Assembly (NCBI RefSeq): GCF_015687155.1
Contig: NZ_JADPQF010000001.1
Coordinates: 310,001-374,000 of the forward strand
DNA: 64,000 bases
Reading direction: 5' to 3'
Source of the DNA: Aliikangiella sp. G2MR2-5
GTDB taxonomy: Bacteria; Pseudomonadota; Gammaproteobacteria; Enterobacterales; Kangiellaceae
Numbering within the stretch: the first letter of the stretch is position 1; the number at the start of each line of letters is the position of its first letter. The position numbers and the translations under genes are program-made. Under the pieces are notes generated by a model. The model had not been told where the DNA came from. It did no database searches and saw only the letters and a program-made list of their open reading frames with translations. Positions 1 to 64,000 of this stretch are shown piece by piece.

Positions 1-317
1 GGGGGGTTCATAATTTGAGCCTGATTCCTGGTACGCTTAGCTATGAACAACTGATTAAAACGATGAATAAAGGGTTGATTGTTACTGAAGTCATGGGGCA
101 TGGAGTGAATCTTGTTAACGGAGACTATTCACGAGGAGCTGCTGGATTCTGGGTTGAAGCAGGCGAAATACAGCACTTTGTTCAGGAAATAACGATAGCT
201 GGAAACCTTAAAAGCATGTTCCAGGGGCTTCAAGCCGTTAGTAATGACTTGGATATGCGGAGTAGCATAACTACCGGTTCCTGGTTAGTTAATGAAATGA
301 CGATCGCGGGCAATTAG
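1..317 (+). CDS. pmbA: Metalloprotease PmbA/TldE, C-terminal fragment
   Basis: This is the 3' end of a gene cut by the window edge; its frame enters at base 3. The visible ~105 residues carry the PmbA/TldE C-terminal signature: a GLIVTEVMGHGVN-like stretch, then GDYSRGAAGFWVEAGEI, then EITIAGNLK, and a terminal EMTIAGN. These blocks are well conserved in the TldD/TldE family, where the heterodimer acts as a cytosolic metalloprotease on small peptides (microcin B17 precursor and CcdA in E. coli). TldE itself lacks the HExxxH zinc site that its partner TldD supplies. The TTG near base 15 lies inside the gene and is not a start. A strong terminator follows about 60 bases downstream, so this gene ends its transcription unit. 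Confidence 0.9.
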   Translation, partial: GVHNLSLIPGTLSYEQLIKTMNKGLIVTEVMGHGVNLVNGDYSRGAAGFWVEAGEIQHFVQEITIAGNLKSMFQGLQAVSNDLDMRSSITTGSWLVNEMTIAGN

Positions 318-630
318 CCTAAATAAAGGAATAAGTAGTTTCACCAAGAATATTTCTTTAAATTTAAATACTTACCGGAAGCCAACAGAATAGTTGGCTT
401 CCTTTTATTATACACATTCCAATTTGTGAGTATATTTTACTCACTCATCGCTTTCCTCTTCGAAAGAACTATATTAGAATTAGTTAATATATCGACCTTT
501 ATAGCTTATAAAGCAAGTTACCCAACAATTATCAGAACAATAAAGGATAAACTATAAATATAGTTGTCGAAAATTTTTAAGCCAAGATTATTTAGGCCCA
601 GTTATTAGTCAATCAAAGAGTTTTATAATA
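318..630. other. Intergenic region between pmbA and the class V aminotransferase
   Basis: Apart from the pmbA terminator near its start, this 313-base AT-rich stretch holds no convincing reading frame. It must contain the promoter of the gene at 631, but no hexamer pair stands out clearly. A weak AGAG ribosome-binding sequence lies just before the ATG at 631. Confidence 0.5.
377..410 (+). terminator. Intrinsic terminator of pmbA
   Basis: A perfect 10-bp stem (377-386 with 393-402, GGAAGCCAAC and its complement) closes a 6-base loop and is followed directly by TTTTATTATA. This is a textbook rho-independent terminator placed just after pmbA. Confidence 0.88.
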
Positions 631-2079
631 ATGAATTTGCAACAGTACTTTCAGGCATTCAACAAGAATATTGTTGGTCACGATTTGCACCATGACGGTA
701 AAAGAATAATTTATGCTGACTGGACTGCGAGTGGTCGGCTCTATGCTCCAATAGAAGAGTTTATCAGTTATAAAATAGGCCCCTTAGTTGCAAACACGCA
801 TACTGAAGCGAGTTATACTGGATGCACTATGACCCGCCTTTATCACGAAGCTCAGATTAAAATTAAACAACATGTAAATGCTGACAAGAATGACGTCTTG
901 ATATGTGCTGGTTCTGGAATGACTTCTGTTATTAATAAGTTTCAGCGAATTCTTGGTTTACGCGTTCCGGAAAAGTGGGCTGAGCGCTTTACAATTTCCG
1001 AATCTGAAAAGCCGGTCGTATTTATTACTCACATGGAGCACCATTCAAATCAAACTTCATGGAACGAATGTGCGGTAACCTTAGTTGTTGTTCCCGAAGA
1101 CGAAAGTGGTATGCCAGATATTGAAGCTCTGGAAAAACTGCTAGTAAAATATCAAGATCGACCAATGAAAATAGGCTCGTTCACTGCTTGTAGTAACGTA
1201 ACAGGAATCAAAACTGACTATCATTTGTTTGCTGAAATAATGCACCGTCATGGAGGCTATTGCTTTGTTGACTTTGCCGCATCAGCGCCCTATGTTGATA
1301 TCAACATGCATCCAGAAAATGAAGCTCAACGCCTTGATGCAGTGATGTTTTCTCCACACAAGTTTCTCGGGGGACCGGGGAGTTCTGGCGTCCTTGTGTT
1401 TAATAAGTGTCTATATAACAACAAAGTACCAGACAATCCAGGTGGTGGTACCGTAACATGGACCAATCCTTGGGGCGCGCATCGCTTTTTTGAAGACATT
1501 GAAGTAAGAGAAGATGGGGGCACTCCTGGATTTTTACAGACAATACGCACAGCGCTAGCCATTCAACTCAAAGAGAAAATGGGAACAGAAAATATTCACC
1601 AGCGAGAAAAAGAGCTGGTGAACCTGATGTGCCAAAAACTTTCTCAGATTCCACAGGTTAATATTTTACATGGCGGTAATAAAAATCGCCTTTGTGTGAT
1701 TTCTTTTTATGTACTAGAAATTCACTATAACTTGATGGTTAGAATATTGAGTGACCGCTTTGGTATTCAAACTCGTGGTGGCTGTTCCTGTGCTGGAACA
1801 TACGGCCATATATTACTCGGCGTTGACCAGGAAACCTCCTGCGCCATCACTGATATGATTGATCTCGGGGATCTATCGATGAAGCCAGGATGGGTGAGAA
1901 TATCATTGCATCCAACAACGACTAATGAAGACGCTGTTTATATATGTGACTCTATCAGAGCAGTTATCGAAAATGTTGACGAGTGGAAAAATGATTATCG
2001 GTTTGATGCTTCCAAGGGGGATTATATTCCACTGAGTGAAGAGCATAGTGAAATCAGCTTACAGCAAGCCGTGCTGTAA
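631..2079 (+). CDS. Class V aminotransferase / cysteine desulfurase-like PLP enzyme
   Basis: The 482-residue protein has the fold-type I PLP layout of the class V (NifS/SufS/Csd-like) family. The probable PLP lysine is Lys244 in SPHKFLGGPGSSG, and Asp214 in FVDFAASAP would hold the pyridine nitrogen. HMEHHSN (134-140) matches the family's cofactor-stacking histidine region. Near the C-terminus RGGCSCAGTYGH places Cys385 and Cys387 where cysteine desulfurases have a mobile catalytic cysteine loop, although this exact RGGCSC block is typical of an uncharacterised subfamily. At ~480 residues it is longer than SufS/IscS (~400). It stands alone between a terminator and a convergent histidine kinase, with no isc or suf genes nearby. 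The substrate is unknown; desulfurase, selenocysteine lyase and other beta- or gamma-eliminations are all possible. Confidence 0.8.
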   Translation: MNLQQYFQAFNKNIVGHDLHHDGKRIIYADWTASGRLYAPIEEFISYKIGPLVANTHTEASYTGCTMTRLYHEAQIKIKQHVNADKNDVLICAGSGMTSVINKFQRILGLRVPEKWAERFTISESEKPVVFITHMEHHSNQTSWNECAVTLVVVPEDESGMPDIEALEKLLVKYQDRPMKIGSFTACSNVTGIKTDYHLFAEIMHRHGGYCFVDFAASAPYVDINMHPENEAQRLDAVMFSPHKFLGGPGSSGVLVFNKCLYNNKVPDNPGGGTVTWTNPWGAHRFFEDIEVREDGGTPGFLQTIRTALAIQLKEKMGTENIHQREKELVNLMCQKLSQIPQVNILHGGNKNRLCVISFYVLEIHYNLMVRILSDRFGIQTRGGCSCAGTYGHILLGVDQETSCAITDMIDLGDLSMKPGWVRISLHPTTTNEDAVYICDSIRAVIENVDEWKNDYRFDASKGDYIPLSEEHSEISLQQAVL

Positions 2080-2236
2080 GAATTAAAAGAAGTTTGAGAG
2101 CAGTCTCTTAAACATACAGATCAACTCTAGCCTATATCAAGCTGAATAGTTTTAAACGCTAGAGTTTGTGACAAATAATATGATTGAGTAATTTCTTTCG
2201 TTTATTGATTTGGCTGATGTATTTAACTGCTACTTG

Positions 2237-4060
2237 TTACTTAACCGCTTCATTGAAGTTCTTCACTAATGAAGAGGGAGAAACCACCTTTTTAAGATTA
2301 AATACTGTAAGGGGTTTGTAAAGGATTAAACTCTGTTTTATCTGGTTGCTGGGAAAGTCATCGCCAACCCAACCGAGTAGAGATACTCGAATATTATTCG
2401 ATTCGAATATCTCTTTTAGTTCGAAAAATAATTCTTTATGGGTTGTAAAATCGATTATTGCAATTTGAAAAGAGCGCCAGTTTAGGTCCTTGTCATCGCT
2501 ATAATATTCTGATGATACTCCGAAATGAGCGAGGTTTCTTTTAAGCCACCTGCCAATCGGCTTTTCTCCAGCAATGATCAGTACTTTGGTAGAACTATAT
2601 TTTGTGTGAACAATCGCCTGAGATTCAACTGGTGAAATTTCAACATTAAATTCAAAAATACTTCCTCGCTCAGAGGAGTGAACCAGATTAATACATCCGT
2701 TCATCGCTTCACATATTTGTTGTGAAATTGGAAGCCCTAAACCGGTACCCCCATAAGCTCTAGTTGAAGAGTTGTCGACTTGTTGAAAAGACTCGAAAAT
2801 TCTATGCTGCGCGTCAACCGGGATACCTACACCGGTGTCCTCCACCGTAACACTAATTCTTCTACTTTGATAGCTGACTTCGAGACTGATGTATCCGACA
2901 TGAGTAAACTTTATCGCGTTTGAAATTAAATTGATAAAAACCTGTCTTAGTCTCACTGGGTCAAACTCGAGTTTTGTCGGCATTTCGCCGTGTATGTCTA
3001 TGGTCAAGTTTAGTTGTTTTGCTGCAATTTGAGCACTGAAAAGTTGTCCAATTTCTTTGATGAAGTTTTCTACATCAACCACTTCTTTATTCAACCTCAG
3101 GCCAACTCTTTCGATTGCTGCAAGATCAAGAATTTGATTCACTGTATCAAGCAATACCACGCTACTTTGTCTGGCCAATTGAACATATTCTTTTTGCTCT
3201 TCGGTTAATTCAGTTGCCATAAGTAAATCATTCATTCCCAACACACCATTGATTGGTGTTCTAAGCTCATGACTCATATTTGCGAGAAACTGCCCCTTGA
3301 CTTCGTTAGCTTGATTGGCTCGCTCAGTTGTTTCTAGAAGAACTTTGTTTTGATTACCAATTGTTTCCAGCATATTATTAAATGAATCTACCAGTTCACC
3401 GACTTCATCGTTTCCCATTTTCTCTGCTTTGACCGAATAATCGTAACTTTCTCTTACTTGTCTCGTCACTTGGGCAAGTTTAACAATCGGGTTGGAAATG
3501 ATTGTTTGAAGTCTTGTAGCGAACAGGACAGAAAGAATAAAAGCAGCAAAAGCGACCAGCACAGCGATTAGCAGGTAGCGAAACAAATGTTCTTGAACGA
3601 CTTGAATATTCGCAACTATTTCAAGACTTCCTTTGAACTCGTTATCAATTAATATGGGCTCTATAACTGTTAGTTGATTATCGCTGCTTTCCACTGCAGA
3701 CTGGTCGAGCATTCGATTTTGAATTTCATTGCATTTCAATAAAGCGACATCTTGCTGATAAAATGAAACGAAAAGTTTTGCTTTTTCATCATAGAGGCAA
3801 GCTCTAATAACCAAAGGGTGGCTCGCCAATGACATTAAATTGTTTTCCGCTGCACTGGTATCATTAAACGTAAGAGCTGCGTGGCTTCTATTACCGATTA
3901 ATTTGGCCAAAATTGAAATATTGCTAATTGTAGTCTGTTTTTCATCCTGCTGATTGATATACAAAAAAATTGAAAGAACAAGAACAATACTTAAAGCACT
4001 AACCATCAGTGCTATCGATATTATTTTTGTTTTGATTGGTGAGTTCTTCAGGTTTAACAA
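2237..4060 (-). CDS. CHASE8-type hybrid sensor histidine kinase with degenerate receiver
   Basis: This is a membrane sensor kinase of 607 residues. In order: transmembrane segment (~13-34), a periplasmic CHASE8-like sensor (~40-155, with the ISILAKLIGNRSHAALTFND pattern), a second transmembrane segment (~161-183), HAMP (~185-240), HisKA with His264 in NMSHELRTPING, and HATPase_c with N-box Asn377/Asn381, DTGVGIP at 408 and GTGLGLP. A C-terminal domain (~492-590) is receiver-like. It keeps Asp537 at the phosphoacceptor place and Lys582 in a YKP motif, but the acidic pair after strand 1 is replaced by AGEKP, so phosphotransfer there is doubtful. The start is TTG, 12 bases after yfiR, with GAGG about 10 bases upstream. 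It is the last gene of a receptor-YfiR-kinase operon. YfiR proteins usually restrain CHASE8 diguanylate cyclases, so YfiR probably gates this kinase in the periplasm. That last step is inference. Confidence 0.87.
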   Translation of the reverse strand: MLNLKNSPIKTKIISIALMVSALSIVLVLSIFLYINQQDEKQTTISNISILAKLIGNRSHAALTFNDTSAAENNLMSLASHPLVIRACLYDEKAKLFVSFYQQDVALLKCNEIQNRMLDQSAVESSDNQLTVIEPILIDNEFKGSLEIVANIQVVQEHLFRYLLIAVLVAFAAFILSVLFATRLQTIISNPIVKLAQVTRQVRESYDYSVKAEKMGNDEVGELVDSFNNMLETIGNQNKVLLETTERANQANEVKGQFLANMSHELRTPINGVLGMNDLLMATELTEEQKEYVQLARQSSVVLLDTVNQILDLAAIERVGLRLNKEVVDVENFIKEIGQLFSAQIAAKQLNLTIDIHGEMPTKLEFDPVRLRQVFINLISNAIKFTHVGYISLEVSYQSRRISVTVEDTGVGIPVDAQHRIFESFQQVDNSSTRAYGGTGLGLPISQQICEAMNGCINLVHSSERGSIFEFNVEISPVESQAIVHTKYSSTKVLIIAGEKPIGRWLKRNLAHFGVSSEYYSDDKDLNWRSFQIAIIDFTTHKELFFELKEIFESNNIRVSLLGWVGDDFPSNQIKQSLILYKPLTVFNLKKVVSPSSLVKNFNEAVK

Positions 4061-4072
4061 TATTAAGAGCCT

Positions 4073-4711
4073 CTATTCGACAATACTTGCTATTTCAAGT
4101 AGTAGTGCGCTTATTTTTATTTGCGCTTTCTGTGCTTCTTTCAGATTGATTTCGAGCTTAATGTTATCATTTTTGTTTATAAAGCGAATGATTCCACCTT
4201 TTTGAGTGAATTCTGGAATATCACTCACTGTTAGAACCGATGACTGTCGAAGAATCTCTAGAACAGGTTCTAACTCCAATTGTTTGGAGCGACTGACATA
4301 AACAAGATGACAATGTGATGCTTTTTCGACACTTAGCATTCGCTTTATTGCTACTTTTTTCCCCTTAGCAATACGTCCATTCATTAATTCTAGCTGGCTT
4401 CCAAAAGGGTCTACGCCTAATACGCAAACGAAGTAGTTTTCAGGGGAGGTATCTATTTTCTCATCGCTAAAAGTAACATATTTTAAAAAGTTGTATAGGT
4501 ACGCGGACTTAACCTTGTTTATCCTTGATGGCTCTTCTATGAATGCAACTTTATTCTTTACAGGGGCCGCTACTAGTGCGTCTACCATTAGAATTGATAA
4601 GTAGCAGAAGATAGTTAATATGTAGCGCAAATATTTGCCGAGCAAATATTTCTCTGGTCTTTGTTCTATTGATAGATTAATCATCATCCTTGGGGATTTA
4701 AGCATTATCAC
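4073..4711 (-). CDS. YfiR family (DUF4154) periplasmic protein
   Basis: The body matches the YfiR/DUF4154 pattern: VKSAYLYNFLKYVTF, FVCVLGVDPFGSQLE, a C-x-LVYVSRS block, VLTVSDIPEFTQKGGIIRF and a final LEINLKEAQKAQIKISALLL. A hydrophobic export signal lies at about residues 25-48 of the longest frame, so translation may begin a little downstream of the GTG at 4711. That GTG overlaps the receptor stop codon (GTGA), which suggests translational coupling. In Pseudomonas, YfiR is a periplasmic repressor of the CHASE8 diguanylate cyclase YfiN. Here it sits between a TonB-dependent receptor and a CHASE8 histidine kinase, so its natural partner is likely that kinase. Family assignment is firm; the partner is inferred from context. 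Confidence 0.88.
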   Translation of the reverse strand: MIMLKSPRMMINLSIEQRPEKYLLGKYLRYILTIFCYLSILMVDALVAAPVKNKVAFIEEPSRINKVKSAYLYNFLKYVTFSDEKIDTSPENYFVCVLGVDPFGSQLELMNGRIAKGKKVAIKRMLSVEKASHCHLVYVSRSKQLELEPVLEILRQSSVLTVSDIPEFTQKGGIIRFINKNDNIKLEINLKEAQKAQIKISALLLEIASIVE

Positions 4712-6945
4712 TGGATTCTATAAGATATATTCCAATGAATGGTTCTTCCTGGTTGCGGATGATAGGGAGGAATGAATCCTGGCGGGTCTGCCGTGACTGC
4801 CGGGTCATATGTACTTCTATCGCTCGAGCCTGCCTGTCGTCCAATCCCATAAAAATCTTCATCAAAAATATTTTTAACAATTAGTTGTGAACTTAGTCCT
4901 GGAATTTGATAAATATCTAGCCAGCTCAATGTTAAGTTAAATTTTTCATAACCAGGAGCGGTTCCGTCAAAGTATTGATTGGTAATTGGCGTAGTTCTGT
5001 CTCCGACAATATTTCCCCGCAAGTTAAAATTGAAATTATTACCAAAAGGCTGCCAGTTTATGCCGACATTTAGTTTGTGCTCAGCAGTGTGGGAGAGGCT
5101 ACCCCAGTTTCCATTAACGTCGGTACCCTGTTGATAGAAATAGTTTAGATAGAAATTCAGGTTTTCTTCTGGTTGAAGATCAAATCTGCCAGACAAACCT
5201 CTGACTTTAGAGGAACTAACATTTGCATATCTTTCTCCTCCAGCTCGAGAGGGATCTGATATCAAACTGATGCTGTCTTCAAGGTTGGAGTAAAACAAAT
5301 TAAGCTTGGCTTGAGAGATTGGAGAGAGCTTTCTGGTTAATTCTAACTCAAAACTATCAATCTCTTCGGGTTTAAGCTCTTCATATCCTCTAAACTCATC
5401 TCTTAACTCAAATAGTGAAGGTTGCCTGAAAGCCGAGCCATAGAGCGCTTTAATGATCCAGTCATTTGCCGGGCGATAGATAACACCAGCGCGGGGGTTT
5501 GTAGTGCTTCCATAGTCACTGCCATCACTGTATCTGGCCCCCAACGAATAACTCAATTGAGAATTAATTTCGCTTTCAAACAAAAAGTAGAAGGCTGTCT
5601 CTGATTCATCAAAGATCTCATTGACCTTGGGTTGGTATAGACCTTCGCCAGAAGCGGCAATATCCCAGGCAGCGTCTGTTGTCGAAGCATTTCCATTTTG
5701 CAACCTTCCAAGAGAAACTACTTGCTCTGTCTGTCGATTGCCTAAAAATCTCAATCCGAAAATTGCCGTTTCATTTTCGCTGATTTGCCAATCAACTTGA
5801 TTCTCGAATCCTATCTGGCTGCTGGCACTGTGGTAGCTTTTCTTTAGATCTGGAAAGCGGTAGGTATATCTGAAACCGGTATCCGATTCCTGCTGATCGA
5901 CACGATACCAGAAGTCGGTCTTCCAGCTTAGCTTCTTCTCTACAAGCGGAAATTGGTTTTTAATAAATACTGAAGTACTGCTGTGATGGGTAATAAAGTC
6001 TTCTGCTGTTGCCTCATATTCATAGCCCACAACGTAGCTACCAAGGCCATCTTTTTTATCCCAGTAGTTCAGTCCAATTTGCAGATTATCTTTGCTAACT
6101 CTTAGCCTTACCGCCTTATCATCTTTGGAAGTATTAAAGCCATCTGCAATAGGTCTGCCTGCTAGAGGGTGCGGACTATTGGTTACATAGTTACCATTTT
6201 CGTCATAGTTCTGAGTTAAGTAGTTTGGGTAAACATTATTATGAAAGTAGTTTCCAGGATCTGGTCTGTTATTTCCTGAGTCGCCGTCTGATTTGTGGCT
6301 CTTGACTGCAACCTGATAATTGATTCCTGCGAGAGAACTTCCATGAAATGCTTCCAGTGTTCTAGAACTGTTTTCCGCTACAGTTGCTTTTAATTGAGTT
6401 CCCTCGTATCCCTTGCGAGTAATAATGTGGACGATGCCTGAAACAGCCTGTGCGCCGTAAAGTGCAGATCCCGGACCTTGTACTACTTCAATACGTTCTA
6501 TATCTTGCAAAATTTGTTCGTCGGTCAGGCCCTGAGACCAGTTAAATGAGATGTGGTTTTGAACAAAGCCGTCGACCATTACCAGTAAACGAGTATTTCC
6601 GTTGTCGCCGCCAATACCTCTGTTCAGGAAGTGAGTAGGGTACTCTCCGCCTCCATCTTCGAAGGTTGAAAAATCAAAGCCCGGAAGGTCTTGTAGCACT
6701 TCTATCAGATTGCGATAGCCTCTGGAGTCCAGCATATCTTTGGTAATAACAGAAATATTGGCATAGGAGTCGTCAACAGTCTGTTCACGTCTGGATGAGG
6801 TAACCACTTTAATGCTGGCTAGCTCCTCCAGGCTCAGGGAGAAGTAGTCTGTATCTTTATCTTCGGCTTTTGTTGGATTGTTTACTATCAAACACCCTAG
6901 TAGCGAAAAGGAAGCTGTGATCAGTCCCCGACATTTTGGTTGCAT
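4708..6945 (-). CDS. TonB-dependent outer-membrane receptor of the YfiR cassette
   Basis: The 745-residue protein has a signal peptide (~1-27) and then the LSLEELASIKVVTSSRREQ stretch common in receptors of this group. A plug domain follows (~55-180, with RGIGGDNGNTRLLVMVDG, IERIEVVQGPGSALYGAQAVSGIVHIITRKG), and then a long beta-barrel ending in an aromatic-rich strand. It is the first gene of a three-gene minus-strand operon with yfiR and the histidine kinase. Receptors of this architecture are often linked to periplasmic YfiR proteins and are thought to sense or import small ligands. The ligand cannot be read from the sequence. Its length is normal for the family and no damage is visible. 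Confidence 0.9.
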   Translation of the reverse strand: MQPKCRGLITASFSLLGCLIVNNPTKAEDKDTDYFSLSLEELASIKVVTSSRREQTVDDSYANISVITKDMLDSRGYRNLIEVLQDLPGFDFSTFEDGGGEYPTHFLNRGIGGDNGNTRLLVMVDGFVQNHISFNWSQGLTDEQILQDIERIEVVQGPGSALYGAQAVSGIVHIITRKGYEGTQLKATVAENSSRTLEAFHGSSLAGINYQVAVKSHKSDGDSGNNRPDPGNYFHNNVYPNYLTQNYDENGNYVTNSPHPLAGRPIADGFNTSKDDKAVRLRVSKDNLQIGLNYWDKKDGLGSYVVGYEYEATAEDFITHHSSTSVFIKNQFPLVEKKLSWKTDFWYRVDQQESDTGFRYTYRFPDLKKSYHSASSQIGFENQVDWQISENETAIFGLRFLGNRQTEQVVSLGRLQNGNASTTDAAWDIAASGEGLYQPKVNEIFDESETAFYFLFESEINSQLSYSLGARYSDGSDYGSTTNPRAGVIYRPANDWIIKALYGSAFRQPSLFELRDEFRGYEELKPEEIDSFELELTRKLSPISQAKLNLFYSNLEDSISLISDPSRAGGERYANVSSSKVRGLSGRFDLQPEENLNFYLNYFYQQGTDVNGNWGSLSHTAEHKLNVGINWQPFGNNFNFNLRGNIVGDRTTPITNQYFDGTAPGYEKFNLTLSWLDIYQIPGLSSQLIVKNIFDEDFYGIGRQAGSSDRSTYDPAVTADPPGFIPPYHPQPGRTIHWNISYRIQ

Positions 6946-7230
6946 TATAATCTTCCGCCTTTGGCTTGACTTTAACTTCTTGATTTTATTATAGCGAATA
7001 GTGAAATGACTATTTTAACTATCTTAGCTCGATTAGAGATAATAACTAAAAGGTAAGACTACCAATAATGTGCTTTTAGAAAAAGGTGAAAATTTGTTAA
7101 TTAGCCGGGATTGGCCAGTTTTTCATTGTGAGGGCTGGAGCGAGAACTGGCCGCATAGATATCCACTAGCTACTTAAGCGATGTTCCAGCTAATCGAGTC
7201 CAGAAATCCATTTCGCAGCAACGATTTTCG

Positions 7231-7268
7231 TTGCCCTCAAAGGTCTAACTATGGTATAAAGCGCGCCG
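7231..7268 (+). promoter_or_regulatory. rpsB promoter with extended -10 and GC-rich discriminator
   Basis: TTGCCC (7231-7236), an 18-base spacer, TG at 7252-7253 and TATAAA (7255-7260) form an extended -10 promoter. The GCGCGCCG discriminator follows at once. From memory, this -10 plus discriminator combination is the conserved promoter described for gammaproteobacterial rpsB, and GC-rich discriminators usually mean stringent control by ppGpp. Confidence 0.8.
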
Positions 7269-7406
7269 TGCGAGTTAATGGTGATTCGCACCTAATTCAC
7301 ACGCTAATCGTCACAGCTACCAGGGTGCTTTGTCTTTGTTTTACAGGATAGGGTTGTTAGTTGGGATTAGCGGAGGCAAAACCCTTTAAAATCAGGAGTT
7401 TATAAA
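7268..7406 (+). promoter_or_regulatory. Structured rpsB leader, probable S2 autoregulatory site
   Basis: About 138 untranslated bases precede rpsB. They contain one stem at 7268-7273 with 7286-7291 (GTGCGA/TCGCAC) and another at 7350-7355 with 7380-7385 (AGGGTT/AACCCT) ending close to the ribosome binding site CAGGAG. In E. coli the rpsB leader is the target for repression by ribosomal protein S2. The equivalent role here is inferred from position, length and structure. Confidence 0.55.
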
Positions 7407-8174
7407 ATGGCAAAAGTCACTATGCGTGATATGCTACAAGCGGGTGTTCACTTCGGTCATAGAACCCGTTTCTGGAATCCAAAAATGAAGCCGTACATTT
7501 TCGGTGCGCGCAACAAAATTCATATCATTAACCTTGAGCACTCGCTTCCGATGTTTAACGACGCGTTGAACTTCTTAAGCTCTGTTGCTTCACGAAAAGG
7601 TAAAATTCTATTTGTCGGTACTAAGAGAAGTGCTGGCAAGCTTGTTAGAGAAGAAGCTGCTCGTTGTGATCAGTTCTTTGTAGACAAGCGTTGGTTAGGC
7701 GGAATGTTGACTAACTATAAGACAATTCGTCAATCAATCAATCGACTAAAAGAACTTGAAAAGCAAAGCGCAGATGGTACTTTCGAGCGTTTGACCAAGA
7801 AAGAAGCTCTATTGCTTTCACGTGAAATGGCCAAGTTGGAAGCCAGTATTGGTGGTATTAAGGATATGGGTGGTCTTCCTGACGCTTTGTTTGTTATCGA
7901 TGCTGATCATGAACATATTGCAATTGCTGAAGCACGTAAATTAGGAATCCCGGTTGTTGCTGTTGTGGATAGTAACTCAAACCCTGATGGGGTTGATTAT
8001 GTTATTCCAGGTAATGACGATGCGATCCGTGCTATCCAGCTTTACTTATCTGCTGCTGCCGACACCATTATTGAGGGTCGACAAAGTGTTTCTACTGCAC
8101 CAGTTGCAGAAGAGTCAAGCGACGAGTTCGTAGAAGAAGAGAAGGCTGAGAAAGAAGAATCAGCTGAAGAGTAA
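7407..8174 (+). CDS. rpsB: 30S ribosomal protein S2
   Basis: The 255-residue protein aligns over its whole length with S2: it opens with [24 protein letters not shown] and contains [18 protein letters not shown] and [26 protein letters not shown]. The last ~25 residues are an acidic tail rich in Glu. S2 joins the 30S subunit late and is needed with S1 for mRNA binding. The ATG has a clear CAGGAG ribosome binding site. The gene heads the rpsB-tsf operon and is followed by a hairpin that likely tunes tsf expression. Confidence 0.98.
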
Positions 8175-8196
8175 CCCTTACTCGCTTAATCATAAG

Positions 8197-8224
8197 TAGG
8201 GGGCTCAAATTGCCCCCTATTTTA
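8197..8224 (+). terminator. Attenuator/terminator between rpsB and tsf
   Basis: An 8-bp stem (8197-8204 TAGGGGGC with 8212-8219) with a 7-base loop runs into TATTTTAT. A partial terminator at this place is also known in the E. coli rpsB-tsf operon, where it adjusts the ratio of the two products. Read-through to tsf is expected. Confidence 0.75.
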
Positions 8225-8280
8225 TGGTTGCTTCCACAAGAGTGGAAAACCCAACAGATTTAAATTATTTGGAGATTAAA

Positions 8281-9159
8281 ATGGCAATCACCGCTGCATT
8301 GGTAAAAGAACTGCGTGAAAGAACTGGCGCAGGCATGATGGAATGTAAAAAAGCCCTTGTTGAGACAAACGGCGATATCGAAACTGCAATCGACAACATG
8401 CGTAAGTCTGGCGCAGCCAAGGCTGAAAAGAAAGCTGGGCGTATTGCAGCAGAAGGTATTATCGTAATTAATACTTCTGATGACGGTAAAGTAGCTGCTG
8501 TTGTTGAAGTAAACTCAGAGACAGATTTTGTTGCAAGAGACGAGAACTTTACATCTTTTGCGAATCAAGTTGTTGCGGTTGCTCTTGCAAACAAAATTGA
8601 CGATATCGAAGCACTTAAGAATGCGGAACTTGCATCTGGTGAAACAGTTGAATCAGCTCGCGCTTCTCTTGTTGCCAAAATTGGAGAAAATATTGGTGTT
8701 CGTCGCGTTCAAATTATTGACGCTGAAGGTGCTTTAGGTAGTTACATTCACGGTGGTCGTATTGGTGTGGTTGCGGCTCTTAAAGGTGGTGATGCTGATC
8801 TGGCAAAAGACATCGCTATGCATGCTGCGGCGACTAGCCCACAATTCATCAACCCGGAAGATATTTCCGAAGATGTATACAACCGCGAGAAAGAAATCTT
8901 TACTGCACAAGCAAGAGAAAGCGGAAAGCCTGATGAAATCATTGAAAAGATGATTACCGGCCGTATGCGCAAGTTTGCAGCAGAAATCAGCCTGGTTGGA
9001 CAATCTTTCGTAAAAGATCCTTCAGTCACAGTTGGTGAATTGTTAAAGAAAGCTGACGCAGAGGTGACTTCTTTGGTACGATTCGAAGTCGGCGAAGGTA
9101 TCGAGAAAAAAGAAGACGATTTTGCTGCTGAAGTAATGGCACAGGTTAAGGGAGAGTAA
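8281..9159 (+). CDS. tsf: Elongation factor Ts
   Basis: EF-Ts is the guanine nucleotide exchange factor of EF-Tu. The N-terminal UBA-like domain reads [26 protein letters not shown], followed by the TDFV motif in [14 protein letters not shown] that contacts EF-Tu. The start is placed at the ATG at 8281, giving 292 residues, because TTTGGAGATTAAA directly precedes it and the family begins with this MAxxTAxLVKELRE motif. A longer in-frame extension from 8224 would run through the attenuator tail and has no family counterpart. It is co-transcribed with rpsB through the attenuator. Confidence 0.97.
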
Positions 9160-9164
9160 TATCA

Positions 9165-9896
9165 ATGCCAAGTTCTGCACCTGTAAAGAATAGAAAGAGA
9201 ATACTACTTAAATTAAGTGGTGAGGCACTGATGGGTGCAGAGTCTTTTGGAATTGATCCTGCCGTGCTGGACAGAATCGCTACCGAAATCAAGCAACTTG
9301 TGGAAGCAAATATTCAAGTTGGTGTTGTAATTGGTGGCGGTAACTTGTTTCGAGGTGAGAAACTAGCAAGGGCAGGTATGAATCGTGTAGCCGGTGACCA
9401 TATGGGAATGCTGGCTACTGTAATGAATTCGCTGGCAATGCAGGATGCTTTAGAGCGGATTCGAGTGGGGACCCGCGTCATGTCGGCCGTGTCCCTGACT
9501 GGCGTTTGTGAAGATTATGATCGCCGGTTCGCATTAAGATTTATGAAATCGGGTCAAGTTGTTATTTTCACTGCGGGAACCGGAAATCCATTTTTTACTA
9601 CTGATACTGCAGCTTGTCTGCGCGGAATCGAGATTGATGCAGATGTTATATTGAAAGCAACCAAGGTTGACGGAGTATATTCTGAAGACCCTGCTAAAAA
9701 TCCTGATGCAGTAAAATATGATAGACTTACCTACAATGAAGCTCTTGAAAAGGAGCTAGGTATTATGGATTTAACCGCATTCTGTTTGGCAAGAGATCAT
9801 AATAAGTCTATTCGAGTTTTCAATATGCAAGAGCCTGGCGCTTTAATCAGAGCTGTTATAGATGAAAATGAAGGCACTTTAATTACTCGAGATTAG
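9165..9896 (+). CDS. pyrH: Uridylate kinase
   Basis: PyrH phosphorylates UMP to UDP in pyrimidine synthesis. The 243-residue protein shows the amino-acid-kinase fold motifs: [11 protein letters not shown] near the start, the glycine-rich [28 protein letters not shown] and [13 protein letters not shown]. It lies six bases after tsf and before frr, the standard gammaproteobacterial order. E. coli PyrH is 241 residues. Nothing unusual is visible. Confidence 0.97.
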
Positions 9897-9958
9897 TTAT
9901 TACCGTCTAATTAGAGCCTGATAACTTGAGTTAAACTGACAATAAACGGAGCAATAGA

Positions 9959-10516
9959 GTGATAAACGATATAAAACAAGATGCCAATACTCGGATGGAT
10001 AAGAGTATCGAGTCGTTTAAACTAGCACTTCAGAAAATTCGAACTGGTAGAGCTCATCCTAGCCTCCTGGATCATTTGAGCGTTTCTTATTACGGTGTTG
10101 ATACGCCGTTAAATCAGGCTGCGAATGTATCTGTTCAAGACTCTAGAACTTTAACTGTTCAGCCCTTTGAGAAGAACATGATTCAACCAATTGAAAAGGC
10201 TATCATGGAGTCAGATATTGGAATTACGCCTAATACGGCGGGAAATCTGATTCGTCTTCCTCTTCCTCCTTTAACTGAAGAGCGGCGTCGAGATTTAATC
10301 AAAGTAGTAGGAAACGAGGCTGAAAGTGCTAAAGTAGCGATTAGGAATATTAGAAGAGATGCAAACTCAACTTTAAAAGATTTGGAAAAAGAAAAGGAAA
10401 TTAGTGAAGACGAAGAGCGTCGCGCTCAGGATGAGATCCAGAAGATTACCGATGCTCACGTTAAAAAAGTTGATGAAATGGTCGCCGAGAAAGAAAAAGA
10501 GCTGATGGAAGTATAA
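9959..10516 (+). CDS. frr: Ribosome recycling factor
   Basis: RRF works with EF-G to split post-termination ribosomes. The 185-residue length is exact for the family, and the motifs [45 protein letters not shown] and [15 protein letters not shown]-like ([18 protein letters not shown]) are present. The charged C-terminus forms the long helical bundle domain. The start is GTG with CGGAG about 8 bases upstream. A 12-bp hairpin follows the stop, so the tsf-pyrH-frr unit may end here. Confidence 0.97.
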
Positions 10517-10546
10517 CGCTTTCACTTGTTCGATTTGTATGGAGTG

Positions 10547-10574
10547 CGCCGTGTTATCATGAGATAACACGGCG
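10547..10574 (+). terminator. Perfect 12-bp stem-loop after frr
   Basis: CGCCGTGTTATC (10547-10558) pairs perfectly with 10563-10574 around an ATGA tetraloop. The downstream sequence TCATTGTAT is only weakly T-rich, so this may be an inefficient terminator or an RNA-stabilising 3' structure. Confidence 0.55.
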
Positions 10575-10696
10575 TCATTGTATATGAGCTGATAGTAAAA
10601 ACAAACTGGATATAGCGCTGAATTCACTATCAGACAATGAGTCTGTCTAATGACGCGAAAATTAGGTTTTAATATTAGTAATACTAGAGTTTGAAT

Positions 10697-11455
10697 ATGA
10701 GCAGGTACGACGAAAGTCAAAATATCAAACAAAATACTCCTAAGCACGTGGCCATCATTATGGATGGCAATGGTCGCTGGGCTAAAGCTCGAGGAAAGAA
10801 AAGAACAAGCGGGCATAAGGCTGGCGTTGAGCGCGTCCGTGAAGTCGTTGAAGCTGCAGGTGAACTGGGTGTTAGCTCTCTGACATTATTTGCATTTAGC
10901 AGTGAGAACTGGAGTCGTCCTCAAGAAGAAGTTTCTTTCTTGATGGAGCTGTTTGTAATTGCGTTAAACAGAGAAGTTAAAATGCTCAGAAAAAATGGAG
11001 TGAGACTACAGTTTCTGGGTGACAAATCTCGTTTTAATCCGAAGCTACAGAGTAGTATCAACAAAGCTGAAGAAGCAACTGCTGACAACGAGCACCTTAC
11101 TCTTAACATTGCCGCCAACTATGGTGGTCGCTGGGACATATGCAATGCAGTTAACAAGTTATTAGCTTCTAAACCCGACTTAGAAAGAGTAGAAGAGAGT
11201 GATATTGAACCATTTTTGGCTACCGCAGGACTCCCTGCCCTGGATTTGATGATTCGTACGGGAGGGGAAACTCGAATAAGTAATTTTCTCATTTGGCAAG
11301 CTGCATATGCGGAGCTTTATTTCAGTGAGTTACTTTGGCCAGATTTTGATGCCGATGCGTTCAAGGCTGCCGTCGATGACTATTCGAAAAGGCAAAGACG
11401 GTTTGGGAAGACCGGTGAGCAGGTAGTCGAAAAAATGAGTCTTAATGCAGAGTGA
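10697..11455 (+). CDS. uppS: Undecaprenyl diphosphate synthase
   Basis: UppS condenses isopentenyl units with farnesyl diphosphate to make the C55 carrier lipid for peptidoglycan and O-antigen. The catalytic Asp23 lies in HVAIIMDGNGRWAK. TLFAFSSENWSRP, AANYGGRWDI and the RTGGETRISNFLIWQAAYAELYF block are all present. The ATG at 10697 is preferred over the TTG two codons upstream because families start close to this point; both keep the frame. The resulting 252 residues fit the usual ~250. It is the first gene of a run with cdsA, dxr and rseP. Confidence 0.96.
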   Translation: MSRYDESQNIKQNTPKHVAIIMDGNGRWAKARGKKRTSGHKAGVERVREVVEAAGELGVSSLTLFAFSSENWSRPQEEVSFLMELFVIALNREVKMLRKNGVRLQFLGDKSRFNPKLQSSINKAEEATADNEHLTLNIAANYGGRWDICNAVNKLLASKPDLERVEESDIEPFLATAGLPALDLMIRTGGETRISNFLIWQAAYAELYFSELLWPDFDADAFKAAVDDYSKRQRRFGKTGEQVVEKMSLNAE

Positions 11456-11489
11456 AGAGTTAAAGGTTAATAAAGGATAAGGGAGAATA

Positions 11490-12368
11490 ATGCTAAAACA
11501 AAGAATTACAACTGCGTTATTTTTATTGCCTGTTGTTGTGGCATTTTTTTTTGTAGTTGAACTTCGCTACTTCGCATCTGCAGCAGCTGTATTGATTTAT
11601 TTAATGGCGCTTGAGTGGGCCAAGTTAGCAGGCTTCCAAAGAGGTATTCGCCAGACTTTTTATGCGGTGCTAGTGTCTGTTGTTAATTTTGTGATCTGGC
11701 TGTATGGTGGTGAATTTCTGTTCTGGCCTTCTCTAAGCTGGCCGAATGCGTTTGCCGCTGATATTCCAATGATTTTTTTAGTTCTCGGAGTGGTTGCGAT
11801 TTGTTTGGCGGTATATATCGTAATTACCTATCAAAACCGAAAACAGTGGTGGAATAATCGCTTAGTTGTTTCACTAATGGGGGTAGTTATCCTCCCTGCT
11901 TTTTTTGTTTCACTGATTAGTATTCGTAAAACGGGCTACCTGGGTGATTTTTATCATGGTGGTGGGTTACTGTTGTTGATGTTCTGCCTGATATGGGCTG
12001 CAGACACTGGCGCTTACTTTACGGGAAAAGCGCTCGGCAAAAGTAAACTGGCACCAACGGTTAGCCCGAATAAAACTTGGGAAGGTGTGGCTGGTGGGGT
12101 TGCGCTTAGCATGCTTGTTGGTTGGATTGGTATCACTCTGATTGGCGTTGAAGTTACAAAACCACTGGTGTTTACCCTTGTTCTATTAGGGATAGCCTTT
12201 CTGTCTGTATTAGGCGATTTGTTCGAAAGCGCGTTGAAAAGGAAAGCCAATATCAAAGATTCCGGAAAAATTTTGCCTGGGCATGGTGGTTTGCTAGACA
12301 GACTGGATAGTACACTTGTCGTTGCTCCGGTTTATTTTCTTGTGTTTAGCTACATGGGCTGGTTTTGA
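11490..12368 (+). CDS. cdsA: Phosphatidate cytidylyltransferase
   Basis: CdsA is an integral membrane enzyme that makes CDP-diacylglycerol from phosphatidic acid and CTP. The 292-residue protein is mostly hydrophobic segments and ends with the family signature SVLGDLFESALKRKANIKDSGKILPGHGGLLDRLDS, whose acidic residues bind metal and CTP. Another conserved block is WAADTGAYFTGKALGKSKLAPTVSPNKTWEG. GGGAG lies shortly before the ATG. It overlaps dxr through TGATG. Confidence 0.96.
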   Translation: MLKQRITTALFLLPVVVAFFFVVELRYFASAAAVLIYLMALEWAKLAGFQRGIRQTFYAVLVSVVNFVIWLYGGEFLFWPSLSWPNAFAADIPMIFLVLGVVAICLAVYIVITYQNRKQWWNNRLVVSLMGVVILPAFFVSLISIRKTGYLGDFYHGGGLLLLMFCLIWAADTGAYFTGKALGKSKLAPTVSPNKTWEGVAGGVALSMLVGWIGITLIGVEVTKPLVFTLVLLGIAFLSVLGDLFESALKRKANIKDSGKILPGHGGLLDRLDSTLVVAPVYFLVFSYMGWF

Positions 12369-13552
12369 TGGTGGAAAAAATAGGAATTTTGGGTTCTACC
12401 GGATCCATCGGATGTAGCACTCTTGACGTACTGAGAGTGAACGCAGATCGATATCAAGTCGGGCTTCTGACTGCAAATTCTAATGTCGAAGCTTTGTTCA
12501 AGCAGTGTATTGAGTTTTCACCAGAAGTTGCTGTGATGGTAGAAGACAATGAAGCAAGAAAACTTCAGGAACTACTCGAAAGCAGAGGCAGCAATACCAG
12601 AGTATTGACCGGAAAAAACGCTCTGGTTGATGCGGTTAAGACTCTGGAACTCGATACTGTTGTGGCCGCGATTGTGGGCGCCGCAGGTTTGCTACCGACT
12701 CTGGCCGCTGCGCGAGAAGGTAAAAAGATACTACTGGCTAACAAAGAAGCATTGGTTATGTCTGGCGACATATTAATGAGCGAAGTTGACAAGAATGATG
12801 CTGTTTTGTTGCCTGTAGATAGCGAACATAATGCTATTTTTCAAAGTCTGCCTGATGCTGGAGAAAAAGGGCGGGTTAGTCTAGAGGGAGTCAACAAAAT
12901 TTTGTTAACAGGATCGGGAGGGCCCTTTAGAACTACTCCTGTGCATCAGCTTCATCAGGTTACGCCTGAGCAAGCTTGCGCGCATCCAAACTGGGACATG
13001 GGAAAGAAAATTTCAGTTGATTCTGCAACAATGATGAATAAAGGACTGGAGCTTATAGAGGCGTGCTATCTTTTTGCGGTATCGCCAGACATGATAGATA
13101 TCGTTGTCCATCCTCAAAGTGTCGTTCATTCAATGGTATCTTATCTGGATGGTTCTGTTTTAGCTCAGTTAGGAAGGCCCGATATGAAAACCCCAATTGC
13201 GCATACTTTGGCCTGGCCTGAGCGAATAAATGCGGGAGTAGAGCCCTTGGACTTTTACCAAATGTCTGACCTGACTTTTGAAGCTCCCAATTATCAGCGT
13301 TTTCCTTGCTTAAGGCTTGCTAATGAAGCAATTAAAGCCGGAGGCTCAGCCCCATGTGTGTTAAATGCTGCCAATGAAGTCGCTGTTGAGGCTTTTCTGG
13401 AGGGGCGTATACGATTTACTGACATAGCCGTCGTCAATGAAGAAGTTCTCAATAGAGTGACAGTAACCCATTGCGATTCGCTAGAGAAAGTCTTGGAGGA
13501 AGATTTGATGGCTCGAGCTACTGCTTCCAGAGTTTGTCAGGAGCGCGAATAA
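12368..13552 (+). CDS. dxr: 1-deoxy-D-xylulose 5-phosphate reductoisomerase
   Basis: Dxr converts DXP to MEP with NADPH in the non-mevalonate isoprenoid pathway, supplying precursors to UppS next door. The N-terminal nucleotide loop GSTGSIG is at 9-15. LLPVDSEHNAIFQ, GSGGPFR and ISVDSATMMNKGLELIEA are catalytic-domain signatures, and HPQSVVHSMVSYLDGSVLAQLG follows. The ATG at 12368 shares its A with the cdsA stop (TGATG); a TTG three bases earlier is the only alternative. At 394 residues the length is normal. Confidence 0.96.
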   Translation: MVEKIGILGSTGSIGCSTLDVLRVNADRYQVGLLTANSNVEALFKQCIEFSPEVAVMVEDNEARKLQELLESRGSNTRVLTGKNALVDAVKTLELDTVVAAIVGAAGLLPTLAAAREGKKILLANKEALVMSGDILMSEVDKNDAVLLPVDSEHNAIFQSLPDAGEKGRVSLEGVNKILLTGSGGPFRTTPVHQLHQVTPEQACAHPNWDMGKKISVDSATMMNKGLELIEACYLFAVSPDMIDIVVHPQSVVHSMVSYLDGSVLAQLGRPDMKTPIAHTLAWPERINAGVEPLDFYQMSDLTFEAPNYQRFPCLRLANEAIKAGGSAPCVLNAANEVAVEAFLEGRIRFTDIAVVNEEVLNRVTVTHCDSLEKVLEEDLMARATASRVCQERE

Positions 13553-14908
13553 ATGACAATTTTGTCAGATGCTTTTTATTTCATTATCGCTCTGGGTATC
13601 CTGGTAACTATCCATGAATTTGGTCATTTCTGGGTTGCCAGAAGGCTAGGAGTAAAGGTACTTACTTTTTCAGTAGGATTTGGATCGCCTCTATGGAAAA
13701 AGAAAGGCAAAGACGGGGTGGACTATGTCATAGCAATGATCCCCCTTGGCGGTTATGTGAAGATGCTAGACGAAAGGGAAGGAGAAGTAACTGAGGAAGA
13801 TAAGCCTTTCGCCTTTAATCGAAAGTCAGTATGGGCGAGGATTGCAATTGTTCTGGCTGGACCCGTTGCGAATTTTCTTTTAGCGATTTTGCTTTATTGG
13901 TGGGTTTTTCTTTCTGGAGTTGTAGGTGTAACTACTGAGCTTGGGAAAATAGACTCTCAATCAATCGCTGGAAAAGCCGGATTGAAAGCAGGAGATAGAG
14001 TGGTCTCTATCGACGAGGAACCTGTAGTACTTTACAGAGACTTGAATACAGGTATTGTAAGGCGAATCGGTGAAAAGACAGAGATTATTCTCGGGATTCA
14101 AAAAGAAGGTATAAGCCAGATTAGAAAGGTTCCTTTGGACATATCTTCCTGGCAGGTTAATCCTGACAGGCCTGACATTTTGGGGTCTCTGGGACTTCGT
14201 TTAGCGGTAGAGGATATAGTCGTACTACCCCTTATATCAGAAATAGAGCAGGGCTCGCCTGCAGAGATTGCAGGATTAAAAATAGGAGACCTTATAGTAG
14301 CTTATGATGAGACCAATGTTGAATCTTGGCAGCAACTGGTAGTAAAGATCACAAAAGATGCTAACAAAAAGGTTGTCCTTGGAATTTTAAGAGATGGTGA
14401 ACCCCTCGAGATTTCTGTTGTCATAGGTTCTCACGAAACGGAAGGTAGTAAAAACGGCTTCTTAGGAGTTCGTCCTGAAAGCCCTGATTATAGTCAGTAT
14501 ATTACAAGCCGTAAGGGTGGTTTCTTCGAGTCTCTTTCAATGGGGATCGGGGAAACGGGCAAAATGATTGCTTTAAGCTCCAGGTTATTTAAGAAGCTGA
14601 TTGTAGGGGAAATCTCCCATAAAAGTGTCAGCGGTCCTTTTTCAATTGCTAAAGGGGCTGGTGGAAGCGCTCGCAATGGGCTAGTATCCTTCTTCTTTTT
14701 CGTCGCTATGATAAGTGTGAATCTAGGGTTTATTAATTTATTACCTATACCACTACTTGATGGCGGACACTTGCTTTATTACGTGATAGAAGCAATTAAG
14801 GGTAAGCCGCTGCCTGAAAGTGTGCAGAATTTTGGCTTACAGGTGGGCATGATATTAGTCATAATGATGATGGCTTTGGCCATTTTTAATGATTTAGCGC
14901 CTAAATAA
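13553..14908 (+). CDS. rseP: Site-2 intramembrane protease RseP
   Basis: RseP cleaves the anti-sigma factor RseA in the membrane during the sigma-E envelope stress response and clears signal peptides. Zinc ligands His21 and His25 with catalytic Glu22 lie in HEFGH within the first transmembrane helix. The third ligand is Asp403 in LLPIPLLDGGH. Between them are two PDZ domains (about 130-210 and 225-305). Four transmembrane segments are expected. The ATG directly abuts the dxr stop. Its position before bamA is the conserved order. Length is 451 residues, as in E. coli (450). Confidence 0.96.
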   Translation: MTILSDAFYFIIALGILVTIHEFGHFWVARRLGVKVLTFSVGFGSPLWKKKGKDGVDYVIAMIPLGGYVKMLDEREGEVTEEDKPFAFNRKSVWARIAIVLAGPVANFLLAILLYWWVFLSGVVGVTTELGKIDSQSIAGKAGLKAGDRVVSIDEEPVVLYRDLNTGIVRRIGEKTEIILGIQKEGISQIRKVPLDISSWQVNPDRPDILGSLGLRLAVEDIVVLPLISEIEQGSPAEIAGLKIGDLIVAYDETNVESWQQLVVKITKDANKKVVLGILRDGEPLEISVVIGSHETEGSKNGFLGVRPESPDYSQYITSRKGGFFESLSMGIGETGKMIALSSRLFKKLIVGEISHKSVSGPFSIAKGAGGSARNGLVSFFFFVAMISVNLGFINLLPIPLLDGGHLLYYVIEAIKGKPLPESVQNFGLQVGMILVIMMMALAIFNDLAPK

Positions 14909-14936
14909 GGTGCAAATAAGAGAATTTTAGGGAAAC

Positions 14937-17447
14937 ATGAAGTACAAGAATAAGTTCAAAGCTCGTAACTTGATTTTTGGTATAACAGCATTAGCAACTT
15001 CTCAGCTGATTACACCACGCCCGGCGTATGCTTCTATAGAAGACAGTTCATTCGTAGTAGAAGAAATTGAAGTTCTGGGCTTGCAAAGAATGGAGTTGGG
15101 TACCTTCTACAACTTGCTTCCCCTACAAGTGGGCGAAAGTTTAAGCCCCGAACGGATACCTGTAATCATTCGTAGCATATATGGTTCAAACAGTTTTGAC
15201 GATATTCGGCTTTTCAGAGAAGGGAGCAAGCTTATTGTTGATCTTAATGAGCGTCCTACGATATCAGATATAACCATTGATGGAAATTCAGATATAGATT
15301 CTGAGCAGATCCTTGAAGCAATGAGCCGTTCGGGCTTTGCTAAAGGTGAAGTTTTTGATCCTTCAGCCATTAAAAGTATCAAAATAGGTATTGAAGAGCA
15401 GTATTTTTCTCATGGGAAGTACTCGATAAAAATTGAAGACAAGATTGTTAAGCAGTCCCGAAACAGAGTTTATGTAAAGTTTATCATTGACGAAGGCGAG
15501 CCAGCCAAGATTCAGAAAATTGGTATTGTGGGCAATTCGTTATTCACTGATGAAGAATTGTTAGAACAATTTGAACTTTCTGAAGGGGGATGGTTATCGA
15601 CTTTTACTGGTGATGATCAGTATTCAAGAGAAAAATTGAGCGGAGACCTTGAGACTCTTCGATCTTTTTATTTAGATAGAGGTTATTTGACCTTCAATAA
15701 TGCTTCCACCCAAGTGTCAATTTCTCCCGACCGTAAAGGAATCTATGTAACTATCAATATAGAGGAAGGTGAAAAATTTACTGTAAACGATATTGTTTTC
15801 TCAGGTGATCTTATTCTTGAAAAAGAGCAATTGCAGCGAATTATGCCGCTTACTAAGGGCGATACTTACTCGGCTGCAGCTATATCTTTTGCTGAAGAGC
15901 AAATAAAAGAAAACTTGGGTTACTATGGCTATGCTTTTGCCAAAGTTGTGACCGTGCCCGAGATTAAGGAAGGTGAGAAAAAAGTTAATTTGAACGTTTT
16001 TATTGAGCCTGGCAAAAAGGTCTATGTAAATCGGGTTAACTTTTCCGGAAACGAAGCTACCGATGATGAAGTTCTAAGACGTGAAATTCGTTTGATGGAG
16101 GGTGGAGCTCTTTCAACTCGTGCAGTTGAAAGATCCAAGCTGCGCTTGCAGAGACTGACCTATATGGAGGAAGTTGAAGTCGAAACTCCGAAGGCTGAAA
16201 ATGAGGATGACAGAGTTGATATAAACTACGCAGTCAAAGAGCGTTCTGCGGGAACCGTTAGTGGTGGAATTGGTTATAGTGACAGGTTTGGCGTATCGCT
16301 AAATGCCAATGTAAGCCATAACAACTTTATGGGGTCAGGGAAGAAAGTTCAGTTTGCTATCAATAAGAGTGATTATGTTGAAAGTTACAATGCTGATTAC
16401 TTTGATCCATATTTCACAATCAATGAAATAAGTGCGGGTGTAGGCGTATATTTAAGGAAAACAGACTATGGGTCAATCAATTTATATAATGGTTTGTTAG
16501 ATTCAACCGGAGTTGATTTTAAAGTTGGCTATCGTACCAGTGAAGTGACCGGTTTAAACTTTTCTCTGGGTTATCAAGATAACTTGTTAAAAGCACAAGG
16601 AACTCAATCAGAACAGGTGATAGACTTTTTTGCTGAAAACGGACGTGATGTACGAGCTGAGCCTAACTTTGATTATGATATTTATCGATTTAGTGTTGGT
16701 GTTTCCAGAAATACTTTAAATCGTGGGGTTTTTCCTGACCGAGGGACAAGTCAAACTCTGGTACTTAACAGTGCATTACCTGGAAGTGATCTGGAATTTT
16801 ACAAGGTAGACTACAACTTTAGATACTACCTTCCACTGGCACACAAGTGGACATTCATGACTTCATTTCGTGCTTCATACGGCGATGGATATGGAGATAC
16901 TACAAAATTACCGTATTTTGAAAACTTTACTGCAGGTGGCTCCGGTACTATGCGCGGGTTTGATACTAATACGATAGGTCCTCGTTTAATCGTTAGAACG
17001 CCATCTTCTACTGGTAATGGCGTAGTGGTTGACGCGCAAGATGGTCAAGCTCAATACCCACTTCCATCGGGATATGATAATGTTACAATTCAACGTAGAA
17101 GTGCTGGTGGAAACGCGAGAGTTTTAACCACTTTTGAATTGATTTTCCCAACGCCTTTTGCTGAAGAAAGTAACTCCGTTAGAACGAGCTTTTTTGTCGA
17201 TGTCGGTAATTTATGGGACACAGAATTCGATTTAGATGATTATAAAGATATAGAAGCTGTCAATCCTGATTTGTTTGCTACAATTCCTGATTATTCTAAA
17301 CCTGAGTCTTATCGTATGTCTGCCGGTTTTTCCCTTCAGTGGTTATCACCAATGGGGCCGCTGACAATTAGTTTTTCAAAGCCATTTAAGCAAAGCGACT
17401 TGGATGAAACGGAAACTTTCTCTTTTAACATAGGGCAAACATTCTAG
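14937..17447 (+). CDS. bamA: Outer-membrane protein assembly factor BamA
   Basis: BamA is the essential core of the beta-barrel assembly machine. A signal peptide (~1-32) is followed by five POTRA domains (~40-435, with repeated VxxIxxxGN and GY blocks) and a 16-strand Omp85 barrel (~440-836). The barrel contains the conserved [11 protein letters not shown] (VRGF/Y equivalent) motif and ends with FSFNIGQTF, a C-terminal Phe signal for outer-membrane insertion. Length 836 is slightly above the E. coli 810. It lies between rseP and skp as usual, and is probably under sigma-E control in many relatives, though no sigma-E box was identified here. Confidence 0.97.
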
Positions 17448-17501
17448 TGCTATTGAAAGGCAAAATAATTCAACTAAATTAGTAAAATAAAAGGTGTAAT
17501 A

Positions 17502-18008
17502 ATGTTTAAAAAATTTATAGTAAGTATTGCTTTGGTTTTAGGCTCGTTAGGCGTGTCAGCGGCTGATCTAAAAATCGGTGTTGTAGATTTTAGTGTTGTG
17601 GAGTCAAAGGCTCCTCAAATGAAGACAATCATGGAAAAGCTTGAAGCCCAGTTCAAAGAGAAGCAGGAGTCTTTGATAGCGCTTCAGAAGAAGGGCAAGG
17701 AACTTCAAGACAAAGCACGAAAAGAAGAAATGACTCTGACTTTTGCTGATAAATTGAAGTATAAGCGTCAATTAGAGCAGATCGATGCTGAATTTAATTT
17801 ACAAAAGAAGTTTCTAGATGAAGATTTTGCTCTAGCTAGAAATATGGAAATGAAAAAAGTTCAGGTAAAAATTATGGAAGCGGTCCAAAAAGTTGCTTCT
17901 AACGAAAAGTTAGATCTTGTTGTACGAAGCGATATGGTTCTTCATGCTTCACAATCGGTAAATATTACAGATAAAGTCATAGCAATTATTAGCAATCCTG
18001 CAGGTTAA
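17502..18008 (+). CDS. skp: Periplasmic chaperone Skp/OmpH
   Basis: The 168-residue protein has a signal peptide (~1-21, cleavage near SAA) and then the OmpH pattern: KIGVVDFSVVESKAPQM, a long charged coiled-coil arm (~45-130) and a C-terminal DLVVRSDMVLHAS core strand. Skp forms a trimeric, jellyfish-like chaperone that holds unfolded outer-membrane proteins for BamA, which is encoded immediately upstream. A purine-rich AAAAGGTG site precedes the ATG. Confidence 0.94.
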   Translation: MFKKFIVSIALVLGSLGVSAADLKIGVVDFSVVESKAPQMKTIMEKLEAQFKEKQESLIALQKKGKELQDKARKEEMTLTFADKLKYKRQLEQIDAEFNLQKKFLDEDFALARNMEMKKVQVKIMEAVQKVASNEKLDLVVRSDMVLHASQSVNITDKVIAIISNPAG

Positions 18009-18012
18009 TTAT

Positions 18013-19068
18013 TTGAATTCAAATAGCTATACAATTAAGGAAATCGCCACATCCCTGGATGCTAAGTTCAAAGGGGATGGCGAGCATGAAATAAAGAAAG
18101 TTTCATCCTTAGATTCTGCAAAAAGTGATGAAATTTCTTTTTTAAATAGTGCTAAATTCCTTAAAATGCTAGACACAACCCACGCGGGTTGTGTTTTGCT
18201 TTCTGAGGAAAATGCCTGTTCTTATTCAGGCAATGTTATTGTCGTGAAAGATCCCTATTTGGCCTTTGCAAAAGTTGGTCAATTACTCGATACAACTCCT
18301 ACTCCCGAAGTCGGCATATCTGAGTCCGCTGTTATTCACCCGACGGCTAAAATTGGAAAGAGTGTTTCCATAGCTGCCGGGGTCGTTATCGAAGCTGACA
18401 CCACGATAGAAGATGATGTCATTCTTGGAGCGAATGTTGTGGTTGGTGAGGGCTCTATCATTGGAAAAGCTACTAGAGTCTACTCAAATGTCAGTATATA
18501 CCATGGAGTTAGTATTGGCAGTGACTGTATTATCCATTCAGGTGCTGTAATAGGTGCTGATGGATTCGGGTTCGCAAATGAAAATGGACGCTGGGTTAAG
18601 ATTCCGCAAACTGGCGGCGTAACAATTGGTAATTTTGTTGAAGTTGGTGCTAACGCTTGTGTTGATCGAGGAGCATTGAATAATACTGTTGTTTCCGACG
18701 GCGTAAAACTCGATAACTTTTGTCATATTGCTCACAACGTTGAGCTTGGCGAGAGCGTGGCAATGGCTGCTTATACTGGGGTAGCTGGTAGCAGTAAAAT
18801 TGGGGAATATACCACTTTGAGTGGACGAACGACTATCCTTGGACATTTGGAATTGGCTCCTCGCACTCATGTAACTGCATGTAGTGTGATCAACAAGTCC
18901 ATCAAAGAACCAGGGGTTTATTCGTCTGGAACAGGAATGCAGGATAATAAATCCTGGCGTAAAAATGTGGCTCGCTTCAGACAACTGGACGAAATGGCTA
19001 AACAAATAAAATCTTTAGAGAAAAGGCTATCTGAAATATCAAATAGTAACGATCTTAAAGATGAATAA
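18013..19068 (+). CDS. lpxD: UDP-3-O-acylglucosamine N-acyltransferase LpxD
   Basis: LpxD adds the second acyl chain in lipid A synthesis. The 351-residue protein has the uridine-binding N-terminal domain (to ~100, VSSLDSAKSDEISFLNSAKF) and a left-handed beta-helix of hexapeptide repeats (~105-300), including GADGFGFA and HIAHNVELGE with the catalytic His. The start must be TTG at 18013, since no ATG or GTG fits before the first domain; AGGT lies about 7 bases upstream, overlapping the end of skp. The gene follows skp by four bases, so the two are probably coupled. Confidence 0.95.
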   Translation: MNSNSYTIKEIATSLDAKFKGDGEHEIKKVSSLDSAKSDEISFLNSAKFLKMLDTTHAGCVLLSEENACSYSGNVIVVKDPYLAFAKVGQLLDTTPTPEVGISESAVIHPTAKIGKSVSIAAGVVIEADTTIEDDVILGANVVVGEGSIIGKATRVYSNVSIYHGVSIGSDCIIHSGAVIGADGFGFANENGRWVKIPQTGGVTIGNFVEVGANACVDRGALNNTVVSDGVKLDNFCHIAHNVELGESVAMAAYTGVAGSSKIGEYTTLSGRTTILGHLELAPRTHVTACSVINKSIKEPGVYSSGTGMQDNKSWRKNVARFRQLDEMAKQIKSLEKRLSEISNSNDLKDE

Positions 19069-19125
19069 TAGATAGTTTGCTACACTTCTTAATTAATACG
19101 ATTATTGGGCAATTGGGGAATCGGA

Positions 19126-19587
19126 ATGAGTGAACAGATCTCTACCTTAGATATTCATGAGGTGATGAAACATCTGCCACACCGATATCCGTTCTTGCTT
19201 GTAGATAGGGTTACCGACTATAGATCTGGCGAATATCTGCACGCAATCAAAAATATAACTATAAACGAACCTTGTTTTACCGGGCATTTTCCTCATAGAC
19301 CTGTTATGCCAGGAGTTTTGATATTAGAAGCTTTGGCACAGGCAACAGGTATTCTGGCATTTAAAACCATGAATGAATTACCTGAGGAGAGCTCGCTTTA
19401 TTATTTCGTAGGAATCGATAATGCGAGATTTAAAAAGCCCGTAGAGCCAGGGGATCAAGTAGAGCTAAGAGTTAAATTATTAAAGCGCAAAAGGACGATG
19501 TGGAAATTTGAGGCGGAAGCACTAGTTGAGGGAAAAGTTGTTTGTTCCGCAGAATTAATGTGTTCAAAGCAGGAAATAGAGCCGTGA
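19126..19587 (+). CDS. fabZ: (3R)-hydroxyacyl-ACP dehydratase FabZ
   Basis: FabZ dehydrates beta-hydroxyacyl-ACP in fatty acid elongation and competes with LpxA for hydroxymyristoyl-ACP. The catalytic pair is His54 ([11 protein letters not shown]) and Glu68 (LILEALAQ), the same numbering as in E. coli when the ATG at 19126 is used. GGGGAATCGG lies just before that ATG, so an in-frame extension from 19105 was rejected. At 153 residues the size is normal. It overlaps lpxA by four bases (GTGA). Confidence 0.95.
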
Positions 19588-20366
19588 GTAATATTCATCC
19601 TTCAGCCATAATACATCCTTCTGCAAAACTTGCCGATTCGGTAAAAGTTGGTCCTTTTAGTGTGATCGATGAAAACGTAAGTATTGATGAGGATACTGTT
19701 GTTGGTCCTCATGTAGTAATCAATGGACACACTCATATCGGTAAAGGAAATCATTTTTATCAGTTTTGTTCTGTTGGAGAAGCGAACCAGGACAAGAAGT
19801 ATCACGGCGAGCCAACTCGCACAATTATTGGAGACAACAATATTATTCGTGAGTCTTGTACAATTCATCGTGGAACCGTTGACGATCGTTCTGAAACTGT
19901 CATTGGGGATGGAAATCTGCTGATGGCATATACTCATGTCGCTCATGATTGTGTGATAGGAAATAATGTAACTATCGCTAATAGTTCGAATTTAGCTGGC
20001 CATGTAGTAGTGGGAGATTGGGCTATTCTCGGGGGGTTTTCCGGAGTCCATCAGTTTTGTCATATAGGTGCTCACGCTTTTGTAGGTATCAGAAGTACTG
20101 TTACTCAGGACATCGCCCCTTTTGTTCTTTATGCAGACTCTGCCCCGAGGGCAGTAAACACTGAAGGCTTGAGGAGACGAAACTTTGATTCAGATGAAAT
20201 CTCTAAAATTCGTAAAGCTTATCGTGTTATTTATCGTCAAGGATTGCTGCTGGAGCAGGTAATGGTGGAACTTGAAGAGTTAGCAAAAGACTCGCCTTCT
20301 GTTCAGTCTATGATCGACTTTATTAATACCTCGAAAAGAGGTTTGGCAAGAGGCTCTATGCTCTAG
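19584..20366 (+). CDS. lpxA: UDP-N-acetylglucosamine O-acyltransferase LpxA
   Basis: LpxA catalyses the first step of lipid A synthesis. The 260-residue protein begins [16 protein letters not shown] from a GTG that overlaps the fabZ stop (GTGA). This matches E. coli LpxA in length (262), so a longer frame from 19542 inside fabZ was rejected. Hexapeptide repeats fill residues 1-185; the catalytic His is His121 in [17 protein letters not shown] and the helical C-terminal domain [20 protein letters not shown] are also clear. It is the last gene of the long plus-strand run and is followed by a terminator. Confidence 0.96.
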
Positions 20367-20392
20367 TTCGATTTGTTAAGGATCGCTCTATG

Positions 20393-20420
20393 AAAAGCCC
20401 GGCATTGTCTGGGCTTTTTT
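20393..20420. terminator. Terminator between lpxA and lpxB, probably bidirectional
   Basis: AAAAGCCC (20393-20400) pairs with GGGCTTTT (20411-20418), and two inner pairs tighten the stem to a 6-base loop. On plus it ends in TTTTTT, and on minus the complementary arm ends in TTTT. It lies between the convergent lpxA and lpxB stops. Confidence 0.85.
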
Positions 20421-20457
20421 GGAACTGAATTAAACTCGTTTACTATTTTCGCCTGAT

Positions 20458-21591
20458 TTAAAGCATTGAGTTAGCTAGTTGTGCGACCTTTCGCGAACCA
20501 CCTCCGACACCCAGTTTATTTTTGATGCTGGCTAGTTCATCTAGCATGTTTTGCCGGTAGCTAGCGTTATCCAGAAGTTCACAAATTTCGTCCGCGATCT
20601 TTTGTGGTTTAGCATTTCCCTGAATAAGTTCTTTCATTATCAATTTCTGAGCGACAATATTGACCAGACCTACCCACTCGATACTTATCAGTCGGCTAAG
20701 GATCGCATATGATATTGGAGACATATGGTAGACGATTACGCTCGGTATTCCCATCAATCCTGCTTCCAGTGTAGCGGTTCCAGAAGCGACAATCATCGCA
20801 TCACAAACAGACATTACGTTGTAAGAAAGGTCTTGAATCAATTTGATATTGAGATCCTGGTAGTTTTTGCAAAAGCTTTGAACTTCTTCCAGTTCCAAAG
20901 TGCTTGCCACCGCAAGGACAAACTGAAGTTGGGGTTTTTGATTTTTTAGTTTTCTTGCCGCCTCTAACTGGATGGGCAAAATCCGTTTTAATTCGCTCCT
21001 TCGGCTTCCCGGTAAAAGACCGACTATTGGTTTTGTAGCCTCGAGTCCATAACCCGAAATAAGATCTATTTTATCTTTATTCGCTTTGACTTCATCAACT
21101 AGTGGGTTCCCCACAAAGGTTACAGGTACGTTTGCTTTTTGATAAAACTCTACTTCAAATGGAAAGAGTACAGCCATCATGTCGACCCTTTCTTTCATCT
21201 TATACACTCTATTGGGACGCCAGGCCCAAACTTGTGGTCCAATATAGAACAAAACTTTAATACCATGCTGTTTTGCAGTTTGTGCCAGCTTGTTGTTAAA
21301 TTCCTGGTAGTCAACCAGAATAAGAAGGTCTGGCTTCTCTTTTATCACCTGCTCTTGCATGAAGGTAAGCGCTGCTTTGAGCTTTCTGTAGTTCAGAAGA
21401 ACCTCTACCAGACCCATGACAGCTAATTCTTTGCAGTCGAGAACAACTTCAGCGCCTGCCGCACGAAGCTTATCTCCGCCCATTGCTTTAACCTTCACAT
21501 GAGGGTTAATTTGCTTCAGCTCTTTCACCAGGTTAGCGGCGTGTAGATCTCCTGATGCTTCGCCCGCACTAATAACTATTTTTTGATTCAT
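20458..21591 (-). CDS. lpxB: Lipid A disaccharide synthase
   Basis: LpxB joins UDP-2,3-diacylglucosamine and lipid X. The N-terminus KIVISAGEASGDLHAANLV is the family hallmark. VDYQEFNNKLA, YIGPQVWAWRPNRV, FVGNPLVDEV, GLLPGSRRSELKRILP and a C-terminal SGTATLEAGLMGIPSVIVYH block complete the glycosyltransferase-B pattern. The ATG at 21591 is chosen (377 residues, as in E. coli ~382) because GGA lies suitably upstream and the family starts just before KIVISAGEASGD. It is on the opposite strand to lpxA and rnhB, whereas relatives usually keep lpxA-lpxB-rnhB co-directional, so this gene has been inverted or re-inserted. Confidence 0.96.
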   Translation of the reverse strand: MNQKIVISAGEASGDLHAANLVKELKQINPHVKVKAMGGDKLRAAGAEVVLDCKELAVMGLVEVLLNYRKLKAALTFMQEQVIKEKPDLLILVDYQEFNNKLAQTAKQHGIKVLFYIGPQVWAWRPNRVYKMKERVDMMAVLFPFEVEFYQKANVPVTFVGNPLVDEVKANKDKIDLISGYGLEATKPIVGLLPGSRRSELKRILPIQLEAARKLKNQKPQLQFVLAVASTLELEEVQSFCKNYQDLNIKLIQDLSYNVMSVCDAMIVASGTATLEAGLMGIPSVIVYHMSPISYAILSRLISIEWVGLVNIVAQKLIMKELIQGNAKPQKIADEICELLDNASYRQNMLDELASIKNKLGVGGGSRKVAQLANSML

Positions 21592-21881
21592 TAGTTTTCC
21601 AAGGTCTAACCAAGACTTCATTGGCTTACAATAAAAGTTTGACGGTTAAGTTTACTGATCTCGTCAGAATATTCGACCGCGAAAGATAGCATAAATCGGC
21701 TAGTCATGGAATCTGGCTCCCTACCTTAACAGGCTACAAAGCGAAATATATGATTCAAAAGAAAATTGTTAACTGCGGCTGGGAAAGAATAAGCGAGTAT
21801 GAAATAATTGCTTTCATGAAAATATATCTGCTTGTTCAATAGTGAGTTCAAGCTTTTGAAAAATAAGAAAATTTAGTTTTT

Positions 21882-22472
21882 GTGGGGCTTAAATTGGGGA
21901 TAGATAGACTAATTGCTGGAGTTGATGAAGTTGGTCGAGGTCCGCTAGCGGGGCCTGTGATTGCTGCGGCAGTCATCCTGGATCCGGCGAATCCAATTGA
22001 CGGATTAACTGATTCGAAAAAGTTGAGTGAAAAAAAGCGGGAAATACTGACCCAGGAAATTAAAGAAAAAGCACTGGCCTGGTGTATTGCACGTTGTGAG
22101 CCTGAAGAAATCGACCAGATCAATATTTTACAGGCGAGTTTACTAGCGATGACCAGGGCGGTCGAAGGACTTGATATTGCTCCCGAACATTGTCTAGTTG
22201 ACGGTAACAAGCTTCCCAAACTCCCGTGTAGCGCTGAGGCAATTGTTAAAGGTGATTTGAAAGAGCCGGCGATCAGTGCAGCCTCCATTATCGCCAAAGT
22301 TACACGTGACCAGGAAATGGTTGCAATGGAAGAACGCTACCCTGGTTATGGATTTGCTCAACATAAAGGCTATCCGACAAAAGCACATAGGGAAGCAATT
22401 GCCTTGTTAGGCGTTACAGAAATTCACCGCAAAAGTTTTGGACCCGTTCAAAAGCAACTTGAGCTGATATAA
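21882..22472 (+). CDS. rnhB: Ribonuclease HII
   Basis: RNase HII removes ribonucleotides misincorporated in DNA. The DEDD active site begins with Asp15-Glu16 in [15 protein letters not shown]. Further motifs are [21 protein letters not shown] and [11 protein letters not shown]. The length of 196 residues (from GTG at 21882) matches E. coli (198). A TTG at 21894 with GGGG six bases upstream is a possible alternative start, which would shorten the protein by four residues. It precedes dnaE, the usual arrangement. Confidence 0.95.
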
Positions 22473-22525
22473 AACCTGGATCGCTCAAAGTGATTTATCT
22501 GATGAGTAAAAGAAGCTAATTAAAT

Positions 22526-25500
22526 ATGTCTGAAGTAGCAAACACTGCAGAACAGAATCTGGAGAGCAACACTGTCCGGGCCAAGTCCTTTATACATCTC
22601 AGGATGCACACCGAATTTTCCATGGTTGATGGGATATGTCGAATCAATCCAACATTGGATAGGGCTGCAGAACTTGAGATGCCAGCCATTGCGATTACAG
22701 ATCATGTAAATTTCTGCGGCTTGATTAAATTTTATCGTAAAGCCATTGCCAACGGAATCAAGCCAATTGTTGGTACCGATCTTTGGATAAATGATTCAAA
22801 TGATGAAAATGATTTTTTCCGGATTGGTGTTCTTTGCATGAATGATGCGGGTTATCTCAATGCTAAAAAGCTAATATCGAGGGCTTACCAAACTAATCAG
22901 AAAATGGGGAAGCCCATTGTTGAGAAAGAATGGTTAACCGAGTTAAATGAGGGCTTGATAGTTCTTTCTGGAGGCAAGGATGGAGATGTTGGTCGGTCAC
23001 TGCTAGCCAATAATCACGAACAAGCAGCCAGTCAGCTTGGCTTCTGGAATTTACATTTTCCACAACGCTATTACCTTGAATTACAAAGAACAGGGCGGCC
23101 AGGAGAGGGAGCCTATATCCAGTCAGTTTCCGGATTCGCTCAAGGCAGTGGAACTCCAGTGGTAGCCACGAATGACGTTTGTTTTCTGGAACAAAAAGAT
23201 TTCGAAGCACATGAAATTCGAGTTTGTATTAATCAGGGGCGTGTACTCGACGACCCTCGTCGACCTAAGACTTACTCTGAACAACAGTATTTAAAATCAT
23301 CAGAAGAAATGTGGGAGCTTTTTTCCGATATACCCGAAGCGATAGAAAACACCATTCAAATTGCCAAACGTTGCAATGTTCACTTGCATCTGGGAGAGTA
23401 CTTCCTGCCCAACTATCCTATTCCAGAGGGAATGACTATTGAAGAGTATTTCTGCGAACTAAGCCGAGAAGGTCTGGAAGAGCGTCTGGAGTTTTTGTTC
23501 GATACCAGTGCAGAAGACTTTGCTGAAAAACGAAAGGAGTATGATGAAAGGCTTCAGATAGAGCTGGATGTAATTAATCAAATGGGGTTTCCTGGCTATT
23601 TCCTTATTGTTGCCGACTTTATTCGATGGGGCAAGGACAATGGGATTCCTGTCGGTCCAGGCCGTGGTTCCGGAGCAGGCTCTTTGGTGGCTTATGCGCT
23701 TAAAATTACTGACCTAGACCCGCTTCAATACGATTTACTTTTCGAAAGATTCCTCAATCCTGAGCGAGTTTCCATGCCCGATTTTGATATCGACTTCTGC
23801 ATGGATGGACGAGACAAAGTCATCGACTATGTAGCAGAAAAATACGGCAGAAATGCAGTTTCTCAGATTATTACTTTTGGTCGGCTTGCAGCTAAAGCGG
23901 TAATTCGCGATGTTGGTCGGGTGATGAGTCAGCCTTATGGTTTCGTCGATAAAATTTCCAAAATGATCCCTTTCGATCCCGGCATGACTTTGAAGAAAGC
24001 CTGGGAGGCAGAACCTGAAATTGCTACACGCTATGAAGAAGAGGAGGATTTCAGAGAACTCTGGGACATGGCCGTTAAATTGGAAGGTATAACACGTAAT
24101 GCGGGTAAACACGCCGGAGGTGTAGTAATTTCACCTTCGGATTTGACTGACTTCGCTGCACTTTATTGTGATGAATCCGGCGGAGGACTGGTGACCCAAT
24201 TTGATAAGGATGACGTTGAAACCGCAGGTCTGGTTAAGTTTGACTTTCTTGGGCTACGAACATTGACGATCATCGACTGGGCCCTCGAAATGGTTAATGA
24301 GCAACTGCGCTCCGCAGAAGAAGGCCCTTTGCAAATTGAATCCATTGACCTGGAAGATCCTAAATCATTCGAGCTATTAAAATCTGCCAATACTACTGCT
24401 GTATTCCAGCTGGAATCCCGAGGAATGAAAGAGCTGATCAAAAAGCTTTTGCCGAGCTGTTTTGAGGACATTATTGCATTGGTGGCGCTGTTTAGACCGG
24501 GCCCCCTTGGTTCAGGCATGGTAGATGACTTTATCAATCGTAAACATGGTCGTCAGGAGGTGGCTTATCCTCACTCAGACTATCAACATGAAGATCTTAA
24601 GCCCGTACTAGAACCTACTTATGGAATCATTCTCTATCAGGAACAGGTAATGCAGATCGCGCAGGTACTCGCCAACTTTACTCTAGGTGGTGCGGACTTG
24701 CTTCGTCGTGCAATGGGTAAGAAAAAACCAGAGGTAATGGAAGAACAACGTAAGATCTTCATGAAAGGTGCAATTGCGAGAGATGTTGATGGAGAGCTCG
24801 CGGGCCACATTTTTGATTTGATGGAAAAATTTGCCGGTTATGGATTTAACAAGTCGCATTCAGCTGCCTATGCGCTGGTATCTTTCCAGACCGCGTGGTT
24901 AAAAACGCACTATCCAGCGCCTTTTATGGCCGCGGTAATGTCGTCAGATATGGATAATACTGACAAGGTGGTTACATATGTTGATGATGCTAAATCGAAC
25001 GGCATTGAAATTGTGCCACCAGATGTTAACAGAGGGCAATATAAGTTCACTATTGATGGGCCTAAAACGATTATCTATGGAATTGGAGCAATTAAAGGAG
25101 TCGGTGAAGCAGCAATTCAATCGGTTGTTGAAGAGCGGGAAAAAAATGGTAAGTTCAGAGATTTGTTTGATTTCTGTAATCGTGTCGATCTTAAAAAAGT
25201 CAACAGAAGAAACCTGGAGGCGATGATCCGTGCGGGAGCGCTTGATGCGTTAGGTCCAAGTAGAGCGGTAATGATGGCATCATTGGAGCATGCGATTAAA
25301 AGTGCCGAACAGTTTAAAAAGGATCAATTAATCGGTCAAAATGATCTTTTCGGTTCGCCTACAGATACCTCAGGTGATAAAGCGCCAGAATTTGCTTTGG
25401 TAAGGCCCTGGCCTGAAGAGAAGGTGCTTCAAGGAGAAAAGGATACTCTCGGTCTGTATTTAACCGGACATCCTATCGATCGCTACTTACCGGAAATTAA

Positions 25501-26053
25501 ACAATTTTGTAACTTACGACTTAACTCTCTGCAGCCAACTCGCCGCGGGGAGTATGTTTCAGTTGCGGGTTTGATTGTTGGTATTCGAGTCATGAAAACC
25601 AAAAAAGGATTGAGCTGGGCAATCGTATCACTGGATGATCAAAGTGGCAGGGTAGACGTGATGGTTTACAACGATCTCTATGAGTCTTGTCGGGAAATTC
25701 TGACCAAAGACGGCATCATTGTGGCCAAAGGCGATATTAGCAATGACGATTTTTCTGGGGGGTTGAAAATGAGTGCCGTAGAAATTGAAGAGTTGACCGT
25801 TGTCAGAGAGCAAAAGGCTGATCATTTGAGTGTTAAACTGGACTTTAATCAGAACAACCTTTTAGCTGAAGAGTTAATCGAGACCATTGCACCTTTCAAA
25901 GGAGGCTTGTGTCCACTCAGATTTGATACCTCGCTGGACAATATTCAGGCAGAAATCGTTGCCTCGGGTGAATGGTCGGTAAAACCGACCGACGAGCTGC
26001 TTTTCAATTTGAGTAATATTACCGGGTGCAACAAGGTGGTTGTAAAATACTAG
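22526..26053 (+). CDS. dnaE: DNA polymerase III alpha subunit
   Basis: This is the replicative polymerase subunit of 1175 residues. The order is PHP domain (~25-290, starting FIHLRMHTEFSMVDG and ITDHVNFCG), palm with catalytic Asp419 and Asp421 (MPDFDIDF) and a third Asp near 573 (KFDFLGLRTL), thumb and fingers (GPGRGSGAGSLVAY, KHAGGVVISP, MGKKKPEVM), and then HhH (~885-950) and OB-fold (~1030-1100, YVSVAGLIVGIRVM). The length is close to the E. coli 1160. It lies 53 bases after rnhB. The gene is intact and no intein is visible. Confidence 0.97.
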   Translation: MSEVANTAEQNLESNTVRAKSFIHLRMHTEFSMVDGICRINPTLDRAAELEMPAIAITDHVNFCGLIKFYRKAIANGIKPIVGTDLWINDSNDENDFFRIGVLCMNDAGYLNAKKLISRAYQTNQKMGKPIVEKEWLTELNEGLIVLSGGKDGDVGRSLLANNHEQAASQLGFWNLHFPQRYYLELQRTGRPGEGAYIQSVSGFAQGSGTPVVATNDVCFLEQKDFEAHEIRVCINQGRVLDDPRRPKTYSEQQYLKSSEEMWELFSDIPEAIENTIQIAKRCNVHLHLGEYFLPNYPIPEGMTIEEYFCELSREGLEERLEFLFDTSAEDFAEKRKEYDERLQIELDVINQMGFPGYFLIVADFIRWGKDNGIPVGPGRGSGAGSLVAYALKITDLDPLQYDLLFERFLNPERVSMPDFDIDFCMDGRDKVIDYVAEKYGRNAVSQIITFGRLAAKAVIRDVGRVMSQPYGFVDKISKMIPFDPGMTLKKAWEAEPEIATRYEEEEDFRELWDMAVKLEGITRNAGKHAGGVVISPSDLTDFAALYCDESGGGLVTQFDKDDVETAGLVKFDFLGLRTLTIIDWALEMVNEQLRSAEEGPLQIESIDLEDPKSFELLKSANTTAVFQLESRGMKELIKKLLPSCFEDIIALVALFRPGPLGSGMVDDFINRKHGRQEVAYPHSDYQHEDLKPVLEPTYGIILYQEQVMQIAQVLANFTLGGADLLRRAMGKKKPEVMEEQRKIFMKGAIARDVDGELAGHIFDLMEKFAGYGFNKSHSAAYALVSFQTAWLKTHYPAPFMAAVMSSDMDNTDKVVTYVDDAKSNGIEIVPPDVNRGQYKFTIDGPKTIIYGIGAIKGVGEAAIQSVVEEREKNGKFRDLFDFCNRVDLKKVNRRNLEAMIRAGALDALGPSRAVMMASLEHAIKSAEQFKKDQLIGQNDLFGSPTDTSGDKAPEFALVRPWPEEKVLQGEKDTLGLYLTGHPIDRYLPEIKQFCNLRLNSLQPTRRGEYVSVAGLIVGIRVMKTKKGLSWAIVSLDDQSGRVDVMVYNDLYESCREILTKDGIIVAKGDISNDDFSGGLKMSAVEIEELTVVREQKADHLSVKLDFNQNNLLAEELIETIAPFKGGLCPLRFDTSLDNIQAEIVASGEWSVKPTDELLFNLSNITGCNKVVVKY

Positions 26054-26077
26054 GCGCTACCTGATAAGGTTAAATGT

Positions 26078-26572
26078 CTACTCGGGACTAATTATCTTAT
26101 TCATTCGGTAGTCATCCATAATATAGCCATTACCTATGTCTATTTGTATGGCTTCTATATTTTCGAAGCCCATCTTTAAGTAAGCCTCGTACGCGGGGTT
26201 GAATTTATTGACTGTTAACTCAATCTTGTTTGCCGCCGATTGCCTGGCCAGACTCTCGACAAAGGTAAGCATTTGACGACCGAAACCTTTGCCACGAGTT
26301 GATTGATCGAGATAGAACTTGCTCAGGAAAAGAGTATTACTTCGTGGTTGTACTGAAAAGTAGCCCACAGGCTGTTCGTCCTGTATAACCAAATAATACT
26401 GATAACCCTGCTCTATCTGTTCCTGAATGGCTGATTCGGACTGGAATTTTTCCAGCATGTATTCAACTTGAGCGGAGCCGATAATGGGGATGTAGTGTTC
26501 TTCCCAAATAGGCTTGGCTAGCAGACTTATTGCACCAGCTTCTTGCTTGGTTACGAGATTTATTTCTAGCAT
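26078..26572 (-). CDS. GNAT-family N-acetyltransferase
   Basis: The 164-residue protein has the GNAT fold. The acetyl-CoA loop is in TRGKGFGRQMLTFVESLA (~95-113), followed by IELTVNKFNPAYEAYLKMGFENIE, the typical motif B region. YYLVIQDEQPVGYFSVQP matches the central strands. The acceptor substrate is not predictable. The gene is convergent with dnaE, with only ~25 bases between the stops and no clear terminator, and divergent from mreB. Confidence 0.85.
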   Translation of the reverse strand: MLEINLVTKQEAGAISLLAKPIWEEHYIPIIGSAQVEYMLEKFQSESAIQEQIEQGYQYYLVIQDEQPVGYFSVQPRSNTLFLSKFYLDQSTRGKGFGRQMLTFVESLARQSAANKIELTVNKFNPAYEAYLKMGFENIEAIQIDIGNGYIMDDYRMNKIISPE

Positions 26573-26741
26573 AGGGGTCTCTGGAACTAATTTTAATGAA
26601 TCGCATCATAAAACATAAGAAAATTAAAGCAAACCCTTCTGTTTCTATAATAAGTAAGCGATAATCAGCAGCAATTGCTTCTAAACAGGCTGAATTGAAG
26701 CTTTAGCAAAAAGTCAGAGAATTAATGAGCGTAATTAATAA

Positions 26742-27803
<1,062 letters not shown>

Positions 27804-27856
27804 TTTGCAGCCTCTGAGTTTAAGCACTCTAATCTATTAAGTTCTCCTACTATTAA

Positions 27857-27885
27857 GACCCCGTAATTATTGCGGGGTAATTTCT
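27857..27885 (+). terminator. Probable terminator after mreB
   Basis: ACCCCG (27858-27863) pairs with CGGGGT (27873-27878) around a 9-base loop and is followed by AATTTCTT. The stem is short but GC-rich. It separates mreB from the coiled-coil gene. Confidence 0.6.
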
Positions 27886-27966
27886 TAAAAATCAATACAA
27901 TAGGCAATATCTCGCTTTCTCATCTATACTCAAATCAAGAGTTTATCCGATAGAACGAAGTAATAA

Positions 27967-29319
27967 TTGTCTACCTCTTCCGTTGTTATTCTTGGTCAAG
28001 TCTTTCTGGTACTTATCGTTGTCGCCGGAGCCCTTCTCTATTATCTGAACAACCTGAACAATGAGCTGCAAGACGCAATTGAGAGCTTTAGAGAAAAATT
28101 AAAAGATGAAAAACGCCATTCTAAAGGACTCAGGATTAAGGTTCAGGAACAAATTCGTACCATCGAATCGCTTCAAAGATTATTAGATAGCGAGAAATCG
28201 AAAGATAGTGACTTATCTAAACAACTAGAAGAGATTGCTGCGGAGTATGAAGAGCTTCAGGCCGTGCTCGCCAAGCTTGAGAAATCGGAAAGCAAGTTAA
28301 GTAAGAAGCTGAAGGATTCCGAACAAAGTGAAGAACTATTGAAAGAAACCCTGGATTCATTAAAGAGTCGGTTAAATGAGCTGGAAGACAAGCTGGAAGA
28401 GCAGAACACATCAGTTTTAGATAACACTCTTATGACTGACGTAGAAGAAGTGAATTATGAAGAGTTGTATCATGAGCTAAAGAACGCGATTGCTTTTAAT
28501 ATGACAGGAGGTGAGCAGGTATTGGATGTACTTCGCTCACGACTTCTGGAAAACGGCAACTATTCGGAAAGTGAACAATTAGGGCAGTTAAAAGAGCGAT
28601 ATAATTCCATTGGCGAAATGGTCGGAGTGGTTGATGATGTGACTATTTTTTCGGATGAACAGGCAGATTCGAAAACTAATGAGGAAGCTGAAGCGGAAAT
28701 AGATCAGGCTGAAGCTTCTCTGGAGCAGGCCAATAAAACAATAAAACAAGCAGAAGCATTTACAACTTCCAATTTAAAAGAAAACGAAAGCCTGGAAGAG
28801 CAAATTAATTTACTGACCGGCAAGCTTTCTGAAGCTCTTAAAATAAAAGATAAGCTCAAAAAAGATCTTTCAATTACCAGTGAACAACTAATGGCCTTTG
28901 TTGCAAAAGCTAAGGTTTTTCACGCACAAAAAGAGCAAATTAGAATGCATAAGGCAACCCAGAACCAGATGCATAGAAATTATGTTGGTTTAAGTAATGA
29001 GCACAAAGAATTATCTCGTAAGTATCGTAATCTGGAAGCCAGAAACAAGCTTCTCCAAGTACAAGCAGAGTCCCAGAATGTCGATCCTGAACTGGTTAAC
29101 AAGTTAGAAGGATTAAGGAGCAAGCTCGAGGAAAAAGAGTCAATCATGGACCGGCTCAAAGTTGAGAATGAAATGTTAGAGCAACAGTTTCTTAAGATAT
29201 CGAAAGAGTCAACCGTCGCCGATGAGACAGCACAGGCTCTCGCTCGACTCACAAGCGAGCATCAGTTGCTAGAGCAACAATACCTTGAAGTTCTCAATGA
29301 ACTGGACAAGACTGAATAA
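27967..29319 (+). CDS. Membrane-anchored coiled-coil protein of unknown function
   Basis: I do not recognise a family. The 450-residue protein has one N-terminal transmembrane helix (~8-26, VVILGQVFLVLIVVAGALLYYL) and then two long, charged heptad-rich coiled coils (~30-145 and ~235-450). A middle segment (~155-215, with YEELYHELKNAIAFNMTGGEQVLDVLRSRLLENG) may fold separately. There is no signal for cleavage, so the coils face the cytosol or periplasm as a tethered rod. Translation must begin at the TTG at 27967, as no ATG or GTG fits upstream of the helix. It lies between mreB and a convergent response regulator. A role in cell shape or localised signalling would be a guess. Confidence 0.7.
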   Translation: MSTSSVVILGQVFLVLIVVAGALLYYLNNLNNELQDAIESFREKLKDEKRHSKGLRIKVQEQIRTIESLQRLLDSEKSKDSDLSKQLEEIAAEYEELQAVLAKLEKSESKLSKKLKDSEQSEELLKETLDSLKSRLNELEDKLEEQNTSVLDNTLMTDVEEVNYEELYHELKNAIAFNMTGGEQVLDVLRSRLLENGNYSESEQLGQLKERYNSIGEMVGVVDDVTIFSDEQADSKTNEEAEAEIDQAEASLEQANKTIKQAEAFTTSNLKENESLEEQINLLTGKLSEALKIKDKLKKDLSITSEQLMAFVAKAKVFHAQKEQIRMHKATQNQMHRNYVGLSNEHKELSRKYRNLEARNKLLQVQAESQNVDPELVNKLEGLRSKLEEKESIMDRLKVENEMLEQQFLKISKESTVADETAQALARLTSEHQLLEQQYLEVLNELDKTE

Positions 29320-29346
29320 AGAGAAAGTTCCTGTAGCGGGAGGAGA

Positions 29347-30234
29347 TCAGAGGGCTTCGCCTCGGGATTCGAGACATATAGTTGAATAACTGGAAGAACC
29401 GTCATCGAAAGTAAACTTTAAATCCAGTCGTTCTTCTTCGGGAATCTTGTCCAGTCGGGCAACCTTCTTAATCATTTTTTGCATATTGTATGTTTTTAAC
29501 AGACGAAGCTCCGCAGATTTATCAACATTGTAAAAGCAGACCGCAATAATTGATAAAGCTTTGAGCAGAGCTTTGGCCAATAGCTTATCGTCAAATGGCT
29601 CTCCTCTAAATACGCTCGAGGCAAACTTCTCTGCGAGTTGGTCGGATGAAGTTGAATCCAGAATCTGAATGGCTTTGACCTTTTTATCCTTGTCTCCAAA
29701 AAGCGCAATTGTGCATGGCAATTCTAGTTCATTCACTGACACGGGTTTGACTTTTTCGACTTTTATTACATGACTGGTTATTGTCGACAATAAAGTACTC
29801 ATTGCTGCCGGAGAGGGGAATATCAGATCTTTGATATGCGGAAAGGCATTGGTCAGGGTTGAAGCACCTGAAAGTGCCGGAATAAGGTTTTCTTTGAGAG
29901 TTTCTGCGGTAAAAGGTTTGTTTACCACAAACATTGCACCTGAAGCTTTTGCTCTTTTAAGAGACGACTCATTTTTCTCCGCAGTAATGAAGCCGATACG
30001 GGTTCCCAGCTTCAACTCGTTAACTTTTTCCAGTACTTGAATTCCGGTCATTTCAGGCATGTGCCAGTCGAGCAGAACCATGTCAGGTTGCCAATGCTTG
30101 ATAATTTCAAGCGCCTCCTTACCATTGTCGGCATATTTGAAGTCATGATCTTTGTAGCCAGCATTGCTGAGTGTTCTTTGAACAATTGTTTGCATTGCCT
30201 TACTATCATCGACTATTAGGAACTTTAGGCTCAT
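29347..30234 (-). CDS. Response regulator with uncharacterised C-terminal domain
   Basis: The N-terminal ~120 residues are a canonical receiver: acidic pair Asp9-Asp10 (LIVDDSK), phosphoacceptor Asp56 (VLLDWHMPEMTG), Thr84 (FITAEK) and Lys106 (VNKPF). The C-terminal ~165 residues lack a DNA-binding, GGDEF, EAL or HD signature. The stretch around PCTIALFGDKDKKVKAIQIL with a SSDQLAEKFASSVF helix faintly resembles CheX-type phosphatase folds, but this is weak. The output is therefore probably protein-protein or enzymatic. The gene faces the coiled-coil gene with 27 bases between stops. No kinase is adjacent. Confidence 0.85.
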   Translation of the reverse strand: MSLKFLIVDDSKAMQTIVQRTLSNAGYKDHDFKYADNGKEALEIIKHWQPDMVLLDWHMPEMTGIQVLEKVNELKLGTRIGFITAEKNESSLKRAKASGAMFVVNKPFTAETLKENLIPALSGASTLTNAFPHIKDLIFPSPAAMSTLLSTITSHVIKVEKVKPVSVNELELPCTIALFGDKDKKVKAIQILDSTSSDQLAEKFASSVFRGEPFDDKLLAKALLKALSIIAVCFYNVDKSAELRLLKTYNMQKMIKKVARLDKIPEEERLDLKFTFDDGSSSYSTICLESRGEAL

Positions 30235-30388
30235 AAGTTAATGATTTATCGAATAAAAGAAGCTTCTTGATTAATCCTAGCTGGTAATTGGACTTTTGCA
30301 AATTTTGACAAAAGGCGCACACAAAAGATGGAATAGGATAGCAGGGTTATAAGGGAAGTAAAATCGGGGGATATTGGAAGATGAAGGA

Positions 30389-30409
30389 CCCAGAGGTTGC
30401 TGTTCTGGG
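30389..30409 (-). terminator. Possible terminator after folD
   Basis: CCCAGA (30389-30394) and TCTGGG (30404-30409) form a short hairpin downstream of folD on the minus strand, followed by TCCTTCATCTT. The stem is short and the T-tract interrupted, so confidence is modest. Confidence 0.4.
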
Positions 30410-30433
30410 CTATCTAAAGTATTAACTGTCGTA

Positions 30434-31285
30434 CTAATCCATCATTTCTGTTGCGAGCAAAGTATTATGCATCAAAGTTGCGACAGTCATTGGGCCAACT
30501 CCGCCTGGAACTGGTGTAATCCATGCTGCATTTTGTGAGGCAATATCAAACTCTACATCACCGGTGAGCTTTCCATTCTCCAAGCGATTAATGCCAACAT
30601 CGATCACTATTGCATTTGGCTTTATCCATTCTCCTTTTACCAGCCCGGGAATTCCGACACCAACAACTACAAGGTCTGCTCTGCGCACTTGAGACTCAAG
30701 ATCTTTGGTAAATTTATGGCAAACGGTAACAGTTGCTCCTTTAAGAAGTAGTTCCATTGCCATTGGACGGCCGACAATATTACTCGCTCCAACCACTACA
30801 CAGTCCATGCCCTTTACATCTACCTCAATAGATTCCAACATTAGCATTACACCGTACGGCGTACAGGGTCTAATCTGAGGTATTCGTTGTACTAATCGGC
30901 CTATATTGTATGGATGAAAGCAATCTACATCTTTATCAGGATTAATTTTTTCGAGTATTTCACTAGAGTCCAAATGTGAAGGAAGTGGCAGCTGCACTAA
31001 AATACCATTGATGGAGTTGTCACCGTTCAGCTCATCGACCTTTTGCAGAAGTTCGTCCTGAGTAACTGATGCAGGTAGTTCTATTTTTCTTGAATTAAAT
31101 AAGACCTCTTCACACGCATTAACTTTCTTGTTCACGTAAACAGAAGAGGCTGGATCTTCTCCAACCAAAACTACAGCTAGTCCGGGAGGGGCTTTGCCCT
31201 GATCTATTCGAGCTTGAACTTTTTGTTTGATGTCGGCACGAAGACGAGCGGCAATTTCATTACCATTGATCAGCTTTGCTGTCAT
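30434..31285 (-). CDS. folD: Bifunctional methylenetetrahydrofolate dehydrogenase/cyclohydrolase
   Basis: FolD interconverts 5,10-methylene-, methenyl- and 10-formyl-tetrahydrofolate with NADP. The catalytic region includes Tyr50 and Lys54 in [24 protein letters not shown] and [14 protein letters not shown] are folate-site motifs; [14 protein letters not shown] is the NADP loop and [16 protein letters not shown] closes the protein. Length 283 is standard. It lies upstream of the tRNA cluster on the other strand. Confidence 0.97.
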
Positions 31286-31636
31286 TTGCTTGGATATCTC
31301 TAATAACTTGTGGAAATATAATCGCGTATTTTCTCAATTGTCGGAGTGGCTGCCAAGTAAAAGTTTGGAGAAACCCTGATAAAAGGTGATACTAAGCATG
31401 AATAGGTAGATTTTAAAAAGGCGAGCCTGAATTTATACATTATTGCGGATGGTTGACCAAACGTAGTTTATTACGCTAAATTTGAGCTAAATTTAACCAG
31501 GTACGGTTTGATTTTTAGTCGAATACAGGTGGAATGAAAAGTTTTTTAAAATTATTTATTTTCCTTGTTGACGGCGGTCAGATTAGCCAGTATTATTCGC
31601 CGCTCCTTGAGGAGCTCAGCTCCAAATGGGGAATGT
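31286..31636. other. Intergenic region between folD and the tRNA cluster
   Basis: The 351-base stretch carries the divergent promoters for folD and the tRNA operon. Only the tRNA promoter is clear and is listed separately. No small gene or conserved RNA was seen. Confidence 0.5.
31568..31596 (+). promoter_or_regulatory. Strong promoter of the Pro-Arg-His-Leu tRNA operon
   Basis: TTGACG (31568-31573), a 17-base spacer and TATTAT (31591-31596) form a near-consensus sigma-70 promoter about 40 bases before the first tRNA. The following TCGCCGCTCC is a GC-rich discriminator typical of stable-RNA promoters under stringent control. Confidence 0.8.
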
Positions 31637-31713
31637 CGGGGAATAGCGCAGTCTGGTAGCGCGCCTGCTTTGGGTGCAGGATGTCGGGGGTTCGAATCCC
31701 TCTTCCCCGACCA
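31637..31713 (+). tRNA. tRNA-Pro(TGG)
   Basis: The 77-base cloverleaf has acceptor CGGGGAA/TTCCCCG, anticodon stem CCTGC/GCAGG with loop TTTGGGT (anticodon TGG), TTCGAAT in the T-arm and an encoded CCA end. Confidence 0.97.
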
Positions 31714-31779
31714 GGTACTTTAAGGAAAACAATTGCTTGTTGACGGTAATCTCAAGCAGCGGGGTTTCTTAGGAACGAT

Positions 31780-31856
31780 GCGCCCGTAGCTCATCTGGAT
31801 AGAGCATCGGCCTTCTAAGCCGAGGGTAGCAGGTTCGAATCCTGCCGGGCGTGCCA
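31780..31856 (+). tRNA. tRNA-Arg(TCT)
   Basis: The cloverleaf has anticodon stem TCGGC/GCCGA with loop CTTCTAA (anticodon TCT), TTCGAAT in the T-arm and an encoded CCA. The first acceptor pair is G-T. Confidence 0.96.
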
Positions 31857-31915
31857 TTACCGCCTAGGCGGAATGAAGATAAACCAGCTAAGTTACTGGT
31901 TTATAAAGAATTATG

Positions 31916-31991
31916 GTGGACGTAGCTCAGTTGGTAGAGCCCCGGATTGTGATTCCGGTGGTCGTGGGTTCAAACCCCATCGTCCACCCCA
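31916..31991 (+). tRNA. tRNA-His(GTG)
   Basis: The acceptor GTGGACG pairs with CGTCCAC, the anticodon stem CCGGA/TCCGG holds loop TTGTGAT (anticodon GTG), and CCA is encoded. A G at 31915 would be the extra 5' G-1 typical of tRNA-His. Confidence 0.97.
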
Positions 31992-32042
31992 TATCTAACT
32001 ATTTAGATAAGAATAAATGTCTGAATGGTTGATTTACAAAGT

Positions 32043-32127
<85 letters not shown>

Positions 32128-32499
32128 CTTTGTAATCTTTATCAGGTATTCCTGGCCTCAGGATGCTGTCAGTATTTAGGCTTGAGCTGGATGGTGGTCG
32201 CCTGAGCTTTGGAGCGAGCCAAACATCTCTGGGATGCCCTGGCCGCAACTACATGCCTTAATTTCAAGGCACAAGCTCTAGCAAACTCCTCTTTAATCTA
32301 GTCTCAACTATGCGTATACTGACCAGTCCTTTTTGATGGGACAGCTCTTTTTAGGTGAAAATCCTGAAAAGAGGGGCTCTGGTTGACTTAGGTAGCCAGA
32401 AAATTACAACGTTTAACAGTCTAACCAGCAGCTATCACGACACTAGGTTTTAAGCAGGTTAGTCGATAAGAGAATTAAAAACTTAGTTGGAGCATATCA
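32128..32499. other. Intergenic region between tRNA-Leu and tig
   Basis: The 372 bases hold no convincing gene. TGCCTT (32254-32259) and AAGGCA (32266-32271) form a small hairpin without a T-tract. TTGACT (32383-32388) and TACAAC (32405-32410), 16 bases apart, are a plausible but imperfect promoter for tig. Confidence 0.45.
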
Positions 32500-33825
32500 A
32501 TGCAAGTTTCTGTTGAAACCACAAGTGGCCTAGAGCGTAAGCTTACAATCGGTGTACCTGCTAGCAAGGTAGACGATGTTGCGCTTGAAAGAATGAAAGA
32601 GTTGGCTAAAACTCAGCGAATGAATGGTTTTCGCCCAGGCAAAATACCGCTGAATGTAATCAAAAAGAGATTTGGTCCGCATGTTCGCCAGGATGTTGTT
32701 TCTGAAGTTATGCAGCGCTCCTTTTATGAAGCGGTTGTTCAGGAAAAGCTTCAGCCGGCGGGAGCTCCTCACATTGAGCCAGTCTCAATGGAAGAAGGTA
32801 AAGATCTTGAGTTTACTGCTACTTTTGAGATCTATCCTGAAGTAGCGCTTGAAGATTTATCTAAAATATCTCTTGAAAAAATCACTGCTGAAGTTGGCGA
32901 TGATGATTTATCAAAAATGATAGACACGCTTCGTGAACAACAGGCAAATTGGGTTGAAGTAAAACGTAAATCCAAAGAGGGTGACCAAATAGTTATCGAC
33001 TTCGTTGGAACAATTGATGGTGAAGAGTTTGCCGGTGGTAAAGCAAGCGACTTTGCGCTTGAGTTGGGCAAAGGTCAGATGATTCCTGGGTTTGAAGACC
33101 AGTTAACAGGAAGCAAATCTGGAGACGAAGTCACAGTTAAGGTGACTTTCCCTGAAGATTACCACAATAAAGAAGTCGCCGGAAAAGAAGCTGAGTTTGC
33201 AACGACTGTTAAAATCGTTAATAAAAAAGAAACTCTTAAAATGGGTGAGTTAGCAGAAAAACTTGGTATTGAAGACGGCAATATTTCTACTATGAAAGCG
33301 GATATCCGCAAAAATATGGAAAGAGAGCTTAAGCAAGCTGTCAACTCAAAGCTTAAGGAAAAAGTGATGGATTCTCTGGTGGAAGCCCACAACTTTGAAA
33401 TTCCTAAGTCTATGATTGATCAAGAAATTCAACAGCTTAAGCAACAGGCTATGCAACAATTTGGTGGTCAAGGAGCTTCATTACCTGACCTACCTTCAGA
33501 GTTATTTGAAGAGCGAGCTACACGCAGAGTTAAGTTAGGCCTGGTTGTCGGTGAGATCATCAAGCAAAACAAAATTACTGCAGACAAAGATAAGGTTCGA
33601 AATAAGCTGGAGGAGTTGGCTTCGGTATATGAGCAACCTGAAGAAGTCATTAATTACTATTTATCTGATGAAAATCGTTTGAATGAAGTAGAACAGCTCG
33701 TTTTGGAAGATAGCGTTATTGAATTTGTAGAAGGCAAAGCTGAAGTGAGCGAGACTTCTATGAGTTTTGACGAGATCATGAACCCTAAGCAGGAAGATGC
33801 TCCAGCTGAAGAAGATAAAGAATAA
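32500..33825 (+). CDS. tig: Trigger factor
   Basis: Trigger factor is the ribosome-bound chaperone and prolyl isomerase. The 441-residue protein has the N-terminal ribosome-binding domain with the GFRPGKIPLNVIKKRFG signature (~44-60), an FKBP-type PPIase domain (~150-245, with GDQIVIDFVGTIDGEEFAGGKA and MIPGFEDQL) and the helical C-terminal chaperone domain ending in an acidic tail. It heads the conserved tig-clpP-clpX-lon-hupB-ppiD block. A nested hairpin terminator separates it from clpP. Confidence 0.97.
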   Translation: MQVSVETTSGLERKLTIGVPASKVDDVALERMKELAKTQRMNGFRPGKIPLNVIKKRFGPHVRQDVVSEVMQRSFYEAVVQEKLQPAGAPHIEPVSMEEGKDLEFTATFEIYPEVALEDLSKISLEKITAEVGDDDLSKMIDTLREQQANWVEVKRKSKEGDQIVIDFVGTIDGEEFAGGKASDFALELGKGQMIPGFEDQLTGSKSGDEVTVKVTFPEDYHNKEVAGKEAEFATTVKIVNKKETLKMGELAEKLGIEDGNISTMKADIRKNMERELKQAVNSKLKEKVMDSLVEAHNFEIPKSMIDQEIQQLKQQAMQQFGGQGASLPDLPSELFEERATRRVKLGLVVGEIIKQNKITADKDKVRNKLEELASVYEQPEEVINYYLSDENRLNEVEQLVLEDSVIEFVEGKAEVSETSMSFDEIMNPKQEDAPAEEDKE

Positions 33826-33853
33826 TAAATAATAAAATATCTTATTATTTACA

Positions 33854-33919
33854 AACCCGGTATTGAAACTGCTATAGTTAACCCCAAGGTTAACACCAGT
33901 GGTTTTATACTGGGTTTTT
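33854..33919 (+). terminator. Nested hairpin terminator between tig and clpP
   Basis: An outer 10-bp stem (33854-33863 with 33907-33916, one G-T pair) encloses an inner hairpin of two GTTAAC copies (33877-33882 and 33889-33894). TTTTT follows. The structure could end tig transcripts while allowing some read-through into clpP. Confidence 0.65.
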
Positions 33920-33955
33920 AGTTTCTGAGACAATAAATATAAGGATAAAAAAGTA

Positions 33956-34570
33956 ATGACAACTCGTTCGATGTTAGAAGAACAAGCGCTCGGATTAGTC
34001 CCTATGGTTGTTGAGCAAACAGCAAAAGGGGAAAGGTCATACGATATCTATTCTCGACTGCTGAAAGAACGCGTGATTTTCATGGTAGGCCAAGTTGAAG
34101 ATCATATGGCAAACTTGATTGTTGCCCAAATGCTATTTTTAGAATCTGAAAATCCAGACAAAGATATTTCTCTTTATATCAATTCTCCTGGTGGTTCGGT
34201 AACTGCCGGAATGGCCATTTATGACACTATGCAATTTATTAAGCCTGATGTCTCTACCCTCTGTATTGGGCAGGCTTGTAGCATGGGCGCCTTTCTTTTA
34301 GCTGGTGGAGCTAAAGAAAAAAGGTTTGCGCTACCTAATTCACGCATCATGATTCATCAGCCTCTAGGTGGTTTTCAGGGACAAGCATCGGATATTGAAA
34401 TTCATGCTAAAGAAATTTTGAATATGAGGCATAACCTTAACAAGATTCTGGCTCATCACACAGGTAGAAAGCTCAAAGATCTGGAAAAAGATACAGATCG
34501 GGATAACTTTATGAGTGCAGAAGATGCCGCAGAGTACGGTATTGTCGATCAGGTAATCGCTTCTCGTTAA
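33956..34570 (+). CDS. clpP: ATP-dependent Clp protease proteolytic subunit
   Basis: ClpP forms the double-heptamer protease chamber served by ClpX. The catalytic triad is Ser109 ([11 protein letters not shown]), His134 ([13 protein letters not shown]) and Asp183 ([11 protein letters not shown]). The N-terminal propeptide region is short. Length is 204 residues. It is followed 157 bases later by clpX. Confidence 0.97.
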
Positions 34571-34727
34571 TGGTTGATTTTGTTCCTTGATCAGATTAAC
34601 TTCACAATATTCAAGGGATTTTGCAGTCCAGGGTCGACAAATTGGCGGTAAAAGGTCTAAGCTAGGTATAGAGTCCCTGCATCTATAAGGGACGCTGAAA
34701 CAGAGAAAAATTGTTAAAGGATAATCG

Positions 34728-36014
34728 ATGAGCGATAACAGAAAATCAGGTGGACGTGACGATAGCGGTAAGCTTCTCTACTGTTCTTTCTGTGGAAAAA
34801 GTCAACATGAGGTTCGAAAGCTTATTGCCGGGCCTTCAGTGTTTATCTGTGACGAGTGCGTTGAGCTGTGTAACGATATTATTCGTGAGGAAATTCAAGA
34901 AGTTGCGCAAGATAGTGACTCTAACAAGTTGCCAACCCCAAGGGAAATCAACGACATATTAGAACAGTATGTTATCGGTCAGCCGGCCGCTAAGAGAGTT
35001 CTTTCCGTTGCTGTTTATAACCACTACAAGCGCTTACAGTCGGGTAACCTCAAGAATGACGAAGTAGAGCTGGGTAAAAGCAATATCCTCTTAGTTGGAC
35101 CAACAGGAAGCGGTAAAACTCTTTTGGCAGAGACATTGGCTCGGTTACTTAATGTGCCATTTACAATTGCAGATGCAACAACATTAACTGAAGCCGGTTA
35201 TGTTGGTGAAGATGTAGAAAATATCATTCAAAAGCTCTTGCAGAAATGTGATTATGATGTGGAAAAAGCACAACACGGGATTGTGTATATCGATGAAATT
35301 GATAAGATTTCCCGTAAGTCTGATAACCCTTCAATTACAAGAGATGTGTCTGGTGAAGGCGTCCAGCAGGCGCTATTGAAGTTGATTGAGGGAACTGTAG
35401 CTTCTGTCCCTCCACAAGGCGGTCGCAAACATCCTCAGCAGGAATTTCTACAAGTGGACACTAGCAGTATCCTGTTTATCTGTGGAGGTGCATTTGCTGG
35501 TATGGATAAAATTATCCGCGACCGTTCAGAGCGCTCAGGTATTGGTTTTAGTGCGCAGGTTACGAGCAAAGATGAAAATAAAAATATCGGGGAAATTTTT
35601 AAAGATATTGAACCTGATGATCTGGTTAAGTACGGGCTTATTCCAGAGTTCGTTGGTCGACTTCCAGTTGTTGCAACCCTTGAGGAGCTCGACGAAGAGT
35701 CGCTAGTTCAGATCCTTTCTGAACCGAAAAATGCGCTGACTAAACAGTACGCCAAGTTATTTGAAATGGAAGGTGTAACTCTGGAATTTAGAGAAGATGC
35801 ATTAAGAGCTGTTGCGCAAAAGGCTATGGAAAGGAAAACTGGAGCTCGTGGACTTCGCTCTATTGTCGAAAAAGTATTACTAGACACAATGTATGAACTG
35901 CCTTCTATGGAAGGTGTTACCAAAGTTGCTATTGATGCAGCCGTCGTTGATGGTGAATCAGATCCTCTCTTGATTTATGAGAGTCAGGACAAGAAGATAG
36001 CATCAGATAAATAA
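34728..36014 (+). CDS. clpX: ATP-dependent Clp protease ATPase subunit ClpX
   Basis: ClpX is the AAA+ unfoldase that feeds substrates into ClpP. The zinc-binding domain has Cys19, Cys22, Cys41 and Cys44. Walker A GPTGSGKT is at 124-131, Walker B is [10 protein letters not shown], and the GIGF loop (in [11 protein letters not shown]) docks on ClpP. Sensor 2 [10 protein letters not shown] is present near the C-terminus. Length 428 is standard. ATAAAG-like A-rich RBS AAAGGA precedes the ATG. Confidence 0.98.
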
Positions 36015-36027
36015 TAATTGTTTATAC

Positions 36028-36059
36028 TGCAAAAAACTGGCGAAAGTCAGTTTTTTGCA
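36028..36059. terminator. Terminator after clpX
   Basis: TGCAAAAAACTG (36028-36039) pairs perfectly with 36048-36059 around an 8-base loop. The A-tract and T-tract lie inside the stem, so it could act on both strands. Confidence 0.8.
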
Positions 36060-36129
36060 AACAAAGTCGTTGAAACTAAACTAATCACCCCAATATACCC
36101 TGTAAGAGTTTTCTTTATTTGTTTTTCTG

Positions 36130-36151
36130 CAAAACGAACTAAATCGTTTTG
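36130..36151. repeat. Inverted repeat upstream of lon
   Basis: CAAAACGA (36130-36137) and TCGTTTTG (36144-36151) are separated by 6 bases. It has no T-tract and lies ~125 bases before the lon start, so an operator or leader hairpin is possible. No function is established. Confidence 0.4.
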
Positions 36152-36276
36152 TCATGCACTAATCTAATTGAAGTAAGCGATTTGATATAAGCTCTGATTA
36201 AAGTGTAAGTTGGAGCGAGACAAAGCTGGCGCATAAGCGCTAAATATTAAGAATTTCGAGACTTAAGAGATAAACT

Positions 36277-38688
36277 ATGTCTGACGTAAGCAGCAAAAAT
36301 CAGTTACCAGTATTACCACTACGCGATGTAGTGGTATTTCCGCATATGGTCATTCCGCTTTTTGTTGGACGTGAAAAGTCCATAAAAGCACTTGAGTTGG
36401 CTTCAGAGGGAAGCAATAAAGTTCTGCTGGTTGCGCAAAAAGACGCCAATATGGACGACCCGGGTGCAGAGGATATTTACACTCAGGGCTGTGTAGCCAA
36501 TATATTGCAGATGCTAAAACTACCCGACGGCAACCTTAAAGTATTGGTTGAAGGAGAATCCAGAGCCAGTATTGAAAAGTTAACTGATGATGACGGTTTA
36601 TTGATGGCTGATTTTCGCGACAAGCCATCGGAAAGTCCAGCGCCGCAGGAAAAAGATGCATTGTCTCGCTCAGTAAAGGCAATGTTTGAAAACTATATCA
36701 AACTCAACAAAAAGATACCGTCAGAAGTTCTTAATACTGTTTCGGCAATTGAAGATGTCGAAAAGTTGTCAGATACAATAGCTGCCCACCTTGTCTTAAA
36801 AATTAAGGAGAAGCAGGCTATTTTAGAAATTGATAGTGTTTCCGAGCGTCTAGAGTACATTATGGGCCTAATGGAATCTGAAATCGATTTGCTACATGTT
36901 GAGCGAAAAATTCGTGGTCGAGTCAAAAAGCAAATGGATAAGAGTCAAAGAGACTATTATCTCAATGAGCAGATGAAAGCTATTCAGAAAGAATTAGGGG
37001 ACGATGATGGGACGGCTGACCTTGAGGAGCTTAAGGAAAAGATTACTTCTGCCGGAATGCCTAAGGAAGCTAGAGAAAAAGCAGAATCAGAACTTAAAAA
37101 GCTAAAAATGATGTCACCGATGTCTGCTGAAGCTACAGTTGTGCGAGGCTACATAGACTGGATGCTGAATATACCCTGGAAGAAACGTAGCAAGCTAGAT
37201 AGTGACATTGAAAAGGCGCAAAATACTTTGGAAGCCGACCATTATGGGCTTGAAGAAGTAAAAGACAGGATATTGGAATATCTGGCAGTTCAAACCAGAG
37301 TGAAGAAGTTGAAAGGGCCAGTATTGTGCCTGGTCGGCCCTCCTGGTGTTGGTAAAACCTCGCTTGGAGAGTCAATTGCCAAAGCTACGGGCCGAAAGTT
37401 TGTCCGTATGTCACTCGGCGGGGTGAGAGATGAAGCTGAAATTAGAGGTCACAGAAGAACCTATATTGGTTCAATGCCGGGCAAAATCTTGCAAAAGTTA
37501 AGCCGCGTTAAAGTTAAAAATCCGCTGTTTTTGCTGGATGAGATCGATAAAATGGCAATGGATATGCGCGGCGATCCCGCATCTGCGCTGCTTGAAGTGC
37601 TGGATCCGGAACAAAACTCTTCTTTCAACGATCATTACCTCGAGGTAGATTACGACTTATCCGAAGTAATGTTTGTATGTACAGCCAATTCCATGAATAT
37701 TCCCGGGCCTCTGCTTGACCGAATGGAAGTAATCAATCTTTCAGGCTATACGGAAGATGAAAAGTTAAATATTGCTACTAAGTATCTTCTTCCGAAACAA
37801 AAGAGAGCTAATGGGCTTGAGGACGATGACCTACAGTTATCTAAATCAGCTATCACATCTATCGTACGCTACTATACAAGAGAAGCGGGAGTTCGTAGTC
37901 TTGAACGCGAGATATCAAAAGTTTGTCGGAAAGTTGTTAAGCAACTTTTATTTGATAAAAAGCGTAAGAGCATAAAGGTGAATACCAAGAACATTTCAAA
38001 GTTTCTCGGCGTTGAAAAGTATGATTACGGAAAGGCCGGTGAGAACGATCAAGTCGGTCAAGTTACAGGGTTGGCGTGGACTCAAGTTGGTGGTGATTTG
38101 TTGACAATCGAAGCTGCAGTTACCAGCGGTTCAGGAAAAGCCTTATCAACCGGCCATCTAGGTAATGTTATGCAGGAGTCAATCAAAGCTGCCATGACCG
38201 TTGTTCGGAGTCGAGCTGAGTCACTTGGGATTGAAGAGGATTTCTACCAAAAGAAAGATATTCATGTCCACGTACCTGAAGGAGCCACTCCCAAAGATGG
38301 ACCCAGTGCTGGTTGTGCTATGTGCACTGCGTTAGTTTCAGCTCTTACCGGCATCGCTGTTCGAAGAGAAGTTGCGATGACAGGTGAAATTACTTTGAGA
38401 GGAGAAGTTTTACCAATTGGCGGTCTAAAGGAAAAACTATTGGCAGCTCACCGCGGAGGTATTAAAAAGGTTTTAATACCTCATCAGAATGTTAGAAATT
38501 TGAAAGAGATTCCTGACAATGTTATCGGTGATTTAGAGATTATTCCTGTCAAATGGATAGACGAAGTTCTGGAGAAAGCTTTGGTTAGTATGCCCTCCCC
38601 ATTAAGTAAGGAAGGCGAGTCCTCTGTAGCCCAAAAGGAAGCTGTAGAGGTGGAAAGTGACAATACATCCGAAGCTAAACCTCACTAA
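36277..38688 (+). CDS. lon: ATP-dependent protease La (Lon)
   Basis: Lon degrades misfolded and regulatory proteins. The 803-residue chain has an N-terminal substrate-binding domain ([24 protein letters not shown]), AAA+ module with Walker A GPPGVGKT at 354-361 and Walker [13 protein letters not shown], and a Ser-Lys protease domain with Ser677 (PKDGPSAG) and Lys720 ([14 protein letters not shown]). The tail after ~775 is acidic and Ser-rich and slightly longer than in E. coli (784 residues). It lies between clpX and hupB as in most gammaproteobacteria. Confidence 0.98.
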
Positions 38689-38798
38689 CTATTTCCAGGA
38701 TATCTCCGGATTAACATTTAAGGCTGGTCAATTCGGAGAAAAAACGCACTAAAATTGACCAAAGCCGCGGATTTTCTGGGTTTAAGGCGATTTGTTGC

Positions 38799-38828
38799 TT
38801 GACAGATAATTTGCTGGATTGGTATAAA
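38799..38828 (+). promoter_or_regulatory. hupB promoter
   Basis: Consensus TTGACA (38799-38804), an 18-base spacer and TATAAA (38823-38828) preceded by TGG make a strong sigma-70 promoter, about 80 bases before the hupB GTG. Confidence 0.8.
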
Positions 38829-38906
38829 GTTATCCGCGAGGGGCATATACTAATGAATTCCAATCTATGCTCTCAAATTAACTGATAAGAATTAAAGGGG
38901 AATTAA

Positions 38907-39179
38907 GTGAATAAATCTGAACTAGTAGATGCAATCGCATCAGGTGCCGATATTTCTAAAGCTTCAGCTGGACGTGCTCTGGACGCAATGCTTGACTCAA
39001 TCACAGAAACTCTTCGCAAAGGTGATCAAGTAGCTTTAGTTGGTTTCGGTACTTTTTCTGTAAAAGAGCGTGCTGCTCGTACAGGCCGTAATCCTCAAAC
39101 AGGTAAAACTATTGAAATCCCTGCTGCAAGAGTTCCTGGTTTTAAAGCTGGTAAAGGTCTTAAAGACGCGGTAAACTAG
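38907..39179 (+). CDS. hupB: DNA-binding protein HU-beta
   Basis: HU is the small histone-like DNA-bending protein. At 90 residues it matches the family exactly: [19 protein letters not shown], the [14 protein letters not shown] segment, [14 protein letters not shown] on the DNA-binding arm and [15 protein letters not shown] at the end. The start is GTG, with AGGGGAATTAA upstream. Two tRNA genes follow; the first begins 13 bases after the stop, with no terminator between. Confidence 0.97.
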
Positions 39180-39192
39180 CGCACCGTTTTAT

Positions 39193-39268
39193 GGGCGCTT
39201 AGCTCAGTTGGGAGAGCATCGCCCTTACAAGGCGAGGGTCGCTGGTTCGAGCCCAGCAGTGCCCACCA
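39193..39268 (+). tRNA. tRNA-Val(TAC)
   Basis: The 76-base cloverleaf has acceptor GGGCGCT/AGTGCCC, anticodon stem TCGCC/GGCGA with loop CTTACAA (anticodon TAC), and encoded CCA. It lies 13 bases after hupB, so it is probably processed from a shared transcript. Confidence 0.97.
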
Positions 39269-39328
39269 ATCTTTCCATTGAAATAATTATTGACCCTGAT
39301 TATTGGATTAGATTGTTGTTGAGTCATT

Positions 39329-39405
39329 GGAGCGGTAGTTCAGCTGGTTAGAATACCGGCCTGTCACGCCGGGGGTCGCGGGTTCGAGTCCCGTCCGCTC
39401 CGCCA
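39329..39405 (+). tRNA. tRNA-Asp(GTC)
   Basis: The 77-base cloverleaf has acceptor GGAGCGG/CCGCTCC, anticodon stem CCGGC/GCCGG with loop CTGTCAC (anticodon GTC), and encoded CCA. A strong terminator follows. Confidence 0.97.
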
Positions 39406-39411
39406 AAATAA

Positions 39412-39437
39412 GCGCGCCTTTATTGGCGCGTTTTTTT
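39412..39437 (+). terminator. Terminator after tRNA-Asp
   Basis: CGCGCC (39413-39418) pairs with GGCGCG (39425-39430) around TTTATT and runs into seven T residues. Confidence 0.88.
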
Positions 39438-39487
39438 ATCAAGAATTTGACGAACAAGAACAGAATATTAATAAAGAGCAATCTGCT

Positions 39488-41371
39488 ATGTTAGAAAGTA
39501 TCAGAGAAGGGGTAAAAAAGCCCTGGGTAAAAATTGTAGTTTTTGCGATAGTAATATCGTTTGTCTTTGCTGGTTATTTCACATCTTCTTTCTTCCTGGG
39601 TGACCCTAATGCGGTCGCAATTGTGAATGGAGAAAGTATTTCCCGCGTTGACTTTCAAAGAGAGTACCAGCGAGTGAAAGCACAGCAAGCTGACTACTAT
39701 AATGCTAATGTGAAAACAGAAGAAGATGAGCGTGAATTTCAGGAAAGAGTTCTTCAGGATCTGATCAATAGAGAAGTGACACAGCAGGCAACCGCGGATC
39801 TCGGCATGAGACTCTCAGATAGTGCTTTGAGGAAAGTTATTCACGAATTTCCTGCTTTTAAAGACTCAGAAGGAAATTACTCTCGCTCTTTAGTTAATCA
39901 AATTCTTGTCAGAAACGGAATGAATGATGCTGAGCTCAAGAGTACTTTCCAGTTTCAAGAAACATATACTCATCTGGTGGACGGGATTACCAGCACAGAG
40001 TTTTCATTACCTGAGGAAGCGAGAAAAGATTTTGAACTGTTAATGCAAAAACGTAGTGGTAAAGCATTGAAGCTAAATTTTGAACAGTTCAAAAGCGGAA
40101 TAGAGGTGAGCGAAGAGGAAGTTCAAAAGTATTATAATGAAAATCAGGAAGCGTACCGGGTAGAAGAGAAAGTGTCTGTTGACTACATTGAGTTATCAAT
40201 AGACAAGCTTAAGGCTGCTCAAGCGCCAACTGATGAAGAAATTGAGAGTTATTATCAGGATAATATCACTCGCTTTCAGGGAGAAGATCAGAAGCAGTTT
40301 TCACATATTCTTATCCTTAGTAATGGTGATGAAAATGCCGCTAAAGAAAAAGCCGAAGCGATTCATGCAAAGTTAGCAGATGGTGACTTTATTGCAATTG
40401 GTGAAGCTGAAGCCGATGAAGCTGGCGACTTAGGGATTCTTCTTGAAGGAGCACTTGAACCTGCGGCGGACGAAGCTGCTAAAGCTTTAACTGAGGTTGG
40501 TCAGGTATCAGTACCAGTCAAGATAGAAGATGGCTATCAGATCCTGAAGCTGACAAATCTTATTGCTGGTGAAGTGCAATCTTTGGAGCAAGTTAAAGAC
40601 GAGCTCATCGTCGAACTTAAAAAGATAAAAGCAGAAGAGGATTTCTACGCCAAGTCAGAGTTGTTAAAAGAAAAAGCTTTCGAATTCTCTGACTCTTTGC
40701 AGGAAGCTTCAAATGCCAGCGGAATTCAGGTAGAAACCAGCCCTCTTTTTGGACTGTCTAGCAGAGAAGGTATCTTTGCAAATCAACTGATTAAAGATGC
40801 TGCTTTTAGTTCAGATGTTAAAGAGGCGCTGTTGAATTCACAGCCTATTGAAATCGGCGAAAATCATCTTGTGATTTTACGTCTTAAGGAGCACAAGCCT
40901 AGTACTATTGAACCATTTGAGGCAGTTAAAGAGAGAGTGTCTAGCACCATTCTTCAGACCAAGGCTAAGGAAAAAGCTGGTGAGTTAGCAAACATTATTC
41001 TTGAAAAAGTAAAGGCAAAAGAAGAAGTAGAAGAGATGTTAACCGAAAACTCTCTTTCCTGGACAGAATTAGATGATATTCAGCGTAACAATGCTTCTCT
41101 GTCATACATGACTAACCAGAAGTTCTTCAAGTTGACTCCGCCAGCTGAAGGAGAATCTACCATCGATATGGTGGAAGACTTCCAAGGCTTTGCAATCTTG
41201 GTTTTAACTGAAGTCAAGCCAGGTGATTGGAGCTCAGCTGAAGAGGCGGTTAAAAAGCAAAGAGAATTATTTACTAACCGGTACTTTGCCAATTCAGAGC
41301 ACTCAGGATTTATAGAAACGATGCGCTTAAAAGCTGATGTAAGACGAAATCTTGATGCACTTGCTCAGTAA
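39488..41371 (+). CDS. ppiD: Periplasmic folding chaperone PpiD (SurA-like, PpiC domain)
   Basis: PpiD is an inner-membrane-anchored periplasmic chaperone that works near the SecYEG translocon. The 627-residue protein has a short cytosolic start, one transmembrane helix (~15-37), a SurA_N-like helical chaperone domain (~40-190), and a central parvulin-like domain (~255-360, FSHILILSNGDENAAKEKAEAIHAKL), followed by a long C-terminal region. The domain order and place after hupB match E. coli PpiD (623 residues). The parvulin domain is shortened in its active-site loop, in line with the inactive isomerase of PpiD. Confidence 0.94.
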   Translation: MLESIREGVKKPWVKIVVFAIVISFVFAGYFTSSFFLGDPNAVAIVNGESISRVDFQREYQRVKAQQADYYNANVKTEEDEREFQERVLQDLINREVTQQATADLGMRLSDSALRKVIHEFPAFKDSEGNYSRSLVNQILVRNGMNDAELKSTFQFQETYTHLVDGITSTEFSLPEEARKDFELLMQKRSGKALKLNFEQFKSGIEVSEEEVQKYYNENQEAYRVEEKVSVDYIELSIDKLKAAQAPTDEEIESYYQDNITRFQGEDQKQFSHILILSNGDENAAKEKAEAIHAKLADGDFIAIGEAEADEAGDLGILLEGALEPAADEAAKALTEVGQVSVPVKIEDGYQILKLTNLIAGEVQSLEQVKDELIVELKKIKAEEDFYAKSELLKEKAFEFSDSLQEASNASGIQVETSPLFGLSSREGIFANQLIKDAAFSSDVKEALLNSQPIEIGENHLVILRLKEHKPSTIEPFEAVKERVSSTILQTKAKEKAGELANIILEKVKAKEEVEEMLTENSLSWTELDDIQRNNASLSYMTNQKFFKLTPPAEGESTIDMVEDFQGFAILVLTEVKPGDWSSAEEAVKKQRELFTNRYFANSEHSGFIETMRLKADVRRNLDALAQ

Positions 41372-41389
41372 GTTTACATTAGTGTCAGC

Positions 41390-41415
41390 AAAAGCCGCTT
41401 TTATAGCGGCTTTTT
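41390..41415 (+). terminator. Terminator after ppiD
   Basis: AAAAGCCGC (41390-41398) pairs with GCGGCTTTT (41406-41414) around a 7-base loop, followed by T. It sits between the convergent ppiD and sapF stops. Confidence 0.85.
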
Positions 41416-41440
41416 AGTAACTATGGCTTGTGACTAATGA

Positions 41441-42397
41441 CTACTTTGTCGTCTTAAAGCAGGCTGCGCGGTGTCCGCTATCCAATTCGAATAATTCCGG
41501 CTTTTCTTCCAAGCACTTTTGAGAGCAATAGTTACATCTGCCGGCAAACTGGCAACCTGTAGACTTCGTACTTTCCTTACCTACAGTTTTAGGCGTAGAA
41601 AACTCTGGAAACCTTTGACGATACATAGGGGTACTCGCAAAAAGCGTCTGAGTATATGGATGTTTCGGGTTATCAAAAATTTGATCGACGCCACCATATT
41701 CAATTACTTCTCCTTTAAACATTACCATTACCCTATCTGCGATATGCTCTACGATGTTCAGGTCGTGAGAAATAAACAGATAGGAAATCCCCATTTGTTC
41801 CTGAAGTTCCTGAAGAAGATTTAGAATTTGTGCCTGAATAGAAACATCCAATGCGGAGAGGGGTTCGTCAGCAATAATTATTTGCGGATCTAAAATTATT
41901 GCCCTTGCGATCGCAATTCTTTGTCGCTGTCCACCAGAGAACATATGAGGATAACGATATTGGTGTTCAGCAAGCATCCCTACCTTTACAAGCGTAGTAG
42001 CGATTTTTTCTTTTCTTTGCTTTGAAGAAAGCTTGGTATTTATCTGTAATACCTCGTCCAAAGTTTCGCCGATTCGAGCTTGAGGGTTTAGTGATTCGTA
42101 TGGATTCTGGAATACCATGCGAATATTCCGAAAGCGATTTTTTCTCTGCTTCCTGCTTCTTGGGTTTTGCTCTTCGTTATTAAAATAAACTTTTCCACTT
42201 GTCGGCTTTTCGATCCCGATAATCTGTCTGGCGAGTGTTGATTTTCCACTTCCTGACTCTCCTACAATGGCCAGTGTTTCGCCAGCATCAAGTTTAAAGT
42301 TAATGTTACGAATGGCTTCTATTTGTTGAGGCAGACCCAGTCTTCGCCTGGAAACCGAATAGCATTTGCTGATGTTTTTCACTTCAAGCAAACTCAT
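41441..42397 (-). CDS. sapF: Peptide ABC transporter ATP-binding protein SapF
   Basis: This is the second ATPase of a Sap/Dpp-type peptide importer (318 residues). Walker A is GESGSGKS at 46-53, the ABC signature FSGGQRQRIAIARAI, and Walker B IIIADEPLSALDVS. The C-terminal oligopeptide-transporter extension contains a Cys cluster (CQFAGRCNYCSQKC) that could bind an iron-sulfur cluster, as known for DppD/DppF-like ATPases. The sapF name follows from the cluster order and the sapB match. ATG overlaps the sapD stop by four bases. Confidence 0.88.
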   Translation of the reverse strand: MSLLEVKNISKCYSVSRRRLGLPQQIEAIRNINFKLDAGETLAIVGESGSGKSTLARQIIGIEKPTSGKVYFNNEEQNPRSRKQRKNRFRNIRMVFQNPYESLNPQARIGETLDEVLQINTKLSSKQRKEKIATTLVKVGMLAEHQYRYPHMFSGGQRQRIAIARAIILDPQIIIADEPLSALDVSIQAQILNLLQELQEQMGISYLFISHDLNIVEHIADRVMVMFKGEVIEYGGVDQIFDNPKHPYTQTLFASTPMYRQRFPEFSTPKTVGKESTKSTGCQFAGRCNYCSQKCLEEKPELFELDSGHRAACFKTTK

Positions 42398-43404
42398 TTT
42401 TGCGCTCCCGAAAGTGTTTTATGATCATTTTTTTCCGGTTGTTGCGCTAAATGACACCGAACTTTTCCATGGTTTTCTATGGTAATCAGCTCTTGCTCTT
42501 TAACACAGTACTTTTCTGCCTTTGGGCATCTCGGCCCTAGCCTGCAGCCTACAGGCAGTTCACTCATCGGCGGTATATGACCCTCCAGGGCAAACAGTCG
42601 ACTGCCTTTTTTATGCCGATCACCCAATTGCGGAATACTATCGAGTAATGCTTTTGTATATGGATGTTTCGGTGCCTTCAAGATATTTTGCGTTGCTGCA
42701 TGCTCCATTAATAGTCCTGAGTAGATAACCCCAATTCTATCGGTATTTTCTGACAGTAAGGCGAAATCATGTGTGATTAGCATCAGTCCAGCTTCTTCAG
42801 CCTGGCTGAGATTAACGAGCAGCTCGAGTATTTGAGCCTGGATGGTAACATCGAGGGCTGTTGTGGGCTCGTCGGCGATAAGCAGCTTGGGTTTGCAGGC
42901 CAGTGCAATAGCAATTGCTGCACGCTGACTCATTCCGCCAGAGACCTGATGTGGATAAAGCTTTAGGAGAAGCTCTGGGTCTAAAATACCGACGGAGTCA
43001 AGGAGTTCTAGTGCACGAGTTTTTCTATATTTTCTGCTCCCTCCCTGATGCAACGCTAATGTCTCATCAAGTTGACTACCAATAGTAAAGCACGGGTTTA
43101 AACTGGATTGTGACTCCTGAAAGATGATCGCTGCTTTCGAAGCAACATAGACTGAACGCTCAGCGGGATCCATTTTCATAAGATCTTCTCCGTCCAGATT
43201 TACGTAATCGGCTCGCATCGTCATTTTAGGGGATAACAACCCCATGATAGCAAGTGCCAGCATACTTTTACCTGAACCGGACTCTCCTACGATACCTAAT
43301 ATTTCGCCTCCATCCATCTTAATGGACAGTCTCTCTATTACTGGTAACGGACCACTATTGCTGTGATAGGTTACACTCAGGTTTTCTACTCTCAGTAATG
43401 CCAT
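42394..43404 (-). CDS. sapD: Peptide ABC transporter ATP-binding protein SapD
   Basis: The first ATPase of the importer (336 residues) has Walker A GESGSGKS at 40-47, signature VSGGMSQRAAIAIAL and Walker B LLIADEPTTALDVT. The C-terminal extension CRLGPRCPKAEKYC is the oligopeptide ATPase Cys motif. It forms a heterodimer with SapF beneath the SapBC permease. The spacing to sapC is 17 bases. Confidence 0.88.
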   Translation of the reverse strand: MALLRVENLSVTYHSNSGPLPVIERLSIKMDGGEILGIVGESGSGKSMLALAIMGLLSPKMTMRADYVNLDGEDLMKMDPAERSVYVASKAAIIFQESQSSLNPCFTIGSQLDETLALHQGGSRKYRKTRALELLDSVGILDPELLLKLYPHQVSGGMSQRAAIAIALACKPKLLIADEPTTALDVTIQAQILELLVNLSQAEEAGLMLITHDFALLSENTDRIGVIYSGLLMEHAATQNILKAPKHPYTKALLDSIPQLGDRHKKGSRLFALEGHIPPMSELPVGCRLGPRCPKAEKYCVKEQELITIENHGKVRCHLAQQPEKNDHKTLSGAQK

Positions 43405-43421
43405 GTTGAGTAACCCCTTTA

Positions 43422-44309
43422 TTACTTATCCAGATCGAGTGCATCTCTCAAGCCATCTCCAAGAAGATTGATAGAGAGTAATGTAAAGAAAATCGCAAGT
43501 CCGGGTAAAGTCACTGTCCATGGGGCGTTTACGATGTTGTTGTGCGACTCAGATAAAATTGTTCCCCACTCTGGGTTTGGGGCTTGAGCTCCCAGCCCTA
43601 AAAAACCTAATGCTGCAATTTCTAATATCGCGGTAGAAAATCCTAAAGTAATTTGCACAATCAATGGGGGTAAAATATTTGGTAATATGCATTTGGCAAA
43701 AAGTCTGAATCTTCCTGCACCGTCTAGAATCATCGCAGTAACATATTCTTTGTTTAATTCATTAATTATGGCACTTCGAGTAACCAATACGAAATGGGGA
43801 ATTAAGACGAGTGCGACTGCGTAAATTGCATTAGGCAGGCCAGGCCCAATGATAGCGACGATGACGATAGCCAAAAGTAAAGAAGGGAGAGCTAGAATCA
43901 GATCCATGAGTCGTTGTAATAACTGATCGATAACACGGTTTGAAAACGCCGCAACAAAGCCCAGAGACATGCCAATAGAGCCAGCAATTATTACTACAAT
44001 TAATGCCAGTTTGAGAGACAGGTTTGCTCCATAAATCAGTCGGGAAAAAATATCGCGTCCAATTTCATCTGTACCAAGAAGAAACCTGGTTTTTCCTTCG
44101 TCATACCAGGAAGGCGGAAGTAGTAAGTCGTTAAATTGAAGCGTTGGGTCATAAGGCGCTATAAAAGGGGCGAAAATAGCTGCGAAGACAATCAAACTGA
44201 AAACTAACAATGCTGCGCTCGCCAGCTTATTTTTACGAAAACTTTTCCATCGCCTCTGCGCAATGCTTGGAATTCTTTGTTGTTGATAAAACTGTGGCTG
44301 ATGTCTCAT
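43422..44309 (-). CDS. sapC: Peptide ABC transporter permease SapC
   Basis: The 295-residue permease has an N-terminal cytosolic segment (RWKSFRKNKLASAALLV), then six predicted membrane helices. The binding-protein-dependent transport signature lies in EYVTAMILDGAGRFRLFAKCILPNI, which docks on the ATPases. LGTDEIGRDIFSRLIYGANLSLK is typical of DppC/OppC/SapC. ATG overlaps the sapB stop (ATGA). Confidence 0.9.
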   Translation of the reverse strand: MRHQPQFYQQQRIPSIAQRRWKSFRKNKLASAALLVFSLIVFAAIFAPFIAPYDPTLQFNDLLLPPSWYDEGKTRFLLGTDEIGRDIFSRLIYGANLSLKLALIVVIIAGSIGMSLGFVAAFSNRVIDQLLQRLMDLILALPSLLLAIVIVAIIGPGLPNAIYAVALVLIPHFVLVTRSAIINELNKEYVTAMILDGAGRFRLFAKCILPNILPPLIVQITLGFSTAILEIAALGFLGLGAQAPNPEWGTILSESHNNIVNAPWTVTLPGLAIFFTLLSINLLGDGLRDALDLDK

Positions 44310-45280
44310 CGTTTATGCCTCAGTTTAGGGTTTGCATAGAAGCTGAGAACTTCTACCAGCATATTTATTATTACCACAATACTGGCGATGGCGAGCAGCC
44401 CAGCATGGAGAGTAACATAATCTCGTCTGTGAACAGCTTCGAGTAGCCACTTGCCAACCCCTGGCCAGGAAAAAATGGTCTCCGTTATTAATGTACCGGT
44501 AATCAGAACACTAATTTGGAGTCCTACAATAGTGAGGATAGGGAGCATTGCGTTTCTTAACGCATGAACCCAGATTATACGCATTTGCGACAAGCCTTTT
44601 GCTTTTGCCGTTCGGATATAATCACTTCTAAGAACCCGGATCATTGAAGAGCGTGTGATTCGAGTGAAAATTGCCAGTGGTACGGTTCCAAGTACTATTG
44701 CAGGCAGAATTAAATGATGAAGGGCATCGTAAAAAGCTTCAAACGCATAGGGTTGGTCGGAGAGTAGTGTATCAATTAGCATAAAGCCGGTTACCGGAAG
44801 AATATCGTACTCAAAACCCAGTCTGCTGGCTACCGGGGTAAGCCCCCAGGATAGAGAGAAAAGTAAGACTAGCAGCATTCCCCACCAAAAAATTGGCATT
44901 GAATATCCGACCAAAGTGGTAGAGACAATAAATTTATCTTGCCAGGTATTTTTATTCTGTGCGGCAAATATTCCAAGCGGTACACCAACGATAAGAGCAA
45001 ATAAGAGAGCTGCAACTGATAACTCAATGGTAGCTGGAAAAAAAGTAAGAAATTCATCTAAAACTTCTGTTCCATGCGCCTGGGAAATCCCCCAGTTGCC
45101 ATTGAATATCTGTTCGAGGTAGAAAATGTACTCGTTTAAAAGATTGCTTTGACTACTTGTCGAGCTAATATGGTTCAAGGATTCTTGCGGAAAAAAACGA
45201 GTAATACCGAAAGTAATAAAAGTCAGTATCATCAAGCTGGTCAACAGCATGAGCATTTGTCTGACAAAGAGTCTAATCAC
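44306..45280 (-). CDS. sapB: Peptide ABC transporter permease SapB
   Basis: This permease of 324 residues matches E. coli SapB (321) in detail as I remember it, including NWGIS, FFPATIELSVAALLFALIVGVPLG, the unusual PVTGFMLIDTLLSD loop and ETIFSWPGVGKWLLEAV. That loop distinguishes SapB from DppB and OppB. The GTG at 45280 is chosen as start because AAGGAG lies seven bases upstream and the frame then overlaps sapA by only eight bases; a longer frame to 45325 would add 15 residues without family support. Confidence 0.92.
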   Translation of the reverse strand: MIRLFVRQMLMLLTSLMILTFITFGITRFFPQESLNHISSTSSQSNLLNEYIFYLEQIFNGNWGISQAHGTEVLDEFLTFFPATIELSVAALLFALIVGVPLGIFAAQNKNTWQDKFIVSTTLVGYSMPIFWWGMLLVLLFSLSWGLTPVASRLGFEYDILPVTGFMLIDTLLSDQPYAFEAFYDALHHLILPAIVLGTVPLAIFTRITRSSMIRVLRSDYIRTAKAKGLSQMRIIWVHALRNAMLPILTIVGLQISVLITGTLITETIFSWPGVGKWLLEAVHRRDYVTLHAGLLAIASIVVIINMLVEVLSFYANPKLRHKR

Positions 45281-46919
45281 GATAAAACTCCTTATCGAGG
45301 TAGACTCCAGAAAAATGCACACCACCAGCAGGAATAATGTGAAAATTTTTAACTCTTGGGTTGATTATCGCATGTTGAGTTGCGTGGGCAATAGGAACCC
45401 ATGGTGAATAATATTTAAAGAGTTCTTGTGCTTCCCGATAATGATTGACTCGCTTTCTGAGCTTGGTCTGGGAGCGAGCCAGATGAATCAGCCGACTAAA
45501 ATCTGGTTCGCACCAGTTCGAAGCGTTGGTTCCGGTAATAGTTCCGCCACAGCTTAGTAGTGGAGTAAAAAAGTTGTCGGGATCGCCATTATCTCCGATC
45601 CATCCCATCAAAGCGGAGTGATGTTGTCCCTGCCTCACCTTATTTAAAAAGGTACCATATTCATAGGACTCTATTTTTACTCGAACACCGATAGCTTTCA
45701 GGTCTTCCTGTATGAGTTCAGCCATTTTTTTGGCGTTAGGGTTGTATGCTCTTTGCGCAGACATGGTCCATATTGTCATATCAAAGCCGTCTTCAAAGCC
45801 TGCTTCCTCCAGAAGTTTTCTTGCTATATCCGGCGCATACGGGTAGTCATCAATTGAATCATCATACGACCACATATTTGGGGGAATCGGGTTTTTAGCC
45901 GTTGTAGCCGTCTGTTTGTAGACTGCTTTAATGATGGCCTTTTTATCAATTGCGTGGTTTAGAGCTAACCTCACTTTTAAGCTATTAAAAGGTGTTTTTA
46001 ACATATTCATTGCCAAATAGGAAACATTTAGCCCGGCACTACTTAATACTTTGGCGTATTTAAAATTATGCGCTGAACTGATATGTACAGGTAAAGGGTT
46101 GGCCATTACATCGCATTCTCCAGCCACGAGGCGGGCAAATCTTAATGAAGGATCAGGGGTTATTGCGAAAACCAGATTTTCCAGTTTTTCTTTTCCTCGC
46201 CAATAGTCAGAGTGTGCTCGGTACCTGATATAGGCGTCAGGTTGATACCTCACTAATTTAAAGGGACCTGTTCCTACAGGTTTAAGGTCAAGTTGTTCAG
46301 GTGCGCCCTCAGAGAGGAGTTCGGCTGCGTACTCTTCTGAAAGAATTGAGGCAAAGTCCATGGCTAGAGTTGCTAAAAAAGGACTTTCAGCTCGAGAGAG
46401 ATAGAACTTTACCTGATATTCACTAATTTTCTCGATTTTTTGAATTAGGCTGGTTAACTCCATCGACTCAAAGTAGTTGTACGACAGGTTTGAAACTTTA
46501 TGAAAAGGATGCGTCTTGTCTCGTTGGCGTTCAAAGCTGAAAATAACATCATCTGCGTTAAAATCGCGTGAAGGTACAAAATATTCTGTTTGGTGGAGCT
46601 TAACTCCTTTTCGTAGATTGAAAGTATACTCTCTGCCATCACTTGATATCTGCCAACTTTCAGCCAGTCCTGGTTCAATATAGGTTGTACCCTGTCTAAA
46701 CTCTACCAGCCTGTTGTATAGCGTACGCGAAGAGGCATCAAAGGTTGTTCCTGAGGTCGACAGTTGAGGATTGAAGGTTTGAGGACTGCCTTCGGAGCAA
46801 TAAACCAGCACATTTTCTTTTACATCTGTTTTTTTCTGATACTGACACCCGGAAGCTAAAAGCACGGTGAAATAAATCACACCAAGGGCCTTTATCCTGT
46901 TTGGTAACTTCTTAATCAC
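45273..46919 (-). CDS. sapA: Periplasmic peptide-binding lipoprotein SapA
   Basis: This 548-residue substrate-binding protein (family 5, DppA/OppA-like) has a lipobox LLASGC with Cys25, so it is a lipoprotein anchored by lipidation. The mature part has EGSPQTFNPQLSTSGTTFDA, WQISSDGREYTFNLRKGVKLH, KPVGTGPFKLVRYQPD and AINHAIDKKAI-like (LALNHAIDKKAII) motifs of the family. In enterics SapA binds peptides and, in some pathogens, gives resistance to antimicrobial peptides. Substrate choice here is unknown. E. coli SapA is not predicted as a lipoprotein by memory, so the anchor may be lineage-specific. It starts six bases after pspF. Confidence 0.9.
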   Translation of the reverse strand: MIKKLPNRIKALGVIYFTVLLASGCQYQKKTDVKENVLVYCSEGSPQTFNPQLSTSGTTFDASSRTLYNRLVEFRQGTTYIEPGLAESWQISSDGREYTFNLRKGVKLHQTEYFVPSRDFNADDVIFSFERQRDKTHPFHKVSNLSYNYFESMELTSLIQKIEKISEYQVKFYLSRAESPFLATLAMDFASILSEEYAAELLSEGAPEQLDLKPVGTGPFKLVRYQPDAYIRYRAHSDYWRGKEKLENLVFAITPDPSLRFARLVAGECDVMANPLPVHISSAHNFKYAKVLSSAGLNVSYLAMNMLKTPFNSLKVRLALNHAIDKKAIIKAVYKQTATTAKNPIPPNMWSYDDSIDDYPYAPDIARKLLEEAGFEDGFDMTIWTMSAQRAYNPNAKKMAELIQEDLKAIGVRVKIESYEYGTFLNKVRQGQHHSALMGWIGDNGDPDNFFTPLLSCGGTITGTNASNWCEPDFSRLIHLARSQTKLRKRVNHYREAQELFKYYSPWVPIAHATQHAIINPRVKNFHIIPAGGVHFSGVYLDKEFYRD

Positions 46920-46925
46920 AATTCA

Positions 46926-47999
46926 TCACTTTTGGTCAAGTAATTGATATTTCTTGAGATATCCGCGAAGTTGATGATAAGTCAATCCGAGTAATTGTGC
47001 ACACTTTTTCTGGTTAAATTGGGATTGTTCCAAGGCCTGTGTGATCAGAGATACTTCTATATCAATTATTTTCTGCTTAAAATCGATCGGAAAGTTTGTG
47101 AAAACTTCCTGTGTGCCTGTTGGCAACGAGGGAACTTGTTCGATTTCTTCGTCAGTCTTTTCTGCCTGGGGTTCGTAACCTGAATTTGCTTCTGTTGTTT
47201 GATTATATCGTTCGCCATGCAACCGATAGGGGGAAGAAAAAGGGTCGAATTCGATATCTTCGATAACCTGTTCTGGAGCTGTTTTGTATATATTGCGCTC
47301 AACCACGTTTTTCAGTTCTCTGACATTTCCGGGCCAGTGATATTGATTCAGTGCCTGATTGGCCACAGGGCTAAAACCGGCAAAATAATCTCGACCAAGC
47401 TCCCGCGTCATTGCCAGAGCAAAATGTTCGGCGAGAATGGAAATATCAGATACTCTAGCTCTTAAAGGGGGGAGGGTAATGACATCGAAAGCGAGTCTGT
47501 CCAGTAGGTCTGCTCGAAATTTACCTTCTTTAGCCAGTTTGGGGAGGTTTTCATTGGTTGCAGCAACTATACGAACATCTACTTTTATTGTCTTGTTACC
47601 TCCAACTCTTTCCATTTCACCATATTCGATAACGCGGAGCAGCTTTTCTTGCACTGCCAAAGAACTATTGCCTATTTCGTCGAGAAAAAGTGTACCATTG
47701 TTGGCTAGCTCGAACCGTCCTAAATGGCGTTTGTTTGCCCCGGTAAATGCTCCCGATTCATGCCCAAAAAGCTCTGTTTCCAGAAGATTCTCATTGATTG
47801 CAGCACAATTGAGCTTTACAAAAGGTTGTTCCCATCGACCCGACAGGAAATGCAGCCTTGCTGCGATAAGTTCTTTGCCGGTTCCTCTTTCTCCTACAAT
47901 TAGTGCGGGTTTATCTATAGGGGCAAGTAAGGATACTCTCTCTATCACTTCTAAAAAACTGGAGGATTCGCCGATCAAGTTGTCCTTGTGGATCTGCAT
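46926..47999 (-). CDS. pspF: Phage shock protein transcriptional activator PspF
   Basis: PspF is a sigma-54 enhancer-binding protein lacking an N-terminal receiver. From the ATG at 47999 it has 357 residues: Walker A GERGTGKE at 36-43, GAFTGA at 83-88 (sigma-54 contact), Walker B GTLFLDEIG at 102-110, and a C-terminal Fis-type HTH (KKCAQLLGLTYHQLRGYLKK). The longer frame to 48215 adds 72 residues unlike any PspF and is rejected. It is held inactive by PspA and drives the divergent psp genes. The ~70-residue linker before the HTH is longer than in E. coli (~325 total). Confidence 0.93.
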   Translation of the reverse strand: MQIHKDNLIGESSSFLEVIERVSLLAPIDKPALIVGERGTGKELIAARLHFLSGRWEQPFVKLNCAAINENLLETELFGHESGAFTGANKRHLGRFELANNGTLFLDEIGNSSLAVQEKLLRVIEYGEMERVGGNKTIKVDVRIVAATNENLPKLAKEGKFRADLLDRLAFDVITLPPLRARVSDISILAEHFALAMTRELGRDYFAGFSPVANQALNQYHWPGNVRELKNVVERNIYKTAPEQVIEDIEFDPFSSPYRLHGERYNQTTEANSGYEPQAEKTDEEIEQVPSLPTGTQEVFTNFPIDFKQKIIDIEVSLITQALEQSQFNQKKCAQLLGLTYHQLRGYLKKYQLLDQK

Positions 48000-48157
48000 A
48001 CTTAAGTCTCTTGTAAATGTAAAATAGTCAGCAATGTTTTGGAATGAATAGTCAAATTGACTAACAGTTACACTATTCTTACACACCGTAAGTTGGTTCG
48101 CTAGATTTAAATTGTAAAAACATAATAAAATACAATGGCTTATAATTTTCTCAAAGT

Positions 48158-48173
48158 TGGCACGAAAACTGAA
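48158..48173 (+). promoter_or_regulatory. Probable sigma-54 promoter of the psp operon
   Basis: TGGCACG (perfect -24 element) is followed after four bases by CTGAA, a partial match to TTGCA at -12. Spacing between the elements is correct for sigma-54. Its place between divergent pspF and the psp genes fits PspF control. The C and A deviations in the -12 element weaken the match. Confidence 0.65.
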
Positions 48174-48292
48174 GTATCTATAGAAAAACAGGTTGATATT
48201 AGTGAATTTAACCAACTATATGATTAGTAAATAGGCCTGAATGTAATTAAGGTTCTAATTAAAGGCCAATAGTTCCATAGGAAAGACCAAAA

Positions 48293-48502
48293 ATGTTTAG
48301 TGTGAAATCGGAAAAGGTGCTGACACGAAGAGGAAGTAAATTACTCGCCGAGGTTATTATTGGCATCATTGGACTTCTTGGTATTTTAATCGCTCAGTCA
48401 GCTCACGACAGCCATATGAAGACAGGTACTAATGTGAGTGGCGAAGTTGTTAAAGTAGTACAGGTGCCTACAAAAATAGATTGGCTTGAAATATTGTTTT
48501 AA
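48293..48502 (+). CDS. Small single-pass membrane protein upstream of pspA
   Basis: I do not recognise this 69-residue protein. It has a basic N-terminus (residues 1-16), one transmembrane helix (~18-38, LLAEVIIGIIGLLGILIAQSA) and a short polar tail. GGAAAG about 8 bases before the ATG is a good ribosome binding site. It lies between the sigma-54 promoter and pspA, 63 bases before pspA, so it is likely the first gene of the psp operon. It does not look like PspB, PspC or PspD by eye. Its conservation in other psp loci is the test of whether it is a genuine Psp component. Confidence 0.65.
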   Translation: MFSVKSEKVLTRRGSKLLAEVIIGIIGLLGILIAQSAHDSHMKTGTNVSGEVVKVVQVPTKIDWLEILF

Positions 48503-48565
48503 CTTTTCAAATTTTAGTGTTGTTTTAGTAGAGAATTTATTTAAACCCCTTGGGAGGATGTGTTC

Positions 48566-49246
48566 ATGGGAATTTTTTCAAGATTTGCTGATATTGTGAA
48601 TGCGAATATCAATGCCTTGCTCGATAAAGCTGAAGATCCCGAAAAGTTAATCAGGTTAATCGTTCAAGAAATGGAAGATACGCTAGTTGAGGTCAGGACT
48701 GCATCGGCTCGCACTATTGCGGATAAGAAAGATATCTCCCGCAGAATAGAAAGCTTTCAAGCTGAAGCTCAAGAGTGGGAGAGAAAAGCTGAATTAGCGA
48801 TTTCCAAAGGTCGAGAAGATCTGGCTAAGGCTGCTCTAGTCGAAAGAAACAAAGCTGATGATGCCGCTAATGAACTTCAGGGAGAGCTGAATAAGCTTGA
48901 AGAGGAGTTGGCTCGCTTATCTGCCGAGATTACACAGCTTCAGGATAAGTTAAATGACGCAAAAGCCAGGCAAAAAGCATTGCTAATGCGTCACAAAACA
49001 ACTTCCTCTCGTTTAAAAGTTAAGCAGACTATGCATTATTCAGGTGAAGATGCAGTGAGCCGTTTCGACCGTTTCGAGCGGAAGTTGGATGAGCTGGAGT
49101 CCGAAGTTGAGTCATTTGAGTTGGGCAAGAACAAGTCATTGGCGGACGAAATCGATGACCTTGAGAAAGAAGATGAAATTGACAGGCAGTTAGCCGAACT
49201 TAAAAAGCGTGTTAATAGCAAGCCACAATCTAAAGAGGAGAAGTAA
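48566..49246 (+). CDS. pspA: Phage shock protein A
   Basis: PspA is the ESCRT-III-like coiled-coil effector that both binds and inhibits PspF and coats damaged inner membrane. The 226-residue protein starts MGIFSRFADIVNANINALLDKAEDPEK (the amphipathic membrane helix and YhbA/Vipp1 signature) and continues as heptad coils. The ATG at 48566 has GGGAGG eight bases upstream; the GTG six bases earlier is less likely. Length is close to E. coli (222). Confidence 0.95.
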   Translation: MGIFSRFADIVNANINALLDKAEDPEKLIRLIVQEMEDTLVEVRTASARTIADKKDISRRIESFQAEAQEWERKAELAISKGREDLAKAALVERNKADDAANELQGELNKLEEELARLSAEITQLQDKLNDAKARQKALLMRHKTTSSRLKVKQTMHYSGEDAVSRFDRFERKLDELESEVESFELGKNKSLADEIDDLEKEDEIDRQLAELKKRVNSKPQSKEEK

Positions 49247-49249
49247 AAC

Positions 49250-49486
49250 ATGGAAGATATGATGTTTGTGCCGATAATTCTTTTTACGATTTTTGTGGCG
49301 CCTATCTGGGTTATCATGCATTACCGCTCTAAAAATCAGAAGGGATCGGGACTATCCGAAGCAGAGCACTATAGACTGCAGGAACTCACAAAAATAGCAG
49401 ATAGTATGATGGAGCGAATAGAGACTCTGGAGTCCATCCTGGATCAGGAAACTCCGCAATGGAGGCAAAAGTATGACGCCGAATAG
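49250..49486 (+). CDS. pspB: Phage shock protein B
   Basis: The 78-residue protein has an N-terminal transmembrane helix (VPIILFTIFVAPIWVIMHYR), then a cytosolic coiled-coil region with LQELTKIADSMMERIETLESIL. With PspC it recruits PspA under envelope stress and relieves PspF. The reading frame overlaps the start of pspC by 14 bases. Confidence 0.92.
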   Translation: MEDMMFVPIILFTIFVAPIWVIMHYRSKNQKGSGLSEAEHYRLQELTKIADSMMERIETLESILDQETPQWRQKYDAE

Positions 49487-49934
49487 CGACTTTTCCGGGT
49501 CCGGAAGGAAGTTATACAAAAAGCCGGATGATGCCAAAATTTGTGGGATTTGCTCAGGAATTGCTGAATATCTGGGTTTTGAGACATGGGTAGTGCGGAT
49601 AATAGCTGTTTCTCTTTTATTATTTGCCAATGGTGCAGCGGTACTGGGTTACATTATTTTATGCTTTGTTTTGGATGAAAAGCCCGGTTCTAAAAAAGGA
49701 AAAGCCTCAAAAGAGAAAAAAAGGACACATTTTTCGACCGGTGAACCCGATAACAGTCAGCCATACAATCCGACTGTTAAGGATGTTTGGCGCTCAGGCT
49801 CTTCACCTCAGGAGATGCTTAGCAACATTGAGAGTAAATTTTCTAAAATAGAGAAGAAGCTCCAGTCTATGGAATCTTTTGTGACTTCTAAGCAGTACGA
49901 ACTAGAAAAAGAATTTAACAAAATGGAATCCTAA
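49473..49934 (+). CDS. pspC: Phage shock protein C
   Basis: PspC senses envelope stress with PspB. The PspC domain (~12-70) reads KLYKKPDDAKICGICSGIAEYLG and then a hydrophobic stretch (VVRIIAVSLLLFANGAAVLGYIILCFVL) with one or two membrane helices. The C-terminal tail (~75-153) is charged and ends in a coiled-coil helix. At 153 residues it is a little longer than E. coli PspC (119). It overlaps pspB. A terminator follows. Confidence 0.93.
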   Translation: MTPNSDFSGSGRKLYKKPDDAKICGICSGIAEYLGFETWVVRIIAVSLLLFANGAAVLGYIILCFVLDEKPGSKKGKASKEKKRTHFSTGEPDNSQPYNPTVKDVWRSGSSPQEMLSNIESKFSKIEKKLQSMESFVTSKQYELEKEFNKMES

Positions 49935-50313
49935 AGCTTTTCTCCGCTCGTCATCCCCCTCGACTACTTTAATTGTGCCCCGGTTAAGGGGCTATTTTAT
50001 TGCAAAAACAAATAAATATTTGCAATATTCACTTTCAAATACTGATATATCTACCTATTTAAGTGTGCATTTTACCAAATTCCAGTGATTGTTTTTTGTT
50101 CAAAAACCTAGCTCAAGCCCCCGAAAACAGCCGTTTTTACTCAAAATAAAATGTGTAACTAAGTGTTGACCTTCGAGAACAATTGCGGTTAGTATCTGGG
50201 TTGGCAGATCAGGCCTAATGGCCAAAAGATGCGAGTTTTGGACTTTTTGAGCATAACAAAAAGCTGGAATGTCGCTTTAATAACAACCTCCATGACAACC
50301 AGGGAGAAATAAA
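49935..50313. other. Intergenic region before the large TonB receptor
   Basis: The 379 bases hold the pspC terminator and then AT-rich sequence. TTGACC (50166-50171) and TAGTAT (50090s region, 50190-50195) with an 18-base spacer are a candidate promoter for the receptor. The ribosome binding site GGGAG lies just before the TTG start. No other gene or repeat was seen. Confidence 0.45.
49977..49998 (+). terminator. Probable terminator after pspC
   Basis: GCCCC (49977-49981) pairs with GGGGC (49988-49992) around GGTTAA and is followed by TATTTTAT. The stem is short but GC-only. Confidence 0.65.
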
Positions 50314-53121
50314 TTGAGTACATTAGATAAACGCAATCCAATTGCGAAAGCAGTAAAGTACGCTTTACTTGCTGGAACAGCGGTGACTGCTTACTCTGCT
50401 CCTTCAGCTTTTGCAGCTGAAGAAGAAGCTGAAGAGCAAAAAATCACTATCACAGGTTCTCGCCTAAAAAGAACTGACGTTGAAACTGCACAGCCTGTAA
50501 CAATCATTACTCGTGCAGAGTTAGACATGTCTGGTGACACAAGTGTTGCTGATGCATTGAGAAATACTTCTGCAAATAGCTTCGGTTCTTGGAAAGGTCA
50601 ATCAGGCTACGGCGCTGGTGCAACTGGTTCTGCAGAAATTGACTTACGTGGTGTTGGCGCTACATTAGTACTTGTTGACGGACGTCGTATGCCTGGTGCA
50701 GGTTATGACGGTGGTGCTACTCAGAACTTAAACAATATCCCATTAGCTATCGTAGAGCGTATTGAAATCCTACGTGGCGGTGCATCTGCAATCTATGGTT
50801 CTGATGCTGTTGCTGGTGTTGTTAACATTATTACTCGTTCTGAAGTTCAAGGCGGAAGCATTTCTGCTACTTTCGAAAAGCGTGGAATTGACGACGGTAA
50901 GAAAACTAAATACGAATTTGCTGCTGGTGTATCTGGCGACAAAGGAAGCATGTTAGTTGTTGCTGAGCACACAAGCATTGACGAACTTGCTGACAACGAA
51001 GTATCTGGCTTCGACAATGGTGTTTCTTGGTACTCTCCTGTTGCAAATGCACAATACTACAGTGCTGCTTCATGGACTGCCAATTTTAATGCATACGATG
51101 GTACTCAGTTAAGAGACGACGGTACTCCGTACGTAGACTTTGTAGATGCTGACGGCGATCCTTCTCCATATACTGCTGCAGAGCAATATGCTGACGATCA
51201 AAATAACTGGGCGTCTGAGTGGGATGCTGGCCTTTGTGGAAGCGTAGCTAATACTGTTCCTCAACCAACTGCAACTGCTCTTGGTGGACGTTGTGGATAC
51301 GCTTACTCAAATGTAACCTGGTTGTACCCACAACAAGAAATGGATTCTATCTGGACTAAGTTCTCTTATGAGCTGACTTCTGATATCGAGTTCAATGCAC
51401 GTTTGGGCTATGTTGGTACCAAAACTCACTCACGTTACGCGCCAACTCCAGTTTCTACTAACCTGGTAACTATGGCTCCATCACATCCTGGTGTTCCTGC
51501 AGCTACAGCTGCTGATGCTTGGTCTAACCTGTACTTGTACCACAGATCTGCATTATTGGGTAATCGTGATGCTTACTTCAATGACAGCTCTTTCGATATG
51601 GTATTTGGTCTTGAAGGTTTCTTGGACGTAGGTGCTGGACTTGATTGGACCGCTAACTACCAGCGTACTTTGAAAGACGAAACTTTGTTCAACCATAACC
51701 TGATCAATGACGTTGCATTCCAACAAGGTCTTGATGACGAGTTGTTTGACCCGTTCAATACTGGTTATTTGAACGGTGGTACGCCTTTCACTACTGCTGA
51801 GTGGGAAGAGCATGCTATTGACTTCTACAAAAGTGTTGCGCATACCGGAATTTTCGAAGTTCATCAGGTAAAAGACATCATCGACGGAAACATCGGTGGG
51901 GAAATCATGTCTAATGACACTATGTCTGTTGGATTTGTTGTTGGTGGCGAGTTTGAGCAAACTGATTTCACTCAGATTTCTGACCCAGAATCAGGCCAAG
52001 GCTTCATTTCTGGTGGTTCAGGTGGTGACGATGTTTTCGCATCACGTGACCGTACTTCTCTATACACTGAGTTCGCATTCAACTTCGACTTCGGTTTAGA
52101 AGTTAGTGCAGCTGCTCGTTACGATAAATACGAACAGTCTGGTGATGTTGGTTTAGATGCTCTTGCTGATAAAGAATTCTCTGATACAACTACAATGATT
52201 AGTGCGTTGTACAGACCTACTGATGACTTGTTGATTCGTGCAGTAACTGGTGAAGCTTTCCGTGCACCTACTATGCCTGAGTTGTTTGCAAGCGCGTCAT
52301 TCGGTTTCCCATCTGGTTACGATTACTACTACTGTGATACTCTAGGTAACCCAGGTAATGATGCAACTTACTGTAATGCGACTAACCAACCTCAGCATCT
52401 TGCTTGGTACGGTGGTAACATCCTGCTTGAGTCTGAAAATGCCGATACTGATAACTTCGGTGTTGTCTGGAACGCAACTGACGACTGGTCTCTTGAGTTA
52501 GGCTGGTACAGAATCGATTACTTCGACAAAATCGTTAATATCTCTATCAACGAATTAATGTTGTTGGATCAAGTTGCTGGTGGTACTTCTACTGCGGTAA
52601 CTCGTGGTAGCGACGGCAAAATCACTTCTATCCAGGCTGGTACTGCTAACTTAGCACGTCAAAAAACCTCTGGTTGGGATTTTGCGACTGCTTATAACAT
52701 CGAAACAGATATCGGTAAGTTTGTTGTCAAAGCTGATTTGACTCGTGTTATCGATTATATGAGTGTTGATTCTGACGGAAATGGTCGTGATGCAACTGGT
52801 TTGCTTGACCTTCCAGAAATGAAAGCTAATGCTCAAGTTAGCTGGTCTAAAGATGATTACTATGCTGCATGGCGTATGAACTTCATCAAAGGACAAGATG
52901 CTACTTCTGCTAGCTATGTAGATATCGACAACGTTATGACTCATAACATCCAGTTCGGTATGTACACTCCTTGGAACGGTGAAGCTGTAATCGGTATCCG
53001 TAATCTAACTGATGAAGATACTCAGTACTACACTGGTAGTGCAGGATGGAGAAACTACAATACGACTCTTTATAGTCCAGAAGGTCGTACTCTCTTCTTC
53101 CGTTACACTCAATCTTTCTAA
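50314..53121 (+). CDS. Large TonB-dependent receptor
   Basis: The 935-residue receptor has a signal peptide with a basic start (~1-35, ending AFAAEEE), a plug domain (~45-190, TGSRLKRTDVETAQPVTIITRAEL, GATLVLVDGRRM, VERIEILRGGASAIYGSDAVAGVVNIITR) and a large barrel ending LFFRYTQSF, the aromatic C-terminal insertion signal. The N-terminus resembles the group of proteobacterial receptors used for complex organic nutrients. The start is TTG with GGGAG upstream. Codons are more uniform and preferred-type than those of its neighbours (my impression by eye), suggesting high expression. Its own strong terminator separates it from the downstream TPR gene. The substrate is unknown; a peptide-like ligand would fit the neighbouring peptidase and TPR enzymes. 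Confidence 0.92.
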   Translation: MSTLDKRNPIAKAVKYALLAGTAVTAYSAPSAFAAEEEAEEQKITITGSRLKRTDVETAQPVTIITRAELDMSGDTSVADALRNTSANSFGSWKGQSGYGAGATGSAEIDLRGVGATLVLVDGRRMPGAGYDGGATQNLNNIPLAIVERIEILRGGASAIYGSDAVAGVVNIITRSEVQGGSISATFEKRGIDDGKKTKYEFAAGVSGDKGSMLVVAEHTSIDELADNEVSGFDNGVSWYSPVANAQYYSAASWTANFNAYDGTQLRDDGTPYVDFVDADGDPSPYTAAEQYADDQNNWASEWDAGLCGSVANTVPQPTATALGGRCGYAYSNVTWLYPQQEMDSIWTKFSYELTSDIEFNARLGYVGTKTHSRYAPTPVSTNLVTMAPSHPGVPAATAADAWSNLYLYHRSALLGNRDAYFNDSSFDMVFGLEGFLDVGAGLDWTANYQRTLKDETLFNHNLINDVAFQQGLDDELFDPFNTGYLNGGTPFTTAEWEEHAIDFYKSVAHTGIFEVHQVKDIIDGNIGGEIMSNDTMSVGFVVGGEFEQTDFTQISDPESGQGFISGGSGGDDVFASRDRTSLYTEFAFNFDFGLEVSAAARYDKYEQSGDVGLDALADKEFSDTTTMISALYRPTDDLLIRAVTGEAFRAPTMPELFASASFGFPSGYDYYYCDTLGNPGNDATYCNATNQPQHLAWYGGNILLESENADTDNFGVVWNATDDWSLELGWYRIDYFDKIVNISINELMLLDQVAGGTSTAVTRGSDGKITSIQAGTANLARQKTSGWDFATAYNIETDIGKFVVKADLTRVIDYMSVDSDGNGRDATGLLDLPEMKANAQVSWSKDDYYAAWRMNFIKGQDATSASYVDIDNVMTHNIQFGMYTPWNGEAVIGIRNLTDEDTQYYTGSAGWRNYNTTLYSPEGRTLFFRYTQSF

Positions 53122-53136
53122 TATAGAAAGACATAT

Positions 53137-53166
53137 AAAAACGGCGGTTTAACCGCCGTTTTTTTT
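53137..53166 (+). terminator. Strong terminator after the large TonB receptor
   Basis: A near-perfect palindrome, AAAAACGGCGGT and its complement around a three-base loop (centred on 53150), runs into at least eight T residues ending near 53166. Confidence 0.9.
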
Positions 53167-53208
53167 GCTTGTAACAATGTAAATTTAGAATAATAAATAT
53201 AAGTACTT

Positions 53209-55020
53209 ATGATGGCTTCAGGACATAATCGGTCACTTTTAAATGCTAATCGGCTGATGCAGTCGGGATATTACCGAGAAGCATTATCTATTCTTAAGCA
53301 GTTATTGAAGAACATTCCTGCCGATACAAAGTTATGGAACATGAGTGGAGTTGCTGCGTGCTTTTCCGGAGATTTTGCTTATGCCGAAAAAGCTTTTAAA
53401 AAGGCTCTTAAACTATCTCCTAATTTTATCGACGGTCACATCAGTTTAGGCAACCTGTATGTACAAAAAAATGAACTAGACAGCGCGATTAAAGCATACA
53501 AAAAGGGATTAACAATCAAGCCCGACTCACTGGAGTTAAATTTAAAATTAGCGCATGCCTACAAGAAAAAAAGTAGCTACTCTGCAGCATTGAAATATTT
53601 TAAGAAAGCTGGTGTTCAAGATGAAAATAATCTCGATATTAAATTTAACATAGCTGCAATATATCAAGTGCAGGATAAAGTAGAAGCAGCTCAAAATATC
53701 TATCAGGATATTCTTGATTTAGAACCGAATTTTACACCCGCACTACATAATCTTGCGATCATATATAGAAATTGTTTAAAGTTTAAAGAGTCAGTTGAAC
53801 TTTTAGAGAGAGCTTTAAAACATACCAGTAAGCCGGCCAATATTTATCAGACTTTAGGAAGTGTTCATGCTTCGATGGGAGAGGCCACTAAAGCACAGGA
53901 TTATTTTGAAAAGGCTATTGAACAAGAACCTCTCAATGCTTCTCATCACCACTGGTTGAACCAACTCTTATGGGTTACAAGAAGTGATAGCTTCCTATCT
54001 TCCTACAAAAAAATAATTAAACAGAATCCTCAAGCTTATCCGCTAAAACGGGAGCTTGCTTACAAACTCATTTTGGCCAAGGAGTATGATCAAGCTCAGG
54101 AAATTCTTGAATGGCTTATATTAAATGATAAGAGTGAGCCAATGAACTTTAAGTTGCTTGGTACGGTCTACCGGAAAAAAAGACTATTCGAAGAGGCAAT
54201 CGAGTCTCACCGACAAGCGGTAAAGTTGAGTCCTTCAACACTTGTTTATCAGGAAGAGTTAGTAACTTCACTACTTTCAAACGCTGAAGCCGAGTCAGCT
54301 CTAAAGCGCGTAAATCAACTTATTAAGCGAGATTCATCTCATCAGGGCTATTGGGCTTTAAAAGCTACCGCATTAAGAATTTTAGGTAACGAAGAATATT
54401 ATGACCTTTATGATTTTGAGAAGCTTGTTCTTCGTGAATTTATTGAGGTTCCACAAGGCTATAAAGATCTAAATGCGTTCAATCAGAATTTGTTTGATCA
54501 TTTGGAAAGATTCCATAGTAGTGTACAACAGCCTCTGGATCAGTCGCTAATGAATGGGACTCAATCCGTCGGAAATCTATTTGATACGGATATACCGGTA
54601 ATCAAGCAATTAAGAGAGCAGTTTGATAAGAAAATGCTCGAATTCATATCTAAATTTCCCAAAAGCAATACCCACCCTGTTTTCTCAAGAAATACAGGTA
54701 TGTTCAGGTATACCGGAGCATGGTCTGTAATCTTAAAACGAGAAGGATTTCATAATAATCACTTTCATTCGTTAGGCTGGTATAGTGGGCCTTATTATGT
54801 GCAGGTTCCCGATATAGTCGATAAGTCTGAAAAACAGGAAGGCTGGGTCAAGTTTGGTCAACCAGGAATTGAATGTGTTTTGGATTTACCTCCAGAGCTT
54901 TTTGTAAAACCTGAGCAAGGATTAATGGTACGTTTTCCTTCCTATATGTGGCATGGAACAATACCGTTTGAGTCAGAACAGAGTCGGATTACAGTAGCAC
55001 TTGATCTTGAGCCCGTCTGA
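53209..55020 (+). CDS. TPR protein with C-terminal 2OG-Fe(II) oxygenase-like domain
   Basis: The first ~385 residues are about ten TPR units, for example AEKAFKKALKLSPNFIDGHISLGNLYVQKNELDSAIKAYKKG. The last ~125 residues resemble the 2OG-Fe(II) oxygenase group fused to TPRs (PF13759-like): His515/His518/His520 in HNNHFHSLGWYSGPYYVQVPD, a WH at His582 (MWHGTIPF), and Arg593 in SRITVALDLEPV, which would bind 2-oxoglutarate. The usual HxD aspartate is not obvious, so HNNH/HFH may be a variant metal site. TPRs suggest that it docks a protein or peptide substrate. It is upstream of a TPR-sulfotransferase with similar build. Function in the receptor system is inferred from location. Confidence 0.75.
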   Translation: MMASGHNRSLLNANRLMQSGYYREALSILKQLLKNIPADTKLWNMSGVAACFSGDFAYAEKAFKKALKLSPNFIDGHISLGNLYVQKNELDSAIKAYKKGLTIKPDSLELNLKLAHAYKKKSSYSAALKYFKKAGVQDENNLDIKFNIAAIYQVQDKVEAAQNIYQDILDLEPNFTPALHNLAIIYRNCLKFKESVELLERALKHTSKPANIYQTLGSVHASMGEATKAQDYFEKAIEQEPLNASHHHWLNQLLWVTRSDSFLSSYKKIIKQNPQAYPLKRELAYKLILAKEYDQAQEILEWLILNDKSEPMNFKLLGTVYRKKRLFEEAIESHRQAVKLSPSTLVYQEELVTSLLSNAEAESALKRVNQLIKRDSSHQGYWALKATALRILGNEEYYDLYDFEKLVLREFIEVPQGYKDLNAFNQNLFDHLERFHSSVQQPLDQSLMNGTQSVGNLFDTDIPVIKQLREQFDKKMLEFISKFPKSNTHPVFSRNTGMFRYTGAWSVILKREGFHNNHFHSLGWYSGPYYVQVPDIVDKSEKQEGWVKFGQPGIECVLDLPPELFVKPEQGLMVRFPSYMWHGTIPFESEQSRITVALDLEPV

Positions 55021-55088
55021 TGGTGGTATTTTGCTAGTCAATTGTTGAGTACCTTTTTTGAACAATTTTTTAACTGAAATTAATCTCA

Positions 55089-56732
55089 ATGCATTTTAAT
55101 AAAACAGAAGAAGTTAATCGTTTACTTGCTTCAGGACAAAATAAAGAAGCATTTCATACTATATATGATTATGTTTCTAACTATGAAACTCACGAAAGCT
55201 TAGAGAATAGTGCAATAGATTTACTCATTCAAACGAGTCTATTGTTAGGAGATAAACAGAACATTATTTTAGCTCTTGATATTTTATCGAAAAGAAACGG
55301 CTTGACCGTCCAACAAATAGAACTCACGGCAAATACCTATTTTAAATTGAATCAATTAGATAAGTCTTACGAGCAACTCAAAAAAATTTTAGAGATTACG
55401 CCGGATAATGAAAAGTATTTATGCAAAACAGGGATCGTTTTATATCACCTGAAGGATTATGAGCGAGCAAAGTCTTTCTTCGAAAAAATTTCTTGCGCTA
55501 AGAAACACACAAAAGAAATTATTGAATGTTATAAGTATTTGGCTTTAATTCATAAAGAGTTAAGAAATGAAGCTAAGTCGATTGAGCTTTTGGAGAGTCT
55601 ATTAGAGCTTCAACCGGCGGATAAGTTGGTAAAACATGAGTTAGCTGGATTGTATCTTTCTTTGGGTAACACTAGCCGAGCTATTAATATATATGAGCAA
55701 ATAGTAGCGCAAGATCCTTCCATGGATTTATCCTGGACAAGATTGGCCTATGCAAAAAAAATTGATTCACATAGTGATCCAATAATAAAGAAATTAAAGC
55801 GAAGAGTTCGGTCTGCTAATGTAAAACCACTGGATAAAGAGGGATTGTATTTTGCTTTGGGTAAAGTCTTTGATGATCTTAAAGATTACAGAAAGGCTTT
55901 GGACTATTATCGAAGTGCCAATGAAATGATCTTAAATAGACGAGGACGATTTTCGAAAGAGAATTTTAACAGTTTCATGGAGAAAATTTTCGAGTTGTCG
56001 TCAACTGACATTTCTCAGGGCTTTCCTGAAATGGAAAGAGAGATTTTGTTTGTAATTGGCCACCCTCGATCTGGCTCAACGCTAATAGAGCATATAGTCG
56101 GTGCTCATAGCCAGGTAGAGGCTCTTGGAGAGTTAAATTATTTTCCTGAGCTAATCAGGCAATATGTTGGTAAAGAGCTATTGGTCGACAGCATTGCGCT
56201 TGAAAAACTACACAAACAATATGAAGCATTGTTTTCTACTTTATCGTCACCGCAGTGCATGGTGATTGATAAGCGTCCAGACAACTGGATGTTTATTGGA
56301 TTAATAAAGAAAATATTCCCTAGAGCAAAGTTTATCGTATCTAATAGAAATATTGCTGACATAACGCTTTCTACCTATTTTCAACATCTGGATAGCTTGG
56401 TTAATTATTCATCTGACTTTCAAAGTATTAGAGAATATGACTCAGTTCTTCAAAAAGCTTTGGCTCGATGGAAAGAAGAGCACGGTGATGCCATCCTTGA
56501 AATTAACTATGAAGATGTTGTGGATGATTGCAAGACTCAAACCGAAAAGATGTTGTCTTTCCTTGGCCTGGATTATCAGGAGCAGTGTCTTAACTTTCAT
56601 CAAAGTACAACTTATGCTCGAACGGCAAGTACAGTACAAGTGAAGAAGCCCCTATATCGATCATCGGTAAATCGTATTGATAATTATAGGCCTTTCCTGA
56701 GCGACGCAGAATTGGCGGCGATTGAACCTTGA
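55089..56732 (+). CDS. TPR-sulfotransferase family protein (first copy)
   Basis: The 547-residue protein combines ~7 N-terminal TPR units (~1-285) with a PAPS-dependent sulfotransferase domain (~315-547). The 5'-phosphosulfate loop GHPRSGST is at 324-331, a likely catalytic Glu at 348 (ALGELNYF), and the 3'-phosphate site includes Arg420 and Ser428 in FIVSNRNIADITLSTYFQHL. TPR-sulfotransferases often act on protein, peptide or small-molecule hydroxyls; tyrosine sulfation is one possibility. The gene is 69 bases after the oxygenase gene and ends at a strong bidirectional terminator. Paralogous to the protein at 58923. Confidence 0.87.
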   Translation: MHFNKTEEVNRLLASGQNKEAFHTIYDYVSNYETHESLENSAIDLLIQTSLLLGDKQNIILALDILSKRNGLTVQQIELTANTYFKLNQLDKSYEQLKKILEITPDNEKYLCKTGIVLYHLKDYERAKSFFEKISCAKKHTKEIIECYKYLALIHKELRNEAKSIELLESLLELQPADKLVKHELAGLYLSLGNTSRAINIYEQIVAQDPSMDLSWTRLAYAKKIDSHSDPIIKKLKRRVRSANVKPLDKEGLYFALGKVFDDLKDYRKALDYYRSANEMILNRRGRFSKENFNSFMEKIFELSSTDISQGFPEMEREILFVIGHPRSGSTLIEHIVGAHSQVEALGELNYFPELIRQYVGKELLVDSIALEKLHKQYEALFSTLSSPQCMVIDKRPDNWMFIGLIKKIFPRAKFIVSNRNIADITLSTYFQHLDSLVNYSSDFQSIREYDSVLQKALARWKEEHGDAILEINYEDVVDDCKTQTEKMLSFLGLDYQEQCLNFHQSTTYARTASTVQVKKPLYRSSVNRIDNYRPFLSDAELAAIEP

Positions 56733-56768
56733 CTAGGAAATACTTCGTGTAATTTTGAGCAGTTAGAT

Positions 56769-56799
56769 AAAAAAAGCCTCTTATACAAGAGGCTTTTTT
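56769..56799. terminator. Bidirectional terminator between sulfotransferase and S9 peptidase genes
   Basis: AAAAAGCCTCTT (56771-56782) pairs with AAGAGGCTTTTT around a four-base loop. A-tract and T-tract flank both sides, so it can end transcripts from both directions; the neighbouring genes are convergent. Confidence 0.9.
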
Positions 56800-56812
56800 G
56801 ACTGGCTGGTTC

Positions 56813-58759
56813 TTATTTCAGATGTTTCGCAAAGAACTTTTCCATAGCAACATAGAAATCAATTCTGTTTTTAATTTTCTGATAGCCATGACCTTCGTCA
56901 CGTACCATGGACTCATATGGTATTTTGGCTTTGTCCAGAGCATCAATTAAAACATCATACTGTTCCATCGGAACTCGGACATCTTCTCGACCGTGTGCGA
57001 TGAATAGTGCTGCTTTAATCTTTTCAACATTTCTAGCAGGAGAGTTAGCTCTGAGCTCATCTTTATCTTCGCCTAATACATGTTGCAGGAACCTAACACC
57101 ACTTTCTCTAGTTGGGATGTCTCCAGCAGTGAACATAGTTTCTAGATCATATACGCCGACATAACCTAGACCACACTTATACAAATCAGGCTCTTTGACA
57201 ACGCCCATAAGCGTCGCGTAGCCACCATAGCTTCCACCATAGATACAAATCTTTTCTGGGTTTGCAATACCGGTTTCGATTGCCCAAAGAGTAGCGTCGG
57301 TAACATCGTCCTGCATTTCTCTACCCCATTTACGATAGCCAGACTCTTCAAATGCTCTACCGTAGCCGCCAGAACCTCTGAAATTCATTTGCAGTACTGC
57401 ATATCCACGGTTAGCGAGAAACTGTACATCTGGGTTGTAACCCCAGTTATCTCTTGGTCCATGAGGGCCACCATGAGGATTAATGATTAGTGGTAAGTTT
57501 TTATCCTGGCCCTTAGGTAGTGTCAGGTAGCCCTGAATTTTTACACCATCTCTAGCTGTATACTCGATAGGAAGCATTTGTGCCATTTTTTTAGGGTCAA
57601 TCCAGGAAGACCTGCTTGCAAGATACTTCAAAGCGTTATCTTTAAAGTTAAACAAATAAAAGTCGCCAGGGTTTATATCGCTGGATACTGAAACAACAGC
57701 CTGATCTCCATTTTCTGTGTAGCTGGTAAAGCCCACATCAGAACCTGGAAATGCTTTCATCAGCGCCGCTAGAGCTTTGGACTCTCGGTGTTCTTTGTCC
57801 AGAAAAACAACTTCGTTATAATTTGGGCTGTAGCGGAAGCCAAGTATCGATTCTTCTTCTGAAGTTATAAGTCCTCCAACATCGACCAGTTCACTTGAAA
57901 AGACCTTAGTCTTTTCGCCACTAATCAGGTTATAGGCATAAAGCTCGGATGTTTTATTTTTGGACTCTTTGTCACTTGTAATGTAGGCAACGGTACCATC
58001 TTTGGATAAACCTCTGAATCCTAGCCTGGCATTTGTATGTTCAGAAAGCGCAGACTCTTTCCAGAAGTCCTTTCCGGGCTCCTTGATGTAGATCTTGTAT
58101 TCACCCCAACCAAATTTTTCTTTGTCAGTAATGTATTGAACTGCAACACGCATTTCATCATTACTGTCCAGTAAGACGTTACTTACGTCTTCTTTCGGCT
58201 GGCCACTTAACACTCGGACTTTTCCCGTATAAATGTTTAGCTTGGCAGCTTTAACGCTAGATGTCTCATGAACAGGGTCATAGTCTGCAGAGTGAGATTT
58301 AATGATCAGAACATTCTTTGGATCTTCTTCATACAGGGAAGCCAGATTGTAGCCAGATCTTTGAGTTGTAAAAATCTGCTTTCTATGTGTTCCGTCAATG
58401 TTGGCCGCGTATAGGTGCCGTGCACCGCCCTTTTTATCCAGGTATCCGACACGCTTTTGAACCTCCATCAGGACTCGTTCATTGTTACCCCAATGGAAAC
58501 CCAAAACCTGTTTCCATTCGCCGAACTCAAACATTGCAGTGATTTCTTTGGATTTTCTATTCAGAACGGCAAGTTTGACTTGGGTACCATCTCGATAGTT
58601 AAAAGCTAGATGCTTTCCATCTGGAGATATTTTGATATTCATATATTGAGCATGCTTAGCAAAGTGCTCAACGGGGATAAGTGATTGGCTGTCTTTCGCA
58701 TTAACGAGATTGCTCGTAAAAACGAAAAGCAGCACAATGAGAATGCGGTTTAAATTCAT
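56813..58759 (-). CDS. Secreted S9 family prolyl oligopeptidase-like peptidase
   Basis: The 648-residue protein has a signal peptide (~1-21, FTSNLVNA), a beta-propeller (~30-380, with repeated ISPDGKHLAFNYRDG and WGNNERVLMEVQ motifs) and an alpha/beta-hydrolase domain. Catalytic residues are Ser510 (GGSYGGYATLMG), Asp593 (HGREDVRVPMEQ) and His624 (DEGHGYQ). The S9 family cleaves short peptides, often after proline or as acylaminoacyl/dipeptidyl peptidases. The presence of a signal peptide puts it in the periplasm or outside. It is convergent with the first sulfotransferase gene and divergent from the second, which suggests that both genes' products serve the same peptide. No lipobox was seen. 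Confidence 0.9.
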   Translation of the reverse strand: MNLNRILIVLLFVFTSNLVNAKDSQSLIPVEHFAKHAQYMNIKISPDGKHLAFNYRDGTQVKLAVLNRKSKEITAMFEFGEWKQVLGFHWGNNERVLMEVQKRVGYLDKKGGARHLYAANIDGTHRKQIFTTQRSGYNLASLYEEDPKNVLIIKSHSADYDPVHETSSVKAAKLNIYTGKVRVLSGQPKEDVSNVLLDSNDEMRVAVQYITDKEKFGWGEYKIYIKEPGKDFWKESALSEHTNARLGFRGLSKDGTVAYITSDKESKNKTSELYAYNLISGEKTKVFSSELVDVGGLITSEEESILGFRYSPNYNEVVFLDKEHRESKALAALMKAFPGSDVGFTSYTENGDQAVVSVSSDINPGDFYLFNFKDNALKYLASRSSWIDPKKMAQMLPIEYTARDGVKIQGYLTLPKGQDKNLPLIINPHGGPHGPRDNWGYNPDVQFLANRGYAVLQMNFRGSGGYGRAFEESGYRKWGREMQDDVTDATLWAIETGIANPEKICIYGGSYGGYATLMGVVKEPDLYKCGLGYVGVYDLETMFTAGDIPTRESGVRFLQHVLGEDKDELRANSPARNVEKIKAALFIAHGREDVRVPMEQYDVLIDALDKAKIPYESMVRDEGHGYQKIKNRIDFYVAMEKFFAKHLK

Positions 58760-58922
58760 TATCTAATTCCCTGGTTTGACATAAGTTTTTTATTGTTGAG
58801 GCCCGACAGGCCTTCATTTAGACATATAGTGTATTAGATTTACATATATGTTAAATTCCACCGTCCATTATCAGGAATAATCAGCATAGTTCAAGGTGAA
58901 TTTTGACAATTAAGGCATTGGA

Positions 58923-60584
58923 ATGGCGGATTTTAAAGAAGAATTAAAAAAGGTAGAGGCTCTTGCTTTGGGGGGAGAACGTCCTGCAGCTGAGGCCAGA
59001 CTTCTGCAGTTGATAGATAATAACCCGGTAAACTCATCGGTGTTGAGGTTTGCCATAGTATTTTACGGAAATTTGAAACAATTCGAAAAGGCCATTGAAA
59101 TCGCTTTGTCCCTGCTAAAGATTGAAAAGTATGACTTTAACCTGTTTTTCGGCAAGCTCTGTAATGGTTTGGTCTCCCATGGTCAGATCGGGGTAGCTAT
59201 TAGCGCAATAAAGTCTTTTTTAGCATTAAAACAAGAGGAAGCTGAAGCTCATTTCTATCTTGGTATGCTGTACAAGAAGCAGGGCACTTACGATAAAGCC
59301 GTTTCAGAATTTGAGTTAGCTGTAAAATCTGACTACAGGGACCAATGTGAATGCTATCTACTGATAGCGTTAATGTATGTTGAGCTTAGAATGGAGGAAA
59401 AGGCAATCTTCTATCTTCATAAGGTTCTGGACATCAAGCCGCAGCATTACGAAGCACTATTTAATTTGGCTTCATTGGAACAGGCAAAAGGAAACAAGGA
59501 CAAAGCAATTGAGCTATATCAACAAGTAATCAAACTAAACCCAAAGCTTGTTGAGGCGCTTGTTCGAGTTATCTACGCAAAAAAAATAAAAGAAAGCGAT
59601 CATGAGCTTTTAAAAATGATAAATCGTCGATTTAGAAGCTCACAAACAACTATGCTCGACAAGGAAAGTCTGAAATATGCGGAAGGAAAAGCCTTAGACG
59701 ATCTGAAGCAATATGATAAAGCGTTTGCCGCTTATGAGTATGCAAATAAACTTAATGCCGAGCGTATTCAGAAATACGAGCCTAAAACGATTGAACAATT
59801 TGTCAAACTCTCAGTTGAAGTAATTTCAAAAGACTGGTTAGGAAAACATCATGAACTTGAAGACGTTAAACCAGTATTTATTGTTGGTCATTTCCGTTCG
59901 GGATCAACTCTCGTGGAACAGATTTTATCTCGGCATAGTCAAATTACGGCGCTAGGGGAAATAGAATATTTTACCCGCCACTACTATGAAAATTTTAACC
60001 GCTATTGGGAAAAGCTTAAACCTGCTATTAACAATGTTTTTCTTTCCGGTTGCGCAGAAGGATATATTCATTTGATTCAATCGATGAATATAAATACCCA
60101 ATGCTTTACCGACAAGAGACCAGAAAATATTCTCTTCATGGGATTAATAAAAAAGCTATTTCCAGATGCAAAGTTCATCCATACCACCCGAAATTTATTA
60201 GACAATGGGCTTTCGGTTTATTTTCAACAATTGAATGACTTATCTACGTTTTCGACTTCGTTGGAAGATTTTTTTCACTATAACCAGCAATGTGATTCAT
60301 TAATGGCCCATTGGCGAAGTCTGTTTGGAGAGGACATTCATGAGGTGCCTTACGAACAAATGGTCAATGCTCCTGAAGACACCGCTCAAAATATGGTAAA
60401 AAATATTGGCTTGGAGTGGGAAAGTGATTGCATGAATTTTAAGACTAGCGAGCGATTTGTCAGAACAGCCAGTATTTCACAGGTACGTAAAGAGGTTTAT
60501 ACAACGTCAGTTAGGCGTTGGAAAAACTATGAACCATATTTGAGTGATAAGTTAAAACTTCTATTTCAGTCTCATATGGTTTAA
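58923..60584 (+). CDS. TPR-sulfotransferase family protein (second copy)
   Basis: The 553-residue protein is a paralogue of that at 55089. TPR units (~1-285; for example EAHFYLGMLYKKQGTYDKAVSEFELAV) precede a sulfotransferase domain (~318-553). The 5'-phosphosulfate loop is GHFRSGST at 322-329, a likely catalytic Glu at 346 (ALGEIEYF), and the 3'-phosphate motif TTRNLLDNGLSVYFQQL places Arg423 and Ser431. The interior diverges from the first copy, so they likely act on different substrates or at different steps. There is no detectable terminator directly after it; ~430 bases separate it from the DUF3450 operon. Confidence 0.87.
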   Translation: MADFKEELKKVEALALGGERPAAEARLLQLIDNNPVNSSVLRFAIVFYGNLKQFEKAIEIALSLLKIEKYDFNLFFGKLCNGLVSHGQIGVAISAIKSFLALKQEEAEAHFYLGMLYKKQGTYDKAVSEFELAVKSDYRDQCECYLLIALMYVELRMEEKAIFYLHKVLDIKPQHYEALFNLASLEQAKGNKDKAIELYQQVIKLNPKLVEALVRVIYAKKIKESDHELLKMINRRFRSSQTTMLDKESLKYAEGKALDDLKQYDKAFAAYEYANKLNAERIQKYEPKTIEQFVKLSVEVISKDWLGKHHELEDVKPVFIVGHFRSGSTLVEQILSRHSQITALGEIEYFTRHYYENFNRYWEKLKPAINNVFLSGCAEGYIHLIQSMNINTQCFTDKRPENILFMGLIKKLFPDAKFIHTTRNLLDNGLSVYFQQLNDLSTFSTSLEDFFHYNQQCDSLMAHWRSLFGEDIHEVPYEQMVNAPEDTAQNMVKNIGLEWESDCMNFKTSERFVRTASISQVRKEVYTTSVRRWKNYEPYLSDKLKLLFQSHMV

Positions 60585-61015
60585 AAGTATGGATTAAAAG
60601 TTGAATTTGACATACTGGTCAGATGTGTTGCTGTATTAATTGAGATAGTTAACCACCTTCCATTTGGACAATCCATGTTGGTCGATTTGTTGAGAAATCT
60701 ACGTCAAATTTCGTATTTGGTGCGATTATTCACGGAAAATTCACGAAATGGTCTGATTTTAATGACATCTTTTAAAGTGTAAAAGCCGGTTTGAGTCGAT
60801 ACTAATCTTTAGACATAATCCATTGACTCGTTCTTTCATAATGTTTATAGTCGGCCTTATCGTGCGTGAGGTGCAGACTCTCTCGCACTTTAAGGATTTT
60901 TAACCAAGTTTAGATAATAATTAAACCCTTAATCGACTTGGGTCCGTTTGTAGCACAAAAGTGTTGCGAATAATGCCGTTTTTATTTTCAACCCTAAAAA
61001 TAATTAGGAAGTCAC
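60585..61015. other. Long leader and promoter region of the DUF3450 operon
   Basis: The 431-base region holds no gene but contains a consensus-like promoter (60823-60851) and a leader of about 158 bases with a hairpin (60862-60870 with 60880-60888, one mismatch). A second possible pairing joins CCAAGT near 60904 with ACTTGG near 60938. The leader is unusually long for this genome's plain operons in the window. Confidence 0.55.
60823..60851 (+). promoter_or_regulatory. Promoter of the DUF3450-TolQ/ExbB operon
   Basis: TTGACT (60823-60828), a 17-base spacer and TATAGT (60846-60851) form a near-consensus sigma-70 promoter, ~165 bases before the DUF3450 ATG. No repressor site such as a Fur box was recognised nearby. 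Confidence 0.75.
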
Positions 61016-61795
61016 ATGCTTAATCGCTATAAATTTACTGTTAATAAAGCAGCAGTCTTAGGATTGTTTGCTACATTCTGGATGGGGAGTGCAGCAGCAA
61101 ACCCTGTGGTTGATCAGTCTATTAAGATTGAAAAACAAATAACAAAGGCTTCAGCGTCTTCTCAGAAGAAGATTGACCGATATGCCGAAACAACTATTGA
61201 ACTCGCTGCCGAATATAAAAATACATTACGCATTATCGAAAGCTTGAAGATATACAACAATCAGCTTGAAAATTTGATTCAGTCACAAGAGTCAGAGATG
61301 GTATCTATTCAGAATCAGATGGATACAATTGATACCACTGAGCGCGGCGTTATTCCATTAATGAATGAAATGATTGCTTCTCTTGAAGCGTTCGTTGAAC
61401 TGGACATTCCATTTGACCTGGAAAAGCGTCAAGACAGAGTTGAAGCCTTAAAAAACAATATGTTAAGAGCAGATATCTCTAATTCTGAAAAGTACAGAAA
61501 AATTCTAGAAGCCTACCAAACCGAAATTGCTTACGGTGAATCTGTATCAACATATCAAGGAGATATTGATGCTGCCGATGGAAGCAAAATTCGCGTAGAT
61601 TTTATGAGATTTGGTCGTGTTATGTTGGTATTCCTTTCTTTAGATGGTCAGTCGGCAGGTTATTTCAATGCTGAAACTCGTCAATGGGAAGAACTTGACA
61701 AAGAATATATTCGCGGTATCGAGTTAGCTATCAAAATGGCTAATAAACAAGCTGCGCCAGAACTAATCAAATTACCTGTACCAACAGCTAAGTAA
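61016..61795 (+). CDS. DUF3450 family periplasmic protein
   Basis: The 259-residue protein has a signal peptide (~1-28, cut near SAAA) and then a long coiled coil (~40-115, with LRIIESLKIYNNQLENLIQSQESEM) and an alpha/beta C-terminal part with EIAYGESVSTYQGDI and FMRFGRVMLVFLSLDGQSAGYF. These match DUF3450 proteins, which sit upstream of TolQ/ExbB-ExbD-TonB clusters in Vibrio, Shewanella and relatives. Its role is probably periplasmic coupling of the TonB2-type motor, but that is based on position and not demonstrated. GGAAG precedes the ATG. It is the first gene of the operon. Confidence 0.88.
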   Translation: MLNRYKFTVNKAAVLGLFATFWMGSAAANPVVDQSIKIEKQITKASASSQKKIDRYAETTIELAAEYKNTLRIIESLKIYNNQLENLIQSQESEMVSIQNQMDTIDTTERGVIPLMNEMIASLEAFVELDIPFDLEKRQDRVEALKNNMLRADISNSEKYRKILEAYQTEIAYGESVSTYQGDIDAADGSKIRVDFMRFGRVMLVFLSLDGQSAGYFNAETRQWEELDKEYIRGIELAIKMANKQAAPELIKLPVPTAK

Positions 61796-61808
61796 GGGGC
61801 TAATTAAA

Positions 61809-63188
61809 ATGAAATTCAAAAATATCCTTATTGCCGCCATGTTGGCAGGCGCTGCAGTAAATGTTTCTGCTGCCGAGCAGAAAGATATTGGCGCGGTTAA
61901 GAAGCCTGCTGCACAAACACTTGATGAACTTTTGCAAATGGTTAAGCAAAATAAGATTCGTCAAACTAATGTTAACAAAGAGCGCGAAGCCATTTTCTTA
62001 AGAGACAGAAATAATCAAAGAAGTCTTTTGAATCAGGCACTTGCAGAGAAGCAAGCTGAAGAAGAGCGTATGAATCGCTTAAAAGCTCAGTACGAAGCTA
62101 ACGAGAAAAAGCTATCTGAGCTTGAAGATGAACTTCACCTGAAAGCTGGTACATTGGGCGAGATGGTCGGTGTTGTACGTCAAGTTGCTGGTGACACTGC
62201 TTCTCGTTTACGTCGTTCCATTGTTAGTGCTCAGTTACCTGAACGCTATACTGCATTGGAAACTTTAGCTCAAGCAAAAGAATTTCCTCAAATACCTGAA
62301 ATCAGAAGCCTTTGGGAAGCGATGCAAACAGAGATGACTGAACAGGGTAAGGTAATCAAATTCTCTGGACAGATTATCAATACTGAAGGCGCTCCAGAGC
62401 CTAGAGATATGACCCGAGTTGGTGTATTTAATATCGTTTCTCAAGGTGAATACTTGGTGTTCGACCACGAATCTCAGGATATCAAGCAGTTGACTCGTCA
62501 GCCGGTAGGCCGCTACTTAAGCATGGTAGAGCCTTTTATCAGTGCTAACGGTACATATGCTCCTCTAGCCTTGGACCCTTCACGTGGAAATATCCTTACT
62601 CAGGAAGTTAAGCGTGAAAGCTGGCCTGAGCGTGTTATGAATTACGCTGGACCTGTAGGTGCTGCGATTGGTGTCGTCTTAGCTCTTGGCTTATTGTTAG
62701 TTCTTGAAAGACTATTCACTCTATTGAGCTTAAGAGGCAAGATGCGTGCACAGGCTAAATCAAGTACACCAGGTAATAACCCGCTTGGTCGTATCATGGC
62801 TGTATATCTGGCAAATAAAGATGACGATGTTGAAAACTTAGAGCTTAAGCTAGATGAAGCTGTGCTTAAGGAAACTCCTCGTATAGAGCGTGGTATCACA
62901 GTAATCAAGGTCTTCGCAGCGGTAGCTCCACTTATGGGGCTTCTTGGAACCGTAACCGGTATGATCGAAACCTTCCAGTCGATTACTCTCTACGGTACGG
63001 GCGACCCGAAAATTATGGCTGGCGGTATTTCGTCTGCGTTGATAACAACCGTATTGGGAATTGTTGCAGCATTACCATTAATTCTTACTCACAGTGTCGT
63101 ATCAGGTATCTCTAAAGGCTTGATTCACACACTTGAAGAGCAAAGCACTGGCTTAATCGCTCAGCATGAAGAAGAGGCGGGAGCATAA
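61809..63188 (+). CDS. MotA/TolQ/ExbB proton channel family protein (long, TtpC-like)
   Basis: The 459-residue protein has a signal peptide (~1-21), a periplasmic coiled coil (~40-115), a globular part and then the MotA/TolQ/ExbB core (~275-450) with transmembrane segments around 280-302, 365-390 and 405-430. The signature LLGTVTGMIETFQSITLYGTGDPKIMAGGISSALITT is typical. Long forms with a periplasmic domain are known as TtpC, part of the TonB2 system of Vibrio. It starts 13 bases after the DUF3450 gene and leads into exbB. Confidence 0.9.
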   Translation: MKFKNILIAAMLAGAAVNVSAAEQKDIGAVKKPAAQTLDELLQMVKQNKIRQTNVNKEREAIFLRDRNNQRSLLNQALAEKQAEEERMNRLKAQYEANEKKLSELEDELHLKAGTLGEMVGVVRQVAGDTASRLRRSIVSAQLPERYTALETLAQAKEFPQIPEIRSLWEAMQTEMTEQGKVIKFSGQIINTEGAPEPRDMTRVGVFNIVSQGEYLVFDHESQDIKQLTRQPVGRYLSMVEPFISANGTYAPLALDPSRGNILTQEVKRESWPERVMNYAGPVGAAIGVVLALGLLLVLERLFTLLSLRGKMRAQAKSSTPGNNPLGRIMAVYLANKDDDVENLELKLDEAVLKETPRIERGITVIKVFAAVAPLMGLLGTVTGMIETFQSITLYGTGDPKIMAGGISSALITTVLGIVAALPLILTHSVVSGISKGLIHTLEEQSTGLIAQHEEEAGA

Positions 63189-63191
63189 TTA

Positions 63192-63722
63192 ATGCTATTT
63201 TTTCAAGACCTATATGACACAGTTTCTCGCTTCTTTGAAGCGGGAGGCGATGTATTATGGTTTATCGCTGCGGCGCTTATTGTCATGTGGACAATGATTA
63301 TTGAGCGCCTCTGGTATTTTTCTTATACCTACCCTAAGCAGGCTCGACTTCTAATAGCAAAGTGGGAGTCTCGCAAGGATACTACGTCTTGGCGAGCTCA
63401 TCGCATCCGTGAAGCCTGGATTTCTCAGATGAATGAAAAGCTTCATTCGGGGCTGTTGCTTATTAAGACCGTTGTTGCTATTTGTCCGATGATAGGACTC
63501 CTTGGTACGGTAACCGGGATGGTAGGTGTATTTGAAGTCATGGTATTAGCAGGTACAGGAAATGCTCGAATGATGGCTGCTGGTATTACTCAAGCGACAA
63601 TCCCGACAATGGCGGGAATGGTTGCTGCGTTGTCTGGACTGTTTATTAGTTCAAGACTTGAGTTTGAGTATTCAGCAAATGTCCATGCACAAGAGTTAGC
63701 TGACCATATGCCACATCACTAG
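63192..63722 (+). CDS. exbB: ExbB-like biopolymer transport protein
   Basis: The 176-residue protein has an N-terminal helix and the core ExbB channel (LLIKTVVAICPMIGLLGTVTGMVGVFEVMVLAGTGNARMMAAGITQATIPTMAGMVAALSGLF), the second proton-channel subunit of the motor. It lies three bases after the long TolQ/ExbB-like gene, which argues for translational coupling. The length is short for ExbB (~240), as in TonB2-type systems. Confidence 0.9.
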   Translation: MLFFQDLYDTVSRFFEAGGDVLWFIAAALIVMWTMIIERLWYFSYTYPKQARLLIAKWESRKDTTSWRAHRIREAWISQMNEKLHSGLLLIKTVVAICPMIGLLGTVTGMVGVFEVMVLAGTGNARMMAAGITQATIPTMAGMVAALSGLFISSRLEFEYSANVHAQELADHMPHH

Positions 63723-63739
63723 CGAAGGAATCATATTTC

Positions 63740-64000
63740 ATGGCTAAAAAGAGTTTAAAACCAAAAGAGGAAGAAGCGGCGATTGATATGACACCGATGC
63801 TCGACATCGTGTTTATCATGCTCATTTTCTTCATCGTTACTACCTCTTTTGTAAAAGAAGCTGGTGTAGATGTTATGAAACCAACAGCTGCAACAGCCGT
63901 GAAGAAACCGAAAGCCAATATTTTTGTTGGGATAACTAAAGAAGGCGAAGTCTTCATGTTGAAACGAAAGGTCGAAAAGGACGATGTTCGCTCGACTATC
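63740..64000 (+). CDS. exbD: ExbD/TolR-like biopolymer transport protein, partial
   Basis: The gene is cut by the window end; 87 codons are visible. It opens MAKKSLKPKEEEAAIDMTPMLDIVF, with Asp22 in the transmembrane helix as the conserved proton-carrying residue of ExbD/TolR. The helix is followed by the periplasmic domain. The order DUF3450-TtpC-exbB-exbD predicts tonB and a TPR gene beyond the edge, but this is not seen. Confidence 0.93.
   Translation, partial: MAKKSLKPKEEEAAIDMTPMLDIVFIMLIFFIVTTSFVKEAGVDVMKPTAATAVKKPKANIFVGITKEGEVFMLKRKVEKDDVRSTI

Follow-up and report, generated by a model that had tools for sequence, protein, structure and literature searches.

Genetic coupling of a TonB-dependent receptor to TPR-fused sulfotransferases and a TPR-fused oxygenase in Aliikangiella sp. 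G2MR2-5, and its possible meaning for receptor modification

Gene content of the locus

The last 14 kb of the window (the whole 64-kb stretch of DNA analysed) encode a TonB-dependent receptor (TBDR), several enzymes fused to tetratricopeptide-type (TPR) repeats and a TonB-type energizer. All of the genes named in a preliminary description were located in the 64-kb window at about the positions it had assigned to them, and the set of receptor, oxygenase (TPR-2OG), two sulfotransferases (TPR-ST), S9 peptidase and DUF3450-TtpC-ExbB-ExbD lies within 14 kb (Table 1), ExbD being cut by the window end, with the peptidase lying on the minus strand, which had not been stated. The strong terminator proposed to follow the receptor gene was recovered as a hairpin, and the signal peptide ascribed to the S9 peptidase agrees with its hydrophobic N-terminus, a feature lacking in the three TPR enzymes (presence and absence both by hydropathy estimate only).

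Table 1. Features of the receptor-enzyme-energizer locus (positions in the window)
Feature	Position	Strand	Description
TonB-dependent receptor (TBDR)	50314-53121	+	PF07715 plug, PF00593 barrel, 935 aa
Candidate sulfation site, receptor residues 669-673 (Y-D-Y-Y-Y)	codons 52318-52332	+	putative
Terminator-like hairpin	53137-53163	+	12-pair stem, T-run
TPR-2OG	53209-55020	+	TPR superhelix fused to PF13759 2OG-Fe(II) oxygenase, 603 aa
TPR-ST 1	55089-56732	+	TPR and PF13469 sulfotransferase, 547 aa
S9 peptidase	56813-58759	-	648 aa, probable signal peptide
TPR-ST 2	58923-60584	+	TPR and PF13469 sulfotransferase, 553 aa
Promoter-like site TTGACT-17-TATAGT	60823-60851	+	precedes TonB2-type operon
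DUF3450 protein (TtpB-like)	61016-61795	+	domain match; operon order after PMC6957404
TtpC-type protein	61809-63188	+	MotA/TolQ/ExbB domain; name from size and position
ExbB	63192-63722	+	
ExbD	63740-64000	+	runs past window end; 133 aa in L011

Linkage of the receptor to the TPR-fused enzymes

The core gene set, comprising the TBDR, TPR-2OG and TPR-ST, is conserved, and the TBDR is genetically coupled to the TPR-fused enzymes. Among 80 TPR-2OG loci, at which TBDR and TPR-ST genes were counted over all reading frames, 51 carried a TBDR, 30 a TPR-ST and 26 both, while 29 showed no TBDR (8 of these being cyanobacterial). The receptor gene was situated within 500 bp of TPR-2OG in 31 of the 80 loci and within 3 kb in 48, and TBDR coverage around TPR-2OG fell from 27-32% at a distance of 1-3 kb to 4% at 6-10 kb. 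The divergence of the two proteins was also correlated (Mantel r 0.70, permutation p 0.0005, 50 pairs), with a contribution from host ancestry. The suggestion that the core genes form a unit was thus supported by the comparison of gene neighbourhoods, in which they co-occur more than chance would allow and are not scattered. Marine strains with the core include Colwellia chukchiensis (L082) and Pseudidiomarina planktonica (L066).

Of 143 gammaproteobacterial genomes drawn evenly, 31 carry the TPR-ST family, among them that of Aliikangiella sp. G2MR2-5, where all four TPR-ST loci (five genes) lie within a TBDR cluster. Another 20 TPR-ST loci were drawn from the wider family and order, and 10 of them had a TBDR within 700 bp, as did 10 of 52 loci in the 30 other gammaproteobacterial genomes with this family (a rough model of gene density predicts 0.44), five of these 10 belonging to one genome. 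In 25 of the 30 genomes no TPR-ST had a recognised TBDR at 700 bp or less, and the idea that TPR-STs are always linked to receptors was rejected on the basis of the 10 of 52 count. A literature search, to which subscription papers were largely closed, returned no paper in which TPR sulfotransferases are linked to TBDRs.

The compared genomes differ greatly in the slot that follows the psp genes, and in sister species this slot is occupied by other receptors with other kits of modifying enzymes, which include B12-type radical SAM proteins and a methyltransferase. Such variability would suit independent genes that gather in an insertion slot and co-occur by hitch-hiking, with no joint function, but this explanation is quite improbable in view of the presence of the core outside the psp-side slot, in genomes labelled as Chromatiales and Lysobacterales and in Alphaproteobacteria.

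Catalytic domains of the TPR-fused enzymes

The enzymes had been described as protein- or peptide-modifying, and their appearance is in line with this, as the sulfotransferase domain is TPST-like in sequence and fold and the TPR superhelices are OGT-like. The best solved sequence relatives of the TPR-ST domain are TPST1/2 (6e-21), and the best folds are likewise TPST (Z 20.4-20.8, rmsd 2.5-2.9 over 237-241 residues, VIA-align), followed by the next sulfotransferase (Z 17.3) and heparan 3-OST (Z 13.6), in a list of matches from which a family may be missing without thereby being excluded. The AF2 model of TPR-ST 2 has a pLDDT of 90.9. Arg325, Glu346, Lys398 and Ser517 are invariant in 23 of 23 TPR-ST sequences, S431 is kept in 20 of 23 (Ala in three), and Glu346 aligns with the second Glu of the GEET stretch of TPST in an alignment to TPST1. 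The motif classes of sulfotransferases outlined in PMC9372746, namely the 5'-PSB basic residue, the catalytic Glu and the 3'-PB serine, are represented in TPR-ST by R325, E346 and S431. By sequence and models TPR-ST is a putative protein-tyrosine sulfotransferase, nearer to the TPST fold than to other sulfotransferase folds. An APS kinase gene for the supply of PAPS, the cytoplasmic donor, is present in the genome.

TPR-2OG, with an AF2 model of pLDDT 95.6, retains H515, H518, H520, H582 and R593 in 33 of 33 sequences, and these conserved histidines and the distal arginine are predicted to bind iron and 2OG.

Compared with eukaryotic TPST1/2, with which it shares the conserved Arg, Glu, Lys and Ser in addition to the best sequence and fold match, TPR-ST has no Golgi anchor and its predicted catalytic domain is fused to an OGT-like TPR superhelix. 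O-GlcNAc transferase and SPINDLY have the same layout, their protein-modifying catalytic domain being preceded by a TPR superhelix, although their catalytic domains and donors are unrelated to those of TPR-ST and TPR-2OG. RaxST of Xanthomonas has, to our knowledge, no TPR domain. According to PMC6637879 and PMC9372746, RaxST is likewise a bacterial sulfotransferase that resembles TPST and works in the cytoplasm ahead of export; however, its substrate RaxX is a small peptide that is secreted, with RaxAB as the exporter, whereas the present locus has a TonB receptor as the partner and showed no precursor in the intergenic stretches compared.

The receptor and its YDYYYC loop

The closest relatives of the receptor (L059, from the same locus as L050, and L056, L057 and L058) share 56-70% identity with it, and the Y-D-Y-Y-Y stretch sits in a loop that is invariant among the five closest receptors and was seen only in them. 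By analogy with the general layout of TBDRs, the loop is probably surface-exposed. Orthologues of the receptor at 1e-100 were detected in one of 369 genomes of the class (the query itself) and in two of 398 of the phylum, query included, so the receptor is rare and the comparison of the loop rests on few sequences. One receptor homologue without a linked enzyme (G690) has Y-D-T-Y-Y, the Tyr after Asp being lost, which is a single case.

Among the closest receptors, conserved Tyr is no more frequent than conserved Phe or Trp. Neither Tyr nor acidic-Tyr enrichment was found in the five TPR-ST-linked receptors against the 29 other receptors of the same genome (p 0.83 and 0.41), and Asp-Tyr density did not differ between 37 TPR-ST-adjacent receptors and the 29 unlinked ones (p 0.53). 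With both comparisons negative, such enrichment was rejected as a receptor signature; a contrast with 19 receptors linked to TPR-2OG only (p 0.006) was set aside as confounded by taxonomy.

Possible substrates of the enzymes

Some TPR-STs of other genomes adjoin FHA-like (haemagglutinin-like), autotransporter, inverse-autotransporter and flagellin genes, which makes a neighbour destined for export (at this locus the receptor) a likelier substrate than a ligand brought in from outside. The best explanation, to which we give slightly less than an even chance, is that the locus is a receptor-tailoring cassette, the TPR-fused enzymes modifying the receptor, presumably by sulfation, before its export. 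The OGT-like TPR superhelices would catch the receptor chain while it is still unfolded in the cytoplasm, where TPR-ST would move sulfate from PAPS onto one or more tyrosines, the best candidate being the Y-D-Y-Y-Y loop, and TPR-2OG would hydroxylate another side chain. The modified receptor would then be exported and inserted in the membrane, where its charged loop may tune ligand binding or exposure to phage and toxins, while the TonB2-type complex would power uptake through it and the S9 peptidase may be an accessory acting on peptides outside the cytoplasm. The different kits at one slot also speak for such a cassette. Against it stand the lack of Tyr enrichment in TPR-ST-linked receptors and the finding that most gammaproteobacterial TPR-STs lie away from receptors, and we know of no documented case of sulfation of an outer-membrane receptor.

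The preliminary description had proposed instead that a peptide-like ligand is taken up, cleaved and/or sulfated in one pathway. The TPR enzymes without a signal peptide, the cytoplasmic location of the donor PAPS, the lack of a precursor in the compared stretches and the TPR-STs beside non-importers speak against this, but an oligopeptide-type ABC importer (binding protein and permeases) is encoded at 43422-46919, past the psp genes and outside 50314-64000. Furthermore, MacB and HlyD-type genes (Pfam) follow the TonB2 operon in the same genome and in G003, with similar ORFs in G001, and this importer and the MacAB-type exporter nearby speak for a modified-peptide model. In this model, which we consider unlikely, a ribosomal peptide would be sulfated or hydroxylated by the enzymes to serve as a metallophore or signal, exported by the MacAB-type pump and retaken via the receptor and TonB2, perhaps with the oligopeptide importer. 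Sulfotransferases, 2OG oxygenases, the methyltransferase and the radical SAM proteins of the sister slots would suit such chemistry, as would the S9 peptidase in the cluster. Methanobactin loci reportedly also combine a TonB receptor with peptide-modifying enzymes; at the present locus a MacAB-type exporter is adjacent, but no precursor was found, a limited search of the intergenic DNA of the window, L050 and L051 having turned up no small ORF that is conserved. In addition, TPR-STs beside autotransporters and flagellin need no ligand, and elsewhere the importer and exporter lie outside the core, as far as labelled. In the stretches of G007, G001 and G003, too, the importer adjoins the psp genes; in the window its place past these genes is a neighbourhood that we take to be ancestral (sap-psp in E. 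coli), which counts against the model.

The varied exported neighbours of TPR-ST and a lone TPR-ST beside the TonB2 operon in G012 might also mean that the enzymes act on other surface or TonB-system proteins, or on a surface glycan, given that heparan-type sulfotransferases share the fold at a lower score; the receptor would then be close by because the slot gathers envelope genes. This is improbable, as receptor-enzyme pairs occur with no TonB2 context seen around them (L056-L058, and L012-L014 of the same genome) and the divergence of the receptor follows that of TPR-2OG.

Returning to modification of the receptor, a more general proposal, which we hold only tentatively and at roughly one chance in three or a little better, is that dedicated, gene-linked TPR-fused enzymes modify receptors of the outer membrane, along with other proteins of the surface, while these are still in the cytoplasm (by tyrosine sulfation and hydroxylation, and by methylation in the sister kits) and are swapped together with the receptor at a slot linked to TonB2. 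Bacteria would then have a counterpart to the tyrosine sulfation of receptors in eukaryotes. Should the neighbours prove to be the substrates, transport across the outer membrane, phage adsorption and the antigenicity of the surface would be subject to an unsuspected layer of control.

TonB2-type energizer

The TonB2 operon and the S9 peptidase are companions of the conserved core. The operon was found at 15 of the 80 TPR-2OG loci, beside the core in Kangiellaceae and several marine Gammaproteobacteria, and its proximity to the S9 peptidase is conserved in L050. Its assignment to the TonB2 type was confirmed by the gene order DUF3450-TtpC-ExbB-ExbD-TonB-TPR; the energizer is complete because genes of TonB and a TPR protein come 3' of ExbD, beyond the window (L011). 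The promoter-like site before the operon shares short identical stretches with L050 and L051; as promoter-like sites across the region are no more frequent than in shuffles, conservation serves as the evidence. No TonB2 operon was seen near the receptor relatives L056-L058, and the operon has its own conserved site, therefore the TonB motor claimed as the system's own is linked to it at the level of the lineage.

The accessible part of PMC6957404 gives the order ttpB-ttpC-exbB-exbD-tonB-ttpD for the Vibrio TonB2 and TonB3 systems, the same as here, and the TonB3 operon begins with an outer-membrane receptor gene, in likeness to this locus; unlike here, no modifying enzymes are described in that part. 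Vibrio TonB2 is iron (Fur) regulated, whereas no Fur-consensus site was found in the window at up to three mismatches, a threshold that divergent boxes could escape. The conserved intergenic bits of the window, L050 and L051 look promoter- or leader-like.

Organisation of the locus

Gene finding and family scans recovered every element named in the preliminary description: the TonB-dependent receptor (TBDR) with its terminator, a TPR-fused PF13759 2OG oxygenase (TPR-2OG), two TPR-fused PF13469 sulfotransferases (TPR-ST), the secreted S9 peptidase and the DUF3450-TtpC-ExbB-ExbD genes. The S9 gene is placed between the two sulfotransferase genes. ExbD crosses the window edge, and the rest of the TonB2 operon, encoding TonB and a TPR protein, lies outside. 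The psp genes were assigned by Pfam as PspA, PspC and a sigma-54 activator; importer genes resembling those on their far side occur at the equivalent position in genomes G001, G003 and G007. Next to the TonB2 operon, the own genome (G000; 5.0 Mb, many genomes of the same family being 2.3-2.9 Mb) and G003 encode a MacB permease together with an HlyD-type adaptor. Judged by nucleotide similarity, the short stretches upstream of TBDR may perhaps be a conserved leader or promoter.

Features of the locus and of related loci, with their coordinates or placement
Stretch	Coordinates	Feature	Placement	Strand
Window	43422-46919	Oligopeptide-type ABC importer (SBP_bac_5, BPD_transp_1, OppC_N)	Far side of psp genes	
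Window; L050	50201-50313	25- and 33-nt stretches, near-identical across two genera	Upstream of TBDR	
Window	50314-53121	TBDR		+
Window	56813-58759	S9 peptidase		-
G000, C1 (L004, L005)	597182-605050	5409-residue open frame, two PF13469 sulfotransferase domains		
G000, C1 (L016)	826000-842000	PF13469 matches without long TPR frame; cluster looks surface-polysaccharide by eye		
L286	2202-4739	B12-type radical SAM (KedN5-like, below curated cut-off)	By receptor and methyltransferase, same slot	
L292	15935-18517	B12-type radical SAM (KedN5-like, below curated cut-off)	By receptor and methyltransferase, same slot	
L167		FHA-family protein	45 bp from TPR-ST	Same
L204		Inverse autotransporter	80 bp from TPR-ST	Same
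L178		Autotransporter	168 bp from TPR-ST	Opposite
L206		Beta-helix protein	143 bp from TPR-ST	Opposite
L207		Oar-like barrel protein	Two genes from TPR-ST	
L179		Ig/dockerin protein	Several genes from TPR-ST	
L183	6458-13835	Flagellar operon	TPR-ST between flagellin and FlgL-like gene	Same
L185	3261-9864	Flagellar operon	TPR-ST beside FliS	Opposite

Conservation of the gene set

The cassette of a receptor and protein-modifying enzymes is real and conserved. In G015 (same family, another genus), with 65% identity for TBDR, 43% for TPR-2OG and 64% for S9, the order is TBDR, TPR-2OG, PF03567 sulfotransferase, redoxin protein (a weak dioxygenase match), TPR-ST, S9, DUF3450, TtpC and ExbB, where the stretch examined stops. 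G004, of the same genus as the own genome, has the whole TonB2 operon and encodes TBDR, a 2OG oxygenase, a methyltransferase, a pair of TPR-STs and TPR-2OG, and G042, from another family, encodes TBDR, TPR-2OG and the TonB2 operon.

The TPR-2OG alignment was scanned against named genomes and the best 80 of 90 loci were kept; these contain near-duplicates (e.g. three Alteromonas and three Pseudoalteromonas), include G015, G004 and G042 again, and are in many cases interrupted by contig ends. TBDR was present in 51 of these 80 (gap below 500 bp in 31, below 3 kb in 48), TPR-ST in 30 and both in 26; DUF3450 (15 loci), methyltransferase (15) and small 2OG oxygenase (10) always occurred together with TBDR. 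An S9-like gene was found in six and an AspH-like gene in ten, the three scanned all matching PF05118; L070 also encodes a 2OG-FeII_Oxy_3 protein. TBDR coverage is 27-32% at 1-3 kb and declines to 4% at 6-10 kb, and TBDR and TPR-2OG distances are correlated (r 0.70, p 0.0005, n=50 pairs), host ancestry contributing. TPR-2OG relatives occur in filamentous cyanobacteria and Prochlorococcus (L100, L102, L103, L107, L109, L110, L112, L129); the fetched stretches of these eight loci, all among the 80 (Okeania, Trichodesmium, Microcoleaceae, Prochlorococcus) contained no TBDR.

TBDR, TPR-2OG and TPR-ST are all kept in the four loci with the receptors nearest to that of the window (L056-L059, identity 56-70%), and the TonB2 operon is absent within ~10 kb past TPR-2OG in L056 and L057 and within ~3.5 kb in L058; S9 and the TonB2 operon thus count as companions. 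This operon has a promoter-like site of its own, at which loci L050 and L051 share short identical stretches.

TBDR directly follows pspC in G000, G015, G001, G003 and G021, and the contig of G007 terminates inside TBDR after pspC. The enzyme kits at this variable slot differ: a methyltransferase and a B12-type radical SAM accompanied by TPR-ST and by a sulfotransferase of PF00685 in G001, a methyltransferase and a radical SAM in G003, and two 2OG oxygenases and a methyltransferase in G021, the radical SAM and methyltransferase matches scoring below the NCBIfam curated cut-offs. The slot is closed by the TonB2 operon in G000, G015, G001 and G003; the operon was not found in the stretches fetched from G021. 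Outside G015, 12 other receptors share 46-59% identity with the window receptor in the plug and 25-45% in the barrel; better conserved plugs are common among TonB-dependent receptors.

Enzymes and candidate sulfation site

Among the candidate functions of the cassette, receptor tailoring is judged the likeliest; a literature search listed no paper on the association of receptors with TPR enzymes. With the sulfotransferase profile, TPST1 and TPST2 ranked first (6e-21 to 3.7e-17), followed by CurM (3.8e-12) and then an olefin-synthase domain (5e-8), while SULTs scored 4e-7 or weaker. In AlphaFold2 models (pLDDT 90.9 for TPR-ST2, 95.6 for TPR-2OG) compared by Foldseek and VIA-align, TPST was the top structural match of the TPR-ST catalytic part, and the repeat parts matched OGT, SPINDLY or designed TPRs. 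Arg325, Glu346, Lys398, Arg423 and Ser517 of TPR-ST are invariant in 23/23 sequences, as are the His and Arg residues of the 2OG oxygenase in 33/33; in TPST, the Lys and the late Ser are catalytic residues. The own genome encodes APS kinase for PAPS supply. Motif classes for the residue comparison followed PMC9372746.

Composition tests of TPR-ST-linked receptors were negative. Five receptors share SFGFPS[GA]YDYYYCDT[LQ]GN, containing the candidate site (residues 669-673, Y-D-Y-Y-Y), and this shared stretch lies between a strand motif and the return GGNP-L-PE (GGNILLESE in the window). Such flanking motifs usually bracket a surface loop, so that YDYYYC would be positioned in one. In metazoan TPST substrates, Asp mostly directly precedes Tyr, according to PMC9372746; the window counterpart is Asp670-Tyr671. 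A receptor homologue without linked enzyme (G690) reads YDTYYC, both TPR-STs of that genome adjoining other receptors; as a single case this contrast is no proof, and the homologue could still be the substrate of an enzyme encoded elsewhere.

Distribution and neighbours of TPR-ST

All four TPR-ST loci of the own genome lie inside a TBDR cluster, the sulfotransferase following the receptor within 140 bp in three and TPR-2OG intervening in the window. TPR-ST was found in 31 of 143 evenly drawn gammaproteobacterial genomes (own included). The 30 others hold 52 loci, with TBDR held in 13 and within 700 bp in ten against 0.44 expected, five of these ten coming from one genome; 25 of the 30 had no TPR-ST within 700 bp of TBDR. 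In the wider family and order, 21 of 25 hand-picked genomes encode TPR-ST, and the 20 best-scoring further loci hold TBDR in 12, within 700 bp in ten.

At non-TBDR loci, some large or flagellar neighbours were picked by hand and scanned (Table); the one in L205 had no family match. These neighbours give the strongest hint of the TPR-ST substrate being the exported neighbour. From gene position, flagellin sulfation is a candidate role for those TPR-STs of other Gammaproteobacteria whose genes lie within a flagellin operon or next to one.
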